Made by a program: the position numbers and the translations under genes. The notes under the pieces are model-generated. The model worked only from the letters and a program-made list of their open reading frames with translations. It was not told where the DNA came from and did no database searches. Positions 1-64,000 of a stretch of 64,000 nucleotides of DNA are shown piece by piece. The DNA comes from Tremella fuciformis (taxonomy: Eukaryota; Basidiomycota; Tremellomycetes; Tremellales; Tremellaceae): NCBI GenBank assembly GCA_032768795.1, contig CP136494.1:2293501-2357500 (forward strand), written 5' to 3'. Within the stretch, counting starts at the first letter, position 1. Each line of letters starts with the position of its first letter.

Positions 1-1276
1 AGGGAGGAGCTCTCGCTTCGAGTCTCCCTCTTCTTCCTCGGCGCAACCCTCAGCGGAGCTTTCGGCGGTATTCTGGCCTTTGCCTTGCGTCAAATGGACG
101 GTGTGGGCGGCAAGCCCGGATGGGCGTGGATGTGAGCTTCATGGATGACGTTGTCCGCTCGCTGACACGATTCAGCTTCATCATTGAGGGCCTAGTCACC
201 TTCATCGTCGCGTGCACAGCGTGGTGGGCGATACGCGACTTCCCAGAAGAGTCGAATCTACTCAACGAGCAAGAACGGGAGAAGTGGCTGTACCACCTGC
301 GCAAATCGAGCGGCATGGCCGCAGCTCAACTCCCGTTCAGCTACGACCTTGTCTTCCGACCGCTCAAAGAATGGCAATTGTGGGTATACTGTCTCATGTA
401 TATCGGGATAGCCACGCCGCAATTCTCACTGGGACTTTTCACCCCAACCATCTTGGCGGAATGTGAGTTCGGCGTTGCTGTAGTTCGTCTTCCGTACTGA
501 CGTGGTCAGTGGGATACAAGGGGACCAAAGCAAATGTTAGTTCTGTCGTGGGGTGACCTCCTCCATGGCGGCTGCTGAATGTTTACAGTTGATGTCGGCA
601 CCGCCATGGGCTTTCGCCTTCTTCTGCCTGATTGCGGTCTCTTGGTGGAGTGATCGGTTGCGACTTCGTGGTCCCTTCATCGTCGTCTGCATGTCCCTGA
701 TCACGATCGTGAGTATCGTCTACCATGCAGACGAGACTGATGAGCAGTGCTATGGAGTGCTGTGCGCCAACGTCAGCGCCCACACCAAGTACGCAATGAT
801 ATTCCTGTGCTGCGGTGGAGCCTCTTGCTCCGTCGCCATAGGTATCGCCTGGATCGGAGGCAACATCGGCCCAGCTCTCTCGCGCGCGTCAGCCATGGGC
901 ATGTACTTTGCCATTGGCAATGCTGGGGGCTTGATTTCGAGCAACATTTACCCTGCCAAGACGGGCCCTAAGTTCATTGAAGGTGCGTGCATTCGATAGC
1001 TATCTTCCTTGCTGACGCACTTGCGCAGGCCACGCCGTCAATCTGGCTGTCGCGGGTATGTCGGTGATCTGTGCGATCATTCTCTCTCTGGACCACTACC
1101 GCGTCAATCGCAGCCGAGACAAGCAGTTTGGCAGACCCGCACCATTCGGTGTGGACTGCTCACCGACGCATGCAGATGACCCAGCCATCAAAGAGAAGTA
1201 CCAGCTCGCCAACCTCAGCAAGGAGGAGATACTGGCCCTCGGACATCATCACCCTGCTTTCCGGTTCACAATCTGA
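1..1276 (+). CDS. MFS permease, allantoate/nicotinate (Dal5) type, 5' partial
   Basis: C-terminal 361 residues of a major facilitator transporter of the fungal anion:cation symporter (Dal5/Tna1-like) family; the 5' end lies outside the window. Five exons are separated by introns at 132-175, 463-509, 536-588 and 983-1028, and the joined frame is open from base 1 to the stop. Family marks seen: GWAWIFIIEG after the central loop, hydrophobic segments typical of TM7-TM12, and a soluble tail ending in a short NLS-like-free stretch with KEKYQLANLS. The last exon codes the usual cytoplasmic tail. Members carry small carboxylates, vitamins or ureides across the plasma membrane; the substrate cannot be read from sequence. 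It is the left-most gene of a catabolic block, transcribed toward the thioesterase. Confidence 0.88.
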
Positions 1277-1473
1277 TAATGGGTCAAATGACGATATGCA
1301 CTTGAAGTATGCAGTCATGTTTCGATGAGGATGTTTGCGGTCCACGATGGCGACGGCTGTGAGCGAGCTGGCGTCTGTCTATTTCTTCAGGTGCTCCCGG
1401 TCGTGAGGAGAGTGTCGCCTGATCTTCTATGACTTTTCAAGATTCTCCTGGTGTGACCCGTCATGAAGCAAGC

Positions 1474-2552
1474 TCATAGCTTGGCTCCGACCCGCTGAGC
1501 GTGACCGTGAGGCCGCAGTATGCACGTTTGGCTCATGACCGCAATCTCGGTGAGATCCTCGTCGTAAAGCTTGCAGATGGAGTACGTCCGTCCAAAGGCG
1601 CCATTCTCGGTGTGTTGCTCCGTCATACACCAGCGTGAGAGGTCTGGAGGCCGATGAAAGCGCAGGGAGAAATCGAGGGTCGCGACTGCGGCTGCCGCTG
1701 TGAGGGGACGAGATGTGATGCTGAGGGGGAGGAAGGCGAGCACCGAGTCCAGGAGGTATCTAGAGAATGTGAGTGAACCTGTCCGAGTAGAGATCACCGG
1801 ACGGAATGTGACTCACGCGCAGATCGCGTACTTGTCGGCCGTCTTGTCGACGTCTTCGGGACACCTCACCCACCCACTGTTCGTCCTCCTCGAAAGAATC
1901 TCTTTATCCTGCGGTGTTGGTGTCCCTTTGGGCGCCATTCCAAAGACAGTCTGAGCTGCCATGGTGTTCATGTTCCATCGGGAGTCGAAAGTGTCCATCA
2001 AGACCCCAAAAGTCTGCTCAAACAGTGCAGCTCTTTCGGGCGGAAGGACGCCTCGGGCATGTTCTCGTGCCGTGGGCCACGTATCCCATCTGCCGTAGAA
2101 CTCCCTGGGGTACATGGGCGGGCAGCTGTACTCCATGAATGGCTCTTCGGGATCGTGGAACTCCAGCAGCGCGATCAAGACGTTCCGATCACGCTGCGAA
2201 GCGATGACCTGTCGTGTGCAGAACTTTCGGGTGGTCCGGATAGCCTGAACAACGAACGTGGTCTCGAGATCTGTGGAGGCCGGGCCGAGGTAGGACCCTT
2301 GCAGCGAGTACAGCTGAAAGTTGGCGGCATTGACTGGTAGAGAATGGAAGGCGGCAGTCACAGACTGGGATAAAGCTTGACCTCCGTAGCTAGAGCTCCC
2401 ATCAGTTGTGGTAACATGGAGTGTATTTGCAGGTGCTCTCACGCGATGGATTGGGGATTGCCGATTCGAGCTCTCTCGTAGTACGGCGGCGCAGTGTATG
2501 TATCAGGTCTCACACGCTTGACAGAAACAGTCTCCAAGGTGGTCGCAGCCAT
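1474..2552 (-). CDS. Peroxisomal acyl-CoA thioesterase (TesB type, double hotdog)
   Basis: Predicted 322-residue acyl-CoA thioesterase, hydrolysing acyl-CoA to free acid and CoA. Introns at 2390-2442 and 1760-1816 restore a continuous frame. N-terminal hotdog: YGGQALSQS (the YGGQ/FGGQ signature) followed by a strand-rich stretch with TTRKFCTRQV. C-terminal hotdog: ATLDFSLRFHRP and the closing strand RTYSICKLYDEDLTEIA, matching the end of TesB proteins. The extreme C terminus is AKL, an SKL-like PTS1 peroxisomal signal (seen; import is inference). The ATG at 2550-2552 starts MAATTLETVSV; the intron after NPQSIA joins directly to YGGQ. It lies between a permease and the sugar kinase. Its acyl substrate is unknown. 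Confidence 0.85.
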
Positions 2553-2733
2553 GGTAGATGAATTGTGGCCAGTGTGGAAAGGTGAGAGAGATCCAAGTTG
2601 TCGGGAGCAGAAGCATCGCCGAGGTGGTCGGTGTTCCGGGCTTGACTGTATTGTGTGATTATGTTTCAAGTGCAGCCTGTACAGATACAAAGGAGACACT
2701 ATGCGAGTCCGAGCTGCTTACAAGAAGACGTAT

Positions 2734-3777
2734 CTATGCATACGGCAGAAGCGCCCTCACCCCTTCCAAGGCAGGTTCAGACACTCTTACAATCTGATTA
2801 CAATGCCAGCCCTCGAGGTCTATCCTCTTCTGCACCTGCTCCCAGAAGAGGTTCACCAGGCCCAACCCACCGCCCACAACCAGCATCGTCTCGCAGAGGT
2901 CCCCTCCTTCCCCGACAAGCGATCTCAATGTGTCCACCACCTCTCCCGCGACAGTAGCTACGAGACGGGCGGCCTCTGGATCTCCTTGACTTGCGGCCAA
3001 TATCACGTCTATAGAACAATCGGCGATGCGTTTCTTGCGGGCCGAGTCGGCATCAAAGTGCGACATCGAGTCGTCCAACTGCGTGGATGCCATGATGAGC
3101 TTGTCGGGATGATCGAGCCCGAATTTGGCCAAGATGGCAAAGTGCCAGGGTAGCAGAGGTCTGTCATTGGCGGCGAATGTGAGAATGCTCTTGATTCCAG
3201 CTTTACCCAGACTCCATCCACTCCCTTCGTCCCCCAATAGCGAGCCCCACCCACCACTCCGGCCTCGTTGTCGAATCTGACCTGTCGGGTCTTTGTCCCA
3301 GGAGAGAGCCAGGCTCCCCGTGCCGCAGATCAGGGTGATGCACTTGTTGATCGGGGCGCGGTAGAGCGGAGCGACGAGGAGTTGACCGTCGTTGGTCAGC
3401 CTCAGATCTGGATCACAGAACAGTCGGCATAGGGGTGCGTGAAGCTGATCAAAGTCGGACTGTCTAGCACAACCGGCGAACGCGCCCCAAATGTGTGCAA
3501 AGACAGGTCGGTCAAGCGGGAAAGAAACGTCCATCCTGCAGTCCTCTGGCAGGGCAGAGAGCGCCTGTCGAGTAGCCTCTCTGGCGGCTGAGAGACACGT
3601 CTGCAAGCCGAATGTTCTCATCCATCAGCGTTGAAGCACGATCCCCACAATACGAAGGACTCACAGGTTGGACGGTCCCGCCGTTCCCCTCGCAAAGCGA
3701 GTGTCACCTCCGTTCTTGTGCGCCACGATCGCCAATGTCTTGCTGCCCCCACCATCGATGCAAAGGTAGTAAGGCAT
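2734..3777 (-). CDS. BadF/BadG-family amino-sugar kinase, MurK/NAGK-like
   Basis: Predicted 331-residue ATP-dependent sugar kinase of the BadF/BadG/BcrA family, which includes eukaryotic GlcNAc kinase and Clostridium MurK (GlcNAc/MurNAc kinase). Phosphate-1 loop CIDGGGSKT lies at residues 6-14. GTGSLALSW and GGWGSLLGDEGSGW mark phosphate-2/sugar-binding regions, and VVGGGLGL the adenosine motif. One intron (3617-3664) follows AGPSNL and joins to TFGLQTCLSAA in frame. The ATG at 3775-3777 places the nucleotide loop at the very N terminus, as in the family. It is divergently paired with a MurQ gene across 349 bp, the same partner as MurK in Clostridium acetobutylicum (established knowledge), so a MurNAc/GlcNAc 6-kinase role is favoured. 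A plain GlcNAc kinase cannot be excluded. Confidence 0.85.
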
Positions 3778-4126
3778 GACCCTTCATTTGGTAGAGCTGG
3801 GACTGTAGCAACGGCCTCTTGAGAGTTGACTCCAGATGCATGAACGTATCTTCGGCTGGCAGGAAGAGCCGTCACTTGGCTTACGTGTTTTAAGAGCCTA
3901 GCCCGGCATAACGACCGATGTCCCTCGGGTTACTGACCGATAGGCTTATAGCCCGGCCAGATTCTCCTAGGCTCGGTAACGTCGCCATCTCCCGTTTCCA
4001 AATGGAAAGATGAAGTCCTATGAACAGGAGGAGACCATGCTCCGAGCATCGCTTATGCCAGTCTCGCATTACATATAAGCTTGAGGGCCGGTCAATCTCT
4101 GGTGGACATCATCCCCCCTCGTCACG
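3778..4126. promoter_or_regulatory. Divergent promoter between kinase and MurQ genes
   Basis: The 349-bp space between the start codons of the kinase (minus) and the etherase (plus) is a shared control region. A TATAAG at 4074-4079 lies about 50 bp before the MurQ ATG. The middle holds an inverted CGG repeat (listed separately) flanked by two direct copies of GACCGAT. No reading frame is supported here. Confidence 0.55.
3926..3939. promoter_or_regulatory. CGG-N8-CCG inverted repeat, candidate Zn2Cys6 site
   Basis: CGG at 3926-3928 and CCG at 3937-3939 are separated by exactly eight bases. Inverted CGG triplets with fixed spacing are the classic targets of Zn2Cys6 dimers (established). The same N8 spacing recurs in the other divergent promoter of this block at 8744-8757. 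Binding is inference. Confidence 0.4.
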
Positions 4127-5246
4127 ATGCCCGTCCCCACTACGGCCCATATCAACCTAGACTACCTCCAGACCGAGCTGAGAAACAAGGCCACCGAGGA
4201 TATTGATGTTGTGTCGACAGAGGATATGTGTAGTGCGTAGTCAGCCTCCGGCGGGGACGCCAAGCTCATCCGACAGGATTGATCAACGAGGCGGATCAGA
4301 CCGTCGCGCTGTGCGTCGCAAAGTGTACACCTATCATAGCGAGTATCATCGATCAGATCGCTCCCAGAATACGCAAGGGCGGACGGGTCATCTACGCGGG
4401 AGCTGGAACGAGCGGCCGTCTCGGTATACTGGATGCTTCTGAGCTGTGAGTCGAGACTTGAACGTGGGAACGTCCCCGATCTAACAAAGTCTGATACACA
4501 GGCCCCCAACTTTCTCTGCTCCGTACGGACAGTGGGTCCCACTCATTGCCGGCGGGTCGAGCGCCATACAATATGCTGTGGAAGGTGCAGAAGACTCTCC
4601 CTCGTCTGGCACAGAGGACCTAGATGCGATCTCTCCCCCACTGGATCCCGCCGTCGACTCGATCATCGGTCTTGCAGCTTCTGGACGTACGCCGTACGTG
4701 CTGGGCATCATGGAAGAAGCACGCTCCAGAGGGTGCTTCGTGGCGGGGGTCTGCTGTGTCAAACCGAGCGCAATGCGAAAAGCGGCCGAACTGGTCGTCG
4801 AGTGTCCTGTCGGCGCAGAGGTGGTCACAGGCAGTACAAGGATGAAGAGTGGAACGGCACAAAAGATGATCCTGAATATGATCTCGACGGGTGTCATGAT
4901 CAAGATCGGGAAGACCTATGGTAACTTGGTTTGTATCTTATCCCAGGTTGTGGCTCGGACTAATGCGCAGATGGTCGATGTCAAACGTTCCAATCACAAA
5001 CTGATCATACGGGCGCGACGGATATTCAGGACAGTGCTAGAGCCTTACACACTTCCCCCTCATAGTGTCCGGCTCGGAGTGGATCTGAGCGATGACTCGG
5101 GGATAGATCAGTTGATAGATGATTGCGAGGGCAGCGTCAAGCAGGGAATGGTGGCTGCGCGGTGGAGTTGCTCGCCTTTCGAGGCGAGAGCTCGACTGGA
5201 CAACGTAGGAGGCCTGCTGAGGCTCGCACTCGAGGAGCATCAATAA
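4127..5246 (+). CDS. murQ: MurQ-like N-acetylmuramic acid 6-phosphate etherase (SIS domain)
   Basis: Predicted 325 residues, the usual MurQ length. MurQ cleaves the lactyl ether of MurNAc-6-phosphate to GlcNAc-6-phosphate and D-lactate. Introns at 4233-4276 (donor gtgcgt, giving STEDMC/RLINEA), 4446-4501 (ASEL/PPTF) and an in-frame 42-nt intron at 4929-4970 (YGNL/MVDV, branch site actaat) restore family spacing. Visible motifs: [51 protein letters not shown] and [13 protein letters not shown]. Glutamates in DASE and EGAED correspond to the two reported as catalytic in E. coli MurQ. The ATG at 4127 is the first in frame, about 50 bp past a TATA-like box. Three spliceosomal introns show it is a resident fungal gene although the enzyme is typically bacterial. 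No signal peptide; cytosolic. Confidence 0.92.
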
Positions 5247-5431
5247 AGAGACATGTTGTAGAAATTATTGCATGACCATAGCATCTTCTTCAGTAGCACT
5301 GGTGACGTCAAGGTATCTTGCTTCGGCCTATATTCGGTACATAACCTCGGTCTATTGCCTGACGCACATACTACAAATCGCGACCGGCACTCTGCTGAGA
5401 GCCTGAAAGGGCCCGTACACCTCTCGACAGC

Positions 5432-6562
5432 ATGTCTTCGGCGCCGGAGCAAGCTCTGTTCGTGTCCAAACCTCGCCAACAGGGAATGAAACACTATTGC
5501 TACCGAACCTCCCCCGCTGGTTGTCCCGTACACCTGTCGATCGCCTCGCGCCCTGGGCCTGTACTGATCAGCTTCCACGGAGGCGGGATAGTCTACGGGA
5601 GCCGTCTAGGCAACTCACCCATGACGAGGGGTTTGGCAGGTCATTCCACGGTGTACAGCTTCTTGGTTGACATCATCCCAGATACCTGGCCCGGCGCGGT
5701 CGTCGAAGCAGACTACCGCCTCTTGGTGCCTTCCACGGGATATGACATTCGAGACGATGTGCGAGCCTTGTTACTCTTCCTGTCGGGCAAAGATTCACCT
5801 CTTCCCTATGTCCAAACCCAACGACATCAATTTCTGGTGATGGGTCACTCTGGTGGCGGGTACCCAATGAGGCTTGCCGCAGTCCTAGCTGCCGAAGAGG
5901 CCCTACAACCCTGTCCGCGATTCAGTATCACCGGCCTGGTCAGCTATTTCGGCATGGGGGGCGATCTACTCCACGACTATTGGCTCAGCAGCCACCGTCC
6001 TGGATGTGCCTTGCTACATACGCAAAGTGCCGAAGCGAGAGGCGATCGGTACTCGTACCCGCCCTCAGAGGCAGTGGAGCTCAACAGGAAGCTGGTCGAC
6101 TGGGCGCAGACAGCAGAGTGTTCTGCGACACACGACGCAGCAGGACCACAGCTTGAAGGACACGATCGCTCAGAGATATGGGACGCCATCCACGCTGGCG
6201 GCTGTCTGAACGATGCGATTACCGGCGAGTCGGCGTTCAGCTCGAGACTCGCCACGATCCCTCCAAACCGACGCGCAGAATATGTATCGCTCCGACACTT
6301 CGAGGTATATCCTCAGCTCTACTTTGCAAAGCATCCAGAAAGGATATCCCCCATGCTGCTCATTCATGGAAGCAACGACGACTTGGTACCCATCGAGGAG
6401 AGTGAAAAGACCTATGAGCTGTTGTCGGCCTCGGGCCGGGCGGAGCTCAAGATCTTACCTCGGGGGAATCATCACTTGATGATTGATGAAGATGCAGAGT
6501 CCAGAAAGGAAATATATCAGCACGTACTGGCATGGATGCGGCGCAGAGCGGGACTCGAGTAA
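5432..6562 (+). CDS. Alpha/beta-hydrolase, HSL-like esterase fold
   Basis: Single open frame of 376 residues with hallmarks of the hormone-sensitive-lipase-like/carboxylesterase group: oxyanion motif FHGGG near residue 50, nucleophile elbow GHSGGG near residue 145, acidic residue in HGSNDDLVP and the histidine in GNHHLM near the C terminus. The order Ser-Asp-His is correct, so the enzyme is probably active on an ester or lactone. No signal peptide is seen, so it is likely cytosolic. It follows the etherase gene in the same direction after 185 bp. A short in-frame intron between GSRLGN and DTWPG cannot be ruled out, as this stretch is longer than in relatives. Substrate unknown. Confidence 0.8.
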   Translation: MSSAPEQALFVSKPRQQGMKHYCYRTSPAGCPVHLSIASRPGPVLISFHGGGIVYGSRLGNSPMTRGLAGHSTVYSFLVDIIPDTWPGAVVEADYRLLVPSTGYDIRDDVRALLLFLSGKDSPLPYVQTQRHQFLVMGHSGGGYPMRLAAVLAAEEALQPCPRFSITGLVSYFGMGGDLLHDYWLSSHRPGCALLHTQSAEARGDRYSYPPSEAVELNRKLVDWAQTAECSATHDAAGPQLEGHDRSEIWDAIHAGGCLNDAITGESAFSSRLATIPPNRRAEYVSLRHFEVYPQLYFAKHPERISPMLLIHGSNDDLVPIEESEKTYELLSASGRAELKILPRGNHHLMIDEDAESRKEIYQHVLAWMRRRAGLE

Positions 6563-6810
6563 GCAATGCCTGAATGCTGTGCGTACCTCTGTCTCCACGT
6601 ACAACAGATTGTCTGACTGAGAGGATGTAGCACGGAGACAGACTTGTCATCGTTGCCGATATTGCATACTTGTCTCGCTCGCAATGACTACAAGAAGGAA
6701 TGAAGCGCACCGAGACAACGAGATCCCGAAGGGAGAGATGGGAGGCAGATTGTAGGGAAGATGGCGGAAGCGATGGTCGTAGCCACCTGCGATCCATCTA
6801 GGGAGCCATT

Positions 6811-8637
6811 CTACGCCTGGCCCAGTTTCTCTCTGAGCAGCTGAGCGTGATGGGCGGAGGCTTCCGTCTTCCTCGTAGCTCCAGGGCGGTCCTCTTCCTC
6901 GGATGCGAACTCTCCAAGAGCCTCCTGCTCGGTCGGCTCAGTGATTTTGAGGATCGTCGGCAAGGCCACCACCAAGCAGATGGCAATGACACACCAGTTG
7001 TTGATGAATCTATGCTATCAGTACACTACTCCGTAGGCTCGACAGGCTTGACTTACTGCTTGCGAGACGCAAGGTGATTCGCGGTCAGTCGATAGGCTAC
7101 AGCTCCACCGACGGATTGGAACGACTTGTACACTGCGACATAGCGGGCGGCCTCTTTGGGTGTGTTGCACAGAGCGCCCAGTAGCCAGTACGTGAGACCT
7201 TGCCACAGCGCGTCGAGCATGCCGTAGAAGATGTACAGGAAGCATGGACCGACATAGAGACTAGCGTCTGCAAAATCGATCGTTTGCTTCTTCGACGATT
7301 CAGCCCTGCTCATTAGTGTCAAGCCCTCTGCTCACTTGGAAGTGAGGGGGCTTACCAGTTCTGAAATGCAAGACCCCCGCCCATGATCACGTTCCCCAAG
7401 ATGAAGACGAAGATCCAGCCCGCGAGGGCACGCTTGGGGCGGTTCAGGTACTTTGTGTCCAGAAGCAGTCCAATGACAGCGCCCCCAAACATCTGTGCGA
7501 GCCAATAAAGGGCTGAGTTGAGCGATCGGGCGCGAAGGGAGAAGTTGGCGCCATTGACGAAGTTTTGCTGGTATCTGAGGATATGAGCTTGGTTGCACAT
7601 CATTTGCGGGCAAAAGACGGTGACCCACGAGTAAAACCAGTTGGCGGCAAAGCACATGGGAATGAGGGGAAAGATGCGCCAGTCGTCTTTCAGACGGAAG
7701 ATGTGTCTGATCTCGCGGCCTGCTGTACGTGTGAAGTGACTGTACCAGGGACCCGTCTCGCTCATGCCGTCTGGCAAAGGGGCAGCACGAGTGCCATTGG
7801 ATCGCCGCACCAAGTGGGCAGGGAGAAGGAAGAAGCTCAAGGCCCAGCCTACAAGCATGATGACCATGAAGGCGATATAGGTCGAGTCGGAGACGGTCCC
7901 CGCTTTAGTACGGTGATAGTTGATGCCGAGGGAGATGAACGAGCCCACGCCTCCTCCGAGATTGAAGATTGCCCAGAAAAGCGCGATGCTGCGACCTTTC
8001 TGGTGGGGTAGGGGGTAACTGATCATGATTGCGCCCTACGCGGTCAGTTCCCCTGAGTTGAGCTGTCGCGAAGGCTCTCACCTGCACGATCCAGAAGAAT
8101 GCTGCACCCAAGCCCAAGATGGCGCCGGACGCGATGACAAAAGCTGAATTGTGTCGATGATTGTAGTTCAACAAGCTCCCAGAGTATAGAGCATAGGTCC
8201 AACCGCCGAGCACGATGGTTCGGATGCCGACGATGTCAAAGACGGGCTGCGCAATGAAGATTACCGAAGCTGCCCCGACAGACAAGAGCGCTACCGAGGC
8301 GTTGGCTCCGACCTGAGCATCAGCAAGGCTCAGATAGTGGTGGCGACTATGGCAACGCACAGTGGGATCAAGCTGTCCACTACCGCCAAGCCCCGACAGT
8401 GCATTATACATGCCTGTGTGTCAGTCTAGGGACGCGCACAGAGGGAGGAGGAGATTCACCTGGCAGGCAGAAGGCGCACAAGGCCACCAGGACAATCTGG
8501 GTCCAAGACTTGACGCCGAAGCGATATGGCCAGCTGTGGCCCGCGAGGGACTGCCTCTCAAGGTCGAGCTGCCGCTGGACGATGTCGTCCTCTGTGAGTG
8601 TGGTGACATCGTGATTTGCAGTCATCTTGTCGGTCAT
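6811..8637 (-). CDS. UNC93-like MFS membrane protein
   Basis: Predicted 529-residue polytopic protein of the fungal UNC93-like (former DUF895) branch of MFS. Five introns (8414-8459, 8313-8360 in frame, 8036-8081, 7306-7355, 7010-7056) give an open frame ending at 6811. Landmarks: CLPGMYNALSGLGG in TM1, FWIVQGAIMISYP, SIALFWAIFNLGGGVGSFIS, and the long loop with RLKDDWRIFPLIPMCF before the second half, then QGLTYWLLGALCNTP. The C-terminal tail is charged and cytosolic. It is head-to-head with the secreted hydrolase gene, so an uptake role for the hydrolase products is attractive; transport by this family in fungi is poorly defined, so this is inference. Confidence 0.85.
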
Positions 8638-8913
8638 GTCGCTCCGTGAGAGTGAGGCAACGAGGGCGGATATGACCTTGACATAGTTGGGCGGTCCAGA
8701 TTATCTGAATCGGGATTGGTGTTCACACGAGTGACCTCAGTCACGGTGAGTTCACCGAGACTACATCGGGGAGAATGCCGAATCCCGGCTGTCCACTCCG
8801 GATGATAGCATGGGGTCCTCGGTAAGATGACCGGCGGGGCTCAGGTGCTTAAGACGGTACTTTGCACAGAGAGAGGGGCGATAGGTGGTCGTGTGTGGCA
8901 AGCCCCCTCCGTC
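8638..8913. promoter_or_regulatory. Divergent promoter, UNC93-like / YbbE-like genes
   Basis: A 276-bp region between two divergent start codons. It contains the inverted repeat at 8744-8757 and several further CGG triplets (for example around 8795-8800). No coding sequence is supported. Confidence 0.5.
8744..8757. promoter_or_regulatory. CGG-N8-CCG inverted repeat, candidate Zn2Cys6 site
   Basis: CGGTGAGTTCACCG: CGG and CCG separated by eight bases, the same spacing as the element at 3926-3939. The inner bases are also partly palindromic (GGTGA/TCACC), making a good dimer site. Regulation by either nearby Zn2Cys6 protein is inference. Confidence 0.42.
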
Positions 8914-10423
8914 ATGTTTTCCAACGCCTTGCTCCTTGTCCTCAGCGCGGCTTTGACTCGGTCGTACAGCATGACTGTCAAGCGCTGGGCCGGTGATTGC
9001 CCACTACAATACGGCGACCCAGAAAGTGTCGGTCTGCTGGCCCAGCCATTCGCCGACCTGCAGGCCAACACGAGCGACTACCTGACCGCTCGAAACTGTA
9101 TGTCGCCGCTTCAGCCATAAACCTGACTCACTGATAGACTCTTCGTATACGTACGACAAGGTTCACCCTCTTTATCCGGGCGCAACCGTATTCATAGGAC
9201 ATGACAACACAATTGTCTCGCACTTCTCGGTGGGCAAGGCGTTGCTATACGCAGATGCGAACGGAACATACCTTCCGGAGGATGAGCAGATCGATATGCT
9301 TGACGACTCTATCTACGACCTGGCGTCCCTCACCAAACTTTTTACCACCGTCCTTGCTTTAGACCAGATCGGTCAAGGCAAGTTGAGCGTAAACGAGACG
9401 GTCGTGACCTACCTACCGGAGTTTGCCGCAAACAACAAGTCGACAATCACCATCGAGCAGCTCATGACTCACACGAGCGGTTTCGATGCGGACCCCGTGC
9501 CACCGCTGTATCCCAACTACACGACTTACGAGGACCGCAAGACTGCTGTGATCACCCAAGCCCCCATCAATCCGCCGGGTACGACGTATCTCTACAGCGA
9601 CTTGAACTTCATGAATCTCGGATTCGTGCTCGAGACAATCACGGGCAAGACCTTGGATACTCTACTGGAAGAACGGCTGACCGGTCCTCTGTGCATGGCA
9701 GACACCTTCTATAATAAGGGCAACGCGGAGTACCGTGATTCTCATCATCTTGGGAATGTGAAAACGACTGATGGCAGTGCCCCAGTACTCCCGCATGGTG
9801 GCGGAAGAGTTCCAGATAGAGGTCCTTGGTGCGACGTATGAGCCTCCCCGTCCTCAGCCAGTACGGGGAACGTGCGTTCCCAGACCCCTCTGTCGCGGAA
9901 CACGCTGATCAGCAGCGTTCACGACGAGAACGCTTGGGCTTTGGACGGGGTGTCTGGACATGCAGGCATCTTCTCTACTGCCTACGACATCGCTGTATTC
10001 TGTCAGATGATACTGAACAACGGCTCTTACAACAATGTCAAGATCCTTGAACCGTGGACCGTGGATCTGATCTTCCACAACTATAACACTGCATGTGGGT
10101 ATACCCTCCTCGAACACCCATCGACACATACCGTCTGAGATCGGAAGGGCTGATGGCCAGTCCCAACCGATGCGCATGGCTTAGGGTTCGAGCTAAATCA
10201 GACGTACTGGTCCGGGCCCATGGCGAGTCTCGAGACCGCCGGACACACCGGTTTCACGGGGACAACGCTCTTCATCGACAGGCCGAGCAATACTTTCGCA
10301 ATCTCTCTAACGAATCGAGTGCACCCTTCGCGCGGGTGGTCGAGTACCAATATCGCCAGGGAGTACGTCGGTTATTTTGTGGCGCAGGCGTTGGACCGTC
10401 ATCCTAGTGGGACAAGTAACTAG
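8914..10423 (+). CDS. Secreted serine hydrolase, YbbE/PBP4*-like beta-lactamase family
   Basis: Predicted 438 residues. Residues 1-19 (MFSNALLLVLSAALTRSYS) form a signal peptide; several Asn glycosylation sites follow. The serine-lysine motif is SLTK (about residue 124, in DLASLTKLF), and the Tyr motif is YSDLN. The stretch VRGTVHDENAWALDGVSGHAGIFST is typical of the YbbE-type proteins that accompany MurNAc operons in Bacillus-like bacteria (established context). Introns: 9098-9137, 9735-9777, 9872-9915, 10095-10160; the joined frame is divisible by three and ends at 10421-10423. Likely a secreted esterase/peptidase acting on peptidoglycan-like material, but other beta-lactamase-fold esterases look similar, so the substrate is inferred. 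Confidence 0.87.
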
Positions 10424-10469
10424 AAGTCCATGTATCCTTTAGCATGAATCGAGTGCCATGAGTCGATTA

Positions 10470-12555
10470 TCATAATGTCATGATGGTGTTTGCTGGGTCC
10501 ATGGATGAGCCTAGTTGGAGCTGGTCCGCAGGATCACCAAATATACCCGTGAAATCTTCCCAGAACGAGTCGCTTCCCGTGTAGGCAGCCAGACCGAGGT
10601 CGAAGCTGATCGGGCCAGGGCTGATGACGGGTAACACTGGTGCAGGAAGGCCCATGGCCGCAGTCTGGAGCCGTTCATCCAGCTTGACCAATAGTTGTCG
10701 TCCTGTGCCCGCCAACGTACTGGATAGGGGGGCCATGAGGCGATGCACGTCTCGCGCGAGATTGTCACCTTTGCTTCAATATCTACCCCCCTCTTTTCAG
10801 TCTGACGCGATCGGCTCACCACCTTCCACGGAGAGGGTCAGACTGGCGATGAGGGTTGAGTGGGTGAACAATTTTGGCCATAGGACCAGCATCGTTGCCC
10901 ACTTTCCAACGGCCAGGCCGAGTAAGTCCCTCGCCGCCTTTTCGAATTGAGGACCCATGAGCGGATCACCCTGACTCATATACCCGTCCATGGCGAACAC
11001 CGCCACTTGGTAGTACAGAGTGAGCAAGTCCAAAATGAAGCCGATGCCTCGACCCCCGGGAAGCGGTTCTGATGGTAGTCCTGGACGTCAGACTGTAAAC
11101 GCGCAGGATGAGCAGGGAATGTAAACAATCACGCACGATGAGTCTCGTGTACCCATCGATCAAACCATTTGACAATGTCTGCCTTGCTCTGTCGGAGAAC
11201 ATGGACAACGGCATATGACAAACCCGCGTCAGAGGGTCCTTTCAACGCCACCATGACGAGGCTCTTTGCGGAGACGAGAGATCTAGTGACCACGCGCAGG
11301 ATATCGAACAGCTCGTTCAGCGCGTTGAGAAGGACGTGGTTGCTGTTGCGGGCGGGGACGCCAGGCGGGGGCGTCTCCGGGACGATAGGTTGGGATAGAT
11401 GTAACAAGCCGTGAGACACACTGGTCATCTACACTTGTGAGCACAGATGTAGGACAGGGTTGCACAGTCTGCGCCTGGCTGACCTCGAGGAAATCCCAGA
11501 CTCGCCGACTTCTCACGTCCTCTTGATCAGGGACGGTCGTTTCCAAAAAGGCACCATAGATGAGCCCCGAGGTCATTTCGTCGGCTTTGAGATGCCAGGT
11601 CCTAGCGATTCCTAAACCGACCACGTCGTCCCAGGACTTTGGCCTGGTCTCGTACAGGAGCCGGACAAGCGCCCGTTGAAAAAGCTCTTCCCACACCTCT
11701 ACCGAAGTGGCCAACCGACCGGAATAGCGTCGGGCAGCCGCATTGACAATGGACGCGAACAGCAGTGGGGACGGTGGTGTTGTATCTGGGCCAGGGTTCG
11801 CGAGAAACCCGTGAAAGATGGCAAGATTATCGTAAAAGCTACATTGTCAGCTTGAGGGATCAACATGACATGATCAAGCGAACCATTGCCAAAGCACGGC
11901 GGCATCCTGGATCAAGGCAGGAAGGGCGGTGGGTCTCTGCAGCTCGGTCAAAGCGGGAGTGAGCGCCGTGCAGAGCCTTTCGAGACCAGGGGACAGCGTG
12001 CCTACAGCTGGCGACAGCAGGATGGCAGGAGCCGCAGTAATGGGCGGGAGACGGGCATGGCTGTGACTGGAATTGGACAATCTTTCCAGCTCGGCGTTCT
12101 TTGTTCTGAGCTCGTCCACCTGCCGCTGCAGGCCAGATAGGCGTTTCTCGATGGTCTGTTGCCTGACAGGTCAGTCATACTGTCGAACGCTGCTCCTGCG
12201 GGGCAGGCGAACTAGACTCACCATTGCAAGTCGTTGAGATGGAGTGCGGCGTTTGATCTGGGTCGTATCACGCACTCGATGCCATCGGCCTTGCATCTGA
12301 TAGTCAGGGAGAGGGCTTACATCGCAAGTCGGCTCGATCACCTGGAGCAGGGTGTCTCGTTCTGGCCGTCGCACTGTCTATGAGCGTGTCCTCCTGCCTT
12401 CAGATGTTTGTACGCACCTTTACTTTCTGACGCCTACAATGCATACAGGCTACGCCCCGCCTTCCATTGTGTGAATCAGCCTCGTGCCGCGTATTCTCAA
12501 GCAGGTGTACAGGCGTCCTGGGCATCTCGGTGTCGAAAGGGATATGCGAGTGCAT
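10470..12555 (-). CDS. Zn2Cys6 transcription factor (regulator 1)
   Basis: Predicted 575-residue nuclear regulator. Binuclear zinc cluster ACMHCRRQKVKC...CSRC...C starts near residue 37 and is split by two introns. A leucine-rich coiled coil follows (LQWQQTIEKRLSGLQRQV), then the fungal-specific transcription factor domain with WEELFQRALVRLLYETRPKS. Seven introns: 12374-12417, 12297-12341, 12163-12221, 11839-11883, 11429-11483, 11081-11136, 10769-10822; the total length is divisible by three. The ATG at 12553-12555 is the first in frame; another lies 10 codons later. The acidic C terminus (FWEDFTGIFGDPAD) could activate transcription. It ends 46 bp from the serine hydrolase gene (tail to tail). 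It is a natural candidate to read the CGG-N8-CCG sites; this is inference. Confidence 0.85.
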
Positions 12556-12816
12556 CGCATGGCTGGTCCGCCGGATGGGAGGCGGGGTCGTTCCGGAATC
12601 AATCAAGGTTGCCGAGGCAACGCCGTGTTTTGCTCTTTTCCGTCCATCGGGCTAACTTGGATGCGGTCACGAAGAAGAGTTGGGTTGGGAGAGATGTTGA
12701 CGTGCGTGGGATGTGATCAACGTATATCAAGGATGCACTAGGTCTACAACTGCCAACTCATCGCCTTAGCGAACAAACACCCGACTTGGCCTGGATCAGA
12801 GGCTATCACCTGCGCG

Positions 12817-13517
12817 ATGATCAAGCCGAGCTTGGGGCCGTTGCTCCTGGCGATCGCCGCCATGCTGGGGGGCCTCTTGGCTCTTGCTAAGACGACGGGC
12901 GGGCAGAAATTGCGCCAGAGGGGTCCTGTGATCGGCGACAGGACGCTCGCAGCGAAGCGGGGCTACTATGTGAGTGTCTAGCAGCTGCGTCCAGGTCAGA
13001 CACAGACGACAAACGCTCAATGCTTCCTCTAGTCTGGCTCAACGTATTGCTACTACCGCTGTCCCACCCTGACCTACTACGGGACATCACCATCTTCTGT
13101 CACTGCTTCCGAATACGATTCCACCTCGACCCAATGCAAATACGTCTTTGCTACGGGCGGGTCGTCGACCACCACGGTGTACTGCAATTACAACGATGTC
13201 TCTGGAGCAAACACGCTCAACGGGGGAGACAAGGGGACGGGATCTTGTCCTTCTCAAGTGAGCGCTCAGAAACAAGCTTGCTGAAGCTTGAAGAAAACAC
13301 ACGACTCTGACTGCTTCAGGCTGCTGGACCGTACTGCGAAGCGGAATCTGGATCTGAGTACTTCCGGAAACGCTCGACCGGTCGAACGGACCCTAGCGTA
13401 CGTCGCAATCAGGTCTCGGCTGGCACTGTGCGGCAGCGATCAAAGTCGTCGACCACGAAGCGTTCGACGCAGGGGAAAAGACCCAATGTTCAGAAGAGGT
13501 CTGGAGGAGGGAAATGA
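12817..13517 (+). CDS. Small secreted Cys-containing protein with Kex2-like sites
   Basis: Predicted 191 residues with introns at 12970-13032 and 13258-13319. The N terminus has a strong hydrophobic signal (LLLAIAAMLGGLLALA), then a short propeptide ending in AAKR, a Kex2-type cleavage site, just before GYYSGSTYCYYRC. The central domain is Tyr/Ser/Thr-rich with about seven Cys in a pattern CYYRC...QCKYVF...VYCNYN...GSCPS...YCEAES. The C-terminal 60 residues are very basic with several further KR pairs (FRKR, TTKR, GKR, QKR). I do not recognise a named family; similar small secreted Cys proteins are common in basidiomycetes. It lies between a regulator and the gamma-glutamyltransferase. Confidence 0.7.
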
Positions 13518-13617
13518 TTTTGACCTTTTCAAATGAGAGATGTGGCAACGCGACGAACTGCAACGATGCCTGCCTCTGGCAAATGGTGACGGATATTGCA
13601 TGCTGTAGAGTCGCGTG

Positions 13618-16002
13618 TCAGAATCCTGCCGCTCGTCCGTGTTTGCGCGAGTCGCTGGCTCCCGATATCATGCCATCCGACCCGACCCGTATGGCTTGCA
13701 CCTCGGCAACTCCCAGATTAATGTCGAACAACGTGATGTTGTGTCCTCGGTCACGTAAGTAGTCGAGATGGCTCTCATTGTAGCCTGAGGTGTCAGCCAA
13801 GCTCTTTTCCCGAGATCTTGCCACGAGTGGCCGGAACGTGTTTATCGACTCACCCGTCTCTACCGTAACAATACTCGGCACCAACTGATCATGGAATCTA
13901 GGGTCTTCCACAGCGTCGCTCACAGTTTTGCCGTCGAGCAAGCCCAACAAGACTTGAGCCACGGCAGGAAAGATCCGCACGCCTCCCGCTCCTCCCAGGA
14001 CTCCAAACAGCTGACCGGTATCGATATGCTCAATGATCACAGGGGTAGCAGATGAGAGAGAACGTTTGCCTGGGCCGGGCAGATTGTGCGGTGCGGGGGG
14101 TAGCATGTTGTGCGGTCGATCCCCAGGAGACAATGGGCGCGAAAAGTCGGCCTGTTGACTGTTGAAGATGATCCCGGTGTGCGGATCCAGTACGCGTGAA
14201 CCAAAATTCAAGTTGAGCGTCGAGGTGATAGATACTGCCCCGCCCCAACGATCGACAATGGACGTATGTGTGGTTCCCGAATCATTCGTGATTGAGTGAG
14301 TCAGGTTGTAGTACTCATAAGTGTGGGTGGATTCCTGTTTCGTTAGCGACTATGGCTGAATGACCTCGACTGCAGATGGCACACCTCATCGATGTGCAGG
14401 CGGATGAGGCGCGCTGCTGCTTCCGAACGCATGTTCTCTATCGTCAGTAGCTGATCCGCGGACAGGAATGCAGGATCTGCAATATGAACGCGAGCAGCAA
14501 AGGCAAACTTGATCGCCTCGAGGAGACGATGATTGTCGGCTGCCGACGCGAGAGAGATGTTGAAAGGCTCGATGGTCTTCAGTAGGCCAAGTAGTGCCGG
14601 TCCTAGCCCGCATCAGCCGTATCGCCACCGATCCCCACTGACATACCCGCGCTTGGTGCGTCTGTAGTGTATACGCGAAGTCCGTGGTAGGTGGTATGGA
14701 TTGCGTTATAGGAACGCAGGCGGTATTCGCTTAGATCGTCTCTCGTCATGACACCACCAGCCTCTCGAACCGTGGCCGTCATTGATTCAGCGATCCAACA
14801 ATCCCCGCGATCCTCGCAAGACGCAGCCTGCCCGTAGAAAACGCCGATGCCAGACTTGGCGATAGCTTGTAGCGTACGACCGTATGCTTCGCGCTTTATC
14901 CAATCGCCTTCGACGAGCACACGACCACGACGCATGAAGGATTCGTGCCAGGCCGGATCGTCTGCCATGAAGCCTGCCAGGTCAGCTGCACTTCGAGACC
15001 CCGAAGCACCGAGATGTGCGCACCACCCATAGTTCTGAGCCTTCTGGCCAGCTCACGGCTGACCCTCCATCCTCCCAAAGCCATCCTCGCCACAGGTCGG
15101 ACGAGCTCCTCCCACTCCAGTCGGCCACTTCCGAACTGCTCATATGCCTCCCACAGGCCTTTGAGCTCTCCGGGCACGGCGACCGCCAAACCCCCGTGAA
15201 ATGCAGACAGAAACCGACCGGCGTACATATCCGCGGATGCGGAACCGGGACTGGTCTCTCTGAAGTCAAGGGCGGCGACGTGCGAGCGCGACGCGTCTGG
15301 GAGAGAAGGGCGGTCCGACCAACCGAGAGAACGAGGACGCGGAGGGACCCGGACAAGCATAAACCCTCCTCCCCCTAATCCGGATGAGAACGAGTTGAGC
15401 AGTCCCAAGCAGAGCGTTGAGGTGATCGCAGCGTCCTTCAGGGGGTAAGCGGCTTTGTCGGGGGATGCGAGCTGACTGACCACAGAGTTTCCTCCTTGCC
15501 GCAGCACATCGACACCCATGCTACTGCAAGTCCCCTCGTCTGCAGCGACAACCCCATTCTTCCCGCTGACCTCGTAAGCCTCGTTGCGTGGAACATCCGT
15601 AGGAGGAGGGAGCGACTGAACCCCTTGAGCTTCGACGGCATGGGGTATGTCCAGGGGATCGCTCTTCTCGTTGAACCATTTGTGTATCGAGTGGAACGGA
15701 AAGGTCTCGTCGTCGATGTAGTCAAAGTCCACGTTGGGTGACCCGTCTGCATGCCAGGCAGAGAAGTAGGCGCCGAAAAGAAGTGCAGCAGTGCCCATTC
15801 CTAGAAAGAAGGCGCCTAGCATTCGTCCCCACGCTCTTTGAGTTGTCGCCTCCAGTCGGACCTTTGGGACCCGGTCGGGCTGAGGGGCCTCCGGAACTGG
15901 CTCGGACGCCGAAACTCTACGACGTTGCCGTAGATCTGCGCCGGGAGTGGTGTCACTGTCAGGACCAGCAGACCGACCCGGGATAGCATGGCTGCTGTTC
16001 AT
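13618..16002 (-). CDS. Gamma-glutamyltransferase, type II membrane-anchored
   Basis: Predicted 731 residues. An N-terminal cytosolic tail rich in Arg/Pro is followed by one membrane span at about residues 61-82, then the catalytic ectodomain. GGT motifs: GVVAADEGTCSSMGVDVLRQGGNSV, DAAITSTLCLG, SSGLGGGGFMLV, LDFRETSP, then the autocleavage threonine in GTTHTSIVD and the substrate loop SSATPVI with GVLGGAGG. Introns: 15436-15480 (in frame), 14974-15023, 14603-14646, 14335-14384. The enzyme removes or transfers gamma-glutamyl groups at the cell surface or vacuole. In this block it could act on gamma-D-Glu bonds of peptidoglycan peptides, though glutathione turnover is the default role. Confidence 0.9.
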
Positions 16003-16398
16003 CGATCTTCGAGCAGGACACAGCCATGGGCGGGGGCCGGCGGGGTGGAGACAGGGGGGAAAGGGGGGGGGGGGGGAGGGGGCTATCGGGGTGGGGACAA
16101 CGCAGTGGACTTGGAGGTGAGACCTCAAGGTGTGTCGTGAGCCAGATCCTTAGACTGATGCGACAGGCGCGGGTGCTCGTCTCCCTGCGTACACTTTATA
16201 GTCGATGTATCACATTGTGTCACGTCAAGATCGGGAATGTTACAGATGCAGATTCAGAAGCACAATTGGGGAGGTAATCGACCCGGCCTCAAGGGTTCAC
16301 TCTTTTGACCAGAACTTCGCAACAGTATGTAGGTACATGGAGAAGGGAGTTACGAGTACAACATTGATGTTACAAGTAATAAGCGGCCGCGAGTCAGC
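16003..16398. other. Intergenic, GGT promoter side, with G tract
   Basis: About 400 bp without a supported gene. It starts with a purine-rich block including a run of about 15 G at 16062-16076 just upstream of the GGT start; such tracts may form quadruplexes or be an assembly weak point. The rest is AT-richer 3' sequence of the regulator gene ending at 16399. Confidence 0.5.
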
Positions 16399-18941
16399 TC
16401 ACCAAGGAGGCCAGTGCACGTCAAGGGCACTGTCTGCGTCCGCACCGAGAGCAAACTGGCTTCCAATGCCGGTTTCTTTTGTGCTGAATATGTCGACAAA
16501 TAGCGACAATGGGTCTTCGAGAGGCTCGACGCCAGTCTGCAAGCTGGGTAACATCGGCATGTCCCAGCCTTTCAGCAAGCCAGACATGACATCCCCGTTG
16601 GCGTTTCCATTTGGCTGCATCGCCGAAGCTGAAGAAGCCACTGTCGCGAGTTGAGTGAGTATATCCGCATCCGCTTGCTGAACATCAGTTGCGAAATAGG
16701 CTGCGTCAAAGGGAACGAATGACCTTGGCTGGATCCAAGAAAGCTCTAGCTGCTTCTTGATGATTCGAGAGACCTGCGACTCAGCAAGGCAGCCCTGAAG
16801 AGGTATTACGAGTGTCCGCTTGACTGACCCGTGTGCATTGCAAGCTGGGTGACATGCTCTCGGATGACCGAGGCCGATTTCCATCTCGTTGCAAACACAG
16901 CCAAAAGGTCCAGTGTCGAATGGACAGCTTGCTGGCATTCCTCCTTGGTCACTTCTCCCTTCCAATACGCGAGGAAGACGAGGTATATCGACGCCGCCGT
17001 CCGCCTCATTTGCATCCAGGGAAGGTTGAGCAAAGCCGCGGACACGACATGTCGGTGAAGTCTCAAAATGGTCATGGCTGATCTGGCACAGATGGACAGA
17101 GACGAGTGTCTCAATAAGGGGTGTCGGAGGAAAGGGGCCCGAAGGGCTATCCTTGACCTGCAACGTGAGATGATGAGCATACAATGTGGATCAAAGGGGC
17201 CGATGGCTCACCAGCTGTAGTGAATCTGCCTCACCACAGCACCTGCTGTGGCAGTCCGCTTGAGCTGATCCATCGGACTTGTACTCCCGTCCGAGAGATC
17301 GATGTCGAAGGTGTGCTGCCCCAATCTCTCCCGCAGAGCATCAATTTCCTCATCGAGTTGCAGGACAAGCCTGTATCGCATAGACTCGTCTTCAGCCCGG
17401 CTGTGTAGCTGCTCCAAGACACTCCCGATGGTGGTGACCAGGTCGACAAAGGCGCGCAGACCCTCAAACGGCGTACCGGATGGCGTATCGACCCCGCTAG
17501 ATGATCCATCGTATAGAATGTCAAACACCTCCTTGTCGAAGTCTTGACGCTTGATCAAGGGTGAATGATTATCCAGAGCCGAGAGATACCTTGGACAGTT
17601 AGCCAACAGAAGGAGCACGTTGGTGAGAGGGCTTACACATCGGAGAAGTAGACGTAAAGGTAGACCATAGCTCTTCTCCGGGAGGCGTGCTTGTCTGGCT
17701 TGACCCTTTTGGGCCGATGCATGTCGAGATGGAACCGGCGGTTCAAACCCAGCTCGTGGGCCATCATGATTGCCCGAGCAACATAGTCACGCGACCGTCT
17801 GCTCATCGAGGTGTTCGATACGAAGGTGTGCAGGACGAACAGAGCTTGGACAGCGATCTCGCTCGGCTGGTCAATGTCATCCAACTCGTCACAGGCTAGT
17901 CGGAAGAGGGTGCGTGCCGCTGCTATAGATGGCATAGCAAAGGATATGGTCGATGGCATAGAAGCGATCGTGCCTTCTGGCGTACCATCCTGCCCGAAAG
18001 AGCGGTACCGTTTCGTAAGCGGATCGTATGTCTGTTCTCTCAAGCTCCCCAAGGCGAGGATGCTGTAAAGAAGTGCTCGGTCATCGTGGGGCACGGAGAA
18101 GATGCCGTCGGCAGTTGCAAAAACCCTGTTTGCGGTCTCGAGAACGGAAGGGAGAGAGAGGAAGGGTGTATTATGGTGGATCGCGCCAAAATGCATCACG
18201 ATCCAGTGGCCGGCCAATTTGAGCGCGTTGGGGTCTCCGGGGGCGAGCCCGATCTCATAGAGGGAGAGCCGGTCCCCAATAGGAGAATCAAATATGTTCT
18301 CCGGCTGGAGGTAGAGGTGTAGGTTCAGGCCTAGCACATCAACTCGGACCAGAACCTCGAGCTCCAGCGCTCCTACCGTACCGGCGCAATGCCTCCTCTT
18401 CCAGCAATCCTTCCACCAGAGACTGACTGTAGTTACTCCCCGCATGGGGCTGAGCAGCACTTGGACGCGGCTCGGATGAAGAGGCGTTCGAGCGAGCTGG
18501 TGATGCAAACGAGGTGATATCGGCAGGGAAAGACACATGTCGATCAGATGGGAGGGGAGGGCCGCCATGACCTGTTGGTGTTGGGGTAGGGACAAGTGGC
18601 GCTGGAGGGGGAACATGAAGAGGGCTGAGGAGGCTATCTCCTGTGGGAGGCGTATCTGAGAGCCGGCCCCTCTTGTCCGATTTCGATTTGGCCACAGTGT
18701 TCGCTGCCGGGCCTGCTCTATTTGGCCTGGCCTTGGCCCGAATGGTGCATGCTGCCGCCTGATCTCGCTTCAGGCACTCTGAGCAGACGGCTTGAGTTGC
18801 AATGTCGCATCGCGTCTTGCGGGTCCTGCATGGATCACCTGATCGATCAGTTGACACACATCCTCCCCGAGCTCACTACTTGCAGGCTTTGGAGATTCTT
18901 GTGATTCCGACAAGCGAGTCTGGCCGACTGCTCCCGCTCAT
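16399..18941 (-). CDS. Zn2Cys6 transcription factor (regulator 2) with GC-AG first intron
   Basis: Predicted 749 residues. The first intron (18839-18883) begins with GCAAGT rather than GT and splits the codon of the first zinc-binding Cys: only this splice gives KACDPCRTRKTRCD followed by VCSECLKRDQAAAC. Further introns: 18331-18376, 17590-17636, 17158-17211, 16774-16828, 16678-16723; the sum is in frame. After a Pro/Ser-rich linker comes the fungal-specific domain (HWIVMHFGAIHHNTPFLS, RDYVARAIMMAHELGLNRRFH). The N terminus is short, 19 residues before the first Cys. It lies between the gamma-glutamyltransferase and the lactate dehydrogenase-like gene, all on the minus strand. Targets are unknown; it may control its immediate neighbours. 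Confidence 0.85.
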
Positions 18942-19197
18942 GGTACGGCTGTAGTGCGAGCTGGGTGTGTGACCTTATTGGTTGGCTGCCCAATCGACCG
19001 GTACGCACAGCTCTAGCCTAGACACTGCTCATATCGAGGGCATTGACGAAGGAAGTTGTGATGGCAGGAATCATGAAGTCGAAAGTCAGCGCAGCCGTCC
19101 TGGCGCGGAAGACTGTTATCCGCCGAGCATTCGGTGGGAGTATAAGTTCTATGAATACGACCCGTAATTTTCCACCCATCCCGCTACTCTAGTCTCC

Positions 19198-21281
19198 TTA
19201 TCTCCACAATTCCTGAAGACATTCGATCATGTCTGGTCGTAGATCGTCCAGCTTTGTGACACCCATCAACTGCATCGCCGTCACAATCTCCCTCTCCAGG
19301 ACTGATCGGAAGTCAGCCTTCAGGGCTTCGTTTTGACTGCACACCAGAAACTCACTCCTGACGGCACGAATAGCCCCACGCTCCCCGTAAGCGGCCTGGG
19401 CATAGAGGAACGGTCGACCGAGTCCTACGCCTTTCGCGCCCAGCGCTAGAGACATTAGCACATCGGTGCCGCGTCTCACGCCGCCGTCCAGGTAAATGTC
19501 CATCTGCTTGGTGATGGTGGGATCTTGCTCAGTGATCCGTCTCAGGCTGTCGAAACCGGTTCTTGCTCTGTGCCTTCAGCGGGAGTGGTTCGGGGGATCC
19601 ACTCACCGGTCCAGCTGCCTGCCTCCGTGATTTGACAGGATGCAGCCTTTGACTCCATGTTCCTTCGCTAGCCGGATATCCTACGTTCCTTCAGTAACGG
19701 CACAGTATGGATCAAACACGCACTCACCTCTATACTCGATACGCCCTTAAGGTAGATGGGAATATCGCCAGCGATCTCCTTCAACCATTTGAGATCATTC
19801 CAATTCAAACGAGGATCGTGTGGGCTGTCCTCAAAGACGTCGAAGGGCCCCATCTTCTTTCCTGGCTCCGCACTACCCGTCGAGCCCTTCATTTTCTCCA
19901 CTGCTTGGCGTAAATCGCCGACGTTCGAGTCCACCGTTAAGAGTAAAGCTCTGGGGTTGGTAGGATTAATGGTGATGGAAAGAGAAATCAGAGACTCGCC
20001 TGCAACCTCCCTCGATGGCTTCGCGCACGACTGCCTCATTCTGCTTCCTGTCTTTCCGCACGTACACTTGAAAGACCATGCCCATCTCCTCTCCCGTCTC
20101 TTCATCCAAGTTCGATTTCTCCTCCAGGATATCGCATAGAGGGTAGCTTGCCACGTATGAAATGCCCTGCACGATGCCGGTCTTTGCAGCCTAACACGTC
20201 AGCTGTAAGTCCTCCGACAAGAGGGGACTTACAGCCCGCGTCAAGTTCAGTTCGCCATCTGGGTGGCCAAGCACGGCGTTCGATGAAGGAGAAATGTAGA
20301 TTGGTAGGGCCGAAGCGATACCGAAGATCTCGGTCTGAGGATAGACGACGCTTACATCACGCAACACGCGAGGAACAATGCGACACTTGCGGAATGAAGA
20401 TCGATTCGCTTCATGCGATATCCCATCCAGAGATGCCGTGTGATAATATGCCCCTGCCTGTTGGCTCATGACGGAGCTTGCCGCTTGCTGTAGCTGGATC
20501 AGCAGCGGTGGCTTGCTGAGGTGTCCGACAGCGTCTCACCTGGAATTCGTCAATCCCCAGAATAGTCTCCACCGGAGGCAGAGCAGCACGGGCCGCGGCA
20601 AGCCTTTGCTTTTCCGCCTCGGCTACAGCATTCGCCTTGGCCGTCACCTCGGGATCCACATAACCCTTGAATGATTCCCCCGGTAGGTTCGCTTCGAGCG
20701 TCCCCGGCGGATGTAGGGGGTTGTATATGCTCCTGCGACTCTATCAGCGCGGTCAGTCAGGCTTGATGGTGACTCACGAAACATCCGTCCCAGCATGCTG
20801 AACGATGATCGCCGACCCGCCCGGATGATTCTTGTGGAACTGGGTCACGCTACAGACCTCAGTTGGGAGACCGATCGGGTCTTGTATCCTCACTCGTACA
20901 CCTTTCCGTTGATGATCACCCAAGCGTCCTGAGAGAGATTATGCTTGGCGACCTCTTTGAGCGAGATGTACTCTGTCGGCTCCGTCGATGCCGCATGATC
21001 CTTCTCCAACGTGCGAGAGACCTCAGAGTGCAGCGAAGTCTCCGAATCGAGGGCTGCAAAATTGGATCTGATATGGAGGGCGACCCAGACGGTCAGGGAG
21101 GCGGGCATTGCGGCCACATCATGCTCACCACCGTACCTGTCAATCCCCCGACCAATCCCAGGCCAGATATTACTTTACGCCTCGAGCCCGAAGGTATCGG
21201 TCGGGCTGTTGTTGTGTACGGGTGGAGCTTGAGAGGGAATGGCCCACAGGTTCTAGCTTTGAATCGTATGCTGCTAAACAT
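19198..21281 (-). CDS. Flavocytochrome b2-like 2-hydroxyacid dehydrogenase, one-base frameshift
   Basis: Mitochondrial L-lactate:cytochrome c oxidoreductase-like protein. The N terminus (MFSSIRFKARTCG...) is a presequence followed by a hydrophobic sorting segment. A cytochrome b5 domain follows with heme ligand motif HPGG, then the FMN barrel (LLLTVDSNVGDLR, IYLKGVSSIEDIRLA, IYLDGGVRRGTDVL). Ten exons; introns 21054-21136, 20850-20893, 20733-20777, 20488-20539, 20191-20232, 19951-19999 (GC-AG, donor GCGAGT), 19681-19727, 19562-19607, 19302-19355. All exons fit except the one at 19608-19680, which is one base short exactly at the Arg of the active-site motif SNHGGRQLD (bases near 19618-19622). 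Either the gene is broken or the sequence has an error. Confidence 0.82.
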
Positions 21282-21520
21282 CTTGCACGAAGGACAATGA
21301 ATCGCAAATCTCTGATTTACCTTAAGCACGAGTGCTGAACGGTCTCGGCCCGACGGCCCGTGATGCCGACGAGCCCCTCGAAGAGTACTGTATCTCCGTA
21401 TTTCCGGCATTGGCGGAAGTACACGTCTCCAAAGTACATCTGCCAGGTATTCGGGTAGTGGTTGGTAGTGAATGATAGTTGTGTCCTCTCGCCACGCATT
21501 GTCACCACACAACTCCAGCA
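21282..21520. promoter_or_regulatory. Divergent promoter, flavocytochrome / D-hydroxyacid dehydrogenase
   Basis: A 239-bp space between divergent starts, rich in CGG/CCG triplets around 21340-21370. No exact CGG-N8-CCG repeat is found here. No gene is supported in the space. Confidence 0.35.
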
Positions 21521-22811
21521 ATGACCATCTCTGTGCGACCCAAAGTCTTACTGATGGGCGAGTATACGCCGCAACTAGAGAAAGTAGCTCATGATCAGGG
21601 CCGTTGACCTATGTCAAGGACACGTTCGTGGAGAAGATAACACCTCTGGCGGACATCGTTGAATGCACGTCTCAGACCTACGATGAGCTCGCCGAAGACT
21701 TCAACACGAGATACGCGGGGGTCCAGGTCATCTACCATTATCGTAATCCCGGAGGGGCATTCGGCTACTTTGGAGAAGACTTCTTGCGGCGGGTACCGCC
21801 AAGTTGCAAAGTAATAACACACCGTGAGGGCGCCAGACCGCCGGTCGGGCGATAGCTGAGGAAGTAGTGGGAGCTGGATATGACGACATTGACGTCGTCG
21901 CTGCTAAGAAGCACAACATCACTGTGAACCACCAGAGAGCCTTGCGGATTTGAGCTCGCTGAACTCAGGTGACCAACACACCCGGAGCCGTGGACGATGC
22001 GACATCCACCGTTGCCGTCTATCTGATCATATCTGCCATGCGACAGTTCGCGAGAGCCGAAGTCGCGTGTCGTAACCTGGAGTGGAAGAAGAAACTACCC
22101 CTTGCACGCGACCCTGAGCAGAAAGTCCTCGGGATCGTGGGTTTGGGAGGTATTGGGACGGTCACAGCTCGGAGGATGGCATTGGGATGGGGGATGAAAG
22201 TCATCTACCACAATCGATCAAGATCGACGAAAGAGCCAGAAGACTTCTCTGTCGAGTACAAGGAGTCTCTCAACGATCTCCTGGCAGACGCTGACGTTGT
22301 ATCTCTCCACATACCTGTAAGTCGACTCGTCTTGAATAGTAACAAATGTACTCGATGGGACACTCATCTGCAGATGAGTGCGAAGACGAAGCATCTGTTT
22401 GGTAAAGCCCAATTTGATGCGATGAAGCCTGGAAGCGTCATCGTCAATACAGCCAGGTTGGTTGATGCCCCACTCATCCACTTTTAAAGCTCACCGTCCT
22501 CTGCAGAGGCGGCCTGATAGACGAGGAGGCCCTACTTGAGGCGCTTGAAACAGGAAAGCTTCATGGCGCCGGACTCGATGTCTACCCGGACGAACCGAAA
22601 ATCAACCCCGCGTTCTTCCAACACCCAAGTGTCACACTTCTACCGCACATGGGGACCGAGTGAATAATCCCTCTCTTCTATGCGCCCTCGACGTGCTGAC
22701 CGCTACAGAACATGGGACAGCCGTGACAAGATGGCATTGATGGTACTGGACAACATACTCGCATCCCTGCGGAACGAGCCTCTTCCCAATGTCATACCGG
22801 AACACTTGTGA
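21521..22811 (+). CDS. D-isomer-specific 2-hydroxyacid dehydrogenase
   Basis: Predicted 337 residues, NAD(P)-dependent, interconverting 2-oxoacids and D-2-hydroxyacids (D-lactate, glyoxylate or hydroxypyruvate type). Motifs: GAGYDDIDV in the substrate domain, TNTPGAVDDATSTVAV, the nucleotide loop GIVGLGGIGTVTARR, substrate Arg in VIVNTARGGLIDEEAL, Glu/Asp in GLDVYPDEP, and catalytic His in LLPHMGTE. Introns: 21584-21618, 21824-21864, 21924-21968, 22317-22373, 22457-22506, 22660-22708. The second acceptor has a nearby alternative that would add two residues. No targeting signal is seen; cytosolic. Since MurQ releases D-lactate, oxidation of D-lactate to pyruvate is a fitting but unproven role. 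Confidence 0.88.
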
Positions 22812-22887
22812 TTCGAGATATCGTGGCTATTCGTAGCTTCAACCCTTATGCACATCGTGGCCTCCATATTGGTTTCGCTGCATGCCG

Positions 22888-22905
22888 GCGGATCAATGCA
22901 TCCGC
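22888..22905. promoter_or_regulatory. CGG-N10-CCG palindrome upstream of tartrate dehydrogenase-like gene
   Basis: GCGGATCAATGCATCCGC has six-base inverted arms and a CGG-N10-CCG core, as in Put3-type Zn2Cys6 targets. It lies about 170 bp before the next start codon. Function is inference. Confidence 0.35.
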
Positions 22906-23075
22906 ACTGGCATAGGCCGCCAGCGGGTCTACCCGGACCGGCTTGCTAAATCCGGAGCGCTACTAAGAGGACTATATCCGGCGGCACCACTAGCAAGGAC
23001 AAGCAGTAGTTTTGTACATCATCTGCTCTTCACCGTGCACTCCCACCGCTCTTTATCACACCGAGCCGATACAAA

Positions 23076-24338
23076 ATGACATTGACCAACGGTACCAACG
23101 GACGAACCAATGGGCACCCCAATGGGCGTGGCGGAAAGAAGCTACGTGTGGCAGTCATTCCTGGTGATGGTATCGGTCAAGAAGTCATGGTCGAAGGGTT
23201 AAGATCGTTGAAGGCCGCCTCTGAAAGGCAAGCATTTCAGATTCGACTCGGTATAGCGAGCTGGGCTGACTTGTTGCCAGATTTGACATCGACATCGAGC
23301 TCGACGAGCGTTTCAGAGATTGGGCGACTTGCGATCGTTACATGGAGCACGGGAACATGCTGCCCGAGGATTGGAAGCAGCAACTGGAAGGTTACGATGC
23401 CATATACTTCGGGGCGGTTGGTGATCCTAAGCGGGTCCCCGATCATATCTCCCTCTGGGGGAGTCTCATCCAGTTCCGAAGGGAGTTTGACCAATACATC
23501 TCTCTCCGACCTTGCCGGCTGCTGCCAGGCCTGAAATGTCCTCTGGCCGATAAGAAAGTTGGCGACATCGACTTTTGGGTCGTGAGGGAGAACACCGAGG
23601 GCGAATACTCGTCTATCGGTGGCAAGATGTTTCCCGGGACCGACCGGGAGTTTGTCGTGCAGGACACGATCATGACAAGGCAAGGCGTGGACAGAGTGCT
23701 CGAGTATGCGTTCAAGCTGGCCCAATCTCGACCGCGCAAGAAGTTGACGAGCGCAACCAAGTCTAACGGCATTTCGATCTCGATGCCTTATTGGGACGAG
23801 AGGGTCAAGGAGATGAGCCACAAATTCCCGGATGTTGCAGTGGACAAATATCACATTGACATCCTCACCGCCTTTTTCGTCCTTCGGCCTGAGGCTTTTG
23901 ACGTTGTCGTTGGGTCTGTGAGTCCCGCACTGTTGTTCGTCCCAGAGGGGAGGGTGAATAGGCAGGCACTTGCTAATGACTCAGAACCTTTTTGGCGACA
24001 TCCTGTCCGACCTTGGTCCCGCCTGCACGGGTTCCATTGGTGTCGCGCCGTCGGGCAATATCAATCCCACGGGGAAATGGCCATCCCTGTTTGAGCCAGT
24101 TCACGGCTCAGCGCCTGACATCGCGGGCAAGGGCATTGCCAATCCCATCGGCATGATATGGGCTGGGCAGATGATGCTGGAGCATTTCGGTTACACCGAA
24201 GCTGCAGCGGCCATGATGAGAGCCATCGAGCAGAGTCTCGAGTCTTCCGATCCGACAATCCTGACGCCTGACATCGGAGGCAAAGGCAATTGCGAGGGGT
24301 TGGGCAAACACATAGCCAAGTTGATCCAGACCATTTGA
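23076..24338 (+). CDS. Tartrate dehydrogenase/decarboxylase-like (isopropylmalate DH superfamily)
   Basis: Predicted 380 residues, NAD-dependent oxidative decarboxylase of the isocitrate/isopropylmalate dehydrogenase superfamily. RVAVIPGDGIGQEV starts the fold; RENTEGEYSSIGG with FVVQDTIMTRQGVDR resembles the tartrate dehydrogenase branch (D-malate/tartrate type). NLFGDILSDLG and EPVHGSAPDIAGKGIANPIG are the metal and NAD regions. Intron 1 (23228-23280) starts with GCAAGC and must be GC-AG: only it joins AASER to FDIDIEL in frame. Intron 2 is 23918-23984. The Asn/Gly-rich leader (MTLTNGTNGRTNGHPNG) is low complexity. It may process tartrate or malate; its link to the hydroxyacid dehydrogenases is by position only. 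Confidence 0.87.
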
Positions 24339-24578
24339 ATAGTAGTCACTCGCGTTTGCATTCTGCTATCATGTCGCCAGAGAGAAAACAGCACTAATCA
24401 ATCGATTGACTTGGTATTGTCCCTCAGGGAAGCGAGCGTGTAATCCCGGTCGTTCGCCGATCATAAGCAACACCAAATGTTGGTCTCAAGTCTTCTCAGG
24501 TCTCGCCAGGCTCTCTAGCCTCCCTCGGCCGGCCCCTCACACGCCTCGTGATGGGGCACTTGGATAAGAAGTCGTCCT

Positions 24579-24998
24579 GTGCAGAGCTGCGAGAGTGGGT
24601 ATCCTGTTCAGAGTCTCCTCCCGCATCCGATTGTGGTTTCATGCGTGGCCAATTTTCTGTTGACAGTCAGACATGCGGTTGCGATCATGAAAGTGTACGG
24701 CGCCATACGCGCTCATGGCGTTCTGCACAGGGATGTGGATACCCGCCATGTCCGCCTGATTCTCCGTGATGGTCGCACCGATGGGGGTGATGACACTGTG
24801 CGAGCGGCTGTGTTTGACTTTGCGGACGCTGAGCGACGGCGAGATGGTGAGTCATGGCAGGCCGCGGTGGTGATGGAGATGGAGCGGACGAGAGACATGG
24901 TGCAGATTCGCGCGCATCACGTTTTGGGCCGCCATACATGTACGATGACAAGAGGCACAGCGAAGACGCACCTCTGTGTTGACGAATGTGTCGAGTGA
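24579..24998 (+). pseudogene. Protein-kinase-like fragment
   Basis: A 139-codon open frame with a kinase catalytic-loop-like stretch, VLHRDVDTRHVRLIL, followed by AVFDFADAE where DFG would be. This resembles the degenerate kinase-like proteins common in basidiomycetes. The N-lobe with Gly loop and Lys is missing, and the frame ends 30 bp before the insertion of copia element A. I read it as a remnant; an uncharacterised short gene is possible. Confidence 0.4.
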
Positions 24999-25028
24999 TA
25001 GAAGGAACCAAAACCTTGCCATGCCCTT

Positions 25029-25145
25029 TGTTAGCGGTGCCGCCACCTCGAGTCATAGGGTAATTACCGAGAAACTCCGTCAGCTAGTAGGACCCATTAC
25101 CATCTCGTAGGATATGTCGGATGCGACTCATATCTCACGTTAACA
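25029..25145 (+). repeat. 5' LTR of element A
   Basis: 117 bp, TGTTA...TAACA termini; matches 30358-30474 along its length by eye. Confidence 0.93.
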
Positions 25146-25885
25146 GATTAAAAGTCCCAGTACTCGACCTAGGCTCACGGCAATCCCTAGCGGTCACAAA
25201 AGCAGAGCCTTGGTGCAGTGGTTAAGCTGCCAGGCTTGGATTCTTTCTCATTCTGTGGACGGCAGTACCTTTTGGCGCTGTTCGCTTCCCGTGTGGGATT
25301 AGCTGTCGAGTCGCGGTCCTCCAGTACTCTTGTGTGCGCTGGTTGTGACTTCTCGGCAGGGAGTCTAGAGTTCGAGTACCACGAGGTGCGGCATAGCGGG
25401 CATTCGGCAACGTCGATCGTCAGACCCGTGCAAGTCACACCGCTCTCGGTAGTCGACAAACCGAGACGGAACGCCTTGTTCGATCCGTCACGTCCTGGAG
25501 GGCGGTTTTGCCTTGGACGTGCGCGTTGTCCTGGAGGGCAGGTTTTTGCCTTGGACACGGAAGACGGAGAACTGGAAAGGCGGTGTTTGCCTTGTTCAAC
25601 CGGAAAGCCCACCACTCTTGGGCGGGAGAACTGTTAAGGGCGGGAGTAACGCTCTGCACCGTGCTGGTGTAGGAGAAGCGGGCAGTCTAGCTTCGGCTCA
25701 GACGTAGACATTGTCTTCGGACGGTGTGAAAATCCAGATTATCACTGGTGGCGTGCACGGAGAGGCCCTTGGTGCACGTCTTGCGTACGATAAGTCCTCT
25801 CCGAGAGTTTGATCACTCTGTTTAAGGCTGTTGCTGAATTTGCGACGGATAAGGCCTTGGTCGTCATCACCTATTCTACGGCACG

Positions 25886-28800
25886 ATGAACGACAATTTC
25901 ACTTCAACCACCACTGCCGCCCAGGCAATTCCCTTCCTCTCGACACCCCGCGGCTACTTCAAATGGCGCTTTGCTGTCCGCCTTGACCTCACTACGGCGG
26001 GATGCATTGGCATCATTGAAGGTACGGATGTCGAACCGTACAGGACGGGTGGAGCTGGAGGAGTGCCAGTGCGCACGGCGCGTGCTGGGTCAGTAGCACC
26101 TGAGGGAGACACGAGTCTCACAGGTGGCGTGCTGGGCACCGCAGAGCTCAAGCGGTGGGAGGAGTGGAGAAAGCGGGAATACTATGCGCAAGGTGTCATC
26201 CTACGCAGGTTAGACCCGGGGATTCAGATGGAGATCTCAGAGATGAAGTCGGCCAAGGAGATGTGGGATTGGCTGGAACGGGACATGAAGCGCGAGGACC
26301 CCGCATACAAGGCATCCACCGATGATGCTCTACGCGCTATCCGCCTTCTTGCCAACGCCACTGTCAAAGATCACGCCGATCATCTCAACAAGTTCAACTC
26401 TCTCTTCTTCGAATCTCAACAAGCCGGTAACAAGTACGAGGACTCCACCCGCGCTCTTATTTTCCTCAATACTCTTGTCAACAACCCACGTTGGGACATC
26501 CCTATCCAATTGCTCGAGTCATCACCCCTTTACGAGCAAAGCTGGTCGGAAGTCCGACAATTCTATCAAACCCAAGTATCACGGTGGGAGGCCAAAGGTC
26601 TACCGTGGAAGGAGGCTCAGCCTGCAGCTCAACTGAACGCTGCGGAGAAGGGCGAGCGGATCTCCTTGGAGAAGGGTGCGAAGAAGGGTGGCTGGAAAGC
26701 CAAGAGTGCAGGAAAGGGCACAAAGATGGTGTGCTGGACTTGCAACAAGGAAGGGCATCTCAAGCGAGACTGTCCAGAAAAGACAGGCATCCGAGGGAGC
26801 AGCAAGGCGACCAAGGGTAAAGGAGAGAAGCAGCAGGATGGCGAAGAAGACCGACTAGTCAACTTCTTTGCGGGCGCTACCTTCTCGGAACAGGCCCTTG
26901 CCTCGACCTCCTCAACGCCAGAATTCCTTGTCGATAGTGGATGCACGCACCATGTGTCCCCGTACAAGCATTTGTTCACCGACCTCAGACCTCTGAAAGA
27001 GTCTGTTGTATTTCATGTCCCTGGTGGTCACCAATTTACGGCAACCATGACAGGCGACATTGTCATTACCACATCCTCCGGACACAAGATCAAGCTGCTC
27101 GATGTCTATTATCATCCTCAGACAACGAAGAACATGCTTTCAGCCTATACCCTCATCGACAAAGGCTGGAGTGTCAAGCTCAAGGAGGAGACCGTGGAGG
27201 TGGGACCTATCAAGGTCAAGGGAACACGGCGAGGAAACTTGCTGTGGGTCAAGCTTGGTGCAGTACGCCACACAGAGCTTGAGGATCCAGTGAAGCTGGA
27301 CGTGAGGGAGATCAACGCTCTCACTGTCCGTGAAAGCCCACTGGAGGAGGAGCACAAGCGTCTAGGACATATTGGACGAGAGAAGCTCCTGAAGCTGGCC
27401 GGTGATGGCCATCTACGGTATTCTAAGGAGGAGTTGGAGAAGGACAAGTTCAGGCTGGATGACTGCGACGCTTGTCAAGCTCGGAAAACAACTCGACCTC
27501 CAAAGAATGGTGAAAGCCCTCGAGGGCAGGCGGACTGCGAAGTCATACATGTCGACATCGCTGGTCCTATGGACCCCTCAAAAACAGGCTTGCGGTATTA
27601 CCTCGGTATCATTGATGATCACTCAAAGATCAACAATGTGGTTCCCCTCGTCAACAAGCAGAACGTCTTCTTCCACGTCATCAACTTTGTCAACAGGATT
27701 GAGCGGCAGACTGGTCACAAAGTCAAGTTCATCAGGACAGATGGTGGCGAGGAGTTCAAGAGCGACAAAGCTTTAGTATTCTATCATCAGACTGGCATCA
27801 TTCACCAAATCTCGCCACGGTACACACCTGAACTCAACGGAGTGGCAGAAAGGTTCAACAGAACGGTGAAGGAGATGATAGGAGCAATGCTTTCCTCGGC
27901 AAATCTTGGACATGAGTACTGGGATTACGCAGCCAAGTACACCTCAGTGATGCTCATGAAGACGGCATGGGGAGGAGACGGCGTCAATGCTTGGACAAAA
28001 TTCACTGGAAGAAGTCCAAACCTGGCGCACACTCTCATGTTTGGCGAGCTGGTCTTTGCTCAGATCCCAGCAGAGATCAGGAAGAAAGCAAGACTGGATA
28101 CGGACAAAGGAGAACTGGCACGGGTCATGGGGGTGGAGATACAGCGGAGCGGCTGGTTGGTGAGGATGGAGGGAGATGGGCAGCTGCACATCAGTCGTGA
28201 CGTCAAGAGCGCATCTGGACACCCTCTCACACCGGACAACACCATCGTTCCAATTGATACACCACAACAACCCCCGGCAGTCACAACAGAAACAGTTCCT
28301 CCGGCGCCGGTTGCCATTGCACCAATATCCATGGCACAAGTCCGACCAGTACAAGCGGCTGCAGACATTCCAAGTCAGGAAGAAGCTGCTCGGGAACCAG
28401 AGAGGAGAGAGGAAGTGTCCATGCAGGAGAAGGAGGGAGAGCAGCAGCAGGTGGAAAGGGCATTGGAGCAAGCATTGCCGGTCAATGCTGCTCAGGAAAC
28501 TACAACGCCCGACACACTGCTGGACACCCTCCCTGTACCGACACCGCCTGAAGTTGTGCCACCACCCATGCCAGTGAGGCGCAGCAACCGTGTTGCAGAA
28601 AGGGCAACCTCTGTTCACGAGGCAAACCTAATGCAGGCATGGCACGGAGAGGATGCAAGGGGAGCATACCTAGCATCCGAGACAAGGCTAGAGGAGGACA
28701 CATCCTCGGGAGAATCAGAGCCTCAAACAGCACGAGAGGCACTGATGGGCAAGGATCGGGATAGCTGGAAGGCAGCAATGCTGAGGGAGCTCGACAACAT

Positions 28801-30289
28801 TGAGTCAAAAGGGACTTGGGTCGAGGTGATGCTCCCACCTGGTCGGAAGGCCACAGCATCTCGATGGGTTTTTGCTCGAAAGTACGATGCAGACGGCAAG
28901 GTCATCAAGCACAAGGCGCGCATCGTGGCAAAAGGCTTCTCTCAACAGCCTGGGGTTGACTACGAGTTGACCTATGCACCCGTAGGACGGATGGCAAGTC
29001 TACGGCTTCTCCTTACTTTGGCGGCAACACTGGGTCTCAAGTTACGCCAAGCGGATGTCGAGGGAGCATATCTCAATGCAGACCTAGACGAGGAGATTTA
29101 CATGGAGCACCCCAACGCAGTGGTCAAGAAGCGACAGGGGACAGTGCTCCGCCTTCTCAAGTCACTGTACGGGCTCAAGCAATCTGCAAGAGTCTGGTGG
29201 CTGGAACTCGGCAAAGCTCTGCGCAAGCTAGGGTTCAAGAGGCTTGAGGGAGATTGGGGCATGTACTACAGGCCTGGCGGGAAGCATGGTGGACCAATGC
29301 TTATCCTTGCCTGTGTGGACGACATGGTGATGGCGGGAAGGAGTGACAAGGAGATTGATGTGGTCATGGCGGCATTGAAGAAGCAATGGGTGATGACGGA
29401 GATTGGCGAGATGAGCCAGATCTTGGGACTCAAGGTTGTCCGAGACCAAACAAAACGAGTCATTCACCTTTCTCAACCCGCATACATCGACAAGGTTGCT
29501 CTACGGTTCCCGGGACACTCTCATCACAAGTCACTGGTAGTCCCACTGCCTACGCACCGGGATGGTCAACCAGCAGTCACCGCACATGACAAGGCCGCCC
29601 CTCTCTCACCCTTTCAAGCAGTGGTCGGATGCTTGATGTGGATTGCAGCATCCACCCGACCAGATATCAGCTTTGCGACCAACTACTTGGCACGGTACAG
29701 CTCAGCACCACTGGAGTCACACTGGCGACTAGCAATGCGCGTAGTTGCCTATTTAGCCAAGACACGCACTCACGGGCTGGTCCTCGGAGGAGTAAGCATG
29801 AGTGGCGTTGAGGGATGGGTGGACTCCGACTTTGCTGGATGTGTGGTCACACGGAGATCCACAACGGGCTATGTGTTCAAGGTGTGCGGATCAGCAATCA
29901 GCTGGATATCAAAGAGACAAGCGACGGTTTCAACATCAACGCTGGAGGCGGAATATGTTGCGATGGCGGAGGCAGCCAAGGAGGCAAAGTGGTTGAGCGG
30001 GTTGATGGAAGAGATAGGCTGGAGAAAGAGGCCGACAACTCTCTACTGTGACAACCAGGGCGCTCTCACTCTTGCGGAAAATCCTGGCATTCATGCCCGC
30101 ACAAAGCATATTGAAGTCCGACATCACTTCATACGAGAACAGGTGGAACGAGGAGAGATCAGATTGATCTATGTCCAGAGCGCAAACCAGCATGCCGACA
30201 TCCTCACCAAAGCCTTACCGGGTCCGCGGCTCTTGAAGAACAGGGAGGATCTGCGGATAGAGGCAATTTGGACGGAGCAGGATGGGTAA
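25886..30289 (+). CDS. Copia gag-pol polyprotein of element A
   Basis: 1,467-residue polyprotein in copia order. Gag with zinc knuckle CWTCNKEGHLKRDC (about residue 285). Aspartic protease VDSGCTHH. Integrase zinc motif (HKRLGHIG...CDACQARK) and catalytic core (VIHVDIAGPMD, RTDGGEEF, HQISPRYTPELNGVAER). A variable Pro/Gln/Glu-rich linker follows, then reverse transcriptase (QADVEGAYLNADLDEEIY, catalytic box CVDDMVMAG instead of the commoner YVDD) and RNase H (DNQGALTLAENP). No stop or frameshift is seen, so the element may be autonomous. Confidence 0.95.
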   Translation: MNDNFTSTTTAAQAIPFLSTPRGYFKWRFAVRLDLTTAGCIGIIEGTDVEPYRTGGAGGVPVRTARAGSVAPEGDTSLTGGVLGTAELKRWEEWRKREYYAQGVILRRLDPGIQMEISEMKSAKEMWDWLERDMKREDPAYKASTDDALRAIRLLANATVKDHADHLNKFNSLFFESQQAGNKYEDSTRALIFLNTLVNNPRWDIPIQLLESSPLYEQSWSEVRQFYQTQVSRWEAKGLPWKEAQPAAQLNAAEKGERISLEKGAKKGGWKAKSAGKGTKMVCWTCNKEGHLKRDCPEKTGIRGSSKATKGKGEKQQDGEEDRLVNFFAGATFSEQALASTSSTPEFLVDSGCTHHVSPYKHLFTDLRPLKESVVFHVPGGHQFTATMTGDIVITTSSGHKIKLLDVYYHPQTTKNMLSAYTLIDKGWSVKLKEETVEVGPIKVKGTRRGNLLWVKLGAVRHTELEDPVKLDVREINALTVRESPLEEEHKRLGHIGREKLLKLAGDGHLRYSKEELEKDKFRLDDCDACQARKTTRPPKNGESPRGQADCEVIHVDIAGPMDPSKTGLRYYLGIIDDHSKINNVVPLVNKQNVFFHVINFVNRIERQTGHKVKFIRTDGGEEFKSDKALVFYHQTGIIHQISPRYTPELNGVAERFNRTVKEMIGAMLSSANLGHEYWDYAAKYTSVMLMKTAWGGDGVNAWTKFTGRSPNLAHTLMFGELVFAQIPAEIRKKARLDTDKGELARVMGVEIQRSGWLVRMEGDGQLHISRDVKSASGHPLTPDNTIVPIDTPQQPPAVTTETVPPAPVAIAPISMAQVRPVQAAADIPSQEEAAREPERREEVSMQEKEGEQQQVERALEQALPVNAAQETTTPDTLLDTLPVPTPPEVVPPPMPVRRSNRVAERATSVHEANLMQAWHGEDARGAYLASETRLEEDTSSGESEPQTAREALMGKDRDSWKAAMLRELDNIESKGTWVEVMLPPGRKATASRWVFARKYDADGKVIKHKARIVAKGFSQQPGVDYELTYAPVGRMASLRLLLTLAATLGLKLRQADVEGAYLNADLDEEIYMEHPNAVVKKRQGTVLRLLKSLYGLKQSARVWWLELGKALRKLGFKRLEGDWGMYYRPGGKHGGPMLILACVDDMVMAGRSDKEIDVVMAALKKQWVMTEIGEMSQILGLKVVRDQTKRVIHLSQPAYIDKVALRFPGHSHHKSLVVPLPTHRDGQPAVTAHDKAAPLSPFQAVVGCLMWIAASTRPDISFATNYLARYSSAPLESHWRLAMRVVAYLAKTRTHGLVLGGVSMSGVEGWVDSDFAGCVVTRRSTTGYVFKVCGSAISWISKRQATVSTSTLEAEYVAMAEAAKEAKWLSGLMEEIGWRKRPTTLYCDNQGALTLAENPGIHARTKHIEVRHHFIREQVERGEIRLIYVQSANQHADILTKALPGPRLLKNREDLRIEAIWTEQDG

Positions 30290-30357
30290 AGGACTGGTGA
30301 TAGCGAGCCCGGCAGTTTGGGTAGCACCAGGAGACTCAAGAGCGGCGGCAGAGGGAG

Positions 30358-30474
30358 TGTTAGCGGTGCCGCCACCTCGAGTCATAGGGTAATTACCGAG
30401 AAACTCCGTCAGCTAGTAGGACCCATTACCATCTCGTAGGATATGTCGGATGCGACTCATATCTCACGTTAACA
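30358..30474 (+). repeat. 3' LTR of element A
   Basis: 117 bp, matching the copy at 25029-25145; followed by target duplication CCCTT. Confidence 0.93.
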
Positions 30475-30519
30475 CCCTTAGAATGTGATTTCATTACGTA
30501 ACTTCCTTCTAGTAATGGC

Positions 30520-30645
30520 TGTTGAATCGCGGACGAGCTGGGAAGAGAGAATTCAATCGTGCTATCTCTATGAGTGGTGGCTATATGTAGTTTCGTCCTT
30601 CTACGGTAATTCCTATAACCCCGCAGTGGCGGCTAACCTTCAACA
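30520..30645 (-). repeat. 3' LTR of element B
   Basis: 126 bp, matching 44242-44367 by eye; flanked outside by ATGGC. Confidence 0.92.
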
Positions 30646-30661
30646 CTCCCCTTTAGACGTC

Positions 30662-30813
30662 TGTAACAATGCCAATAACCTACCACATAGCTATTGCACT
30701 GTCCAGCTAATACCACTGCACCAAAAGGGTCACGATAACCCGAGTCTGACCAAGACTCGCGGTTTGTGGTACATATAGGCTTGCAAGGTGGCGGTGTCAC
30801 GTCCGACGTGACA
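30662..30813 (-). repeat. 3' terminal repeat of element D
   Basis: 152 bp, same as 31010-31161 by eye. The end carries a palindrome GTCACGTCCGACGTGAC. Confidence 0.9.
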
Positions 30814-30995
30814 CTCTGCCCCACCTCCCATAGGCGCGCCCTCGCGCCTATTGCCCCTCCCCCGAGGTGCAAGCCTATCTGGAACCCGAAAAGGATCCCC
30901 TAGCAGCCGCAACGTGTCCTACACGAAGGCCCAGCGCCAGGTCTTTTCAAAACACCGTCTCATCCCACTCTGGGAATCGAACCTAAGTGTCCTTA

Positions 30996-31008
30996 GACTC
31001 GGGTTATT
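30996..31008 (-). other. Candidate self-priming primer-binding site of element D
   Basis: Minus-strand ATAACCCGAGTCT, two bases inside the element from the 5' repeat, is an exact 13-nt complement of AGACTCGGGTTAT located about 67 nt into the same repeat, just where transcription would start. This is the arrangement of Tf1-type self-priming (established in Schizosaccharomyces Tf1); its use here is inference. Confidence 0.6.
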
Positions 31009-31009
31009 A

Positions 31010-31161
31010 TGTAACAATGCCAATAACCTACCACATAGCTATTGCACTGTCCAGCTAATACCACTGCACCAAAAGGGTCACGATAACCCGAGTCTGACCA
31101 AGACTCGCGGTTTGTGGTACATATAGGCTTGCAAGGTGGCGGTGTCACGTCCGACGTGACA
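31010..31161 (-). repeat. 5' terminal repeat of element D
   Basis: 152 bp. In minus orientation it carries a TATATG about 30 nt before AGACTCGGGTTAT, the likely RNA start, and a pol III A-box-like TGGTGCAGTGG. Confidence 0.9.
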
Positions 31162-31516
31162 ACGTCACTGCACCTCTGCACGCCATCAAGGCTGCCGTGC
31201 TCACTGTGCCACATTTGCCACCCATCTCATAACTCCTCATAACTCCAGTCCCTGAATGAGCGTCAACACGACCGCTCGACTCGTCGCCGCCGTCTCTCTT
31301 TCTCCTCTATACCGTCCAGTGATCCCGGGGTGACGCCAGTGAATTCCCGGATCCCCTGGGTGAGGAGCAGTGTCCTGGCCTGACCCGCCGGCCTGCAGTG
31401 GTCTCGAGGCGGGATCCTATCGGTCGGGACCTCGGTTGCGAGCGGGTTAGCACCCGGGGCGAACGCGGCGGTTTCAGAGTCTTCAACAGATTCCCGCTTA
31501 GCGAAGAAGTACACGC

Positions 31517-33845
31517 TTAACGCAACCGGGGATCTCTCGACTCGATGCTTCCTGCCGCCTTGTTCCGGAGTATGGTCCATGCGTGAGTCCTCTTTTGCTC
31601 CGCCTCCACTACTCCCAACCCCTCTCGGTGTCTCTGATGAGCCGGTCCCGCCAAACCCTTTGTGAAGATGTCGGCCAGTTGATCGTCTGTTCTGACGTAT
31701 TCCAGATCATATCTGCCGCCCTTCTTGACGTCTCGGATCTGATGCCAGTATATGTCGATGTGCTTGGTTGAACGATGGTGAGCCGGATTCTCTACCAGGG
31801 CTATGGCCGACTGGTTGTCGCACCATATCATTACCCTTTCCGTGCTCTCCACTCCGTACTCCATCAACGCCTTCTTTACCCATTCCACGTCTTTCCAGGT
31901 CTCCGTGAGGGCGTAATACTCGGCTTCGGCTGTTGATAACGCTCGACTCTTCTGCTTCTGTGTCGCCCAGCTGACAGTAGATCCTTGGAACTTGACAATA
32001 AAGCCACTTGTTGACTTTCTGTCGGACAAGTCCCCAGCGTGGTCGGCATCGCTCCATGCTTCCAGCACGGGCGTTCTCCTTTTGCCGCCAAGCTTCAATC
32101 CTAAGGTGCGTGTACCCTTCAGGTACTTCAATGCCCTTTTCCCCATCTCCCAGTGCTCTTGTGTCGGAGCTGAGCAATGTCTTGCCAGTGCGCTGACCGT
32201 GAAGGTTATGTCTGGTCGCGTCGCCATTGCTGCCCACATCAAGCTCCCAACTAGCTGCTGGTATCTTGCCACGCCCTCGTGACACGGCTCTCCGTCTGGT
32301 TGGAGGTGGACGCCCGCTACCCACGGGGTAGTGACAGGCTTGGCGGCTGTCATATTGAATCGGTCAAGGATGGTGTCGATGTAAGCCGTTTGACTGAGAT
32401 GGATGGTGCGCTCCTCCGTGTCTCGGCTGACCTTCAGTCCGAGCATGAACGTCACCTCTCCAGCATCGGTCATCTCGCATCGCCTTGCTAATTCCCTCTT
32501 GATCTCATCAACCGTCGCCTTGTCCCTTGCTGCTACCAGCATGTCGTCCACGTACACCACCAGGTACGCCGTCTTGCTTCCTTTTCTCACATACACTCCC
32601 CAGTCCTGTGCGCACCGCTCAAACCCGAGCTTTGCCAGTTGCTTATCCAAAGCCTCCCACCAGGTTCGACCTGCTTGCTTCAATCCGTAAAGGGCCTTGA
32701 GCAGCTTTACGCAGTTTGCCTTCCTGTTGGTCGCTTGATAGCCAAGGGGTATCTCCATGTAGATTGGTGTCGTGAGTTCTCCATTGAGAAATGCTGAAAT
32801 GACGTCGACCTGACCTGTTGCTAGGCCATCTGTTGCCACAATGGTGAAGAATATTCGAAGTGATGTGAGGCGTGCAACCGGTGAGTAGGTCTCCTCAAAG
32901 TCTTGTCCAGGAACCTGCGAGTATCCCTTGGCAACAATCCGAGCCTTGTGCTTGATGATTGCTCCATCCTGATCTCGCTTTGTCTTGAATACCCACTTGC
33001 ACCCCACTATCCTTCTGCCCTCGGGCAACACCGCTTCTTCCCATGTCCCAGCTTTCTCAATCACACGCAGCTCTGCGCTCACCGCCTCTTCCCATTGTTT
33101 CTTGAGGGGTGACGCCATGGCCTGCTCATACGTCTTTGGGTCATCGTCCAATGCTGCCGTTGCTGACAGCATCCAGCCAAATATTTCGTCATTGCTTGCA
33201 ATGTTGACCTCGCCATCGGCAATCATAACTCGTGGCGCCCGGACTCTTTCACTGCGTCGAGGTTGGAATGGTACTGGCTCCGCAGGTACCGGTGCAGGTT
33301 GGTCTGCCTGAGCTCCTTCTGGCTCGGCTCCCCCTTCCTCTGCTACCGCCTCGGGCTCTGCCCTCTCTTCCACCTCCTCAGTGACTTGCTCCCCTGAGCT
33401 TGGCTGATCATCCAAAGATTCTATCGGTACCGGCACTTGCTCGACTTGCTCCGTTACCTCTTCCCTTGCAGGTGGATTGACGTCGGCTTGACTTGTCGTC
33501 CTGAAAGTGACGTCCCGGCTGAAGATCACCTTTTGCGTGAGTGGAAGCCATATTGCCCATCCACTTGTTCCCGCTGGCAATCCCACCAGTCGTCCCTTCT
33601 CCGCTCTTGCCTGTGTCATATCCCCTTTCTCTCTGTTGGCCTCTGGGATCCTTACCCATGCCTCGCACCCAAAAGGATGTACGTCCTCCATGCTTGGTTT
33701 GCGCTTCCACAGCACTTCCCAGGGCATCTTCCCGTCCGAGCCTACTCTTGTCCTCATGAGCATGGCTTCCGTCCACTTCATCGCAAACACCCAATGTTCT
33801 CCTCCCATCTTTGCCCCGATGAGATTTGCAGCTATCATCTCCTTC
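31517..33845 (-). CDS. Element B pol, 3' part (integrase end, RT, RNase H)
   Basis: C-terminal part of the broken copia polyprotein. It begins in the integrase (EMIAANLIGAKMGG continues NRTVK from the other side of element C), then a Pro/Glu-rich linker, reverse transcriptase (GQVDVISAFLNGELTTPIY, YVDDMLVAA) and RNase H (DNQSAIALVENPAHH). It ends with a normal stop at 31517. No internal stop is seen. Without its N-terminal half it cannot be expressed as a full polyprotein. Confidence 0.92.
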
Positions 33846-34449
33846 TGTTATGACCTGTCCCTGGCAAAGGGGAAGTCTGATCCAGAGACAGGATAGACGA
33901 CAGAGGTTTACAGCAAGCTTGGCCCAAGACTGACAGGGATGGGCCGTAGTGCCGGTCAAAAGGTCGACAAAAGAGTGTATAAGGTCAAGTAAAAGAGTGT
34001 GGGGTAAAGAGTGACTATGAGTAAGTAAGGAGGTGGCGATTTGGCTGGGGCTGGCCAGTATTAGGGATAAGGAGGTGGTAGGGAGGTGGAGTAGGGGTAG
34101 GAGAAGGAATATGAGAAGTACGATAGTTTTGGTTCTTGGGGAAATGGTCCAGAAACCCCCCGCTATATATATCCAAGCGCCTCCCACGTTGTGACTGTTC
34201 TACACCGCCACATTGTTGCAAAGTGCTCATCCACAATCCCACATTGAGGTGTTGTTGTAGCACGTCCCTACATTGCGGTTCTGTGCACCCTCAGTTCCTC
34301 GTTGTGGCCGTGTGTTGCCTCAAGAGCACAATGCGGCTTTGTGTATCCTCTAGAGCACATCGAGGCAACGTGAGGCCACACCTTGCGTCACGGATTGTTG
34401 TGGGTCGTTTCTTGTGTGAGGAACTTGCTGAATAGGTCGGGTCATGACA
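33846..34449 (-). repeat. 3' LTR of element C
   Basis: 604 bp, same as 41543-42146 by eye; begins at target duplication CCTTC. Confidence 0.93.
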
Positions 34450-36050
34450 GTATCCCCCCCTGTAAGGCGCCAGTTCCGTTCGGCGCCCGTGATTTCCATT
34501 ATCTCGGTCGTTTGCAAGACATATTCGGTCGCGTCAAAAATCTTGTCGCCCGTGAACGCGTCGTTGGCGGTCGTTGGCGCATGAAAGGCACCCGCTTCTT
34601 GCTTTGTCGCGGCCGTCTTCACACCGTTATCGACTGCCTTTCCACACCAGGCGCCCGACCCCATGCACAACGCGCCCGCACACTCCCACAACGCGCCCGC
34701 TCAAACCACACGCTTATCTCTTCAGCACGCTCGCAGTCACGTCTCACGCGGCCGCGCGAGGGAAGAACGCGCCCGCGTCTTGCCTCACCACGGTGTATAA
34801 GAGACTGACCGCGCCCGCTGTCTTCTGATCCAGTGCTCGCCCGCAACCTGTTCAACCACGGCCGCTGACAGCAAGAACGCGCCCGCGATGTCGGCGATGA
34901 CACCTAACACCCAGTTTCTCAACTCCCTCCTGGGATCGCCCGCGCAAATCGATTCTGCGGCCGCGCATACTCCATGGTATGAAGCTGTTCTGGTAAACGC
35001 GCCCGCGTTTCCCTTGAGTGCGGCCGCTGACTTACAGGCAATGCAGCCTGCCCCATGCGCGCCCGCGTTGTTGTCAAGGTCGGCCGAGGTCTCGCCAAAG
35101 ACGGTCGCTCAAGGTCCTCCTGTATCGATATATGAGCCCAGCTCGCCCGTGCTGCAGCCAATGTCGCCCGCTTTTGACATCATGGCGCCCGCCAATCAGT
35201 TCTTCTCGTCCTGGTCATTCTCCACGCCCGTGACTATGCAAAACGCGCCCGCGCTTGAGTTGATGGCGGCCGCTGCCAGCCAAGAGGACAATGCGTCCGA
35301 GGAATCCAACATCGCGCCCGAGTTCGAGGAGAACGCGACCGAGGACACGGTAGAGTCGGGCGACCTGACCTCAGTGTACACCCCTTCAACTCCTACCAGC
35401 ACCTGTCCTTCCTTGGTGCGCGGCCGAGAAGGCGAAGATCGCGCCCGCGAGGACGATGAACACGTCCGACTTTTCCATGTGGCCTTGCAGGTGGTTGACA
35501 GGGAGGCGCTTAAGCTTGCTTTGCAGGTGGTAATCAAGGGAGCACGGCCGAAAAAGAAGGCGGCGCGGGCGCTCTATGAGGTAAGCTCGCCCGCCGATAC
35601 CAAAAGAACGGCCGCGCTGATGCTGATAGCGCCTGCGTCGCCATAAACAGCGCGCCCGCCTTCTCGCTGAAGGCGCCCGCGCTGAACCTGCTTGCGACCG
35701 CTGTGCTCTGGCTGGCTGTGAAGACCAGTGTTACGTCGACCGCAAACATGCTAAGTGCGCCCGCTGTGTGGGCCTGGCGCGGTCGTGTTCTTTCAAGAAG
35801 CCGGCGCATAAGAAGTGATGTCGGCCGCTTTTGTAGTGTCCTCCAGTGTCCATAGATGGTGTCCTGTCCTTGATTGCGGCCGCTCATAGAAGTTTCTCGC
35901 CCGATGTTATCCTCTTTGCTGTTGCTTTTTGTGAGAAGACGCCCGTACCCGCAGTAAAAACGGCAGTGCGGCAAATTCCGGTTGCCGGAGCCGTGTCTCG
36001 GGTATATGCGGCCGAGATTGCCGGTATTGTGCCCGTATGCATGGAACAGG
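34450..36050. repeat. Segment saturated with CGCCCG and CGGCCG hexamers
   Basis: About two dozen CGCCCG and a dozen CGGCCG occur on the plus strand over 1.6 kb, at irregular 20-90-nt steps, with almost no CGGGCG. They run through upstream, coding, intron and downstream sequence alike, so protein coding does not explain them. Confidence 0.65.
34888..35818 (+). CDS. Antisense cargo gene 1 in element C, Zn2Cys6-like C terminus
   Basis: Two-exon gene on the strand opposite to gag-pol. Intron 35581-35629 (gtaagc...gctgatag) joins ARALYE to RLRRHKQRARLL in frame, giving 293 residues. The first 230 residues are Ala/Pro/Ser-rich with acidic patches; the end is Cys-rich: CDRC, then C-x8-C-x2-C-x6-C (HAKCARCVGLARSC), followed by a basic tail. 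This resembles a variant binuclear zinc cluster and shares the last spacing with cargo gene 2. The ATG is the first plausible one, but further 5' exons in the same repeat-laden DNA are possible. No known family recognised. Confidence 0.55.
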
Positions 36051-36181
36051 CGCCTGTGGATTGTAGAAGATTGGTTGTTGTAGTTGTTGAATATCCATGT
36101 TTGCTTTGGTTTGCTGAGCAATGGTTGTTGATGGTTGATAGGTTGGCCTGGGGCTGTCCCAGGCAGCTGAATTTCGCTTCC

Positions 36182-36195
36182 TACCCCGCGGGGTA
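36182..36195. repeat. Perfect 14-bp palindrome at the cargo junction
   Basis: TACCCCGCGGGGTA, surrounded by CTTCC on the left and GGAAG on the right, lies where the hexamer-rich segment gives way to the 5' region of cargo gene 2. Possibly a regulatory or recombination site. Confidence 0.4.
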
Positions 36196-36303
36196 AGCCT
36201 GGAAGCGACCACTCTTCAAGTAAACAGCCCAGCCACCCAGCTTTTCTTCTTTGCCCTTCTCTCTTTCTGACCCTCTAACCCCTCTGACTTCTAGCTTCCA
36301 ACC

Positions 36304-36660
36304 ATGGCACCCAACCAGAACAAGGATACCACAGCTTCCAAGAGGAGGAAGCTTCCTGTGAGTGAGAGAGAGGCTACTGTCAATGACCCTCCCTGCTCTG
36401 CCTGCTTCAAGGCCAAGAGGCCCTGCCTCAAAGTTGAAGGTCCACACAAGTGTGCACACTGCAACAAAAACAGGGGCAACTGTTCTCTCTACAATCCTGC
36501 TGGAGATGAGAGGAAACAGCTTCTTGGTGAGTTGGAAGAGCTCCACAAGGATCACTTCCAGCTTCTTCAGCTCATCCAGGTGGATGACAAGGATGCCATC
36601 AAGAAGAGCAAGAAGCTTCTTGAGGACAAGGTAAAGCAGCTCTATGAGGCTGCTGAGTGA
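36304..36660 (+). CDS. Antisense cargo gene 2 in element C, small Zn2Cys6 protein
   Basis: Single-exon frame of 118 residues with good start context (aaccATGGC). Layout: basic N terminus with KRRK, a perfect binuclear cluster spacing C-x2-C-x6-C-x8-C-x2-C-x6-C (CSACFKAKRPC then CAHCNKNRGNC), and a charged helix at residues 72-116 (ELEELHKDHFQLLQLI) that could dimerise. It looks like a minimal DNA-binding protein without an activation domain. It lies on the strand opposite to the end of pol. Similar small Cys proteins occur in basidiomycete genomes; a role in control or targeting of the element is inference. Confidence 0.65.
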   Translation: MAPNQNKDTTASKRRKLPVSEREATVNDPPCSACFKAKRPCLKVEGPHKCAHCNKNRGNCSLYNPAGDERKQLLGELEELHKDHFQLLQLIQVDDKDAIKKSKKLLEDKVKQLYEAAE

Positions 36661-36836
36661 TCTCTTCTCCTTCTCTGACTGACTTTTCTTTTGACTTCTA
36701 GCAGTGGATTCAACTCCACCTTCTGACTCCTGACTTCAACTCCTTTCTTTCCATGGGGATTCAACTCCCCCCCCACTGATCCTTCCTACTCTTTTCAACA
36801 TCCTCCATCACTCTGTCTTCTCAGAGTGATAGCAGG

Positions 36837-39800
36837 CTATCTTTTCTTCTTACTCCTTGCCTGCTTGAAGGCAGCAAGGATGTCAGAAGCATTGGCCAAG
36901 TCCTCTTCACTTTGCCAGGTCAGGTCATGATAACCTACCCACTTCACTAGATACCTCCTAGGACTGGCAAAGCGCCTGTCCAGTTTGGTGTCTAGGATGG
37001 CTTCTACTTCATACTCAGTCTGCCCTTCAACCTCTATTGGGGGAGGAGGAGGCTGAGTACGACCTGGGATGGTGTCTTCCTTGAAGGGTTCAAGTAGTTG
37101 AACATGAAAGACATTGTGAATCCTCATAGAAGGGGGAAGGTCCAGCCTGAAGGCATGTGATGAGATCTTCTCGGAGATCTTGAAAGGCCCAAGAAAGCGA
37201 TGGTCTAGCTTCTTGGATGGTCGGGTTGTCTGTATATTCCGAGAGTTGAGCCATACTTGTTGTCCGACGTGGAGGGATGGGGACTTGAGTCGACCTCGGT
37301 TGAATGCCTCAGCTGCACTTGCTGCTGCCTTAGCAAGATTATCCCTCAGTATCTGATGCAGTGAAGACAAGTTAGCAGCATACTGCTCTGCTGCAGGAGA
37401 GTTGGTGGATGGGGGTTGAGGGAGCAGACCAAAACCAGATGGCAGATCAAAGCCCTTGTTGGCTTTGAAAGGGGACAGCCCAGTCGAAGTATGAGGGCTG
37501 TTGTTGTAGGCATATTCTGCTAAAGGTAGCAAGTCAACCCAGTCGTCTTGATCATATGTGGTGAATAGTCGGAGATGTTGTTCCAGAACTTGATTGACTC
37601 TTTCGGTTTGGCCATCGGTCTCAGGATGAAAGGCAGTGCTGAGATGCAATTCAATGCCAAGTAGTTTTGTGAATGACCTCCAAAATCTGGAGATGAACTC
37701 AGACCCGCGGTCTGAGACAATGCTGGTAGGTATACCGTGCTTGCTGAAGACATGAGTCAGATAGAGCCGAGCAAGCTCTTCTGCGTCAAGGTTTGTAGTA
37801 GTGGGGATGAAGATGGCCATCTTGGTGAGTCGATCCACTACTACCAAAATCGAGTTAAATCCTTTTGAGGATGGCAGTTGTTCAATAAGGTCCATGGAGA
37901 TAGAGGACCAGGGATATGGCGGAACTGGGAGTGACTTGAGTTCCCCATAAGGTTGATGGCGTCTTGCCTTGGTTCGGTTGCACAGGTCGCAAGTGTCAAT
38001 GTAATGCTCGATGAATTTCTTCATCCCAGGCCACCAGAACTGGCGCTGCACTAGCTGTAGTGTCTTTCTGCGTCCAGGGTGCCCAGCAAGAGGAGAGTCA
38101 TGATGAGATCTAAGAATCTCCAGTCGGAGGTTTTGCCCAGCGGGCACGTAAAACTGGTCCTTGTGCTGTAGGAGTCCAGAGGGATCTCGCCTAAAGGGAT
38201 GCTGATCAGATGGAGAGTCTGCAAGCTCTTGGAAGGGCTTTGCTTCGGCATCACTCTGTAGAGTGGAAAGAAGCTGCTCCTTCAGCTTGTCAGACAGGAT
38301 ATCCATCTGGATCAGGGCAGATCCAAGATATTGACCTGGCTTGAGTAGTTGCTGAAAATTCTGAGGGTTGGTCTCAGTCTGTAGACTTGAGCCACGCTGA
38401 AGAGGGTGATAATCCCTGCGTCGAGTAAGTGCGTCAGGTTTGGTTCCCTGCACTCCGGGTCGGTAGGTGATGACAAAGTTGAAGTCTGAGAGGAATTCAG
38501 ACCACCGGGCCTGTCGGCGGTTGAGTTGCTTTGAGGTTGTGAAGTATTCCAGACTGCGGTGATCTGTGAATACCTTGATGGGCAGGTAAGCACCTTCCAA
38601 ATAGTGTCGCCATTCCTTGAAGGAAGAGATGATAGCCAGCATCTCTTTGTCGTGAATCTCATAATTGAGTTCTGCTGCTACCATCTTTCTTGACATGAAG
38701 GCAATGGGGAAGAGCTTCCCATCCTCTTCATGAGATAGGATGCCTGCAATGGCATAGTCAGAGGCGTCGGTTTCCAGGACTAGCTGCTTGCCTGGATCAT
38801 AGTGTCGAAGTAAGTCGGCTGAAGTGAACGACTGCTTCAAAGAGTCAAATGCTTTTGCCTGAGGTTCTGCCCAGACATAAGGAAGGTCCTTCTTTGTAAG
38901 CTGTGTCAAGGGATGGGCAATTGTCGAATAATTCTTGATGAACCGTCGATAGAAGTTGCAGAACCCTAGGAAGGATCGTAGCTCAGAAAGGTTGGTTGGA
39001 GGTGGCCAGTCAAGAACGGCCTGAACTTTCTTGATGTCCATGGCAATGCCGTTGTTGGAGATGACAAAGCCAAGGAACTCCACTGAGCTGGTGTGAAACT
39101 CGCATTTCTCTGCTTTGGCGTAGAGTCCGGTGTCCCTAAGTCTCTGCAAAACTTGGGTGACATGATTTTGATGTTCCTCAATGTTGTCGCTGTAGATGAG
39201 GATGTCATCTAGGTAACAGATGACATACTTGTCAAGCATGTCTCTGAAGTTGTAGTTCATGAGATGCTGGAAAGAGGCCGGTGCATTGGTCAAGCCAAAA
39301 GGCATGACCTTGTATTCAAATAGGCCGTATCGTGTCCGGAAGGCGGTCTTCCATTCTTCACCCTCGGCAATACGTAGGAGGTTGTAGGCCCCACGTAGGT
39401 CAATTTTGGTGAAGACTTTTGCTTTGTGTAGTCGGTCCAGTAGTTCTGATATCAGTGGTAGTGGATACCGATTTTTGGTGGTGATTTTGTTCAATCCCCG
39501 GTAGTCAACGCAGAGGCGCAAGGATCCATCCTTCTTTTTGACGAAAAGGATTGGTGCTCCTGCCGGACTTTCCGAGGGGACAATGAATCCTTTCTTGAGG
39601 TTGTCGTCCAGATAATCTTTGAGAGCAACCAGCTCTGTCTCTGATAGGGAGTAGATTGGTCCCCAAGGAGGTGATTTGCTGTCTTCCAAGGGAATGTGGT
39701 GATCAAAGGACCGATGCGGTGGTAGATTGTCAGCGCTCTGTTGGCTGAAGACATCCAAGTACTGGTGGTACTGGGTAGGGATGTGTTCCTTGTCATCAGA

Positions 39801-40313
39801 GGCTGGTTTCACAGAAGCCGCCAATAGAGATATGTCCTGGTGATCTCCTTTTGTTGTTGCTGTTGCTGGCCAGCTGATACTGGGTTGGATGGTCATGCGA
39901 GACCAGCTGATGAAGGGGTCGTGTTGTTGTAACCAGGGGATACCTAGGACAATAGGATTATCGTGTAACTTGGTGACAAAAAGGTTTGTCCACTGAGGGC
40001 TGAAAGGTGGTTCAAAGTCGATGCGTACTGTTGTTTCTTGTTTTATTGTTGCTGGTTTGCCTGAGGCATCAAATAGGTATAAGGGCAGAGGACCGCATTG
40101 TCGAAGTTTGACTTTGTTGCTTTTGGCAAATTTGACATCTATAAAATTGTGAGTTGCTCCACTGTCTACCAGGGCAAAGTTGATCTTGGTACAGTTACCA
40201 ATCTTGAAGGGGAGAAGCAGACTGTTTTTGTGTTTTGAGGGGTTTTGTTGATCTATAGTTGAAGTTGAGCTAAGGTGAATTGGTGCCTGCAAGGAAGGAC
40301 TCTCCAGCCCCAA
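36837..40313 (-). CDS. Ty3/gypsy pol polyprotein with chromodomain, element C
   Basis: 1,158 residues: aspartic protease (VDSGATHNFID, about residue 50), reverse transcriptase (CVDYRGLNKITTKNRYPLP, YLDDILIYS), RNase H (LETDASDYAIAG), integrase zinc module (HHDSPLAGHPG...CDLCNRTKA), core (VSDRGSEFISRF, HPETDGQTERVNQ) and a C-terminal chromodomain (VEAILDTKL, YLVKWVGYHDLTWQ), which defines a chromovirus and usually guides insertion to heterochromatin. It is in a different frame from gag, starting 21 bp after the gag stop; expression of the pair must involve frameshift, bypass or reinitiation. Confidence 0.95.
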   Translation of the reverse strand: MGLESPSLQAPIHLSSTSTIDQQNPSKHKNSLLLPFKIGNCTKINFALVDSGATHNFIDVKFAKSNKVKLRQCGPLPLYLFDASGKPATIKQETTVRIDFEPPFSPQWTNLFVTKLHDNPIVLGIPWLQQHDPFISWSRMTIQPSISWPATATTKGDHQDISLLAASVKPASDDKEHIPTQYHQYLDVFSQQSADNLPPHRSFDHHIPLEDSKSPPWGPIYSLSETELVALKDYLDDNLKKGFIVPSESPAGAPILFVKKKDGSLRLCVDYRGLNKITTKNRYPLPLISELLDRLHKAKVFTKIDLRGAYNLLRIAEGEEWKTAFRTRYGLFEYKVMPFGLTNAPASFQHLMNYNFRDMLDKYVICYLDDILIYSDNIEEHQNHVTQVLQRLRDTGLYAKAEKCEFHTSSVEFLGFVISNNGIAMDIKKVQAVLDWPPPTNLSELRSFLGFCNFYRRFIKNYSTIAHPLTQLTKKDLPYVWAEPQAKAFDSLKQSFTSADLLRHYDPGKQLVLETDASDYAIAGILSHEEDGKLFPIAFMSRKMVAAELNYEIHDKEMLAIISSFKEWRHYLEGAYLPIKVFTDHRSLEYFTTSKQLNRRQARWSEFLSDFNFVITYRPGVQGTKPDALTRRRDYHPLQRGSSLQTETNPQNFQQLLKPGQYLGSALIQMDILSDKLKEQLLSTLQSDAEAKPFQELADSPSDQHPFRRDPSGLLQHKDQFYVPAGQNLRLEILRSHHDSPLAGHPGRRKTLQLVQRQFWWPGMKKFIEHYIDTCDLCNRTKARRHQPYGELKSLPVPPYPWSSISMDLIEQLPSSKGFNSILVVVDRLTKMAIFIPTTTNLDAEELARLYLTHVFSKHGIPTSIVSDRGSEFISRFWRSFTKLLGIELHLSTAFHPETDGQTERVNQVLEQHLRLFTTYDQDDWVDLLPLAEYAYNNSPHTSTGLSPFKANKGFDLPSGFGLLPQPPSTNSPAAEQYAANLSSLHQILRDNLAKAAASAAEAFNRGRLKSPSLHVGQQVWLNSRNIQTTRPSKKLDHRFLGPFKISEKISSHAFRLDLPPSMRIHNVFHVQLLEPFKEDTIPGRTQPPPPPIEVEGQTEYEVEAILDTKLDRRFASPRRYLVKWVGYHDLTWQSEEDLANASDILAAFKQARSKKKR

Positions 40314-40333
40314 GCATCCATTAGGCTGGAGGT

Positions 40334-41497
40334 CTAGACTTTTCCCAAAGATTCAGGCTGAGCCTGAGTCTGGGTGACTGCTGAAGTGTACAGAGTCTTT
40401 TTGGAGCCAGGCTGAGGGGCTGAGGGACACTTAAGAACCTGGTGTCCCTTCTCCCCACAGTACAGGCACAGGTTGTTGTCCTTGCGCCGCTGATATTCTG
40501 TTGGCGTAAGCTTGCCTCTGCGAGTGAGCTTGTCTGGTGAGATGGTACCAATGGCCCTCAGTCTTTCTGGCTGAGGGTTACCTGCAGGCTTGTTGAATGG
40601 CTTGATGCCACTCCCAGACCTAGGGGGCGGTCCAGAGGGAGCTGGGATTCTATCACCTCGCTCGATGCGGCGCTCAAACAGCCTGGTGTCAATTCGTATG
40701 GCTGCCTCTTGTAGGGCCTTGAGATCCTTGGGTTTGCCAGTCCTGGAAAGCTCGTCCTTGATGTTGTCATGAAGACCCCTGTAGAAGTGAGCTGCTTTGG
40801 CTTCATCATTCCACTTGACCAGTACAGCCAAGCGCTGGAATTCTGCAAGATAAGTGGTTGCTGAGCCCCTTTGTCTGACAGCATAGAGCTGTCTTTCAGC
40901 TGTAGCCTCCTCATCTGGATCGCCAAAAGCCTTGTGCAGCTCTGCCTTGAAGAGGTCAAAGCTGCGCATGAAGGATGGCTGCGGGTTGGCAGTGACAAAG
41001 GGCTGGAACCACAGAAGAGCAGTGTCACGGAGGTAGGAGCCGGTGTAGAGCACCTTTGACAGCTCTGTAGGGTAGCGAGAGGCTTGAAGTACCAGGACCA
41101 TGGTGATCTGCGTCAGGAAAGAGGTGAGCTTGCTGCGTTGACCACTGAAGTACTCAGGAGAGGCAACCTTTGGCTCAGTGAATCGAGCACCAGTGGTTGC
41201 CGTCAAGGTGGTTGGTGCCAGAGATGTCAGCCTGGCAGTGTTCCTGTAATCAGTTGTACCATGGTCAGCTTGCTCTTCAACTGGGGTAGGGGTAGAAGAA
41301 TGCTGACTGTGCTCACTGGCTTGGGTGTCTTGCATGTCGTCACCAGAGGGAAGGGAGGTCAGCTGAGCAACCTTGTCCTTGAGCTGGGTGTTCTCCAAAG
41401 CAACTTGATTCTGAGCATCAAGGGCTTGTTGAAGGAGCTCCTCCAGCTGTTGAACTCGGTCTCCAGTGATCTCTGTTGATCTGGTGGTTGGTGACAT
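40334..41497 (-). CDS. Gag of element C
   Basis: 387 residues: coiled coil near the N terminus (VQQLEELLQQALDAQNQVAL), a retrotransposon gag capsid domain (residues about 130-260, with FDLFKAELHKAFGDPDEEATAERQL) and one zinc knuckle CLYCGEKGHQVLKC near the C terminus. It starts 46 bp inside the element from the 5' LTR. Typical for chromoviruses. Confidence 0.92.
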   Translation of the reverse strand: MSPTTRSTEITGDRVQQLEELLQQALDAQNQVALENTQLKDKVAQLTSLPSGDDMQDTQASEHSQHSSTPTPVEEQADHGTTDYRNTARLTSLAPTTLTATTGARFTEPKVASPEYFSGQRSKLTSFLTQITMVLVLQASRYPTELSKVLYTGSYLRDTALLWFQPFVTANPQPSFMRSFDLFKAELHKAFGDPDEEATAERQLYAVRQRGSATTYLAEFQRLAVLVKWNDEAKAAHFYRGLHDNIKDELSRTGKPKDLKALQEAAIRIDTRLFERRIERGDRIPAPSGPPPRSGSGIKPFNKPAGNPQPERLRAIGTISPDKLTRRGKLTPTEYQRRKDNNLCLYCGEKGHQVLKCPSAPQPGSKKTLYTSAVTQTQAQPESLGKV

Positions 41498-41525
41498 GTT
41501 GGGGATTTGACCTTTGACCTGCGTG

Positions 41526-41540
41526 AAGAACCAAAACTAT
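41526..41540 (-). other. Candidate self-priming primer-binding site of element C
   Basis: Minus-strand ATAGTTTTGGTTCTT, two bases inside the element from the 5' LTR, is an exact 15-nt complement of AAGAACCAAAACTAT in that LTR (plus-strand 41820-41834), about 30 nt after a TATA box. This is the expected layout for a Tf1/sushi-type element priming from its own RNA 5' end. Confidence 0.7.
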
Positions 41541-41542
41541 AC

Positions 41543-42146
41543 TGTTATGACCTGTCCCTGGCAAAGGGGAAGTCTGATCCAGAGACAGGATAGACGACAG
41601 AGGTTTACAGCAAGCTTGGCCCAAGACTGACAGGGATGGGCCGTAGTGCCGGTCAAAAGGTCGACAAAAGAGTGTATAAGGTCAAGTAAAAGAGTGTGGG
41701 GTAAAGAGTGACTATGAGTAAGTAAGGAGGTGGCGATTTGGCTGGGGCTGGCCAGTATTAGGGATAAGGAGGTGGTAGGGAGGTGGAGTAGGGGTAGGAG
41801 AAGGAATATGAGAAGTACGATAGTTTTGGTTCTTGGGGAAATGGTCCAGAAACCCCCCGCTATATATATCCAAGCGCCTCCCACGTTGTGACTGTTCTAC
41901 ACCGCCACATTGTTGCAAAGTGCTCATCCACAATCCCACATTGAGGTGTTGTTGTAGCACGTCCCTACATTGCGGTTCTGTGCACCCTCAGTTCCTCGTT
42001 GTGGCCGTGTGTTGCCTCAAGAGCACAATGCGGCTTTGTGTATCCTCTAGAGCACATCGAGGCAACGTGAGGCCACACCTTGCGTCACGGATTGTTGTGG
42101 GTCGTTTCTTGTGTGAGGAACTTGCTGAATAGGTCGGGTCATGACA
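41543..42146 (-). repeat. 5' LTR of element C
   Basis: 604 bp. On the minus strand it has a TATATATA (plus-strand 41861-41869) about 30 nt before AAGAACCAAAACTAT, the predicted RNA 5' end. Confidence 0.93.
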
Positions 42147-42151
42147 CCTTC

Positions 42152-44187
42152 ACCGTCCTGTTCATCCTCTCTGCTACTCCGTTGAGCTGAGGCGTGTACG
42201 CCGGCGTGATATGGTGTACCAGACCTTTCTCCTGCGTCCACCTATCCCACCTCTCTCCCGAGTACTCCCCTCCGCCATCAGTCCTGATGACTTTGATTGT
42301 CGTGCTGAGAGCGTTCTCGAGGAGGGCGATGCACTTCTGCAAGTGCCCAAGTACCTCGCTCTTCTTCTCCATTGCTCGGAGCAGAGTGATCTGGGTGAAG
42401 TCGTCTATGATCGTAACATAGTACCGCATGCCGCTTGTGCTTGGCCTCACTGGACCAGCCACGTCGGAGTGAACAATCTCCAATGGTGCTTTGCCTCTGA
42501 TGGACACGTCGTTGAACGTGAGTCGGGTCGCTTTACTGATTTGGCAGCTCTCGCAGTCGCTTGTCTTGAACTCGAGGCCTCCCGTGATGGTGAGTCCAAT
42601 TACTCTCTCATCCCGTGCCAAATCCTTGATGGTGGTCACTCCCAAGTGCCCCAGCGCCTCATGCCACTCCTTCAACGTTCTTCCTCTCGTTGCTGCCATC
42701 ACCAGTCCTCTCGTACTTTCTCCTTGCTGACTCCCTTTAGCTCCCCTGCCCCGCGGTAGCTCTATCGTCCACAAGCCTCCCCTATGGGTGAACTCGACAG
42801 TGACACCATGCTCGATGTGTGTCATCCCGGCTCGACTTGCTTCAATGTTGAACTTCCAGCCCCGCTTAGCCAAAGTTGGCATTGAGAGTAGGTTGAGTCG
42901 TCCATTTGGTAGATAGTACACCTCTTTGAGAGTGAATGGTACCCTTTTGTTGATGGTCGTGACGAAGGAACCTGACTGATCTGCAGTCATCACAGTATCT
43001 TTGTTGGCTGCCCCAAACCGACGTGGGGTTGTGAGGTTGGTCATGTCGGAGAGTAGGCTTTGGTCGTGAGTGAGGTGATGAGTAGCGCCAGAGTCGAGGA
43101 TCCAGAGTGCATGGCCGTTCTCGGTAGCAGCTCCTACAGCGGGTTGCCCCACATGCAGCGCTGGTGCTACTCCAGCCAATCCCTCGTACTCCTTGCTTAC
43201 TCCCACCATCTTCTCCGCGGCATTTGCTTCTCCTTTCTTCTCTCCGTCCTTCTTTGACCAACAGTCCTCAGCCTTGTGCCCTTGCTTCCCGCAAGTGAAG
43301 CACTTTCCAGAGAACTTTCCTTTAGTTCTCTCGCCATCTCCTCTAGAGTTGGGTTGACGTCTGCCGCCACCCTGAGGGCCTCCTTGTTGGCCTCTCCCAA
43401 AGCGTCGACCTCGTTCCCTGCCATTGCCTCTGTAGGGCTGGCCCCCAACAGCCAGTGCCATTGCCTCTGCTGTTGCTGAACGGGTGTCGGATATTGCTTT
43501 TCTCTTTTCTTCGATGAGGTAGATGCGTCGCAGGGATGTAAACCGTTGCTGATTCTCCGGGAGACTGAAAAACTGTGAGCGAATTGGGTGTAGGTGATAG
43601 GGAAGGGTCTCGATGAATGCCGCACACCGGGACTTGTCGTCCTTGAGTTCTGGTATGCCGGCTGCTGCCCCTCGTTCTGCTATCCCTCCGAACTTCTCCA
43701 AATGCTCCTTCATGTCTCCTTCCTCAGTCAGGAAGAGCGTCCCAAGCTCTCTCCTAATCTCCTGCTTGTTTTCTGCCGACTCAAGTGGGTGAATCTCAAT
43801 TAAGAGCTCCCACATCTCGAACGCTGTCGTGCAGTCGAGGAGATCCAGTCGATAAGTCGTACTGACAAACCGTCGGATCTGCCCCATGGCGCGCTGATTC
43901 TTGGATCGCCAATCCAGGAGTTCTCTCCTCTTCTGGTCTGCCCCTATCCCCAAGGCTGGCTTCAATTCTGTGCCGCTCGTAGTCGTAGTCCCCATACTAC
44001 TGACGTCAGGGGTGGGTTCTCGTGCTTCGTCCACTGGCTCTGGCAGGTAGCCCAATGCTACGTCGTAACAACCGACCAAGTTGAACCAGTCGATCATGGC
44101 ATTGCGCCACTCGAAGTAGTTGCCTAATCCCTTCAAGATAGGGATGCTCATGGCAGTGCTGTTAACAGTGGTCTCGGTGGTCGACAT
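42152..44187 (-). CDS. Element B gag-pol, 5' part (gag, protease, integrase core)
   Basis: N-terminal 678 residues of the split copia polyprotein, starting at the ATG at 44185-44187. Gag has a zinc knuckle CFTCGKQGHKAEDC. Protease LDSGATHHLT follows. The integrase has HEALGHLGVTTI...CESCQISKA and VHSDVAGPV, RTDGGGEYSGE, and ends at NGVAERMNRTVK where element C entered. Read into element C the frame gains only two residues before a stop. Confidence 0.92.
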
Positions 44188-44241
44188 GATGGTGGTTGTT
44201 GTGCTCAGAGTTGCCTCTTTAGATAGATCTGATTCCAAATC

Positions 44242-44367
44242 TGTTGAATCGCGGACGAGCTGGGAAGAGAGAATTCAATCGTGCTATCTCTATGAGTGGT
44301 GGCTATATGTAGTTTCGTCCTTCTACGGTAATTCCTATAACCCCGCAGTGGCGGCTAACCTTCAACA
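44242..44367 (-). repeat. 5' LTR of element B
   Basis: 126 bp; immediately followed by target duplication ATGGC and the regulator gene. Confidence 0.92.
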
Positions 44368-44424
44368 ATGGCTAGGTCAATTCAAGCTGTTCGGACCGAC
44401 CACTAGTCGTACTCATTCAGCACC

Positions 44425-46834
44425 ATGTCGACATTCTCGCAGTCAGGACCAGAGAGACGATCAGCAGGCGACCAGACGGCTCCCATCCCCGCACGTCAGT
44501 ACCTCGAAAATACGGTGTCTGAAGGCTGATTCCCTGGAAGCGTCAGCCCGCAGACGCAGAGTGCCCGAAGCATTGCGACAGCGTGTAGAGATCAGCTGCG
44601 ACAGGTGCAAGAAGCGGAAGCGAAGGTGCATCCGACCCATATTGACCGACCCATGCAATGCCTGCAAAGACGCCGACCAACCCTGTACCTCTTCACTTCC
44701 GCGGCGGCCACGTACCGGTCCCTACCGATCAACTTCCGTCCTCGCGAGACATGAACTCCTTGGCGCCATTGTGAAACGACTGTATCCGGAAGAGGAGGTC
44801 AACGACATGGAGTGTTTGAAGAGACTGGCAGCGGTCCTCGGCGTAGACACGAGCAGATGGAACGACGTCACCGACGTGGAAGACAGCAAGGACCCGAAAG
44901 ACTCTCCGGACACAGTCTCGCCAGACTCTCGAACAACGATGGTACGGACTCTGGACATGCCAGAGGGATGGCTGGTGACAGCTCCGAGAGGTGGTCATCA
45001 TTACGTCGGACCTGCCTCCCTCATCTATTTTGCACGATGTACCCGAGAGCTCGTCGGAGTCTCCAAAACGATCCGGCAGCCGACATTTGACGAGGCAGGT
45101 TTGCGTCGATACCTTCAGGCAGCCGAGTTTACCGCGTACAAGACGTCTCACGCCATCGAGGCGGGCTTGCCTGATCATCCGGCCACATTTGCGGCTGGAA
45201 CCACCCAATCACCCTCGTCCGTGCAGGCTCGGTCGCCCTCTTTGCTGTCTGGGAATGGACGGGAACGGCTCAATACCAGCACACATCGAGGCTTGGCAGA
45301 TGACCTAATCGAAGCCTACTTTGACCGTGTACACCCAAATTTGCCCATTCTTCATCGCGGGACCGTGCAATTGCTCTACGAAAATTCGCTGAATGTGGCC
45401 CTTGAGCCAGCCACTGAGCCCGGGAAGGTGTGTACGCTCTACATGGTATATACGATGGGCGCACAGGCGCTTGAGCCACGACTCGAGACTGCACGCGCCA
45501 TACAACAACAGTATCTCTCTGTTGTCATCCGCGAGGGATTGGGTCGACTCGTCCTCACCTCGGCATTGATCAATGTGCAAGCGCTTTTACTGCTCGCACT
45601 GTATCAGCATAATGCAGGCGAAAGGAACACGGCGTACCTCCTTGTCGGGCAGGCTATCCGTTCCGCAGTTGCATGTGGCCTGCACAAGGACGGGGAGAAT
45701 GGAGATGACAAGAACAGTCCGTTCGATCCGTTCGAGCGGAACCTTCGGCGGACAGTATGGTGGTGGTTGCACATTCTAGAGCAAACGGTATCCCTTGCTC
45801 TTGGCCGACCCTCATTTACCGATGTGATCCACGTGTACACGAGCTTACCAGATGAGACTTTCGACATTGGCATGGGACTACCTGCTCGATACTTGGGAAG
45901 CTACGTTGCTCTTTCCGACTTCATGGTAAAGATCAAGCAAGCGGTCGGGACAGTCTCGGTTCATTACCAGGACGCGAATCGCCTGGTCGAGGGCCTGGCG
46001 ACAGTGACCGGGATCCATTCGGACCTCATTGCGTGGAAGAAGAGTATCCCGCCTACTCTGTCCCCCGGTCAGACTTTCACCTCACCCGCTTATAGGCGTT
46101 CGATTCTCCTCCTTCACATCTGGGCAGACTATCTCGAGAGTGTCCTTTGTCGCCCGTACCTGCTCGGGCGAGTGTATCGTGATCTCGAACAGCTCGACAT
46201 TCCCAGCGAGATCGAGGAGATTGCGGACTTGTCTGTCGCAGCCGCCCATGCCAGTGTAACCAAACTGCTCATCTTGGCCAATCATGATCTGCTCGAGCCG
46301 ACCGTATGGCTTGACTACTACACGGCCCAACACGCCATCATGATCGTCTCACTCCACTTTTTGGGCCGACCAGCAGGAGGCGATGGGAACGGTCAATGGA
46401 CTGCCGCCAAAGACTCAATTGCCGATCTCATCCGTGTAGCGCAAGCCATGTTGCCCCTACTGGCCCCGACGTTCCGGATCACCATGAATGTCGCATTTCA
46501 GCTGAGTTGGGTAGCGGGCGTTCACATCGATGTCCCGCCACTTCCACCCCTGTCCGCATCACCCAATCAGGCGGTGTCTCATACGCCTTTTGACCTCGGT
46601 GCGGAGTATACTTTTGGCATGTCGGATCCTCTACCAGCACCTGGTCAGACGACACTTGCACAGCCGATGATGTACAGTGATCTCTATAATCTAGGCTTTG
46701 ACGCGTCTTCAGGCAATCTGTTCGATTTCTTCGATATAGGCAACATTGCTTCCGACTATGCCATTTACAATGATCCGGTGCCGAGCGGCGAAGGGAATGC
46801 TTCAGGGGGTCATACGGACGGCGCAAAGTCATGA
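44425..46834 (+). CDS. Zn2Cys6 transcription factor (regulator 3)
   Basis: Predicted 787 residues with one intron (44495-44540) between IPAP and SARRRRVP. Zinc cluster CDRCKKRKRRC...CNACKDADQPC begins at residue 43. The fungal-specific domain spans about 270-560 (LADDLIEAYFDRVHPNLPILHRGT, RRTVWWWLHILEQTVSLALGRP). A longer open frame reaching back through the LTR of element B is rejected because it would code LTR sequence. The promoter is now separated from upstream DNA by elements B, C, D and A, with the B LTR 57 bp away. It faces the epimerase gene in the same direction and may control the epimerase/DapA/permease group. Confidence 0.88.
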
Positions 46835-47052
46835 TATGGTAGTATCATAAATGTCACTTGTTACGCGTGATCCCATCCAAGAAGCGGGCCGACAAAGAGG
46901 CGGATGCTGTCAGCCGCCGGAAACACCGCGTATAGCCGTTAGATTTACATCTCATGCTTGCCCAAAGCGCTGAGTATTTGTTCGGTCAGCTAGTTCCTCT
47001 TGATGAGCTTCTACATCGCAGCGACTTCGAGTGCAAGCGCCCCACTGTCGTC

Positions 47053-47987
47053 ATGCACGTCCTCGTGACGGGCGCGGCTGGTCTGATTGGCTCACATGTC
47101 ATGATCGCCTTGCTCAAACAGGGCCATACGGTGCTAGCGACCGACATCAATCCGCTGCCGATTGCTGTATTGGAGCAGATCGAAGTCTACATGGATGGTG
47201 TGCAGCAACTCACGGGAGATCTTACCAAGATCGACTTTGTCAACGCATTATTCGATTCAGCTTCGCCACCTATTGAAGGTGTTATGCATATTGGCGGAAT
47301 TCGGAGTCCAATTGGGCTCGATCCGAGGCTGGTTTTCGCCATCAACGTCACGTCGACCTACAACATCTTGCAGACAGCAGGCTCGAAGCATGTCAAGCGA
47401 ATAGTTCAGGCGAGCTCCTGCAATGCCCTTGGGCTGAGCTGGACATCGCCGGAACACTGGGGTGTGGATAGTGTGCCAATCAACGAGACGCATCAATGCC
47501 GTCCAGTACGTTTTTCGCATCTGGCTCCCGATCAGCTGGCGCTGACGGGCAGGAAGACCCTTACAGCTTGTCAAAGCTCGCGAGCGAGGAGGCTGCGGCG
47601 GCGATTTGCAGATACTATCCCGCGACGCGAATCGCATCCATACGGATGCACTTCACCCGGTCCTCCATCAACGAAAGTACAGCGAATGTCAAGCACACCG
47701 GCCTGTGGTCATGGTCGTCCGTCGACGCTGTCGTTCGTGCGTGCACATTGGCCATGACCTCTGAAGGTTGGCATGGCGCCGAGGCGTTTCATATCGCGTC
47801 GAGCGAGATCTTTTACCCGGCCGGCCTTTCGGACGGCATCTCGCTCCCGGCTCTTGAGTTGCTGGAGAGACATTGGTCTGGAAGGGTCAAGCGGATAGAC
47901 CGAGACTGGTGGAAGGATAATCCAAGAAGATCATTCTTCGACACCAGTAAAGCCGAAAGGATGCTCGGCTGGAAGCACGATCCATAG
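47053..47987 (+). CDS. NAD-dependent epimerase/dehydratase (extended SDR)
   Basis: Predicted 295 residues with intron 47506-47552 (CRP/EDPYSLSK). Rossmann motif VTGAAGLIGSH at residues 5-15, GDLTKIDF, the serine in QASSCNALG, and the catalytic YSLSK (YxxxK). The ATG at 47053 is chosen because the nucleotide loop then starts at residue 5; an in-frame ATG 99 bp upstream would add an unrelated leader. Overall form is close to uronate dehydrogenases and sugar epimerases (HIGGI, N-terminal short loops), so a role in sugar-acid or nucleotide-sugar metabolism is likely. Specificity cannot be assigned. Confidence 0.8.
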
Positions 47988-48236
47988 CTTCAGTGCCTAT
48001 GAATCGTCTTATGTGCCACGCTGGCTTGCCGTCCAAAGCGCTAATGAGGCCTTGCATTGCGAAGGCCGATCGAGATAAGACGAAGCGATTTCTCCCTCGA
48101 GCATGCTTCTCGCAAGCAGACTGATTGTCATGTCAAGATACAAAGGTCAGGAATGCGCGTGTGGGAAGCCCGGGGGGCATCTGCATCGAGGTACCGTCTA
48201 TAAGCAATACAAAGGACATCATGTCCCTACAATCTC

Positions 48237-49205
48237 TCATGCAGCACCAGCGAGGCGCATTGCCGCGTCGATCTCGTCGTGTGCATTCGACGGCAGCGGC
48301 AGGAGAGTACCCCGTACATTGGCGTTGGTGAGCACGCCTCGACTAATGAGACCATGCTTGAGGGCGATAGTACCCTCCATATGGGATGGTCGGTGATAGA
48401 CGACTTTGGTCAGCGGCATGAGTCGTTCGTGTACGGCGTAGGCGGAGTCGACGTCCTTGGCTCGGCAGGCCTCCATGAGCTCCTCCATTGCCTCGGGCAC
48501 GATCTGGCCGTATCCAACGAGGAATCCATCACAGTTCCACGAGGTGTGAATGAGGTATTCGTCGTGGCAAGTGAGAATGGGCTTGCCCGGGTTCCGTTTT
48601 CGGATGATTGGCACTTCGACGTCCCACCGTGCCATGTCACGCACGCCGTTCTTTAACGCAAAGACGAAAGGCATAGCCAAGATGTCGAGTTGAGTTTGCA
48701 GATCGAGGGTTGCTTTAGTAGCCTGGGGATATTGGAAGCAAATGAGGGGAAGACTACTGGCGTCCCAGATATCCTGATAGCGCCGCTGAGGAGCTCCTTT
48801 CTGGTAGCCAAAGCGAAGCCATCCGTGTGATGGGTAGACGAGGCCGGCAGAAGCCCCTGCGGCTTTGGCGGCTTTGGCTTCGAGACCGGCGACGTAGTTG
48901 CCCTCGGACGTGATACCGGCGATGATCGGAATTTTGCCTTTGGTCGCCTTGACGTATGCCGAGATCAAGGCCGTCTTCTCTTCTGGCAGGAGGAATGTGC
49001 CTTCACCCGCATGTCCCAGAACAAGAATCGACTTGATATTAGGAAATCGAAGAAAGAACTCGCCAATGCGCTCGATCGCATCGAAATCTACGGAGCCATC
49101 GTCGGTGAAAGGTGTAACAGCGGCTGGCGAGAAGCCTGCGATGTCAAATCCGGTAGGGCCGCTCGCACTCGCAAGATTCGTAGTACCTGTGGCGATTGGG
49201 GCCAT
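48237..49205 (-). CDS. DapA-family lyase/aldolase
   Basis: Intronless, 322 residues, (beta/alpha)8 class I lyase of the dihydrodipicolinate synthase/N-acetylneuraminate lyase superfamily. GFSPAAVTPFTDDGSVDF opens the barrel, LGHAGEGTFL replaces the GTTGE motif, CFQYP carries the catalytic Tyr region, and FALKNGV the Schiff-base Lys. The true dihydrodipicolinate synthase is not expected in most fungi; relatives act on 2-keto-3-deoxy sugar acids, hydroxyproline products or sialic acid. The ATG at 49203-49205 gives a short Ala/Thr/Ser leader. It is divergent from the permease that follows, suggesting joint control. Confidence 0.85.
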   Translation of the reverse strand: MAPIATGTTNLASASGPTGFDIAGFSPAAVTPFTDDGSVDFDAIERIGEFFLRFPNIKSILVLGHAGEGTFLLPEEKTALISAYVKATKGKIPIIAGITSEGNYVAGLEAKAAKAAGASAGLVYPSHGWLRFGYQKGAPQRRYQDIWDASSLPLICFQYPQATKATLDLQTQLDILAMPFVFALKNGVRDMARWDVEVPIIRKRNPGKPILTCHDEYLIHTSWNCDGFLVGYGQIVPEAMEELMEACRAKDVDSAYAVHERLMPLTKVVYHRPSHMEGTIALKHGLISRGVLTNANVRGTLLPLPSNAHDEIDAAMRLAGAA

Positions 49206-49755
49206 GCTGAGAGAAGCGTGTCGGTTGACTCGCTCAGAATGCGGTGTTGGACGAGCTCTCTGTTCTCTCTTCGGCAATATATGTCCAGTGAGAGTATCGA
49301 CTCACCCACAACAAACATGAGCGGCCTGATGCTCTCGCGCTATTTCCACACACATCGTCGCGAAGGCGACTCAGTATCCGCTGCGCTTGAATTGGCGCGT
49401 AACTGTCATCCGCGTCGCTCCGATGCCGCCGGCGGATGACACACTTCCGTTCCCCCGTGGGCTCCCAAATCGCCTCAGGGTTTCTCCACGCGACAGCTGT
49501 TTGACGCTACTCTTTCCAAAGACTTGACACTTCCATCACTTTAGACCTTACGGAGCTTGAGGTCCGTCGGGAGCGGCAAGGGGTGGTCTGAAAGGCATGG
49601 AGTTACCCCACTTACATTGTCGACATCTCCGGGGCCCGGAAGTCCGGCTTGAAGGTATATGAGGAGCAGCTGCGGTCCCCCAAACTCTCCCATCCCCCCC
49701 TTCATCGGGTCCCAAGTCCCCACTTTCCCATCGACATATCCAAGACATCCCCAGG
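49206..49755. promoter_or_regulatory. Divergent promoter, DapA-family gene / permease
   Basis: A 550-bp control region between two divergent starts with no supported gene. GC-rich with several CGG/CCG pairs around 49425-49435 (CCGCCGGCGG) and pyrimidine-rich stretches near 49680-49700 before the permease start. Confidence 0.4.
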
Positions 49756-51412
49756 ATGAGCGCTGTGATCACCGAAGTGCCGGTCGAAAAGGCCAACGTC
49801 GAGAATGTCGAACAAGTGGGCGATACAAAGCGAACCGAATTTGTTCATCAAGTTGTTGTGACGGCAGAAGATGTGAGTCGGCTTCGCGAAATATGTCATT
49901 GCTGACCTGTGGTAGGACAAGCGACTCCGAAGAAAGACCGACAAATACCTCCTTCCACTCCTGATCTGGGTATACTTCCTGCAGATCTACGACAAGAGTG
50001 TGTTCGGATATGGAAACACCTATGGCCTCTCGAAGAACCTCAAACTAGCCACTACCGACTACTCGCTGGCCTCGTCGATGACATCCATCGCCACCCTTGC
50101 TTGGCAGCCTTTCTCCGCATACCTCGTGGTACGAGTCCCGCCTCGATATCTCATGACTGTGTGTGTGTTCTGCTGGGGAACCGCGGCGGCTTGTATGGCT
50201 GCCTGCACCGGTCGTGGGTCGCTCTGGGCCACACGCTTCCTGTTAGGACTCTTCGAAGCGGCTAACATTCCTCTCTTCTCAATGCTGACTGCTTCTTGGT
50301 ATCGACGAGCAGAGCAGCCGCTTCGAGTGTGTGCCTGGTTCATCACCAACTCGGCCGCCACGATCGTCGCGGCTCTTGTCTCGTACGGGTTCAGCTTTGT
50401 GGTCAGCAGCAAATGGCATCCTTGGCAATCTATCTACCTATCTGCCGGTGTCATCACTGCTTTGACCGCTCCGATAGTCTGGTGGAGACTCGATGCCGAC
50501 ATCTCCACCGCTCGGTTCTGGGCAGACGATTACGAGCGAGACCAAGCCGTTGAACGTCTCCGTGCCAATCAGACCGGTCTCGGCTCTCGAAAGTTCCGAT
50601 GGCCCCAGGTGCTCGAGATGTTCATGGACCCCAAATCGTGGCTTTTCGGGGCCCTCATCTGCATTCCCAACATTGCAGCCAACATCGCCAACACCTTTGG
50701 TCCAACCCTGATCAAGGGGTTCGGTTTCTCCACTCGGGCCTCTTCCTTGCTCAATATTCCATTCGGCGCCGTCCAAGCAGTTGGCATCGCCGCAGGCTCT
50801 TACGCAGCCTATCGTTTCAAAATCAAGTCGGTAATGCTCCTCATCTTGTCACTCTTGACCATGCTGGGAGCGATTTTGATGTACGTCGCGGAACAGTGAG
50901 TGATCTCTGGCCCTTTCCGCGTGTGACCAAAGTATTGACGAAGCAGCCGAGTCAACCGAAACAGTACCCTTGCGCTCATAGGCTACTACTTTCTTGGATT
51001 CTCCTTCGGCTCTTCGCCCGTCGTCTATTCCTGGGCAATTGCTAATGTCGCCGGCCAGACCAAAAAGTCGACAATGTTTTCCTTCATGAACTGCTGCACG
51101 GCTACGGGCCAGCTTACCGGACCACTCCTGATGAACGCCATCGACGCTCCCCGTTACCTGCCAGGCATTCGATCTCTTATGATCGCCTCGGGCATCCAGA
51201 TCGTCGTCATCATGGCTCAGGTAGCCAACTTGTACATCTTCAACAAGCGAAAGCGATCGCAGCGAGTGGCTCTGGGACTCGCAGCAGATGTCACCGACGC
51301 GTCCATGCAGAGGACGTTCGTACAGGACAACGTTGTCGAACCCGTCGATGGCGCCGAAGCCGCCAATGACCGGACGGATTGGAAAAACGAGATGTTTGTA
51401 TACGTCTATTAG
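49756..51412 (+). CDS. MFS permease, allantoate/nicotinate (Dal5) type
   Basis: Predicted 520 residues with introns 49873-49915 and 50896-50946. Twelve hydrophobic segments; family signatures LLIWVYFLQIYDKSVFGYGNT in TM1-2, RFLLGLFEAANIPLFS in TM5 and SSPVVYSWAIANVAGQTKK in TM10. The N terminus is a 45-residue charged cytosolic stretch; the C-terminal tail follows IFNKRKR. Probably imports a small organic anion into the cell; the DapA-family lyase and the epimerase nearby suggest a sugar acid, by inference. It is distinct from the permease at the left window edge. Confidence 0.9.
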
Positions 51413-53084
51413 CGCTGTCGGAAACGCAAAAGGGGTGAAGGGGAGCGCCAGGGACTCGCATGTAGCAGCGATTTTCTGAGCGATGTTACGTTATGCGTGA
51501 AGTCCAGCAGTTCGATGCCGCAGAGGTGACCGTGACATAGATAGCGTCTTCAGCGACGAGCAGAACAAGATCGTCTATATCAAGAGGTGTGCGGATGAAG
51601 GCCTCGTCGAGCCGGATAATGGGAAATGCGGCTCTCTGATTCCACTTTGGCGGCCCCCCGGATCAGCAATCTTGTCACATGCATACATACGTTAAGTTGA
51701 TCAATGAGAGGAACCCAGGGCGAGTGGGAGGGAGCGGGGATCGGGTTTGGGGGAAAGGGGCTTCACGATCAGTTTGCAAGAGGATACGAAGTAGAGAGGC
51801 AAGAAGAGGGAAACCATAGCGTTATTGGGACGCGAAGCATGGTGATAGGAGAGCGAACATGAGCACACACACTCGGCAGGCGACAATTGTCAGAACCTAA
51901 AGCAGCATGACCTCACAGCGGTCAGGGAAAAACAAGTGCCCGGGCCGTAGAAAGATCGACGGTGGCTCGACGAATGCTCGGACGCAACGACGACATCATA
52001 CGACCATTGTGAAGAGAGCGGCCCAGTTTCGGGCAGAGCTATTGGCGAGAATCCTGTCTTGCAAATCGCACCACAGCCCACTCAATACCTGGGCTTGGAG
52101 TCTCAGCAGATCACAGGTCAGTTTCACGCCGGCTGCAAAGGTGCTGCCAAAATATGTGCACCGTCCCTCGTTACACCTTGTGCCGACACCAAGTATGTAC
52201 ATATCCACAGCTCTGTGGACCGTTTCGCGGTACCATCTACCGTACATCACCACGATGCTTCCGAGCGGAAGCCTTTTCCTCTTCTTCGGGCGCACGGAGG
52301 TCGATGCCTACCTATGAGCTGCGCGAGTGCAGCTCGACGACCCAAGGTCCCATGGAGCAAGAACACTGCCAGTGTCCGTGGCCACCAACGATCCCACGGC
52401 GTGCAATGACCTACGGATCCACCCCGGCCGATGCCATTCGACTCATTACGAGACTCGGCGACGCTTCCGCGCTTCCGATTCTCGTTTGTAGCGTATCTCT
52501 CAAGATCGAGGGAGATGACTAAAGCGATCTCGAGTCCCGGCAACTGCAAGAATCGAAATTGCCTTTCCGGCGAGTAGCAGAACACATCGAAGATTGTTCA
52601 TCGAGCGCTCGGCCAGATTGGTGGGCAGAAAGGGTAGAGGGGAATGAAGACAGTCGTCGGCGGAGCTGGCAGCGGGGGTCGTCCCCGCCACCGTGGTTCA
52701 TCCCGTATGCGGTTGGACGGAAACTAGCAAGACGCTCAGCCGACGTCCCTGCTCTTGCGCTTGGTGCTCTACACCTACTCTCTCTCCGTCCCGCCAGCGG
52801 CCGCTACGACTGAGCGTCCTTTGGCACTCCTTTGGCACTCCTCTCCTAACCGCGCCTGGTCTTGCGTCGTTGCTGAGCTCGCCAAAGTCAACGAACCTGA
52901 ACGCAGATTCCAAACGGAAAGCCCCATTGAAAGCATTTCGGCACCAACCTGTCTCAAGGCGACTCGCTCACTGGCTGAACCTATCGAGTGTCATCGACTC
53001 TTCTATAGAGGAGATGCATGCATCGCCATCGACATTAACGCTCCATTGTCTCAGCCAAATGTGGCTTACTTTTCTATCAGGAGT
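51413..53084. other. Long gene-poor interval
   Basis: About 1.7 kb with no gene I can support. An open frame at 51907-52317 (MTSQRSGKNKCPGRRKID...) and overlapping frames to 52520 lack recognisable domains, and no splice model makes them convincing. Two short tandem copies of CTCCTTTGG lie near 52820-52840. Could hold a noncoding RNA or a rapidly evolving small gene. Confidence 0.4.
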
Positions 53085-54052
53085 CTACGGGTGTACGGCT
53101 TGGTCATCGGCTCCCCCGATGGGGTTGACCTCTCTCACGAATGGCAATGACTGGGTGTCGGATCTGGGCAGGATACGCGATGGATACCATGAGGCAAAGA
53201 TGAAAACCACCACCGACATAGGCAGAGCGTCGAAGACATACAGAAAGCCTTCGTGTGTCGTCAAGTATCCATCATATCCTTGAGCGAATTCGGCGATTCT
53301 GACAATTGTGCGACCCAAGATCGCAGCTCCAGAGATGTAGATGAGCCAGAAACAGCGGTAGTCTATCGTGGTTTGGGCCGTATTGTCGCCGCTGATGACC
53401 CGCAAACGACGGTGGAAGATGGCCGTCACTCCGAGAAAACAACTGAAGATGACGGTTTGTATAATCAATCCGGCGAGCACGAGGTGTGATCCAGCGCTTG
53501 CGGTCGAGGGCTTGGTGCTTGCCATGAGGCCAGCACCTGTCTCGTAAGCCATCGGCTCGCGAGAGGGACAAATCAAAAGCGCCTACCGCCCATCTGGATC
53601 AAGAATGAGACCACGTCATTCGATACAAACGATCTGGTGACCCAACGCGCGCTCATGGGCAGCAGCTGCTCTTCGACTAGAGCGGTGGCCCTTCGTTTCA
53701 AGAGCGAGTATATGGAGGCGGCAAGAAAGGCGGGCGCGATGATCAGAAAGAGAATTTGAGTAACGTACGGGCCGATCGTGGTATTCGGAACCTGCTGATG
53801 GGATATGGCTCGGGCAAGATAGCCGCCGAACTCGACTGGAAGGAGGCAGATTTCAGCGGTAATGTGATGCAAGAGCATACATGACTCACGCAGTGCACCG
53901 ATGAGCATGGGTATGCAGAACCAAAGCCGAGATTTCAGCAACAATACAAAGTGACACGCGGCCGCTGCACCGAAAATTACAGTGAAAATGCAAGCCGCAG
54001 GCAAGGAGGGGTCGAGATGATAGTATTTGATGTCGGTGGGGTTGAGAGACAT
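53085..54052 (-). CDS. RTA1-like seven-helix membrane protein
   Basis: Predicted 287 residues with introns 53836-53889 (GALL/EFGGYLARAIS) and 53537-53586 (QMGG/AGLMAS). Seven hydrophobic segments and RTA1 signatures: PSLPAACIFTVIFGAAA, YLARAISHQQ, GPYVTQILFLIIAPAFLAASIY, VSNDVVSFLIQMGG and EGFLYVFDALPM. RTA1/RSB1 proteins are linked to lipid translocation and resistance to toxic lipids or sterol drugs in yeasts (established). It is head-to-head with the lipid hydroxylase gene across 110 bp, which fits a shared lipid theme. Confidence 0.9.
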
Positions 54053-54162
54053 GATGACAAAGTTAGATTGCCTGCAAGTACGGTGATTCTAAGAAGTGCA
54101 TGAAGAGTCTGATGCTCGCGCATATATTAAGGCGTATTTGACAGCTGAAGACTGACGCTTGC

Positions 54163-55206
54163 ATGAAAGCGAATTTGTCCGTTGGCCTAGCAGGCGAGTT
54201 TATCCGAGCCACGGAGAAGCTCGCCCCTCATACGCAAGTGCCGATTACAACTCGATATATAGGTTTGCAAGTATGTGTGTGCGTGCTTGTTGCATATCAC
54301 AAGTCGGACAATCGCATCATGTTCTTGTTCTCCCCATGTGGCCTTTCGGTTTCCACCTCGGTTTGGATGGCTCAGCAGCTATCATACCACATCACTTGCT
54401 ACCTCTTTGAGTACTGCGATTCCCACTTCCTCTTCACCAAGTGCAAAACCCGCCGATCCTCGGAAAAGCCTTATAGCTCGCTCGTTCCTACGGTGTTATT
54501 CAATCAAATTTTCATCTTGCTGCCGGCGATGTGGCTTGTCGACGCTATGGACTGGTCATATAACACACGTAGCCCAAAGGAATGGTCGCCCCTACGTTTC
54601 CTCTTCGCCCTCATCGGGATGGCAGCTGGGCATGATGTCGTACAGTACATCTTTCATCGACATGTCCTCCACCATCGGGTCCTCGGTCAGTACCTGCACC
54701 ATTCCAAACATCATTCGACCAAGGCGACATGCGCCGTCAGTGCATGCTACATGGCACCAGGCGACTTTCTTTTGGAGATTGTAATGCCCTACCTTTTGCC
54801 TCTGGTCGTCTTCGGTCGTTTCGGTGGTAGAGCATTTCACTTCAGCGTCGTTGTACTAGGCGCAATTGGCGGAACTTACGAGCACTCTGGTTACGATATT
54901 GGAAAACTACTTCGATCACGGGTCAGGACTAGTCCGCCGTCGACATCGCAAAACAAGGGACCTCCCGAGATGATGCGAACGGACAGGGCGATTCTCATTG
55001 GCAACACTTGGACTCGAGGCATCCTAGACCTTCTTGCCGGTGTTCTGGACAACCGATCGCATTACGAGCATCACGACCGATCTACCGTATCGTTTGCCGA
55101 TGGGGTAGGCAGTTTGGGTCTTTGTGATACATACTGCCGGACTCGTTGGGACCTTTCATCAAAGCACGCTCCGAAACCCGCCACAACTCTACAGGCAGGG
55201 CAATGA
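54163..55206 (+). CDS. Fatty acid hydroxylase superfamily protein (sterol desaturase type)
   Basis: 347-residue open frame; membrane di-iron enzyme of the fatty-acid hydroxylase/sterol C5-desaturase superfamily. Histidine boxes: HDVVQYIFHRHVLHH and LHHSKHHST (about residues 160-190), EHSGY, and NRSHYEHHD (about residue 305). The first third has hydrophobic spans (SYHITCYLFEYCDSHFLF) and LFNQIFILLPAMW. No intron is needed. Residues 1-60 are poorly conserved in type and the true start could be a later Met. The product may hydroxylate a sphingoid, sterol or alkane-type lipid in the ER. It shares its promoter with the RTA1-like gene. Confidence 0.82.
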   Translation: MKANLSVGLAGEFIRATEKLAPHTQVPITTRYIGLQVCVCVLVAYHKSDNRIMFLFSPCGLSVSTSVWMAQQLSYHITCYLFEYCDSHFLFTKCKTRRSSEKPYSSLVPTVLFNQIFILLPAMWLVDAMDWSYNTRSPKEWSPLRFLFALIGMAAGHDVVQYIFHRHVLHHRVLGQYLHHSKHHSTKATCAVSACYMAPGDFLLEIVMPYLLPLVVFGRFGGRAFHFSVVVLGAIGGTYEHSGYDIGKLLRSRVRTSPPSTSQNKGPPEMMRTDRAILIGNTWTRGILDLLAGVLDNRSHYEHHDRSTVSFADGVGSLGLCDTYCRTRWDLSSKHAPKPATTLQAGQ

Positions 55207-55864
55207 TTATGAATGAAGATTGAGTCACCACGTCTGATCTCCCTAATGATGCTTTTGTGGAATGGATTCCACCACTAAATCATTAGGTGCAACAGTTGGA
55301 CTTTTTCGTGGCGGGTTTCGGACTTGCTCGTCGTAGCCTTTCACCTTCAGCCCTGATAGCTTGCACGCCACAAGACGAGGAAATCATTTTCATGAGCCTT
55401 GTGCGATCCTTGACTGTAAGGGCATAGAGCCATAACGAGACCGATGCTCTGATGCTCGACCGTCTGGTAGCAAGAGTGAACATGTGAGTCATGTCAGCTT
55501 CATCACGCATAACGCACGAGCGACCGGCCTAGGCGTACCTAACCCACCGGCAATTTCGATATGTTTGGTCACGCCGTCGAGAAGCGCTCTCGGCCCAAAC
55601 GCGAAAGGTTTAGGGTACCTTGGCAGAGAGCACCGGAGAACGTGGTTCAAGTGACTAAAGGAAGGACACGGCCATCGCGCCAGTGCATGGGAGAATGTCG
55701 GGAAGAGAGCGACTGCCTAGGGCAACATGAGCGCTGTCCGTATTGCGCGGGTGGAGAAAGAAGTGCATCCAGTTGAAAATAACCGAAAGCAAAAGTACCC
55801 CTACCCGTATTGTTGAAATCACTCGACGTCGCGCCCCCAAAGCGATCGTAGACAGCAAGGACAG
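55207..55864. other. Intergenic between hydroxylase and regulator 4
   Basis: About 650 bp of converging 3' sequence. Short open frames here lack motifs; nothing else is recognised. Confidence 0.4.
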
Positions 55865-58163
55865 TCATGAATTTACAAAAGCGTTGAATATCTCATCGAA
55901 GAGATCGGCTTCGCTATCCCTGAAAGGATCTGCAGGTGGCTGCTTCGAGTCAGTGCCCAGACCATGATGTCGAGCTCACATTTGCTCTCTCCCTAGCGTC
56001 CACATCCATGACATGAATGAGCCAGGGCGGGGACGGTATTTGATGATCATTGGTTCCGTTCCACCTTTACATGCTTAGCCATTGCGACGAACGTAAGGGC
56101 TTACCTCTCGACCGGCCTCGACGCATCGTTTTGCGAAAGAAGAGAATGCAACTCATCAAGCTGCGGTCAGGTACAAGGCCAAGTCGTGAACTTACGACTG
56201 GTATAGAAGAGGGGAAGAAAGGACGGCAATTGTTACCAGCATCCCATAGCGTATTCAACTCCCTTGAGGAGACTTGCCTGTTCGCGTTATGAAGCAACGT
56301 CCGAGCGCCAGCGAAGCACATGGCCGGGAGCGACGGGTCCAGTAGCGGCTCATCCCGTCCACATGAGGCATCGGCCACCAGAACCAGCGATCGCACAATT
56401 TGCTGAGCGCCGTCCAAAGCCAGAAGTCGAGCTTGCTCTACCCAATCGTGGGCTAATGCCCCTCCCAACGGATCCGACAAAAGGTATTCTTGAGAGCCGA
56501 CGCGCCATAGTTCGCATCGTAGCATGTAATGATGAAGGTGGAGCATGATGAAGGGATGGAGGCTCCGAGTACCGATCCGGGCGAAAACGTTCTCGGTGGT
56601 GTCCGCCAACCGTGATGGAAGGCTCTCGAGCCACTCGTTCAGTCGATTGACGGAAATGCAAAAGTCGGACTCGTCGTCCCAAGGGGTTTTCATCGCGGGG
56701 TGGACCAACGATCTCGAGTATCTGCGAGTCAGTTTACTCGCTGGGCATAGACGTACGAGTGAATGCTGTGTCGGATGTTGATCAATCGGGCATAATGTCC
56801 ACTGATGCCGATGCCATTGTAGCCCGCGATGCTTGCGGCTGATCTGAAGATTAAGGTTCCTGCGGGGTCGATGGGGCTGGATCCTTCCCTGTGCATGTGA
56901 GCTTCTCCAGTACAGATCTAGATGACCTTACTCGAAATGGCTATCCTCACACGGAAGTGCAAGCGCTGTTGACAACGATGGCCAATTGACCAAACGCTGA
57001 TCCCCTGCTGCAGCTTTGTAATCGGCGCAGAAGACTGCAACCGCAATCCTCCTTCGTTGCTCAGCGTCGACCGACCAAATTTCACCCGTCGTGTCCCGCA
57101 ATAGCCCGAGCTTCGCCGCATGACGAGTTGCGACGGCAGCCAAAGTTGAGCCCACGTTCCAGCGGCCGTCATGGTTGGCATCCTTGTTGAGGATCAGAGC
57201 GGCGCATGCCGAGTCTAAGGAGATCTCGTCGTTCCCGACGAGCGAAAGCATTGCGCGATCCCGCCAATCCTTGACGATTGCCGACGTGAGGAGACCCTCG
57301 CCATACAAGTTTTCGGCTTTGGGGTAAAGCCTCGGACCCACGTATCGCGCGGAAGCAGCGCAGATCGCAAGGAGCAGCGCAGGCGAGATCGTGCCCTCGC
57401 TCAGATGTCGGCGGGTTGTACCCGGATGAAGAAAAGCGTTGGAATGATATGGGTGTAGATGGTCGAAATATGCGTTTACGAGCAGACGGGATAAGGCAAG
57501 AGGCGGGAGACTGCTCTAGACCTGTCAGCCGGGATTTGAGCGCGTGACTCACCTCTATCGCAACATCGGACGAACTCTCCACAGCTTCATCGAGCGGGTT
57601 GAGCATATGTCCCAGCGAATCTTGGCCACCTGGGCGACGCGTTGGGACAGGTGCTGCAAGTCTGGCCGCGGCAGTATCAGTCAAGCCTGGGCTTCTATAC
57701 ATCGGGGGGTATTCGCAAGTCACATGTCTGTCCTGGCATCTCTTGCACGTCGGAAGATGATGGGAGCATTTGACACGGGCGTCTCGACACGTAAAACAGG
57801 CCATGACCGAGGAGATGGTGGATGTGACCTCATCATGCGCAGCTTGCACCATTAGCACTGGCAGATTGTCGACCTCACCTGCTGTTGCTTTGCGATCACA
57901 AATCACCCTCCTTCTTGCGCAATTGCCGCAAGGTCCGACATCGGCATCGCATCTGACTTTCCGAGCGCGACATGTTCTGCAGCCTGGAGCAGTGTAAGTT
58001 TTGGGCAAGATTGCGGTTCGATCGGATCCACTCGCCTGAATTAGACCGGGGAGCACGCATTGCGTGGATTCGCTTGCCTCCCCAGGAGAGTACGTCCCTT
58101 GCTGGCTGTTTCACCGGATGGGGACTTCACGTCCGGATACGATGCCTTCCGAGGGGGAGTCAT
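55865..58163 (-). CDS. Transcription factor with two tandem Zn2Cys6 clusters (regulator 4)
   Basis: Two complete clusters with the same spacing C-x2-C-x6-C-x6-C-x2-C-x6-C: residues 18-45 (CRTCRARKVRC...CGNCARRRVIC) and 79-106 (CFTCRDARVKC...CKRCQDRHVTC), then a fungal-specific domain (NAYFDHLHPYHSNAFLHPGT). Internal introns 57516-57552, 56889-56931, 56722-56756 and 56161-56195 are firm. The N-terminal exon (58115-58163, MTPPRKASYPDVKSPSG) across a 131-nt intron, and the last exon (to 55865, acidic SEADLFDEIFNAFV) across 55920-56104, are my best in-frame models but less certain. Two zinc clusters in one protein are unusual. Confidence 0.75.
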
Positions 58164-58485
58164 CAACAGCTGAGAGTGTACGGAGGCGGCAAATTCTAGA
58201 TTGTATCCGTAGGACCCAAGGTACGGCGTCGAGATCGTCCCATCGTAACGTGAAATGAAATTTGTTTCTGGCACTTTGCATTCGAGTTGAATCACTCACC
58301 TACTATGTTCATCAAGTATCTATCCATGCAGAGCCCCAGTCTGCGGGCAAGGGCCCTGTACTACCCTCCCTCCTCCTCTGGGAATGTATCCAGTCTGTTG
58401 AATTCGAGCAATAACTCATTGCAACCACCATCATCTGCTTGTCGGCCATCGTCCTCAACAAAAGCAAACCAACAAACCGACTGAC
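58164..58485. promoter_or_regulatory. Divergent promoter, regulator 4 / alpha-kinase
   Basis: About 320 bp between divergent starts, pyrimidine-rich toward the alpha-kinase ATG at 58486. No gene supported. Confidence 0.3.
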
Positions 58486-60870
58486 ATGATCACTTGTAGC
58501 AATTGCAAGAAGAGCTTTGAATCCCTCAAACAGGGCACCGACATATGTGGCTTGTGCCATGCAGTCTCTGATGCAATTGGCAAGCCAATGCTGCTGGAGA
58601 TGATCACGGGCGTGGGTGGTTACAGACTATACGAGGAGGAGGACGTTGCTGATGGACAGCCTAGAGCCCGTTGTTGCCATATCTGTGGCGTGTTTGGAAT
58701 GGCTACTGCTGAGGAGAGCTCTGAGAGCAGCTGGAAGTGTAGGGGATGTCGGGGTCTTGGTGTGCCTCTCCTCCATCTACTAAGTGCCGGCAATGCTCAT
58801 GTCTGGCAGCTTCAACCAACAACGCCCTCGCAAGAGCTCCAAGCAGTTCTATCCAGACATCAGCTTCAGCTCGCACTGGATTGAATCATCTTACTGCACG
58901 TCATGTGACTGCAAGTCGTGCTGCTCAAAAAGCTTTTGGGGACAAGAACGTGCCTCATAGGCCCACGGTGAAGATTGCGGTCCACATTGCCGGTGAGCAC
59001 CTGATTCAATATCTAGCATGTTGTCAAGCTGATCTGTGGATGCCAACAAGAAACCTCGGATGTGGAACTATCAGGTGCCCGATTTGCATCCCGACTGGGA
59101 CATCTTTCTCTCCGATTTGGTTGAGCAAGCATGGACCAAGGTCGAGCAATGTTGGAATGGTCCTGGCCAAGGCTTTCTTGTGTATGGATTTGCACTGGAC
59201 TAGTGAGTGTCTTGTCAAGAGGATATCTGGCACGAGCTGATAGTTTTGTGCTCTTGCTACAAAGGCATTGCACGACAAAGCTGGGAAACCTGCAGTCCTT
59301 GATGATCAGGTCTTGGAGAAGACTATCAATGGAAAGCGACCATCCTTGGTCACCTTCTTCCGAAAATATTATCAACCCCATGATGGATTCTATGGACGAC
59401 CAGTTGATGTTGGCCATGGCTATATCCACTTTGTCTTCACTGTAAGAGGGGCTGCCACCACAAATGTAAGCAGTGTCAGCGTCAAGGATAGTTTGCACTG
59501 AGTCACAGAAACACGTCTTAAGCTGCTCGTCTGATGATGAGGCTTCCCCCTTGAAGGTTCAACGAGTGTACCCATCACTCCCACGCTACGACACCACCAG
59601 TCAGTCAAAGAATACAATAAATGAAGCTGATCTTTAGAATTTCCCTCCTCGCAAACAATCTTCCAAAGCATGTTCAACCCTGCCACTCGAGAGCCTTCAA
59701 ATTCACAGGTTCCTCATGGTTTTGAACAGATTACTGTTCAAAGGGTCTACCCACGAGTGAAAGAGAGTGGTCAAATCACCATGATTGCAAGTTCTCAACG
59801 TGAGGAGGTGGTCCTTGCCAAGGAGCCCTTCGAGGAAGGCATGTTCAGAGTGGCTTACAAAGTGAGCGCTCAAGCTTCTTACCAAAGTCATGAGCATGCT
59901 GACTGAGAGGCAAATCCTATTGCTGAACCCACGGTCAAGTGGGTTGCTAAACGGTACTACACCATGCAGCCCTCCCTCCAAAGGCAGTACACCGTATCAA
60001 CTCCAAAAGCGCCTGTCAATGAGGACCAACAATTCCATCTCAACTGGCTTTATGTCGTGCAGTCTGTCTTCTTGGCTGGCTCTTTGGACACCTTTCTGGC
60101 TAAATTGCCTGGAAAGAAGAGTGCTCGTGTTGCCCACAGTATGTGACTCTCAACCTTACAAGTCATATACTGATATAAGTAGCCTTCGACATCACCCCAA
60201 GTTTTGTGATGAAAGAAGTTGCCTTGGAGAATGACAAGCCTGTCAGGTCGTGGCTTGTTGAGCCTGACCTCTCTGCTGCGCCTCCAGGGCATGTCCAGAG
60301 GTATCAGAAGCTCTTTGGCTCGGAGTACTATCCAATCGACACTGCAACAACGAGACCGGCCAATGATGACTATCTACCCATGGTTTTGCAGCAACAACTG
60401 CATGCCTGGCTGCACTTTCACTTTGTGGTGATGACTGGCGGTGAAGCAGTGCCTGCTGATATTCAAGGTGGGTCATCCTCAAAACACTTCCACTTCGTGC
60501 TCGTTGCTGACAGCCAGGCTTTGTGTATACTCAACAGGATAGAGCAGATCGGTCAAACACAAAAACATACCACTTCAAATTGTTTGATCTGATGGTCCAC
60601 TCGTGAGCAATCTTAGTTGCAACCTCTACAAACAGCTGAATGAGATAGGTTTGCCCGCACACTTGGTCCAGGTGACCATGGCCGACCAGCAATTGCCACT
60701 TTTTTGCATAAGCATGAGTGCAATACGGTGTGCAGAAAAGCAGGCCTAGATCCTCTCGGCAATCCCAAGAATCATCTATGCCTATACACTTGTGGGGTTA
60801 TATGGGGTTTCGGGGGGCGGGGGATTTTGACCTACTGCACCCAGAGAGGCATGAGCTATACCATTCAATA
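58486..60870 (+). CDS. Alpha-type (atypical) protein kinase, multi-exon
   Basis: Alpha-kinase of the kind expanded in basidiomycetes. N-terminal Cys pairs CSNC...CGLC and CHIC/CRGC suggest small zinc modules. The middle is poorly conserved. The catalytic domain includes the lysine in VKWVAKRYY (after an intron near 59862-59928), FDITPSFVMKEVAL, a Gly/Asp motif EAVPADIQG and, after an intron joining DIQG to FVYTQQDRADRS, the segment FKLFDLMVHS. It ends with the structural zinc motif FLHKHECNTVCRKAGL and a stop at 60868-60870. At least seven introns are needed and not all are fixed, so the gene could carry damage in its middle part. It is the last gene before subtelomeric repeats. Confidence 0.65.
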
Positions 60871-60954
60871 GCTCTGATTGAGCCGAGTTCAGATCTTCTT
60901 TCGGATCCTGTGGGGGTGCAGTATTTGCGGAGCAATTCCCAAAATAGTTCATCT

Positions 60955-61560
60955 AGTCTGGGTTACAGGGAGGTTTTGGGGGGGGGACTTTCTCGCGCAT
61001 CGAGATTTTCGAAACTTTTTTTTTAGATTCAAAAAGTTCGACAAAAAAGCTATTCGTAAATGTAATGATCTTCCCGATCGGGTAAAAACTGACGGATTTA
61101 CGGGCATCCGAAGTGGACTGGGTATTTGACTTTGATTGGCTGTGACGCGATCAATAATTGGGATATTGAGTTGATTGTCGAAGAGAGTAGCCTAATATGG
61201 TCCTAGATATATGTGGGATGACTCTCGCATGCATCCCCAACTTGACGTAAAACGGTCCAAGGGGGGACCCTTGGAGCTCATATGGCCCAAGGGGGGACCC
61301 TTGGAATTGGCTGGTTGTGCATGAAATTATTCTTGTGTTGTGAAGGGTGCTACTATACTCTATTTGACGAGCTGATTAAGAATTTCTAACCCATTTCCAG
61401 ATGGGAGCGGAACTGACGGAGCAACTCCCCCCGGAAGTCCAGTATGTGTGCCCAAGGGGGGACCCTTGGAGCTTTTTCCGCAGCAGAATAAATTTATTTG
61501 GCAAGTCTAATGGTCAATACTATACACAGTTCGACGAGCTGATTCTGAATCTCTAACCCG
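60955..61560 (+). repeat. Subtelomeric-type repeat block, copy 1
   Basis: About 600 bp very similar to 63185-63790: the shared start TACAGG...GGGGGGGGACTTTCTCGC, the stretch TTTCTCGCGCATCGAGATTT, TTCGACAAAA, GATCTTCCCGATCGGG and repeated CCAAGGGGGGACCCTTGG. The two blocks flank the GTCCCC-rich OTU region as direct repeats 2.2 kb apart. Confidence 0.75.
61257..61274. repeat. CCAAGGG-GGGA-CCCTTGG hairpin motif (seven copies in the window)
   Basis: An 18-base inverted repeat with 7-bp arms and a GGGA loop at 61257-61274, 61287-61304, 61452-61469, 63493-63510 and 63523-63540, and with the last base changed at 63688-63705 and 63855-63872. As RNA the loop would be of the GNRA type. Confidence 0.75.
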
Positions 61561-61588
61561 TTTCTTGATCGGAGCAAGACTGGCAGAG

Positions 61589-61617
61589 CTTAGGGGTTAG
61601 GGGGTTATAGGGCGATC
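61589..61617 (+). repeat. Short telomere-like tract
   Basis: CTTAGGGG TTAGGGGG TTATAGGG followed by an imperfect inverted copy (CCCTAGGG) near 61617-61624. TTAGGGG-type repeats form telomeres in Cryptococcus and relatives (established). Only two to three units, so an interstitial remnant or chance. Confidence 0.4.
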
Positions 61618-62002
61618 CCTAGGGTTATATGGGGGTCCCCAAGCTGGGGTTTTTGCTACAGGCCACCCCCAGCAGATCTGAAAGTACCTACCGATAGATA
61701 TGATCGAGCTGATCATTCCCCTGCCTTCCCCTGTGCTGGGGGATGCATAGTTCTTGAGCTATGGTCAAAATAGCCGAAGGCTGGGGGGATTTCATGACCT
61801 GTGAAAATGTCTAAGTCCACAGCATTCAACTTAGAGATTTTCAAGGCAGTTGAGTCAAGGCTGTCCCCCATGCTGTCCCCCATGGTGGACAACTTGTCCC
61901 CCACTGTCACATGGGATGGTCAAACCTGTCCCCCAAGGCTGTCCCCCATCTGTCCCTCACTGGGGGACATTTTGGTGGAGGCTGTCCCCCAGCTGTCCCC
62001 CA

Positions 62003-62112
62003 CTGGTGGACATCTTTGGTGTAGGTTGTCCCTCACTGGGGGACATCTTTGGTGTAGGTTGTCCCTCACTGGGGGACATCTTTGGTGTAGGTTGTCCCTC
62101 ACTGGGGGACAG
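62003..62112 (+). repeat. 33-bp minisatellite, about 3.5 units
   Basis: Tandem unit CTTTGGTGTAGG-TTGTCCCTCACTGGGGGACAT (33 bp), three nearly exact copies and a partial fourth. Each unit carries one GTCCC...GGGAC hairpin. Confidence 0.7.
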
Positions 62113-62170
62113 CTTTGGTAGAGAGTGTCCCCCCACTGGGGGACAGGTCTGATGAGGCCATTGAATGCAT

Positions 62171-63174
62171 TCAGGCTGTCACTTGCTGCTCTACTAGCAG
62201 GTTCTCATAGTGCTGGTCTTTGAGGTAGAGACCAAAGGCTGCTTTGGCTCTGAACTTGTCCCCCCCCACCTCCAGCCAGTCCATCCTCCCTCCAGGGGAC
62301 ACCTTCAAGACCATGATGTGAACCAAGTAGGCATCACACAGAGCTTGGAGAGTGAGGTTGTCCCCCCAGGTTCCTTCCCTTGCCATGTCCCCCAGGTAGT
62401 CATCCCACCTGTCAAGTCCCCCTTCATAGAAGGGGACATACTCATCTGAGTGTCCCCTCATCCACTGGACTGCAGTGTCCCTTGCAGACTGGTGTGTGAT
62501 GTCCCCCCTGTCCATAGCCTGTGCAAAGGCTCTGAACATGCAGCTCCCATCTGCCTTTGTCCCCCTTGAGTGATAGAGAGGGGGGACAGTGTTGATTTTG
62601 TTGAGGACAGCAATAGGCATTGCCTTGATGGTATGGTGTGGAGCCTTGCAGTCAGAGCTGTCCCCCTTGTCCCCTCATGAGGGACTCACCAATGTCAAGG
62701 CTGTGTAGAGAAGTGTCCCCTGTGTCCTTGGTTGCTGAGTCCTTGGTATGATCTGCCTGTCAGTGCTGTCCCCCACTTGAGACTTACTATGTTGAAGTTG
62801 TCCTCCACAGGTTCTTCCACCTCTTCCTCTTCCTCCTGTCCAGGCATGTCCCCCACCATCTGATCTGTCCCCCCCTCCAAGGCATCCACTGGGAGCTGTC
62901 CCTCATCCACCAGCTTGGCCATCCACCTCAGTGCTGCTGCCTCTGACAGGGTGTGGTGGCAGTCCTTCTCAGCACACCTGAGCTTTGGTGGTTTCTGGCC
63001 ATGGGAGTGGTACTTGTGCTTGTCCCCCCTGTGCTTCTGGCAGGGGACATAGCCCAGAGAGCTCCTTGCTCTGAAGAGCTTGAGGAGTCTGCCCAGTCCC
63101 CCTTGTCCCCCATAGGCCCTGGTGAGTCTTGCCAGTATGGTGATGATCCTTGGCTCCACCCCTGTCCCCACCAC
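62171..63174 (-). CDS. OTU-domain cysteine protease-like gene, 5' end unclear
   Basis: The 3' exon (62171-62620) codes an OTU-like domain: DGSCMFRAFAQAM (Asp and catalytic Cys), WGDNLTLQALCDAY and the histidine in DQHYENLLVEQ near the C terminus. OTU proteases remove ubiquitin or related chains. Upstream frame 62770-63174 codes CQKHRGDKHKYHSHGQKPPKLRC with CAEKDCHHTLSE, a possible zinc-binding module, then an acidic linker (GQEEEEEVEEPVEDNFNI) ending at a gtaagt donor. The sequence between exons (about 62630-62770) has several possible splice paths. No convincing ATG was found at the 5' end, so the gene may be partial. GGGGAC motifs pervade the coding exons. Confidence 0.5.
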
Positions 63175-63184
63175 TCTCTGGACT

Positions 63185-64000
63185 GTCCCCCTTAGGGGTT
63201 ACAGGCAGGTCCTGGGGGGGGGACTTTCTCGCGCATCGAGATTTTTTGAAATTTTTTTTTGGATTCAAAAAGTTCGACAAAAGAGCTATTCGTAAATGTA
63301 ATGATCTTCCCGATCGGGTAAAAACTGACGGATTTACGGGCATCCAAAGTTGGCTGGGTATTTGACTTTGGTTGGCTGTGACGCGGTCAGTAATTGGAAT
63401 ATTGAGTTGATTGTCGAAGTAAGTAGCCTAATATGGTCCCAAATATATCTGGGATGACTCTCGCATGCATCCCTGACTTCATGTAAAACGGTCCAAGGGG
63501 GGACCCTTGGAGCTCATATGGCCCAAGGGGGGACCCTTGGAGTTTGCTGGTTGTGAGTGAAATTATTTTTGTGATGTGAAGGGTGCTACTATACTCTATT
63601 TGACGAGCTGATTAAGAATCTCTAACCCATTCCCGGATCGGAGCGAAACTGGCGGAGTTAATCCCTCCGAAAGACCAGTACGTCTGCCCAAGGGGGGACC
63701 CTTGTAGCTTTTTCCGGTGCTGGATAAAATTATTCTGCAAGTCTAATGGTTGGTACTATACTCAGTTTGACGAGCTGATTCCAAATCTCTCACTCGTTTT
63801 CCGATCGGAGCAAAACTGGCCGAGCTATCCCCACCCGTAACCCAGCTCGACTGCCCAAGGGGGGACCCTTGTAGCTTTTTCCGGTGCTGGATAAAATTAT
63901 TCTGCAAGTCTAATGGTTGGTACTATACTCAGTTTGACGAGCTGATTCCAAATCTCTCACTCGTTTTCCAATCGGAGCAAAACTGGCCGAGCTAACCCCA
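63185..64000 (+). repeat. Subtelomeric-type repeat block, copy 2, with ~165-bp tandem units
   Basis: Second copy of the block at 60955-61560, continuing into tandem units with period 165-167 bp (hairpin starts at 63523, 63688, 63855). Units share AGCTTTTTCCGG, ACTATACTCAGTTTGACGAG and TCGGAGCAAAACTGGC. The array runs past the window end. Confidence 0.8.

Follow-up and report, generated by a model that had tools for sequence, protein, structure and literature searches.

A probable gene cluster for catabolism of bacterial MurNAc in the fungus Tremella fuciformis

Muramic acid is a sugar of bacterial cell walls, and soil holds much carbon and nitrogen in the form of peptidoglycan; to our knowledge, MurNAc has been regarded as food for bacteria. 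Among the closest described systems is the murR / murQ-murP-yfeW divergon of E. coli (NC_000913; available portion of PMC5061867), which resembles the fungal locus described here in combining MurQ, a YfeW-type S12 hydrolase and a transporter in a divergent, regulated layout, and the same chemistry would be expected of both. In E. coli, however, a PTS transporter phosphorylates MurNAc and MurR is the regulator, whereas the fungus has a kinase, an MFS transporter, a candidate Zn2Cys6 regulator and genes with introns. A second system is murQ-murR-murP-amiE-nagZ-ybbC of B. subtilis, where, according to the same portion of PMC5061867, AmiE (YbbE) attacks extracellular muropeptides as a MurNAc-L-Ala amidase. 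It likewise joins MurQ with an AmiE-type hydrolase, but its NagZ, MurP and MurR have no counterparts among the fungal cluster genes; neither the MurP PTS transporter nor MurR lies beside the fungal MurQ, where a UNC93-type MFS transporter and a Zn2Cys6 protein are found instead. The fungal locus is predicted to work like a bacterial MurNAc operon without being a member of the MurQ divergon class. In fungi, clusters for GlcNAc use (dac1, dam1, hxk3; PMC4950302) share clustered amino-sugar catabolism, a kinase and a GlcNAc transporter with our locus, but MurQ and an S12 hydrolase go unmentioned in the available text of that paper, and the words muramic, etherase and peptidoglycan are absent from its main text. 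Finally, Camponotini ants have acquired murQ from Spiroplasma/Mollicutes (PMC13320244), another case of a eukaryotic murQ of bacterial origin, although no partner genes are named in the available part of that 2026 paper, which calls the transfer potentially unique to these ants.

The locus lies in a 64,000-nucleotide stretch of Tremella fuciformis contig CP136494.1 (assembly GCA_032768795.1, positions 2,293,501 to 2,357,500), hereafter the window, in whose coordinates all features are given. The five genes that the sequence-only reading had placed there are present and intact in this 28-Mb fungal genome at the positions it gave, match the families it named, and yield full-length proteins once GT-AG introns of 40–66 nt are removed. 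These splice models were made by hand; for MurQ, splicing is independently supported by P0001, whose contigs, 1105 bp at most, encode the full 325 aa at 98% identity and, since the unspliced window gene measures 1120 bp, most likely represent a spliced transcript from a near relative. The introns in all five gene models agree with the earlier claim, as does the divergent pairing of kinase and MurQ. The kinase, an amino-sugar kinase of the NAGK/MurK type (BadF family), occupies 2734..3777 on the minus strand (exons 3777-3665 and 3616-2734; 331 aa), while the MurNAc-6-phosphate etherase MurQ occupies 4127..5246 on the plus strand (exons 4127-4232, 4277-4445, 4502-4928 and 4971-5246), across a 349-bp spacer.

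The best explanation for the set, to which we assign a probability of about 0.7, is the one originally proposed, namely a fungal cluster for catabolism of MurNAc or muropeptides by a bacterial-type route; the etherase score, the active-site glutamates, the neighbouring kinase and MurQ genes of Cutaneotrichosporon, the grouping of the hydrolase and the origin of MurQ support it. Judging from its family, the putatively secreted YfeW/AmiE-like hydrolase would trim peptides from muropeptides outside the cell, and the UNC93-type transporter, by its position, may import the MurNAc. The kinase, by its family and pocket residues, would then convert MurNAc to MurNAc-6-P, which MurQ, given its family score and both active-site glutamates, is predicted to cleave into GlcNAc-6-P and D-lactate. 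GlcNAc-6-P would proceed to fructose-6-P via NagA and NagB, whose candidate genes lie on a different contig, and D-lactate would be consumed via D-lactate dehydrogenase. Exon matches to NagA and NagB, each a single exon below curated cut-offs, are found on contig C1 with a second kinase between them, C1 being home to the genome's own GlcNAc cluster, and FAD-oxidase_C genes, possibly encoding D-lactate dehydrogenase, occur at two places. Counting against the proposal, a genome search gave no match for GH25 lysozyme, and the NagZ model drew weak matches (best 44.6 against 207). If true, this reading would add fungi to the consumers of MurNAc, with a fungus feeding on bacterial walls, and would mean that fungi and bacteria are linked by metabolism as well as by killing. 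No paper on a fungal MurNAc pathway of this kind was found in the literature searched.

Both divergent promoters of the locus, the one between kinase and MurQ (3778..4126) and the one between transporter and S12 hydrolase (8638..8913), contain CGG-N8-CCG palindromes, at 3904 and 3926 in the former and at 8744, 8767 and 8820 in the latter. The genome rate predicts 0.23 such sites in the two promoters, against the five observed (p 4.9e-6, or about 3e-4 when corrected for 63 tests), and no words of 9–11 bases common to both promoters were found. A Zn2Cys6 transcription factor gene adjoins the cluster at 10470..12555 on the minus strand, starting at 12555, with exons 1–4 modelled as 12555-12418, 12373-12342, 12296-12222 and 12162-11874; the last of these runs to its own stop, leaving the 3′ end unsure, and the gene's stop lies near 10470. 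This candidate regulator probably activates the two divergent promoters by way of the palindromes, and the gene set is apparently co-regulated. Neither palindromes nor regulator formed part of the sequence-only reading, and the combination of shared sites and adjoining Zn2Cys6 gene is new here. Three CGG-N8-CCG sites at L021 5229-5357 might point to co-regulation with the GlcNAc cluster on C1, but L023 likewise has three within about 200 bp.

An alternative, which we consider rather unlikely, is that kinase and MurQ alone form a unit that clears incoming MurNAc or muropeptides, for detoxification or signal control, with the other three genes being unrelated neighbours. Linkage in other fungi, as judged by locus tags and contigs, lends this idea some credit, in that the only conserved neighbour relation visible is that of kinase and MurQ in one species, Cutaneotrichosporon spelunceum (tags CspeluHIS016_0112550 and 0112560, both with the same contig size of 4,034,848). 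The hydrolase, which has homologues in many fungi, is unlinked to MurQ in all four comparable cases (Kockovaella, Naematelia, Trichomonascus and Penicillium riverlandense), and in Kockovaella the kinase is not linked to MurQ either; both observations count against the MurNAc cluster. A conserved gene order in relatives is seen for kinase and MurQ in Cutaneotrichosporon but not for hydrolase and MurQ in the four fungi compared. Against so small a unit stand the palindrome common to both divergent promoters, the genome's matches to hydrolase and MurQ, which fall only in the window and 3.7 kb apart, and the bacterial loci that combine the same three families. MurQ is present at 39 of the 80 bacterial loci that carry related kinases, and a YfeW/AmiE-type hydrolase occurs at 18 of those 39 as opposed to 4 of the 41 without MurQ (Fisher p 0.00035). 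A wider reading, to which we give even odds, is that fungi have a Zn2Cys6-controlled regulon devoted to living on bacterial peptidoglycan. MurQ and a YfeW/AmiE amidase would have come into it from bacteria, either early in fungal history or by a single uptake followed by exchange among fungal classes, and would have been combined with an amino-sugar kinase that had been duplicated and with an MFS importer; in that event the use of MurNAc would be an ancient trait that fungi have kept patchily.

The etherase itself has to be weighed against animal GKRP, since a MurQ-like protein could conceivably be a sugar-phosphate-sensing regulator devoid of etherase activity. The Pfam domain name of the window protein refers to GKRP, and databases already carry annotations of fungal MurQ, some naming the homologues etherase and others glucokinase regulator, a mixture of names in several fungal classes for which the MurNAc reading would account. 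The PF20741 GKRP-like_C domain has no match in the window protein or its genome, nor in 17 named fungal homologues according to a precomputed domain list, and its absence has been counted in favour of the regulator; the window MurQ passes the TIGR00274 equivalog, narrowly, without that domain (305.8 bits, cut-off 302). Its active-site residues Glu91 and Glu119, presumably E. coli Glu83 and Glu114, are both kept in 18 of 18 fungal rows, while bacterial rows have Glu at these places in 43 and 42 of 44 (one exception, L048, is probably a misframed row). In human GKRP, the first SIS domain has Ser for Glu91 but the second aligns Glu at both places, so that active-site residues alone do not settle the matter. 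Together with the first-domain serine, the equivalog score, the single-SIS length and far closer PDB matches to MurQ structures (1e-69 to 1e-63) than to GKRP (1e-18) leave a GKRP-type regulator with a slim chance, and we judge it unlikely.

Highly improbable, too, is the suggestion that the cluster serves another amino sugar or N-acyl compound, in which case the S12 enzyme would be an esterase or serve defence in the manner of a beta-lactamase, and the kinase would be a spare GlcNAc kinase. For the kinase this has some appeal, as its sampled sister in the tree, within a Ktedonobacteria-type group, is the distinct kinase of the same genome's GlcNAc cluster, and it could prefer GlcNAc. It scores 35.6 on PF01869 (gathering score 31.5) and 40 against 370 on the NCBIfam NagK equivalog NF046058, for which reason it is not filed as a bacterial NagK. 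Its best PDB match is the MurNAc/GlcNAc kinase 8zo3 (E 2.7e-9), which we take to be C. acetobutylicum MurK; 8zo3 is also the top PDB hit of the GlcNAc-cluster kinase, and the match was accordingly set aside as proof of specificity. Overall similarity to 8zo3 is low, but the pocket letters are the same (RSGGWG, against SRGWG in the GlcNAc-cluster kinase), GGW being present in seven of seven window-type kinases, and small residues stand where MurK holds the lactyl ether, a comparison drawn from the available part of PMC10465942. Human NAGK also has GGW, so that these letters are permissive rather than diagnostic, and it phosphorylates MurNAc according to the portion of PMC9477735 available. As to the proposed likeness to the C. 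acetobutylicum pair of MurQ and BadF kinase, a BadF-type kinase does stand beside MurQ, but its nearest sampled relative outside its own type is the GlcNAc-cluster kinase and not the Clostridium enzyme. Kinases with MurQ neighbours do not form a clade of their own and are mixed with others, and two further kinase-like loci occur in the genome (C1:7994247 and C8:1436293).

The S12 and alpha/beta-hydrolase families are broad, which again leaves room for another substrate. The S12 hydrolase, of the YfeW/AmiE (UPF0214) kind, lies at 8914..10423 on the plus strand (five exons, 438 aa), has a hydrophobic N-terminus and is putatively secreted, and scores 183.5 against 27 on PF00144 (Beta-lactamase). 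It has the motifs SLTK (SxxK), YSD and HTG, and the latter two are common to MurQ-locus enzymes, whereas E. coli AmpC and AmpH carry YAN/YSN instead and lack HTG; MurQ is not known to act on anything but MurNAc-6-P, which also counts against the proposal. On the PBP4B equivalog the hydrolase reaches 193.6 bits, below the cut-off of 385, as do eight tested bacterial MurQ-locus hydrolases (139–221), and for all eight, tested from 18, PRK03642 is the best NCBIfam family. In a tree from which AmiE is absent, the fungal hydrolase has L028 as its sister (98/93), followed by YfeW (96/90); between E. coli YfeW and P0241, the homologue from Papiliotrema, identity is 34%. The enzyme described earlier as secreted and YbbE-like does group with those of bacterial MurQ loci, but stands nearer to YfeW and an Oceanobacillus enzyme than to the main Bacillus set, and it is seemingly an old acquisition of fungi from bacteria. 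The transporter (6811..8637, minus strand; six exons, 529 aa) scores 44.8 against 22.9 on PF05978 (UNC-93), a family with 12 of its 17 genomic matches outside the window. No support for Ngt1 as an UNC93 member was found in the literature searched, and it is therefore by position alone that the transporter is a candidate MurNAc importer. The alpha/beta-hydrolase (5432..6562, plus strand; two exons, 362 aa, or 376 aa if its single 42-nt intron, across which the frame stays open, is retained) is likewise a candidate member by position.

Bacterial contamination or recent insertion, which might be suggested by the mostly bacterial or unnamed species among the listed matches below the fungal ones, is rejected on the basis of introns in all five gene models, a 2.36-Mb contig and a fungal MurQ clade supported at 100/100. 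This clade unites MurQ of Ascomycota and Basidiomycota amid bacterial MurQ, which bears out the ancient bacterial origin proposed for the gene, to be read from the tree as an old fungal acquisition, and contradicts the potentially ant-only murQ transfer of the available part of PMC13320244. One of 39 MurQ ORFs (<240 aa) was excluded from both trees, and the second tree also omitted the long rows L048 and L056. A MurQ-kinase fusion in yeasts was discarded, the C-terminal extensions of P0048 and P0037 having no similarity to the kinase profile. Bacillota as source was rejected (fungi with ten Bacillota rows, AU test p 0.0005); Chloroflexota are favoured, weakly, with Thermoflexales sister to fungal MurQ at 98/85 in 69 rows and 91/87 in 67, and fungi joined to four other Chloroflexota rows giving an AU test p of 0.057.

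The five genes at 2734..10423 are rated here as a bacterial pathway for MurNAc catabolism that has been rebuilt in a fungus and here includes a kinase, a transporter of the MFS type and, probably, a Zn2Cys6 switch. The analysis documents gene content, family membership, key residues, ancestry, a single conserved gene pairing, and promoter sites held in common; the nutritional role of the cluster and all activities are inferred. The genome of T. fuciformis comprises 28.14 Mb on 11 contigs, the window (G000:C5:2293501-2357500) stopping at a contig end (2,357,500 bases), and the five gene models were hand-built from GT-AG introns. That the introns are correctly spliced, as the sequence-only reading held, gains support for MurQ, where the model is 98% identical to the database protein P0001 over all 325 residues. 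The source contigs of P0001 are at most 1105 bp, shorter than the 1120 bp of the unspliced gene, and therefore most likely represent a spliced transcript; judged by these lengths, the gene is probably transcribed and its introns removed as in the model.

MurQ scores 305.8 bits against the curated etherase equivalog, passing its cut-off of 302, and finds MurQ entries among the solved structures with E-values from 1e-69 to 1e-63. It retains Glu91 and Glu119; Glu occupies these places in 18 of 18 fungal rows and in 43 and 42, respectively, of 44 bacterial rows. Human GKRP has Ser at the first active-site place in its first SIS domain, and its second aligns Glu at both places within an otherwise dissimilar stretch, so residues alone fail to part MurQ from GKRP; judged by scores and length, the two families do separate. 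In a tree of 69 rows, 18 fungal sequences (the window MurQ and 17 named proteins selected among the 120 matches listed) and four unnamed rows form one MurQ clade (100/100), within which yeasts (Trichomonascus, Priceomyces), Agaricomycetes, Tremellomycetes, and Pezizomycotina make separate groups. The sister row of the fungal clade is a Thermoflexales (Chloroflexota) MAG (98/85, or 91/87 with two long rows dropped), and a grouping of the fungi with ten Bacillota MurQ rows was rejected (p 0.0005). Fungal MurQ thus looks like a single old bacterial acquisition, patchily kept or passed between fungi, in keeping with the ancient bacterial origin proposed from the sequence. The Tremellomycetes join the Pezizomycotina (96/84) and not the Agaricomycetes, a misfit with plain descent that may reflect transfer between fungi or an error of the tree. 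No MurQ match was found elsewhere in the fungus's own genome. The MurQ of some yeasts (database proteins P0048, from Priceomyces, and P0037) carries an extra C-terminal region of ~150 aa that is not kinase-like.

The window kinase is a BadF member by a weak but significant match, and its best solved relative is the MurNAc/GlcNAc kinase 8zo3. At the place that holds the lactyl ether in MurK, for which a structural argument is available (PMC10465942), it reads RSGGWG, identical to 8zo3. Human NAGK, with GGW at that place, is reported to phosphorylate MurNAc (PMC9477735), and a NAGK-type enzyme can therefore carry out this step. A kinase of the same kind lies between NagB and NagA on contig C1 (PF01869 31.2 vs 31.5, just under the cut-off) and reads SRGWG; two further weak paralogues occur in the genome. 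A tree of 89 rows, which drew on 73 of 75 kinase-positive loci, unites the seven tremellomycete kinases of the window type (100/98). Their sister is the C1 kinase, and kinases of the Ktedonobacteria type surround both; the position of the C1 kinase is rough, owing to its long row and to a bootstrap that had not converged. In this tree, kinases from loci that hold MurQ do not separate from the others. Named fungal relatives among the matches listed come from Cutaneotrichosporon, Kockovaella, Saitozyma, and a Tremellales isolate; like the best hydrolase matches, they indicate a basidiomycete of Tremellomycete-like affinity.

The hydrolase was described as secreted and YbbE-like; kinship with enzymes of MurQ loci stands, and its best NCBIfam family is PBP4B/YfeW, at a score (193.6 bits) below the cut-off of 385. 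In E. coli, yfeW follows murQ and murP, and the ybbE product of the B. subtilis murQ cluster, AmiE, is described as a MurNAc-L-alanine amidase acting on extracellular muropeptides (PMC5061867). Among the best 80 of 358 confirmed bacterial loci, fetched with the kinase profile, MurQ occurs in 39 and an S12 relative in 22, the latter in 18 of 39 loci with MurQ vs 4 of 41 without (Fisher p 0.00035, a rough value because loci are related and some contigs short). PBP4B was the best family for all 8 of the 18 MurQ-locus hydrolases put to NCBIfam. BadF kinase, MurQ, and S12 hydrolase occur together in L028, L043, L046, L064, L078, and other bacterial loci (Bacillota, Acidobacteriota, Chloroflexota). 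A hydrolase tree of 39 rows, including all 22 bacterial loci with an S12 relative, places 14 fungal rows in a single clade (100/99). Sister to it is the Oceanobacillus enzyme of L028 (98/93), whose gene and that of its MurQ are 4 kb apart on opposite strands, and YfeW branches next (96/90); the exact sisters are unsure because several rows are long. The best named matches are from Papiliotrema, Naematelia, and Saitozyma (72-73% identity), and every organism-named one of the 120 matches listed is fungal; the distribution of the enzyme among fungi therefore extends beyond a single cluster. No match to this hydrolase was found in the fungus's own genome outside the window.

Among relatives, kinase and MurQ adjoin by locus tag in Cutaneotrichosporon spelunceum (CspeluHIS016_0112550, CspeluHIS016_0112560), where their contigs also agree in length, and lie on different contigs in Kockovaella imperatae. 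Hydrolase and MurQ are unlinked in all four other fungi comparable in both match lists: on different contigs in Naematelia and Kockovaella, and by their locus tags in Trichomonascus (TRVA0_003S01442, TRVA0_002S02366) and Penicillium riverlandense (N7474_007195, N7474_010039).

Shared promoter palindromes and an adjacent Zn2Cys6 gene are additions to the sequence-only reading. The divergent promoters (3778..4126, 349 bp; 8638..8913, 276 bp) hold five CGG-N8-CCG palindromes, at 3904, 3926, 8744, 8767, and 8820, with 14 in the remaining 63.4 kb of the window. At the genome-wide rate (11,024 in 28.14 Mb), 0.23 would be expected vs the 5 observed (p 4.9e-6). The motif was first seen on scanning spacings 0-15; correction for the 63 tests of the later count, which covered three orientations and spacings 0-20, brings p to about 3e-4. 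In ~114 kb sampled, at least three sites fell in 0.19% of 276-bp stretches and at least two in 1.6% of 349-bp stretches. Inverted CGG repeats are the usual type of target of Zn2Cys6 regulators. The gene adjoining the hydrolase, which starts at 12555 (-), encodes a complete Zn2Cys6 domain (PF00172, 42 vs 21 bits), and its product is a putative binder of these sites.

A separate GlcNAc cluster (G000:C1:6002060-6008437) encodes NagB, the NAGK-type kinase, and NagA, with exon matches for NagB at C1:6002060-6002852 and NagA at C1:6007124-6008437, each under the whole-protein cut-off; with these two enzymes the pathway would reach fructose-6-P. Two places in the genome hold FAD-oxidase_C genes, whose family comprises dehydrogenases of D-lactate and of some other 2-hydroxyacids. 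The Trichoderma GlcNAc cluster is described with a hexokinase-type enzyme where C1 has the NAGK-type kinase (PMC4950302). Three CGG-N8-CCG sites fall within ~130 bp between NagB and this kinase (L021 5229-5357); one regulator joining the GlcNAc and MurNAc gene sets is possible, and chance may account for them, a similar group occurring in locus L023. Relatives of the window transporter occur at several places, one at C1:5992086-5993077, ~9 kb from NagB (UNC-93 22.1 vs 22.9 for the best exon), a position that gives no more than a hint of amino-sugar transport. For the alpha/beta-hydrolase, the matches are to broad families of esterases and peptidases. No GH25 lysozyme was found and matches to the NagZ model were weak; the fungus may therefore rely on fragments released by other organisms or by enzymes of other kinds.

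Databases already name fungal MurQ proteins as such, and a murQ appears in the list of chitin-pathway genes of a paper on a Monascus genome (PMC9159588). A 2026 ant paper calls murQ transfer previously unreported and perhaps unique to Camponotini (PMC13320244). MurNAc use in such fungi is apparently undescribed, as had been supposed: no account of fungal MurNAc catabolism was found in a search of mostly open-access literature, most items being judged by title and abstract opening.

Upstream of the cluster lies an acyl-CoA thioesterase N-terminal domain (1813-2502, -) without visible link to it. Beyond the Zn2Cys6 gene, a gamma-glutamyltranspeptidase gene (PF01019; 13618-16149, -) could encode an enzyme for gamma-D-Glu peptides, with no evidence linking it to the cluster. 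The stretch that separates the cluster from the contig end holds, at 25853-40352, long open frames that by eye resemble Ty1/copia- and Ty3-type retrotransposons.
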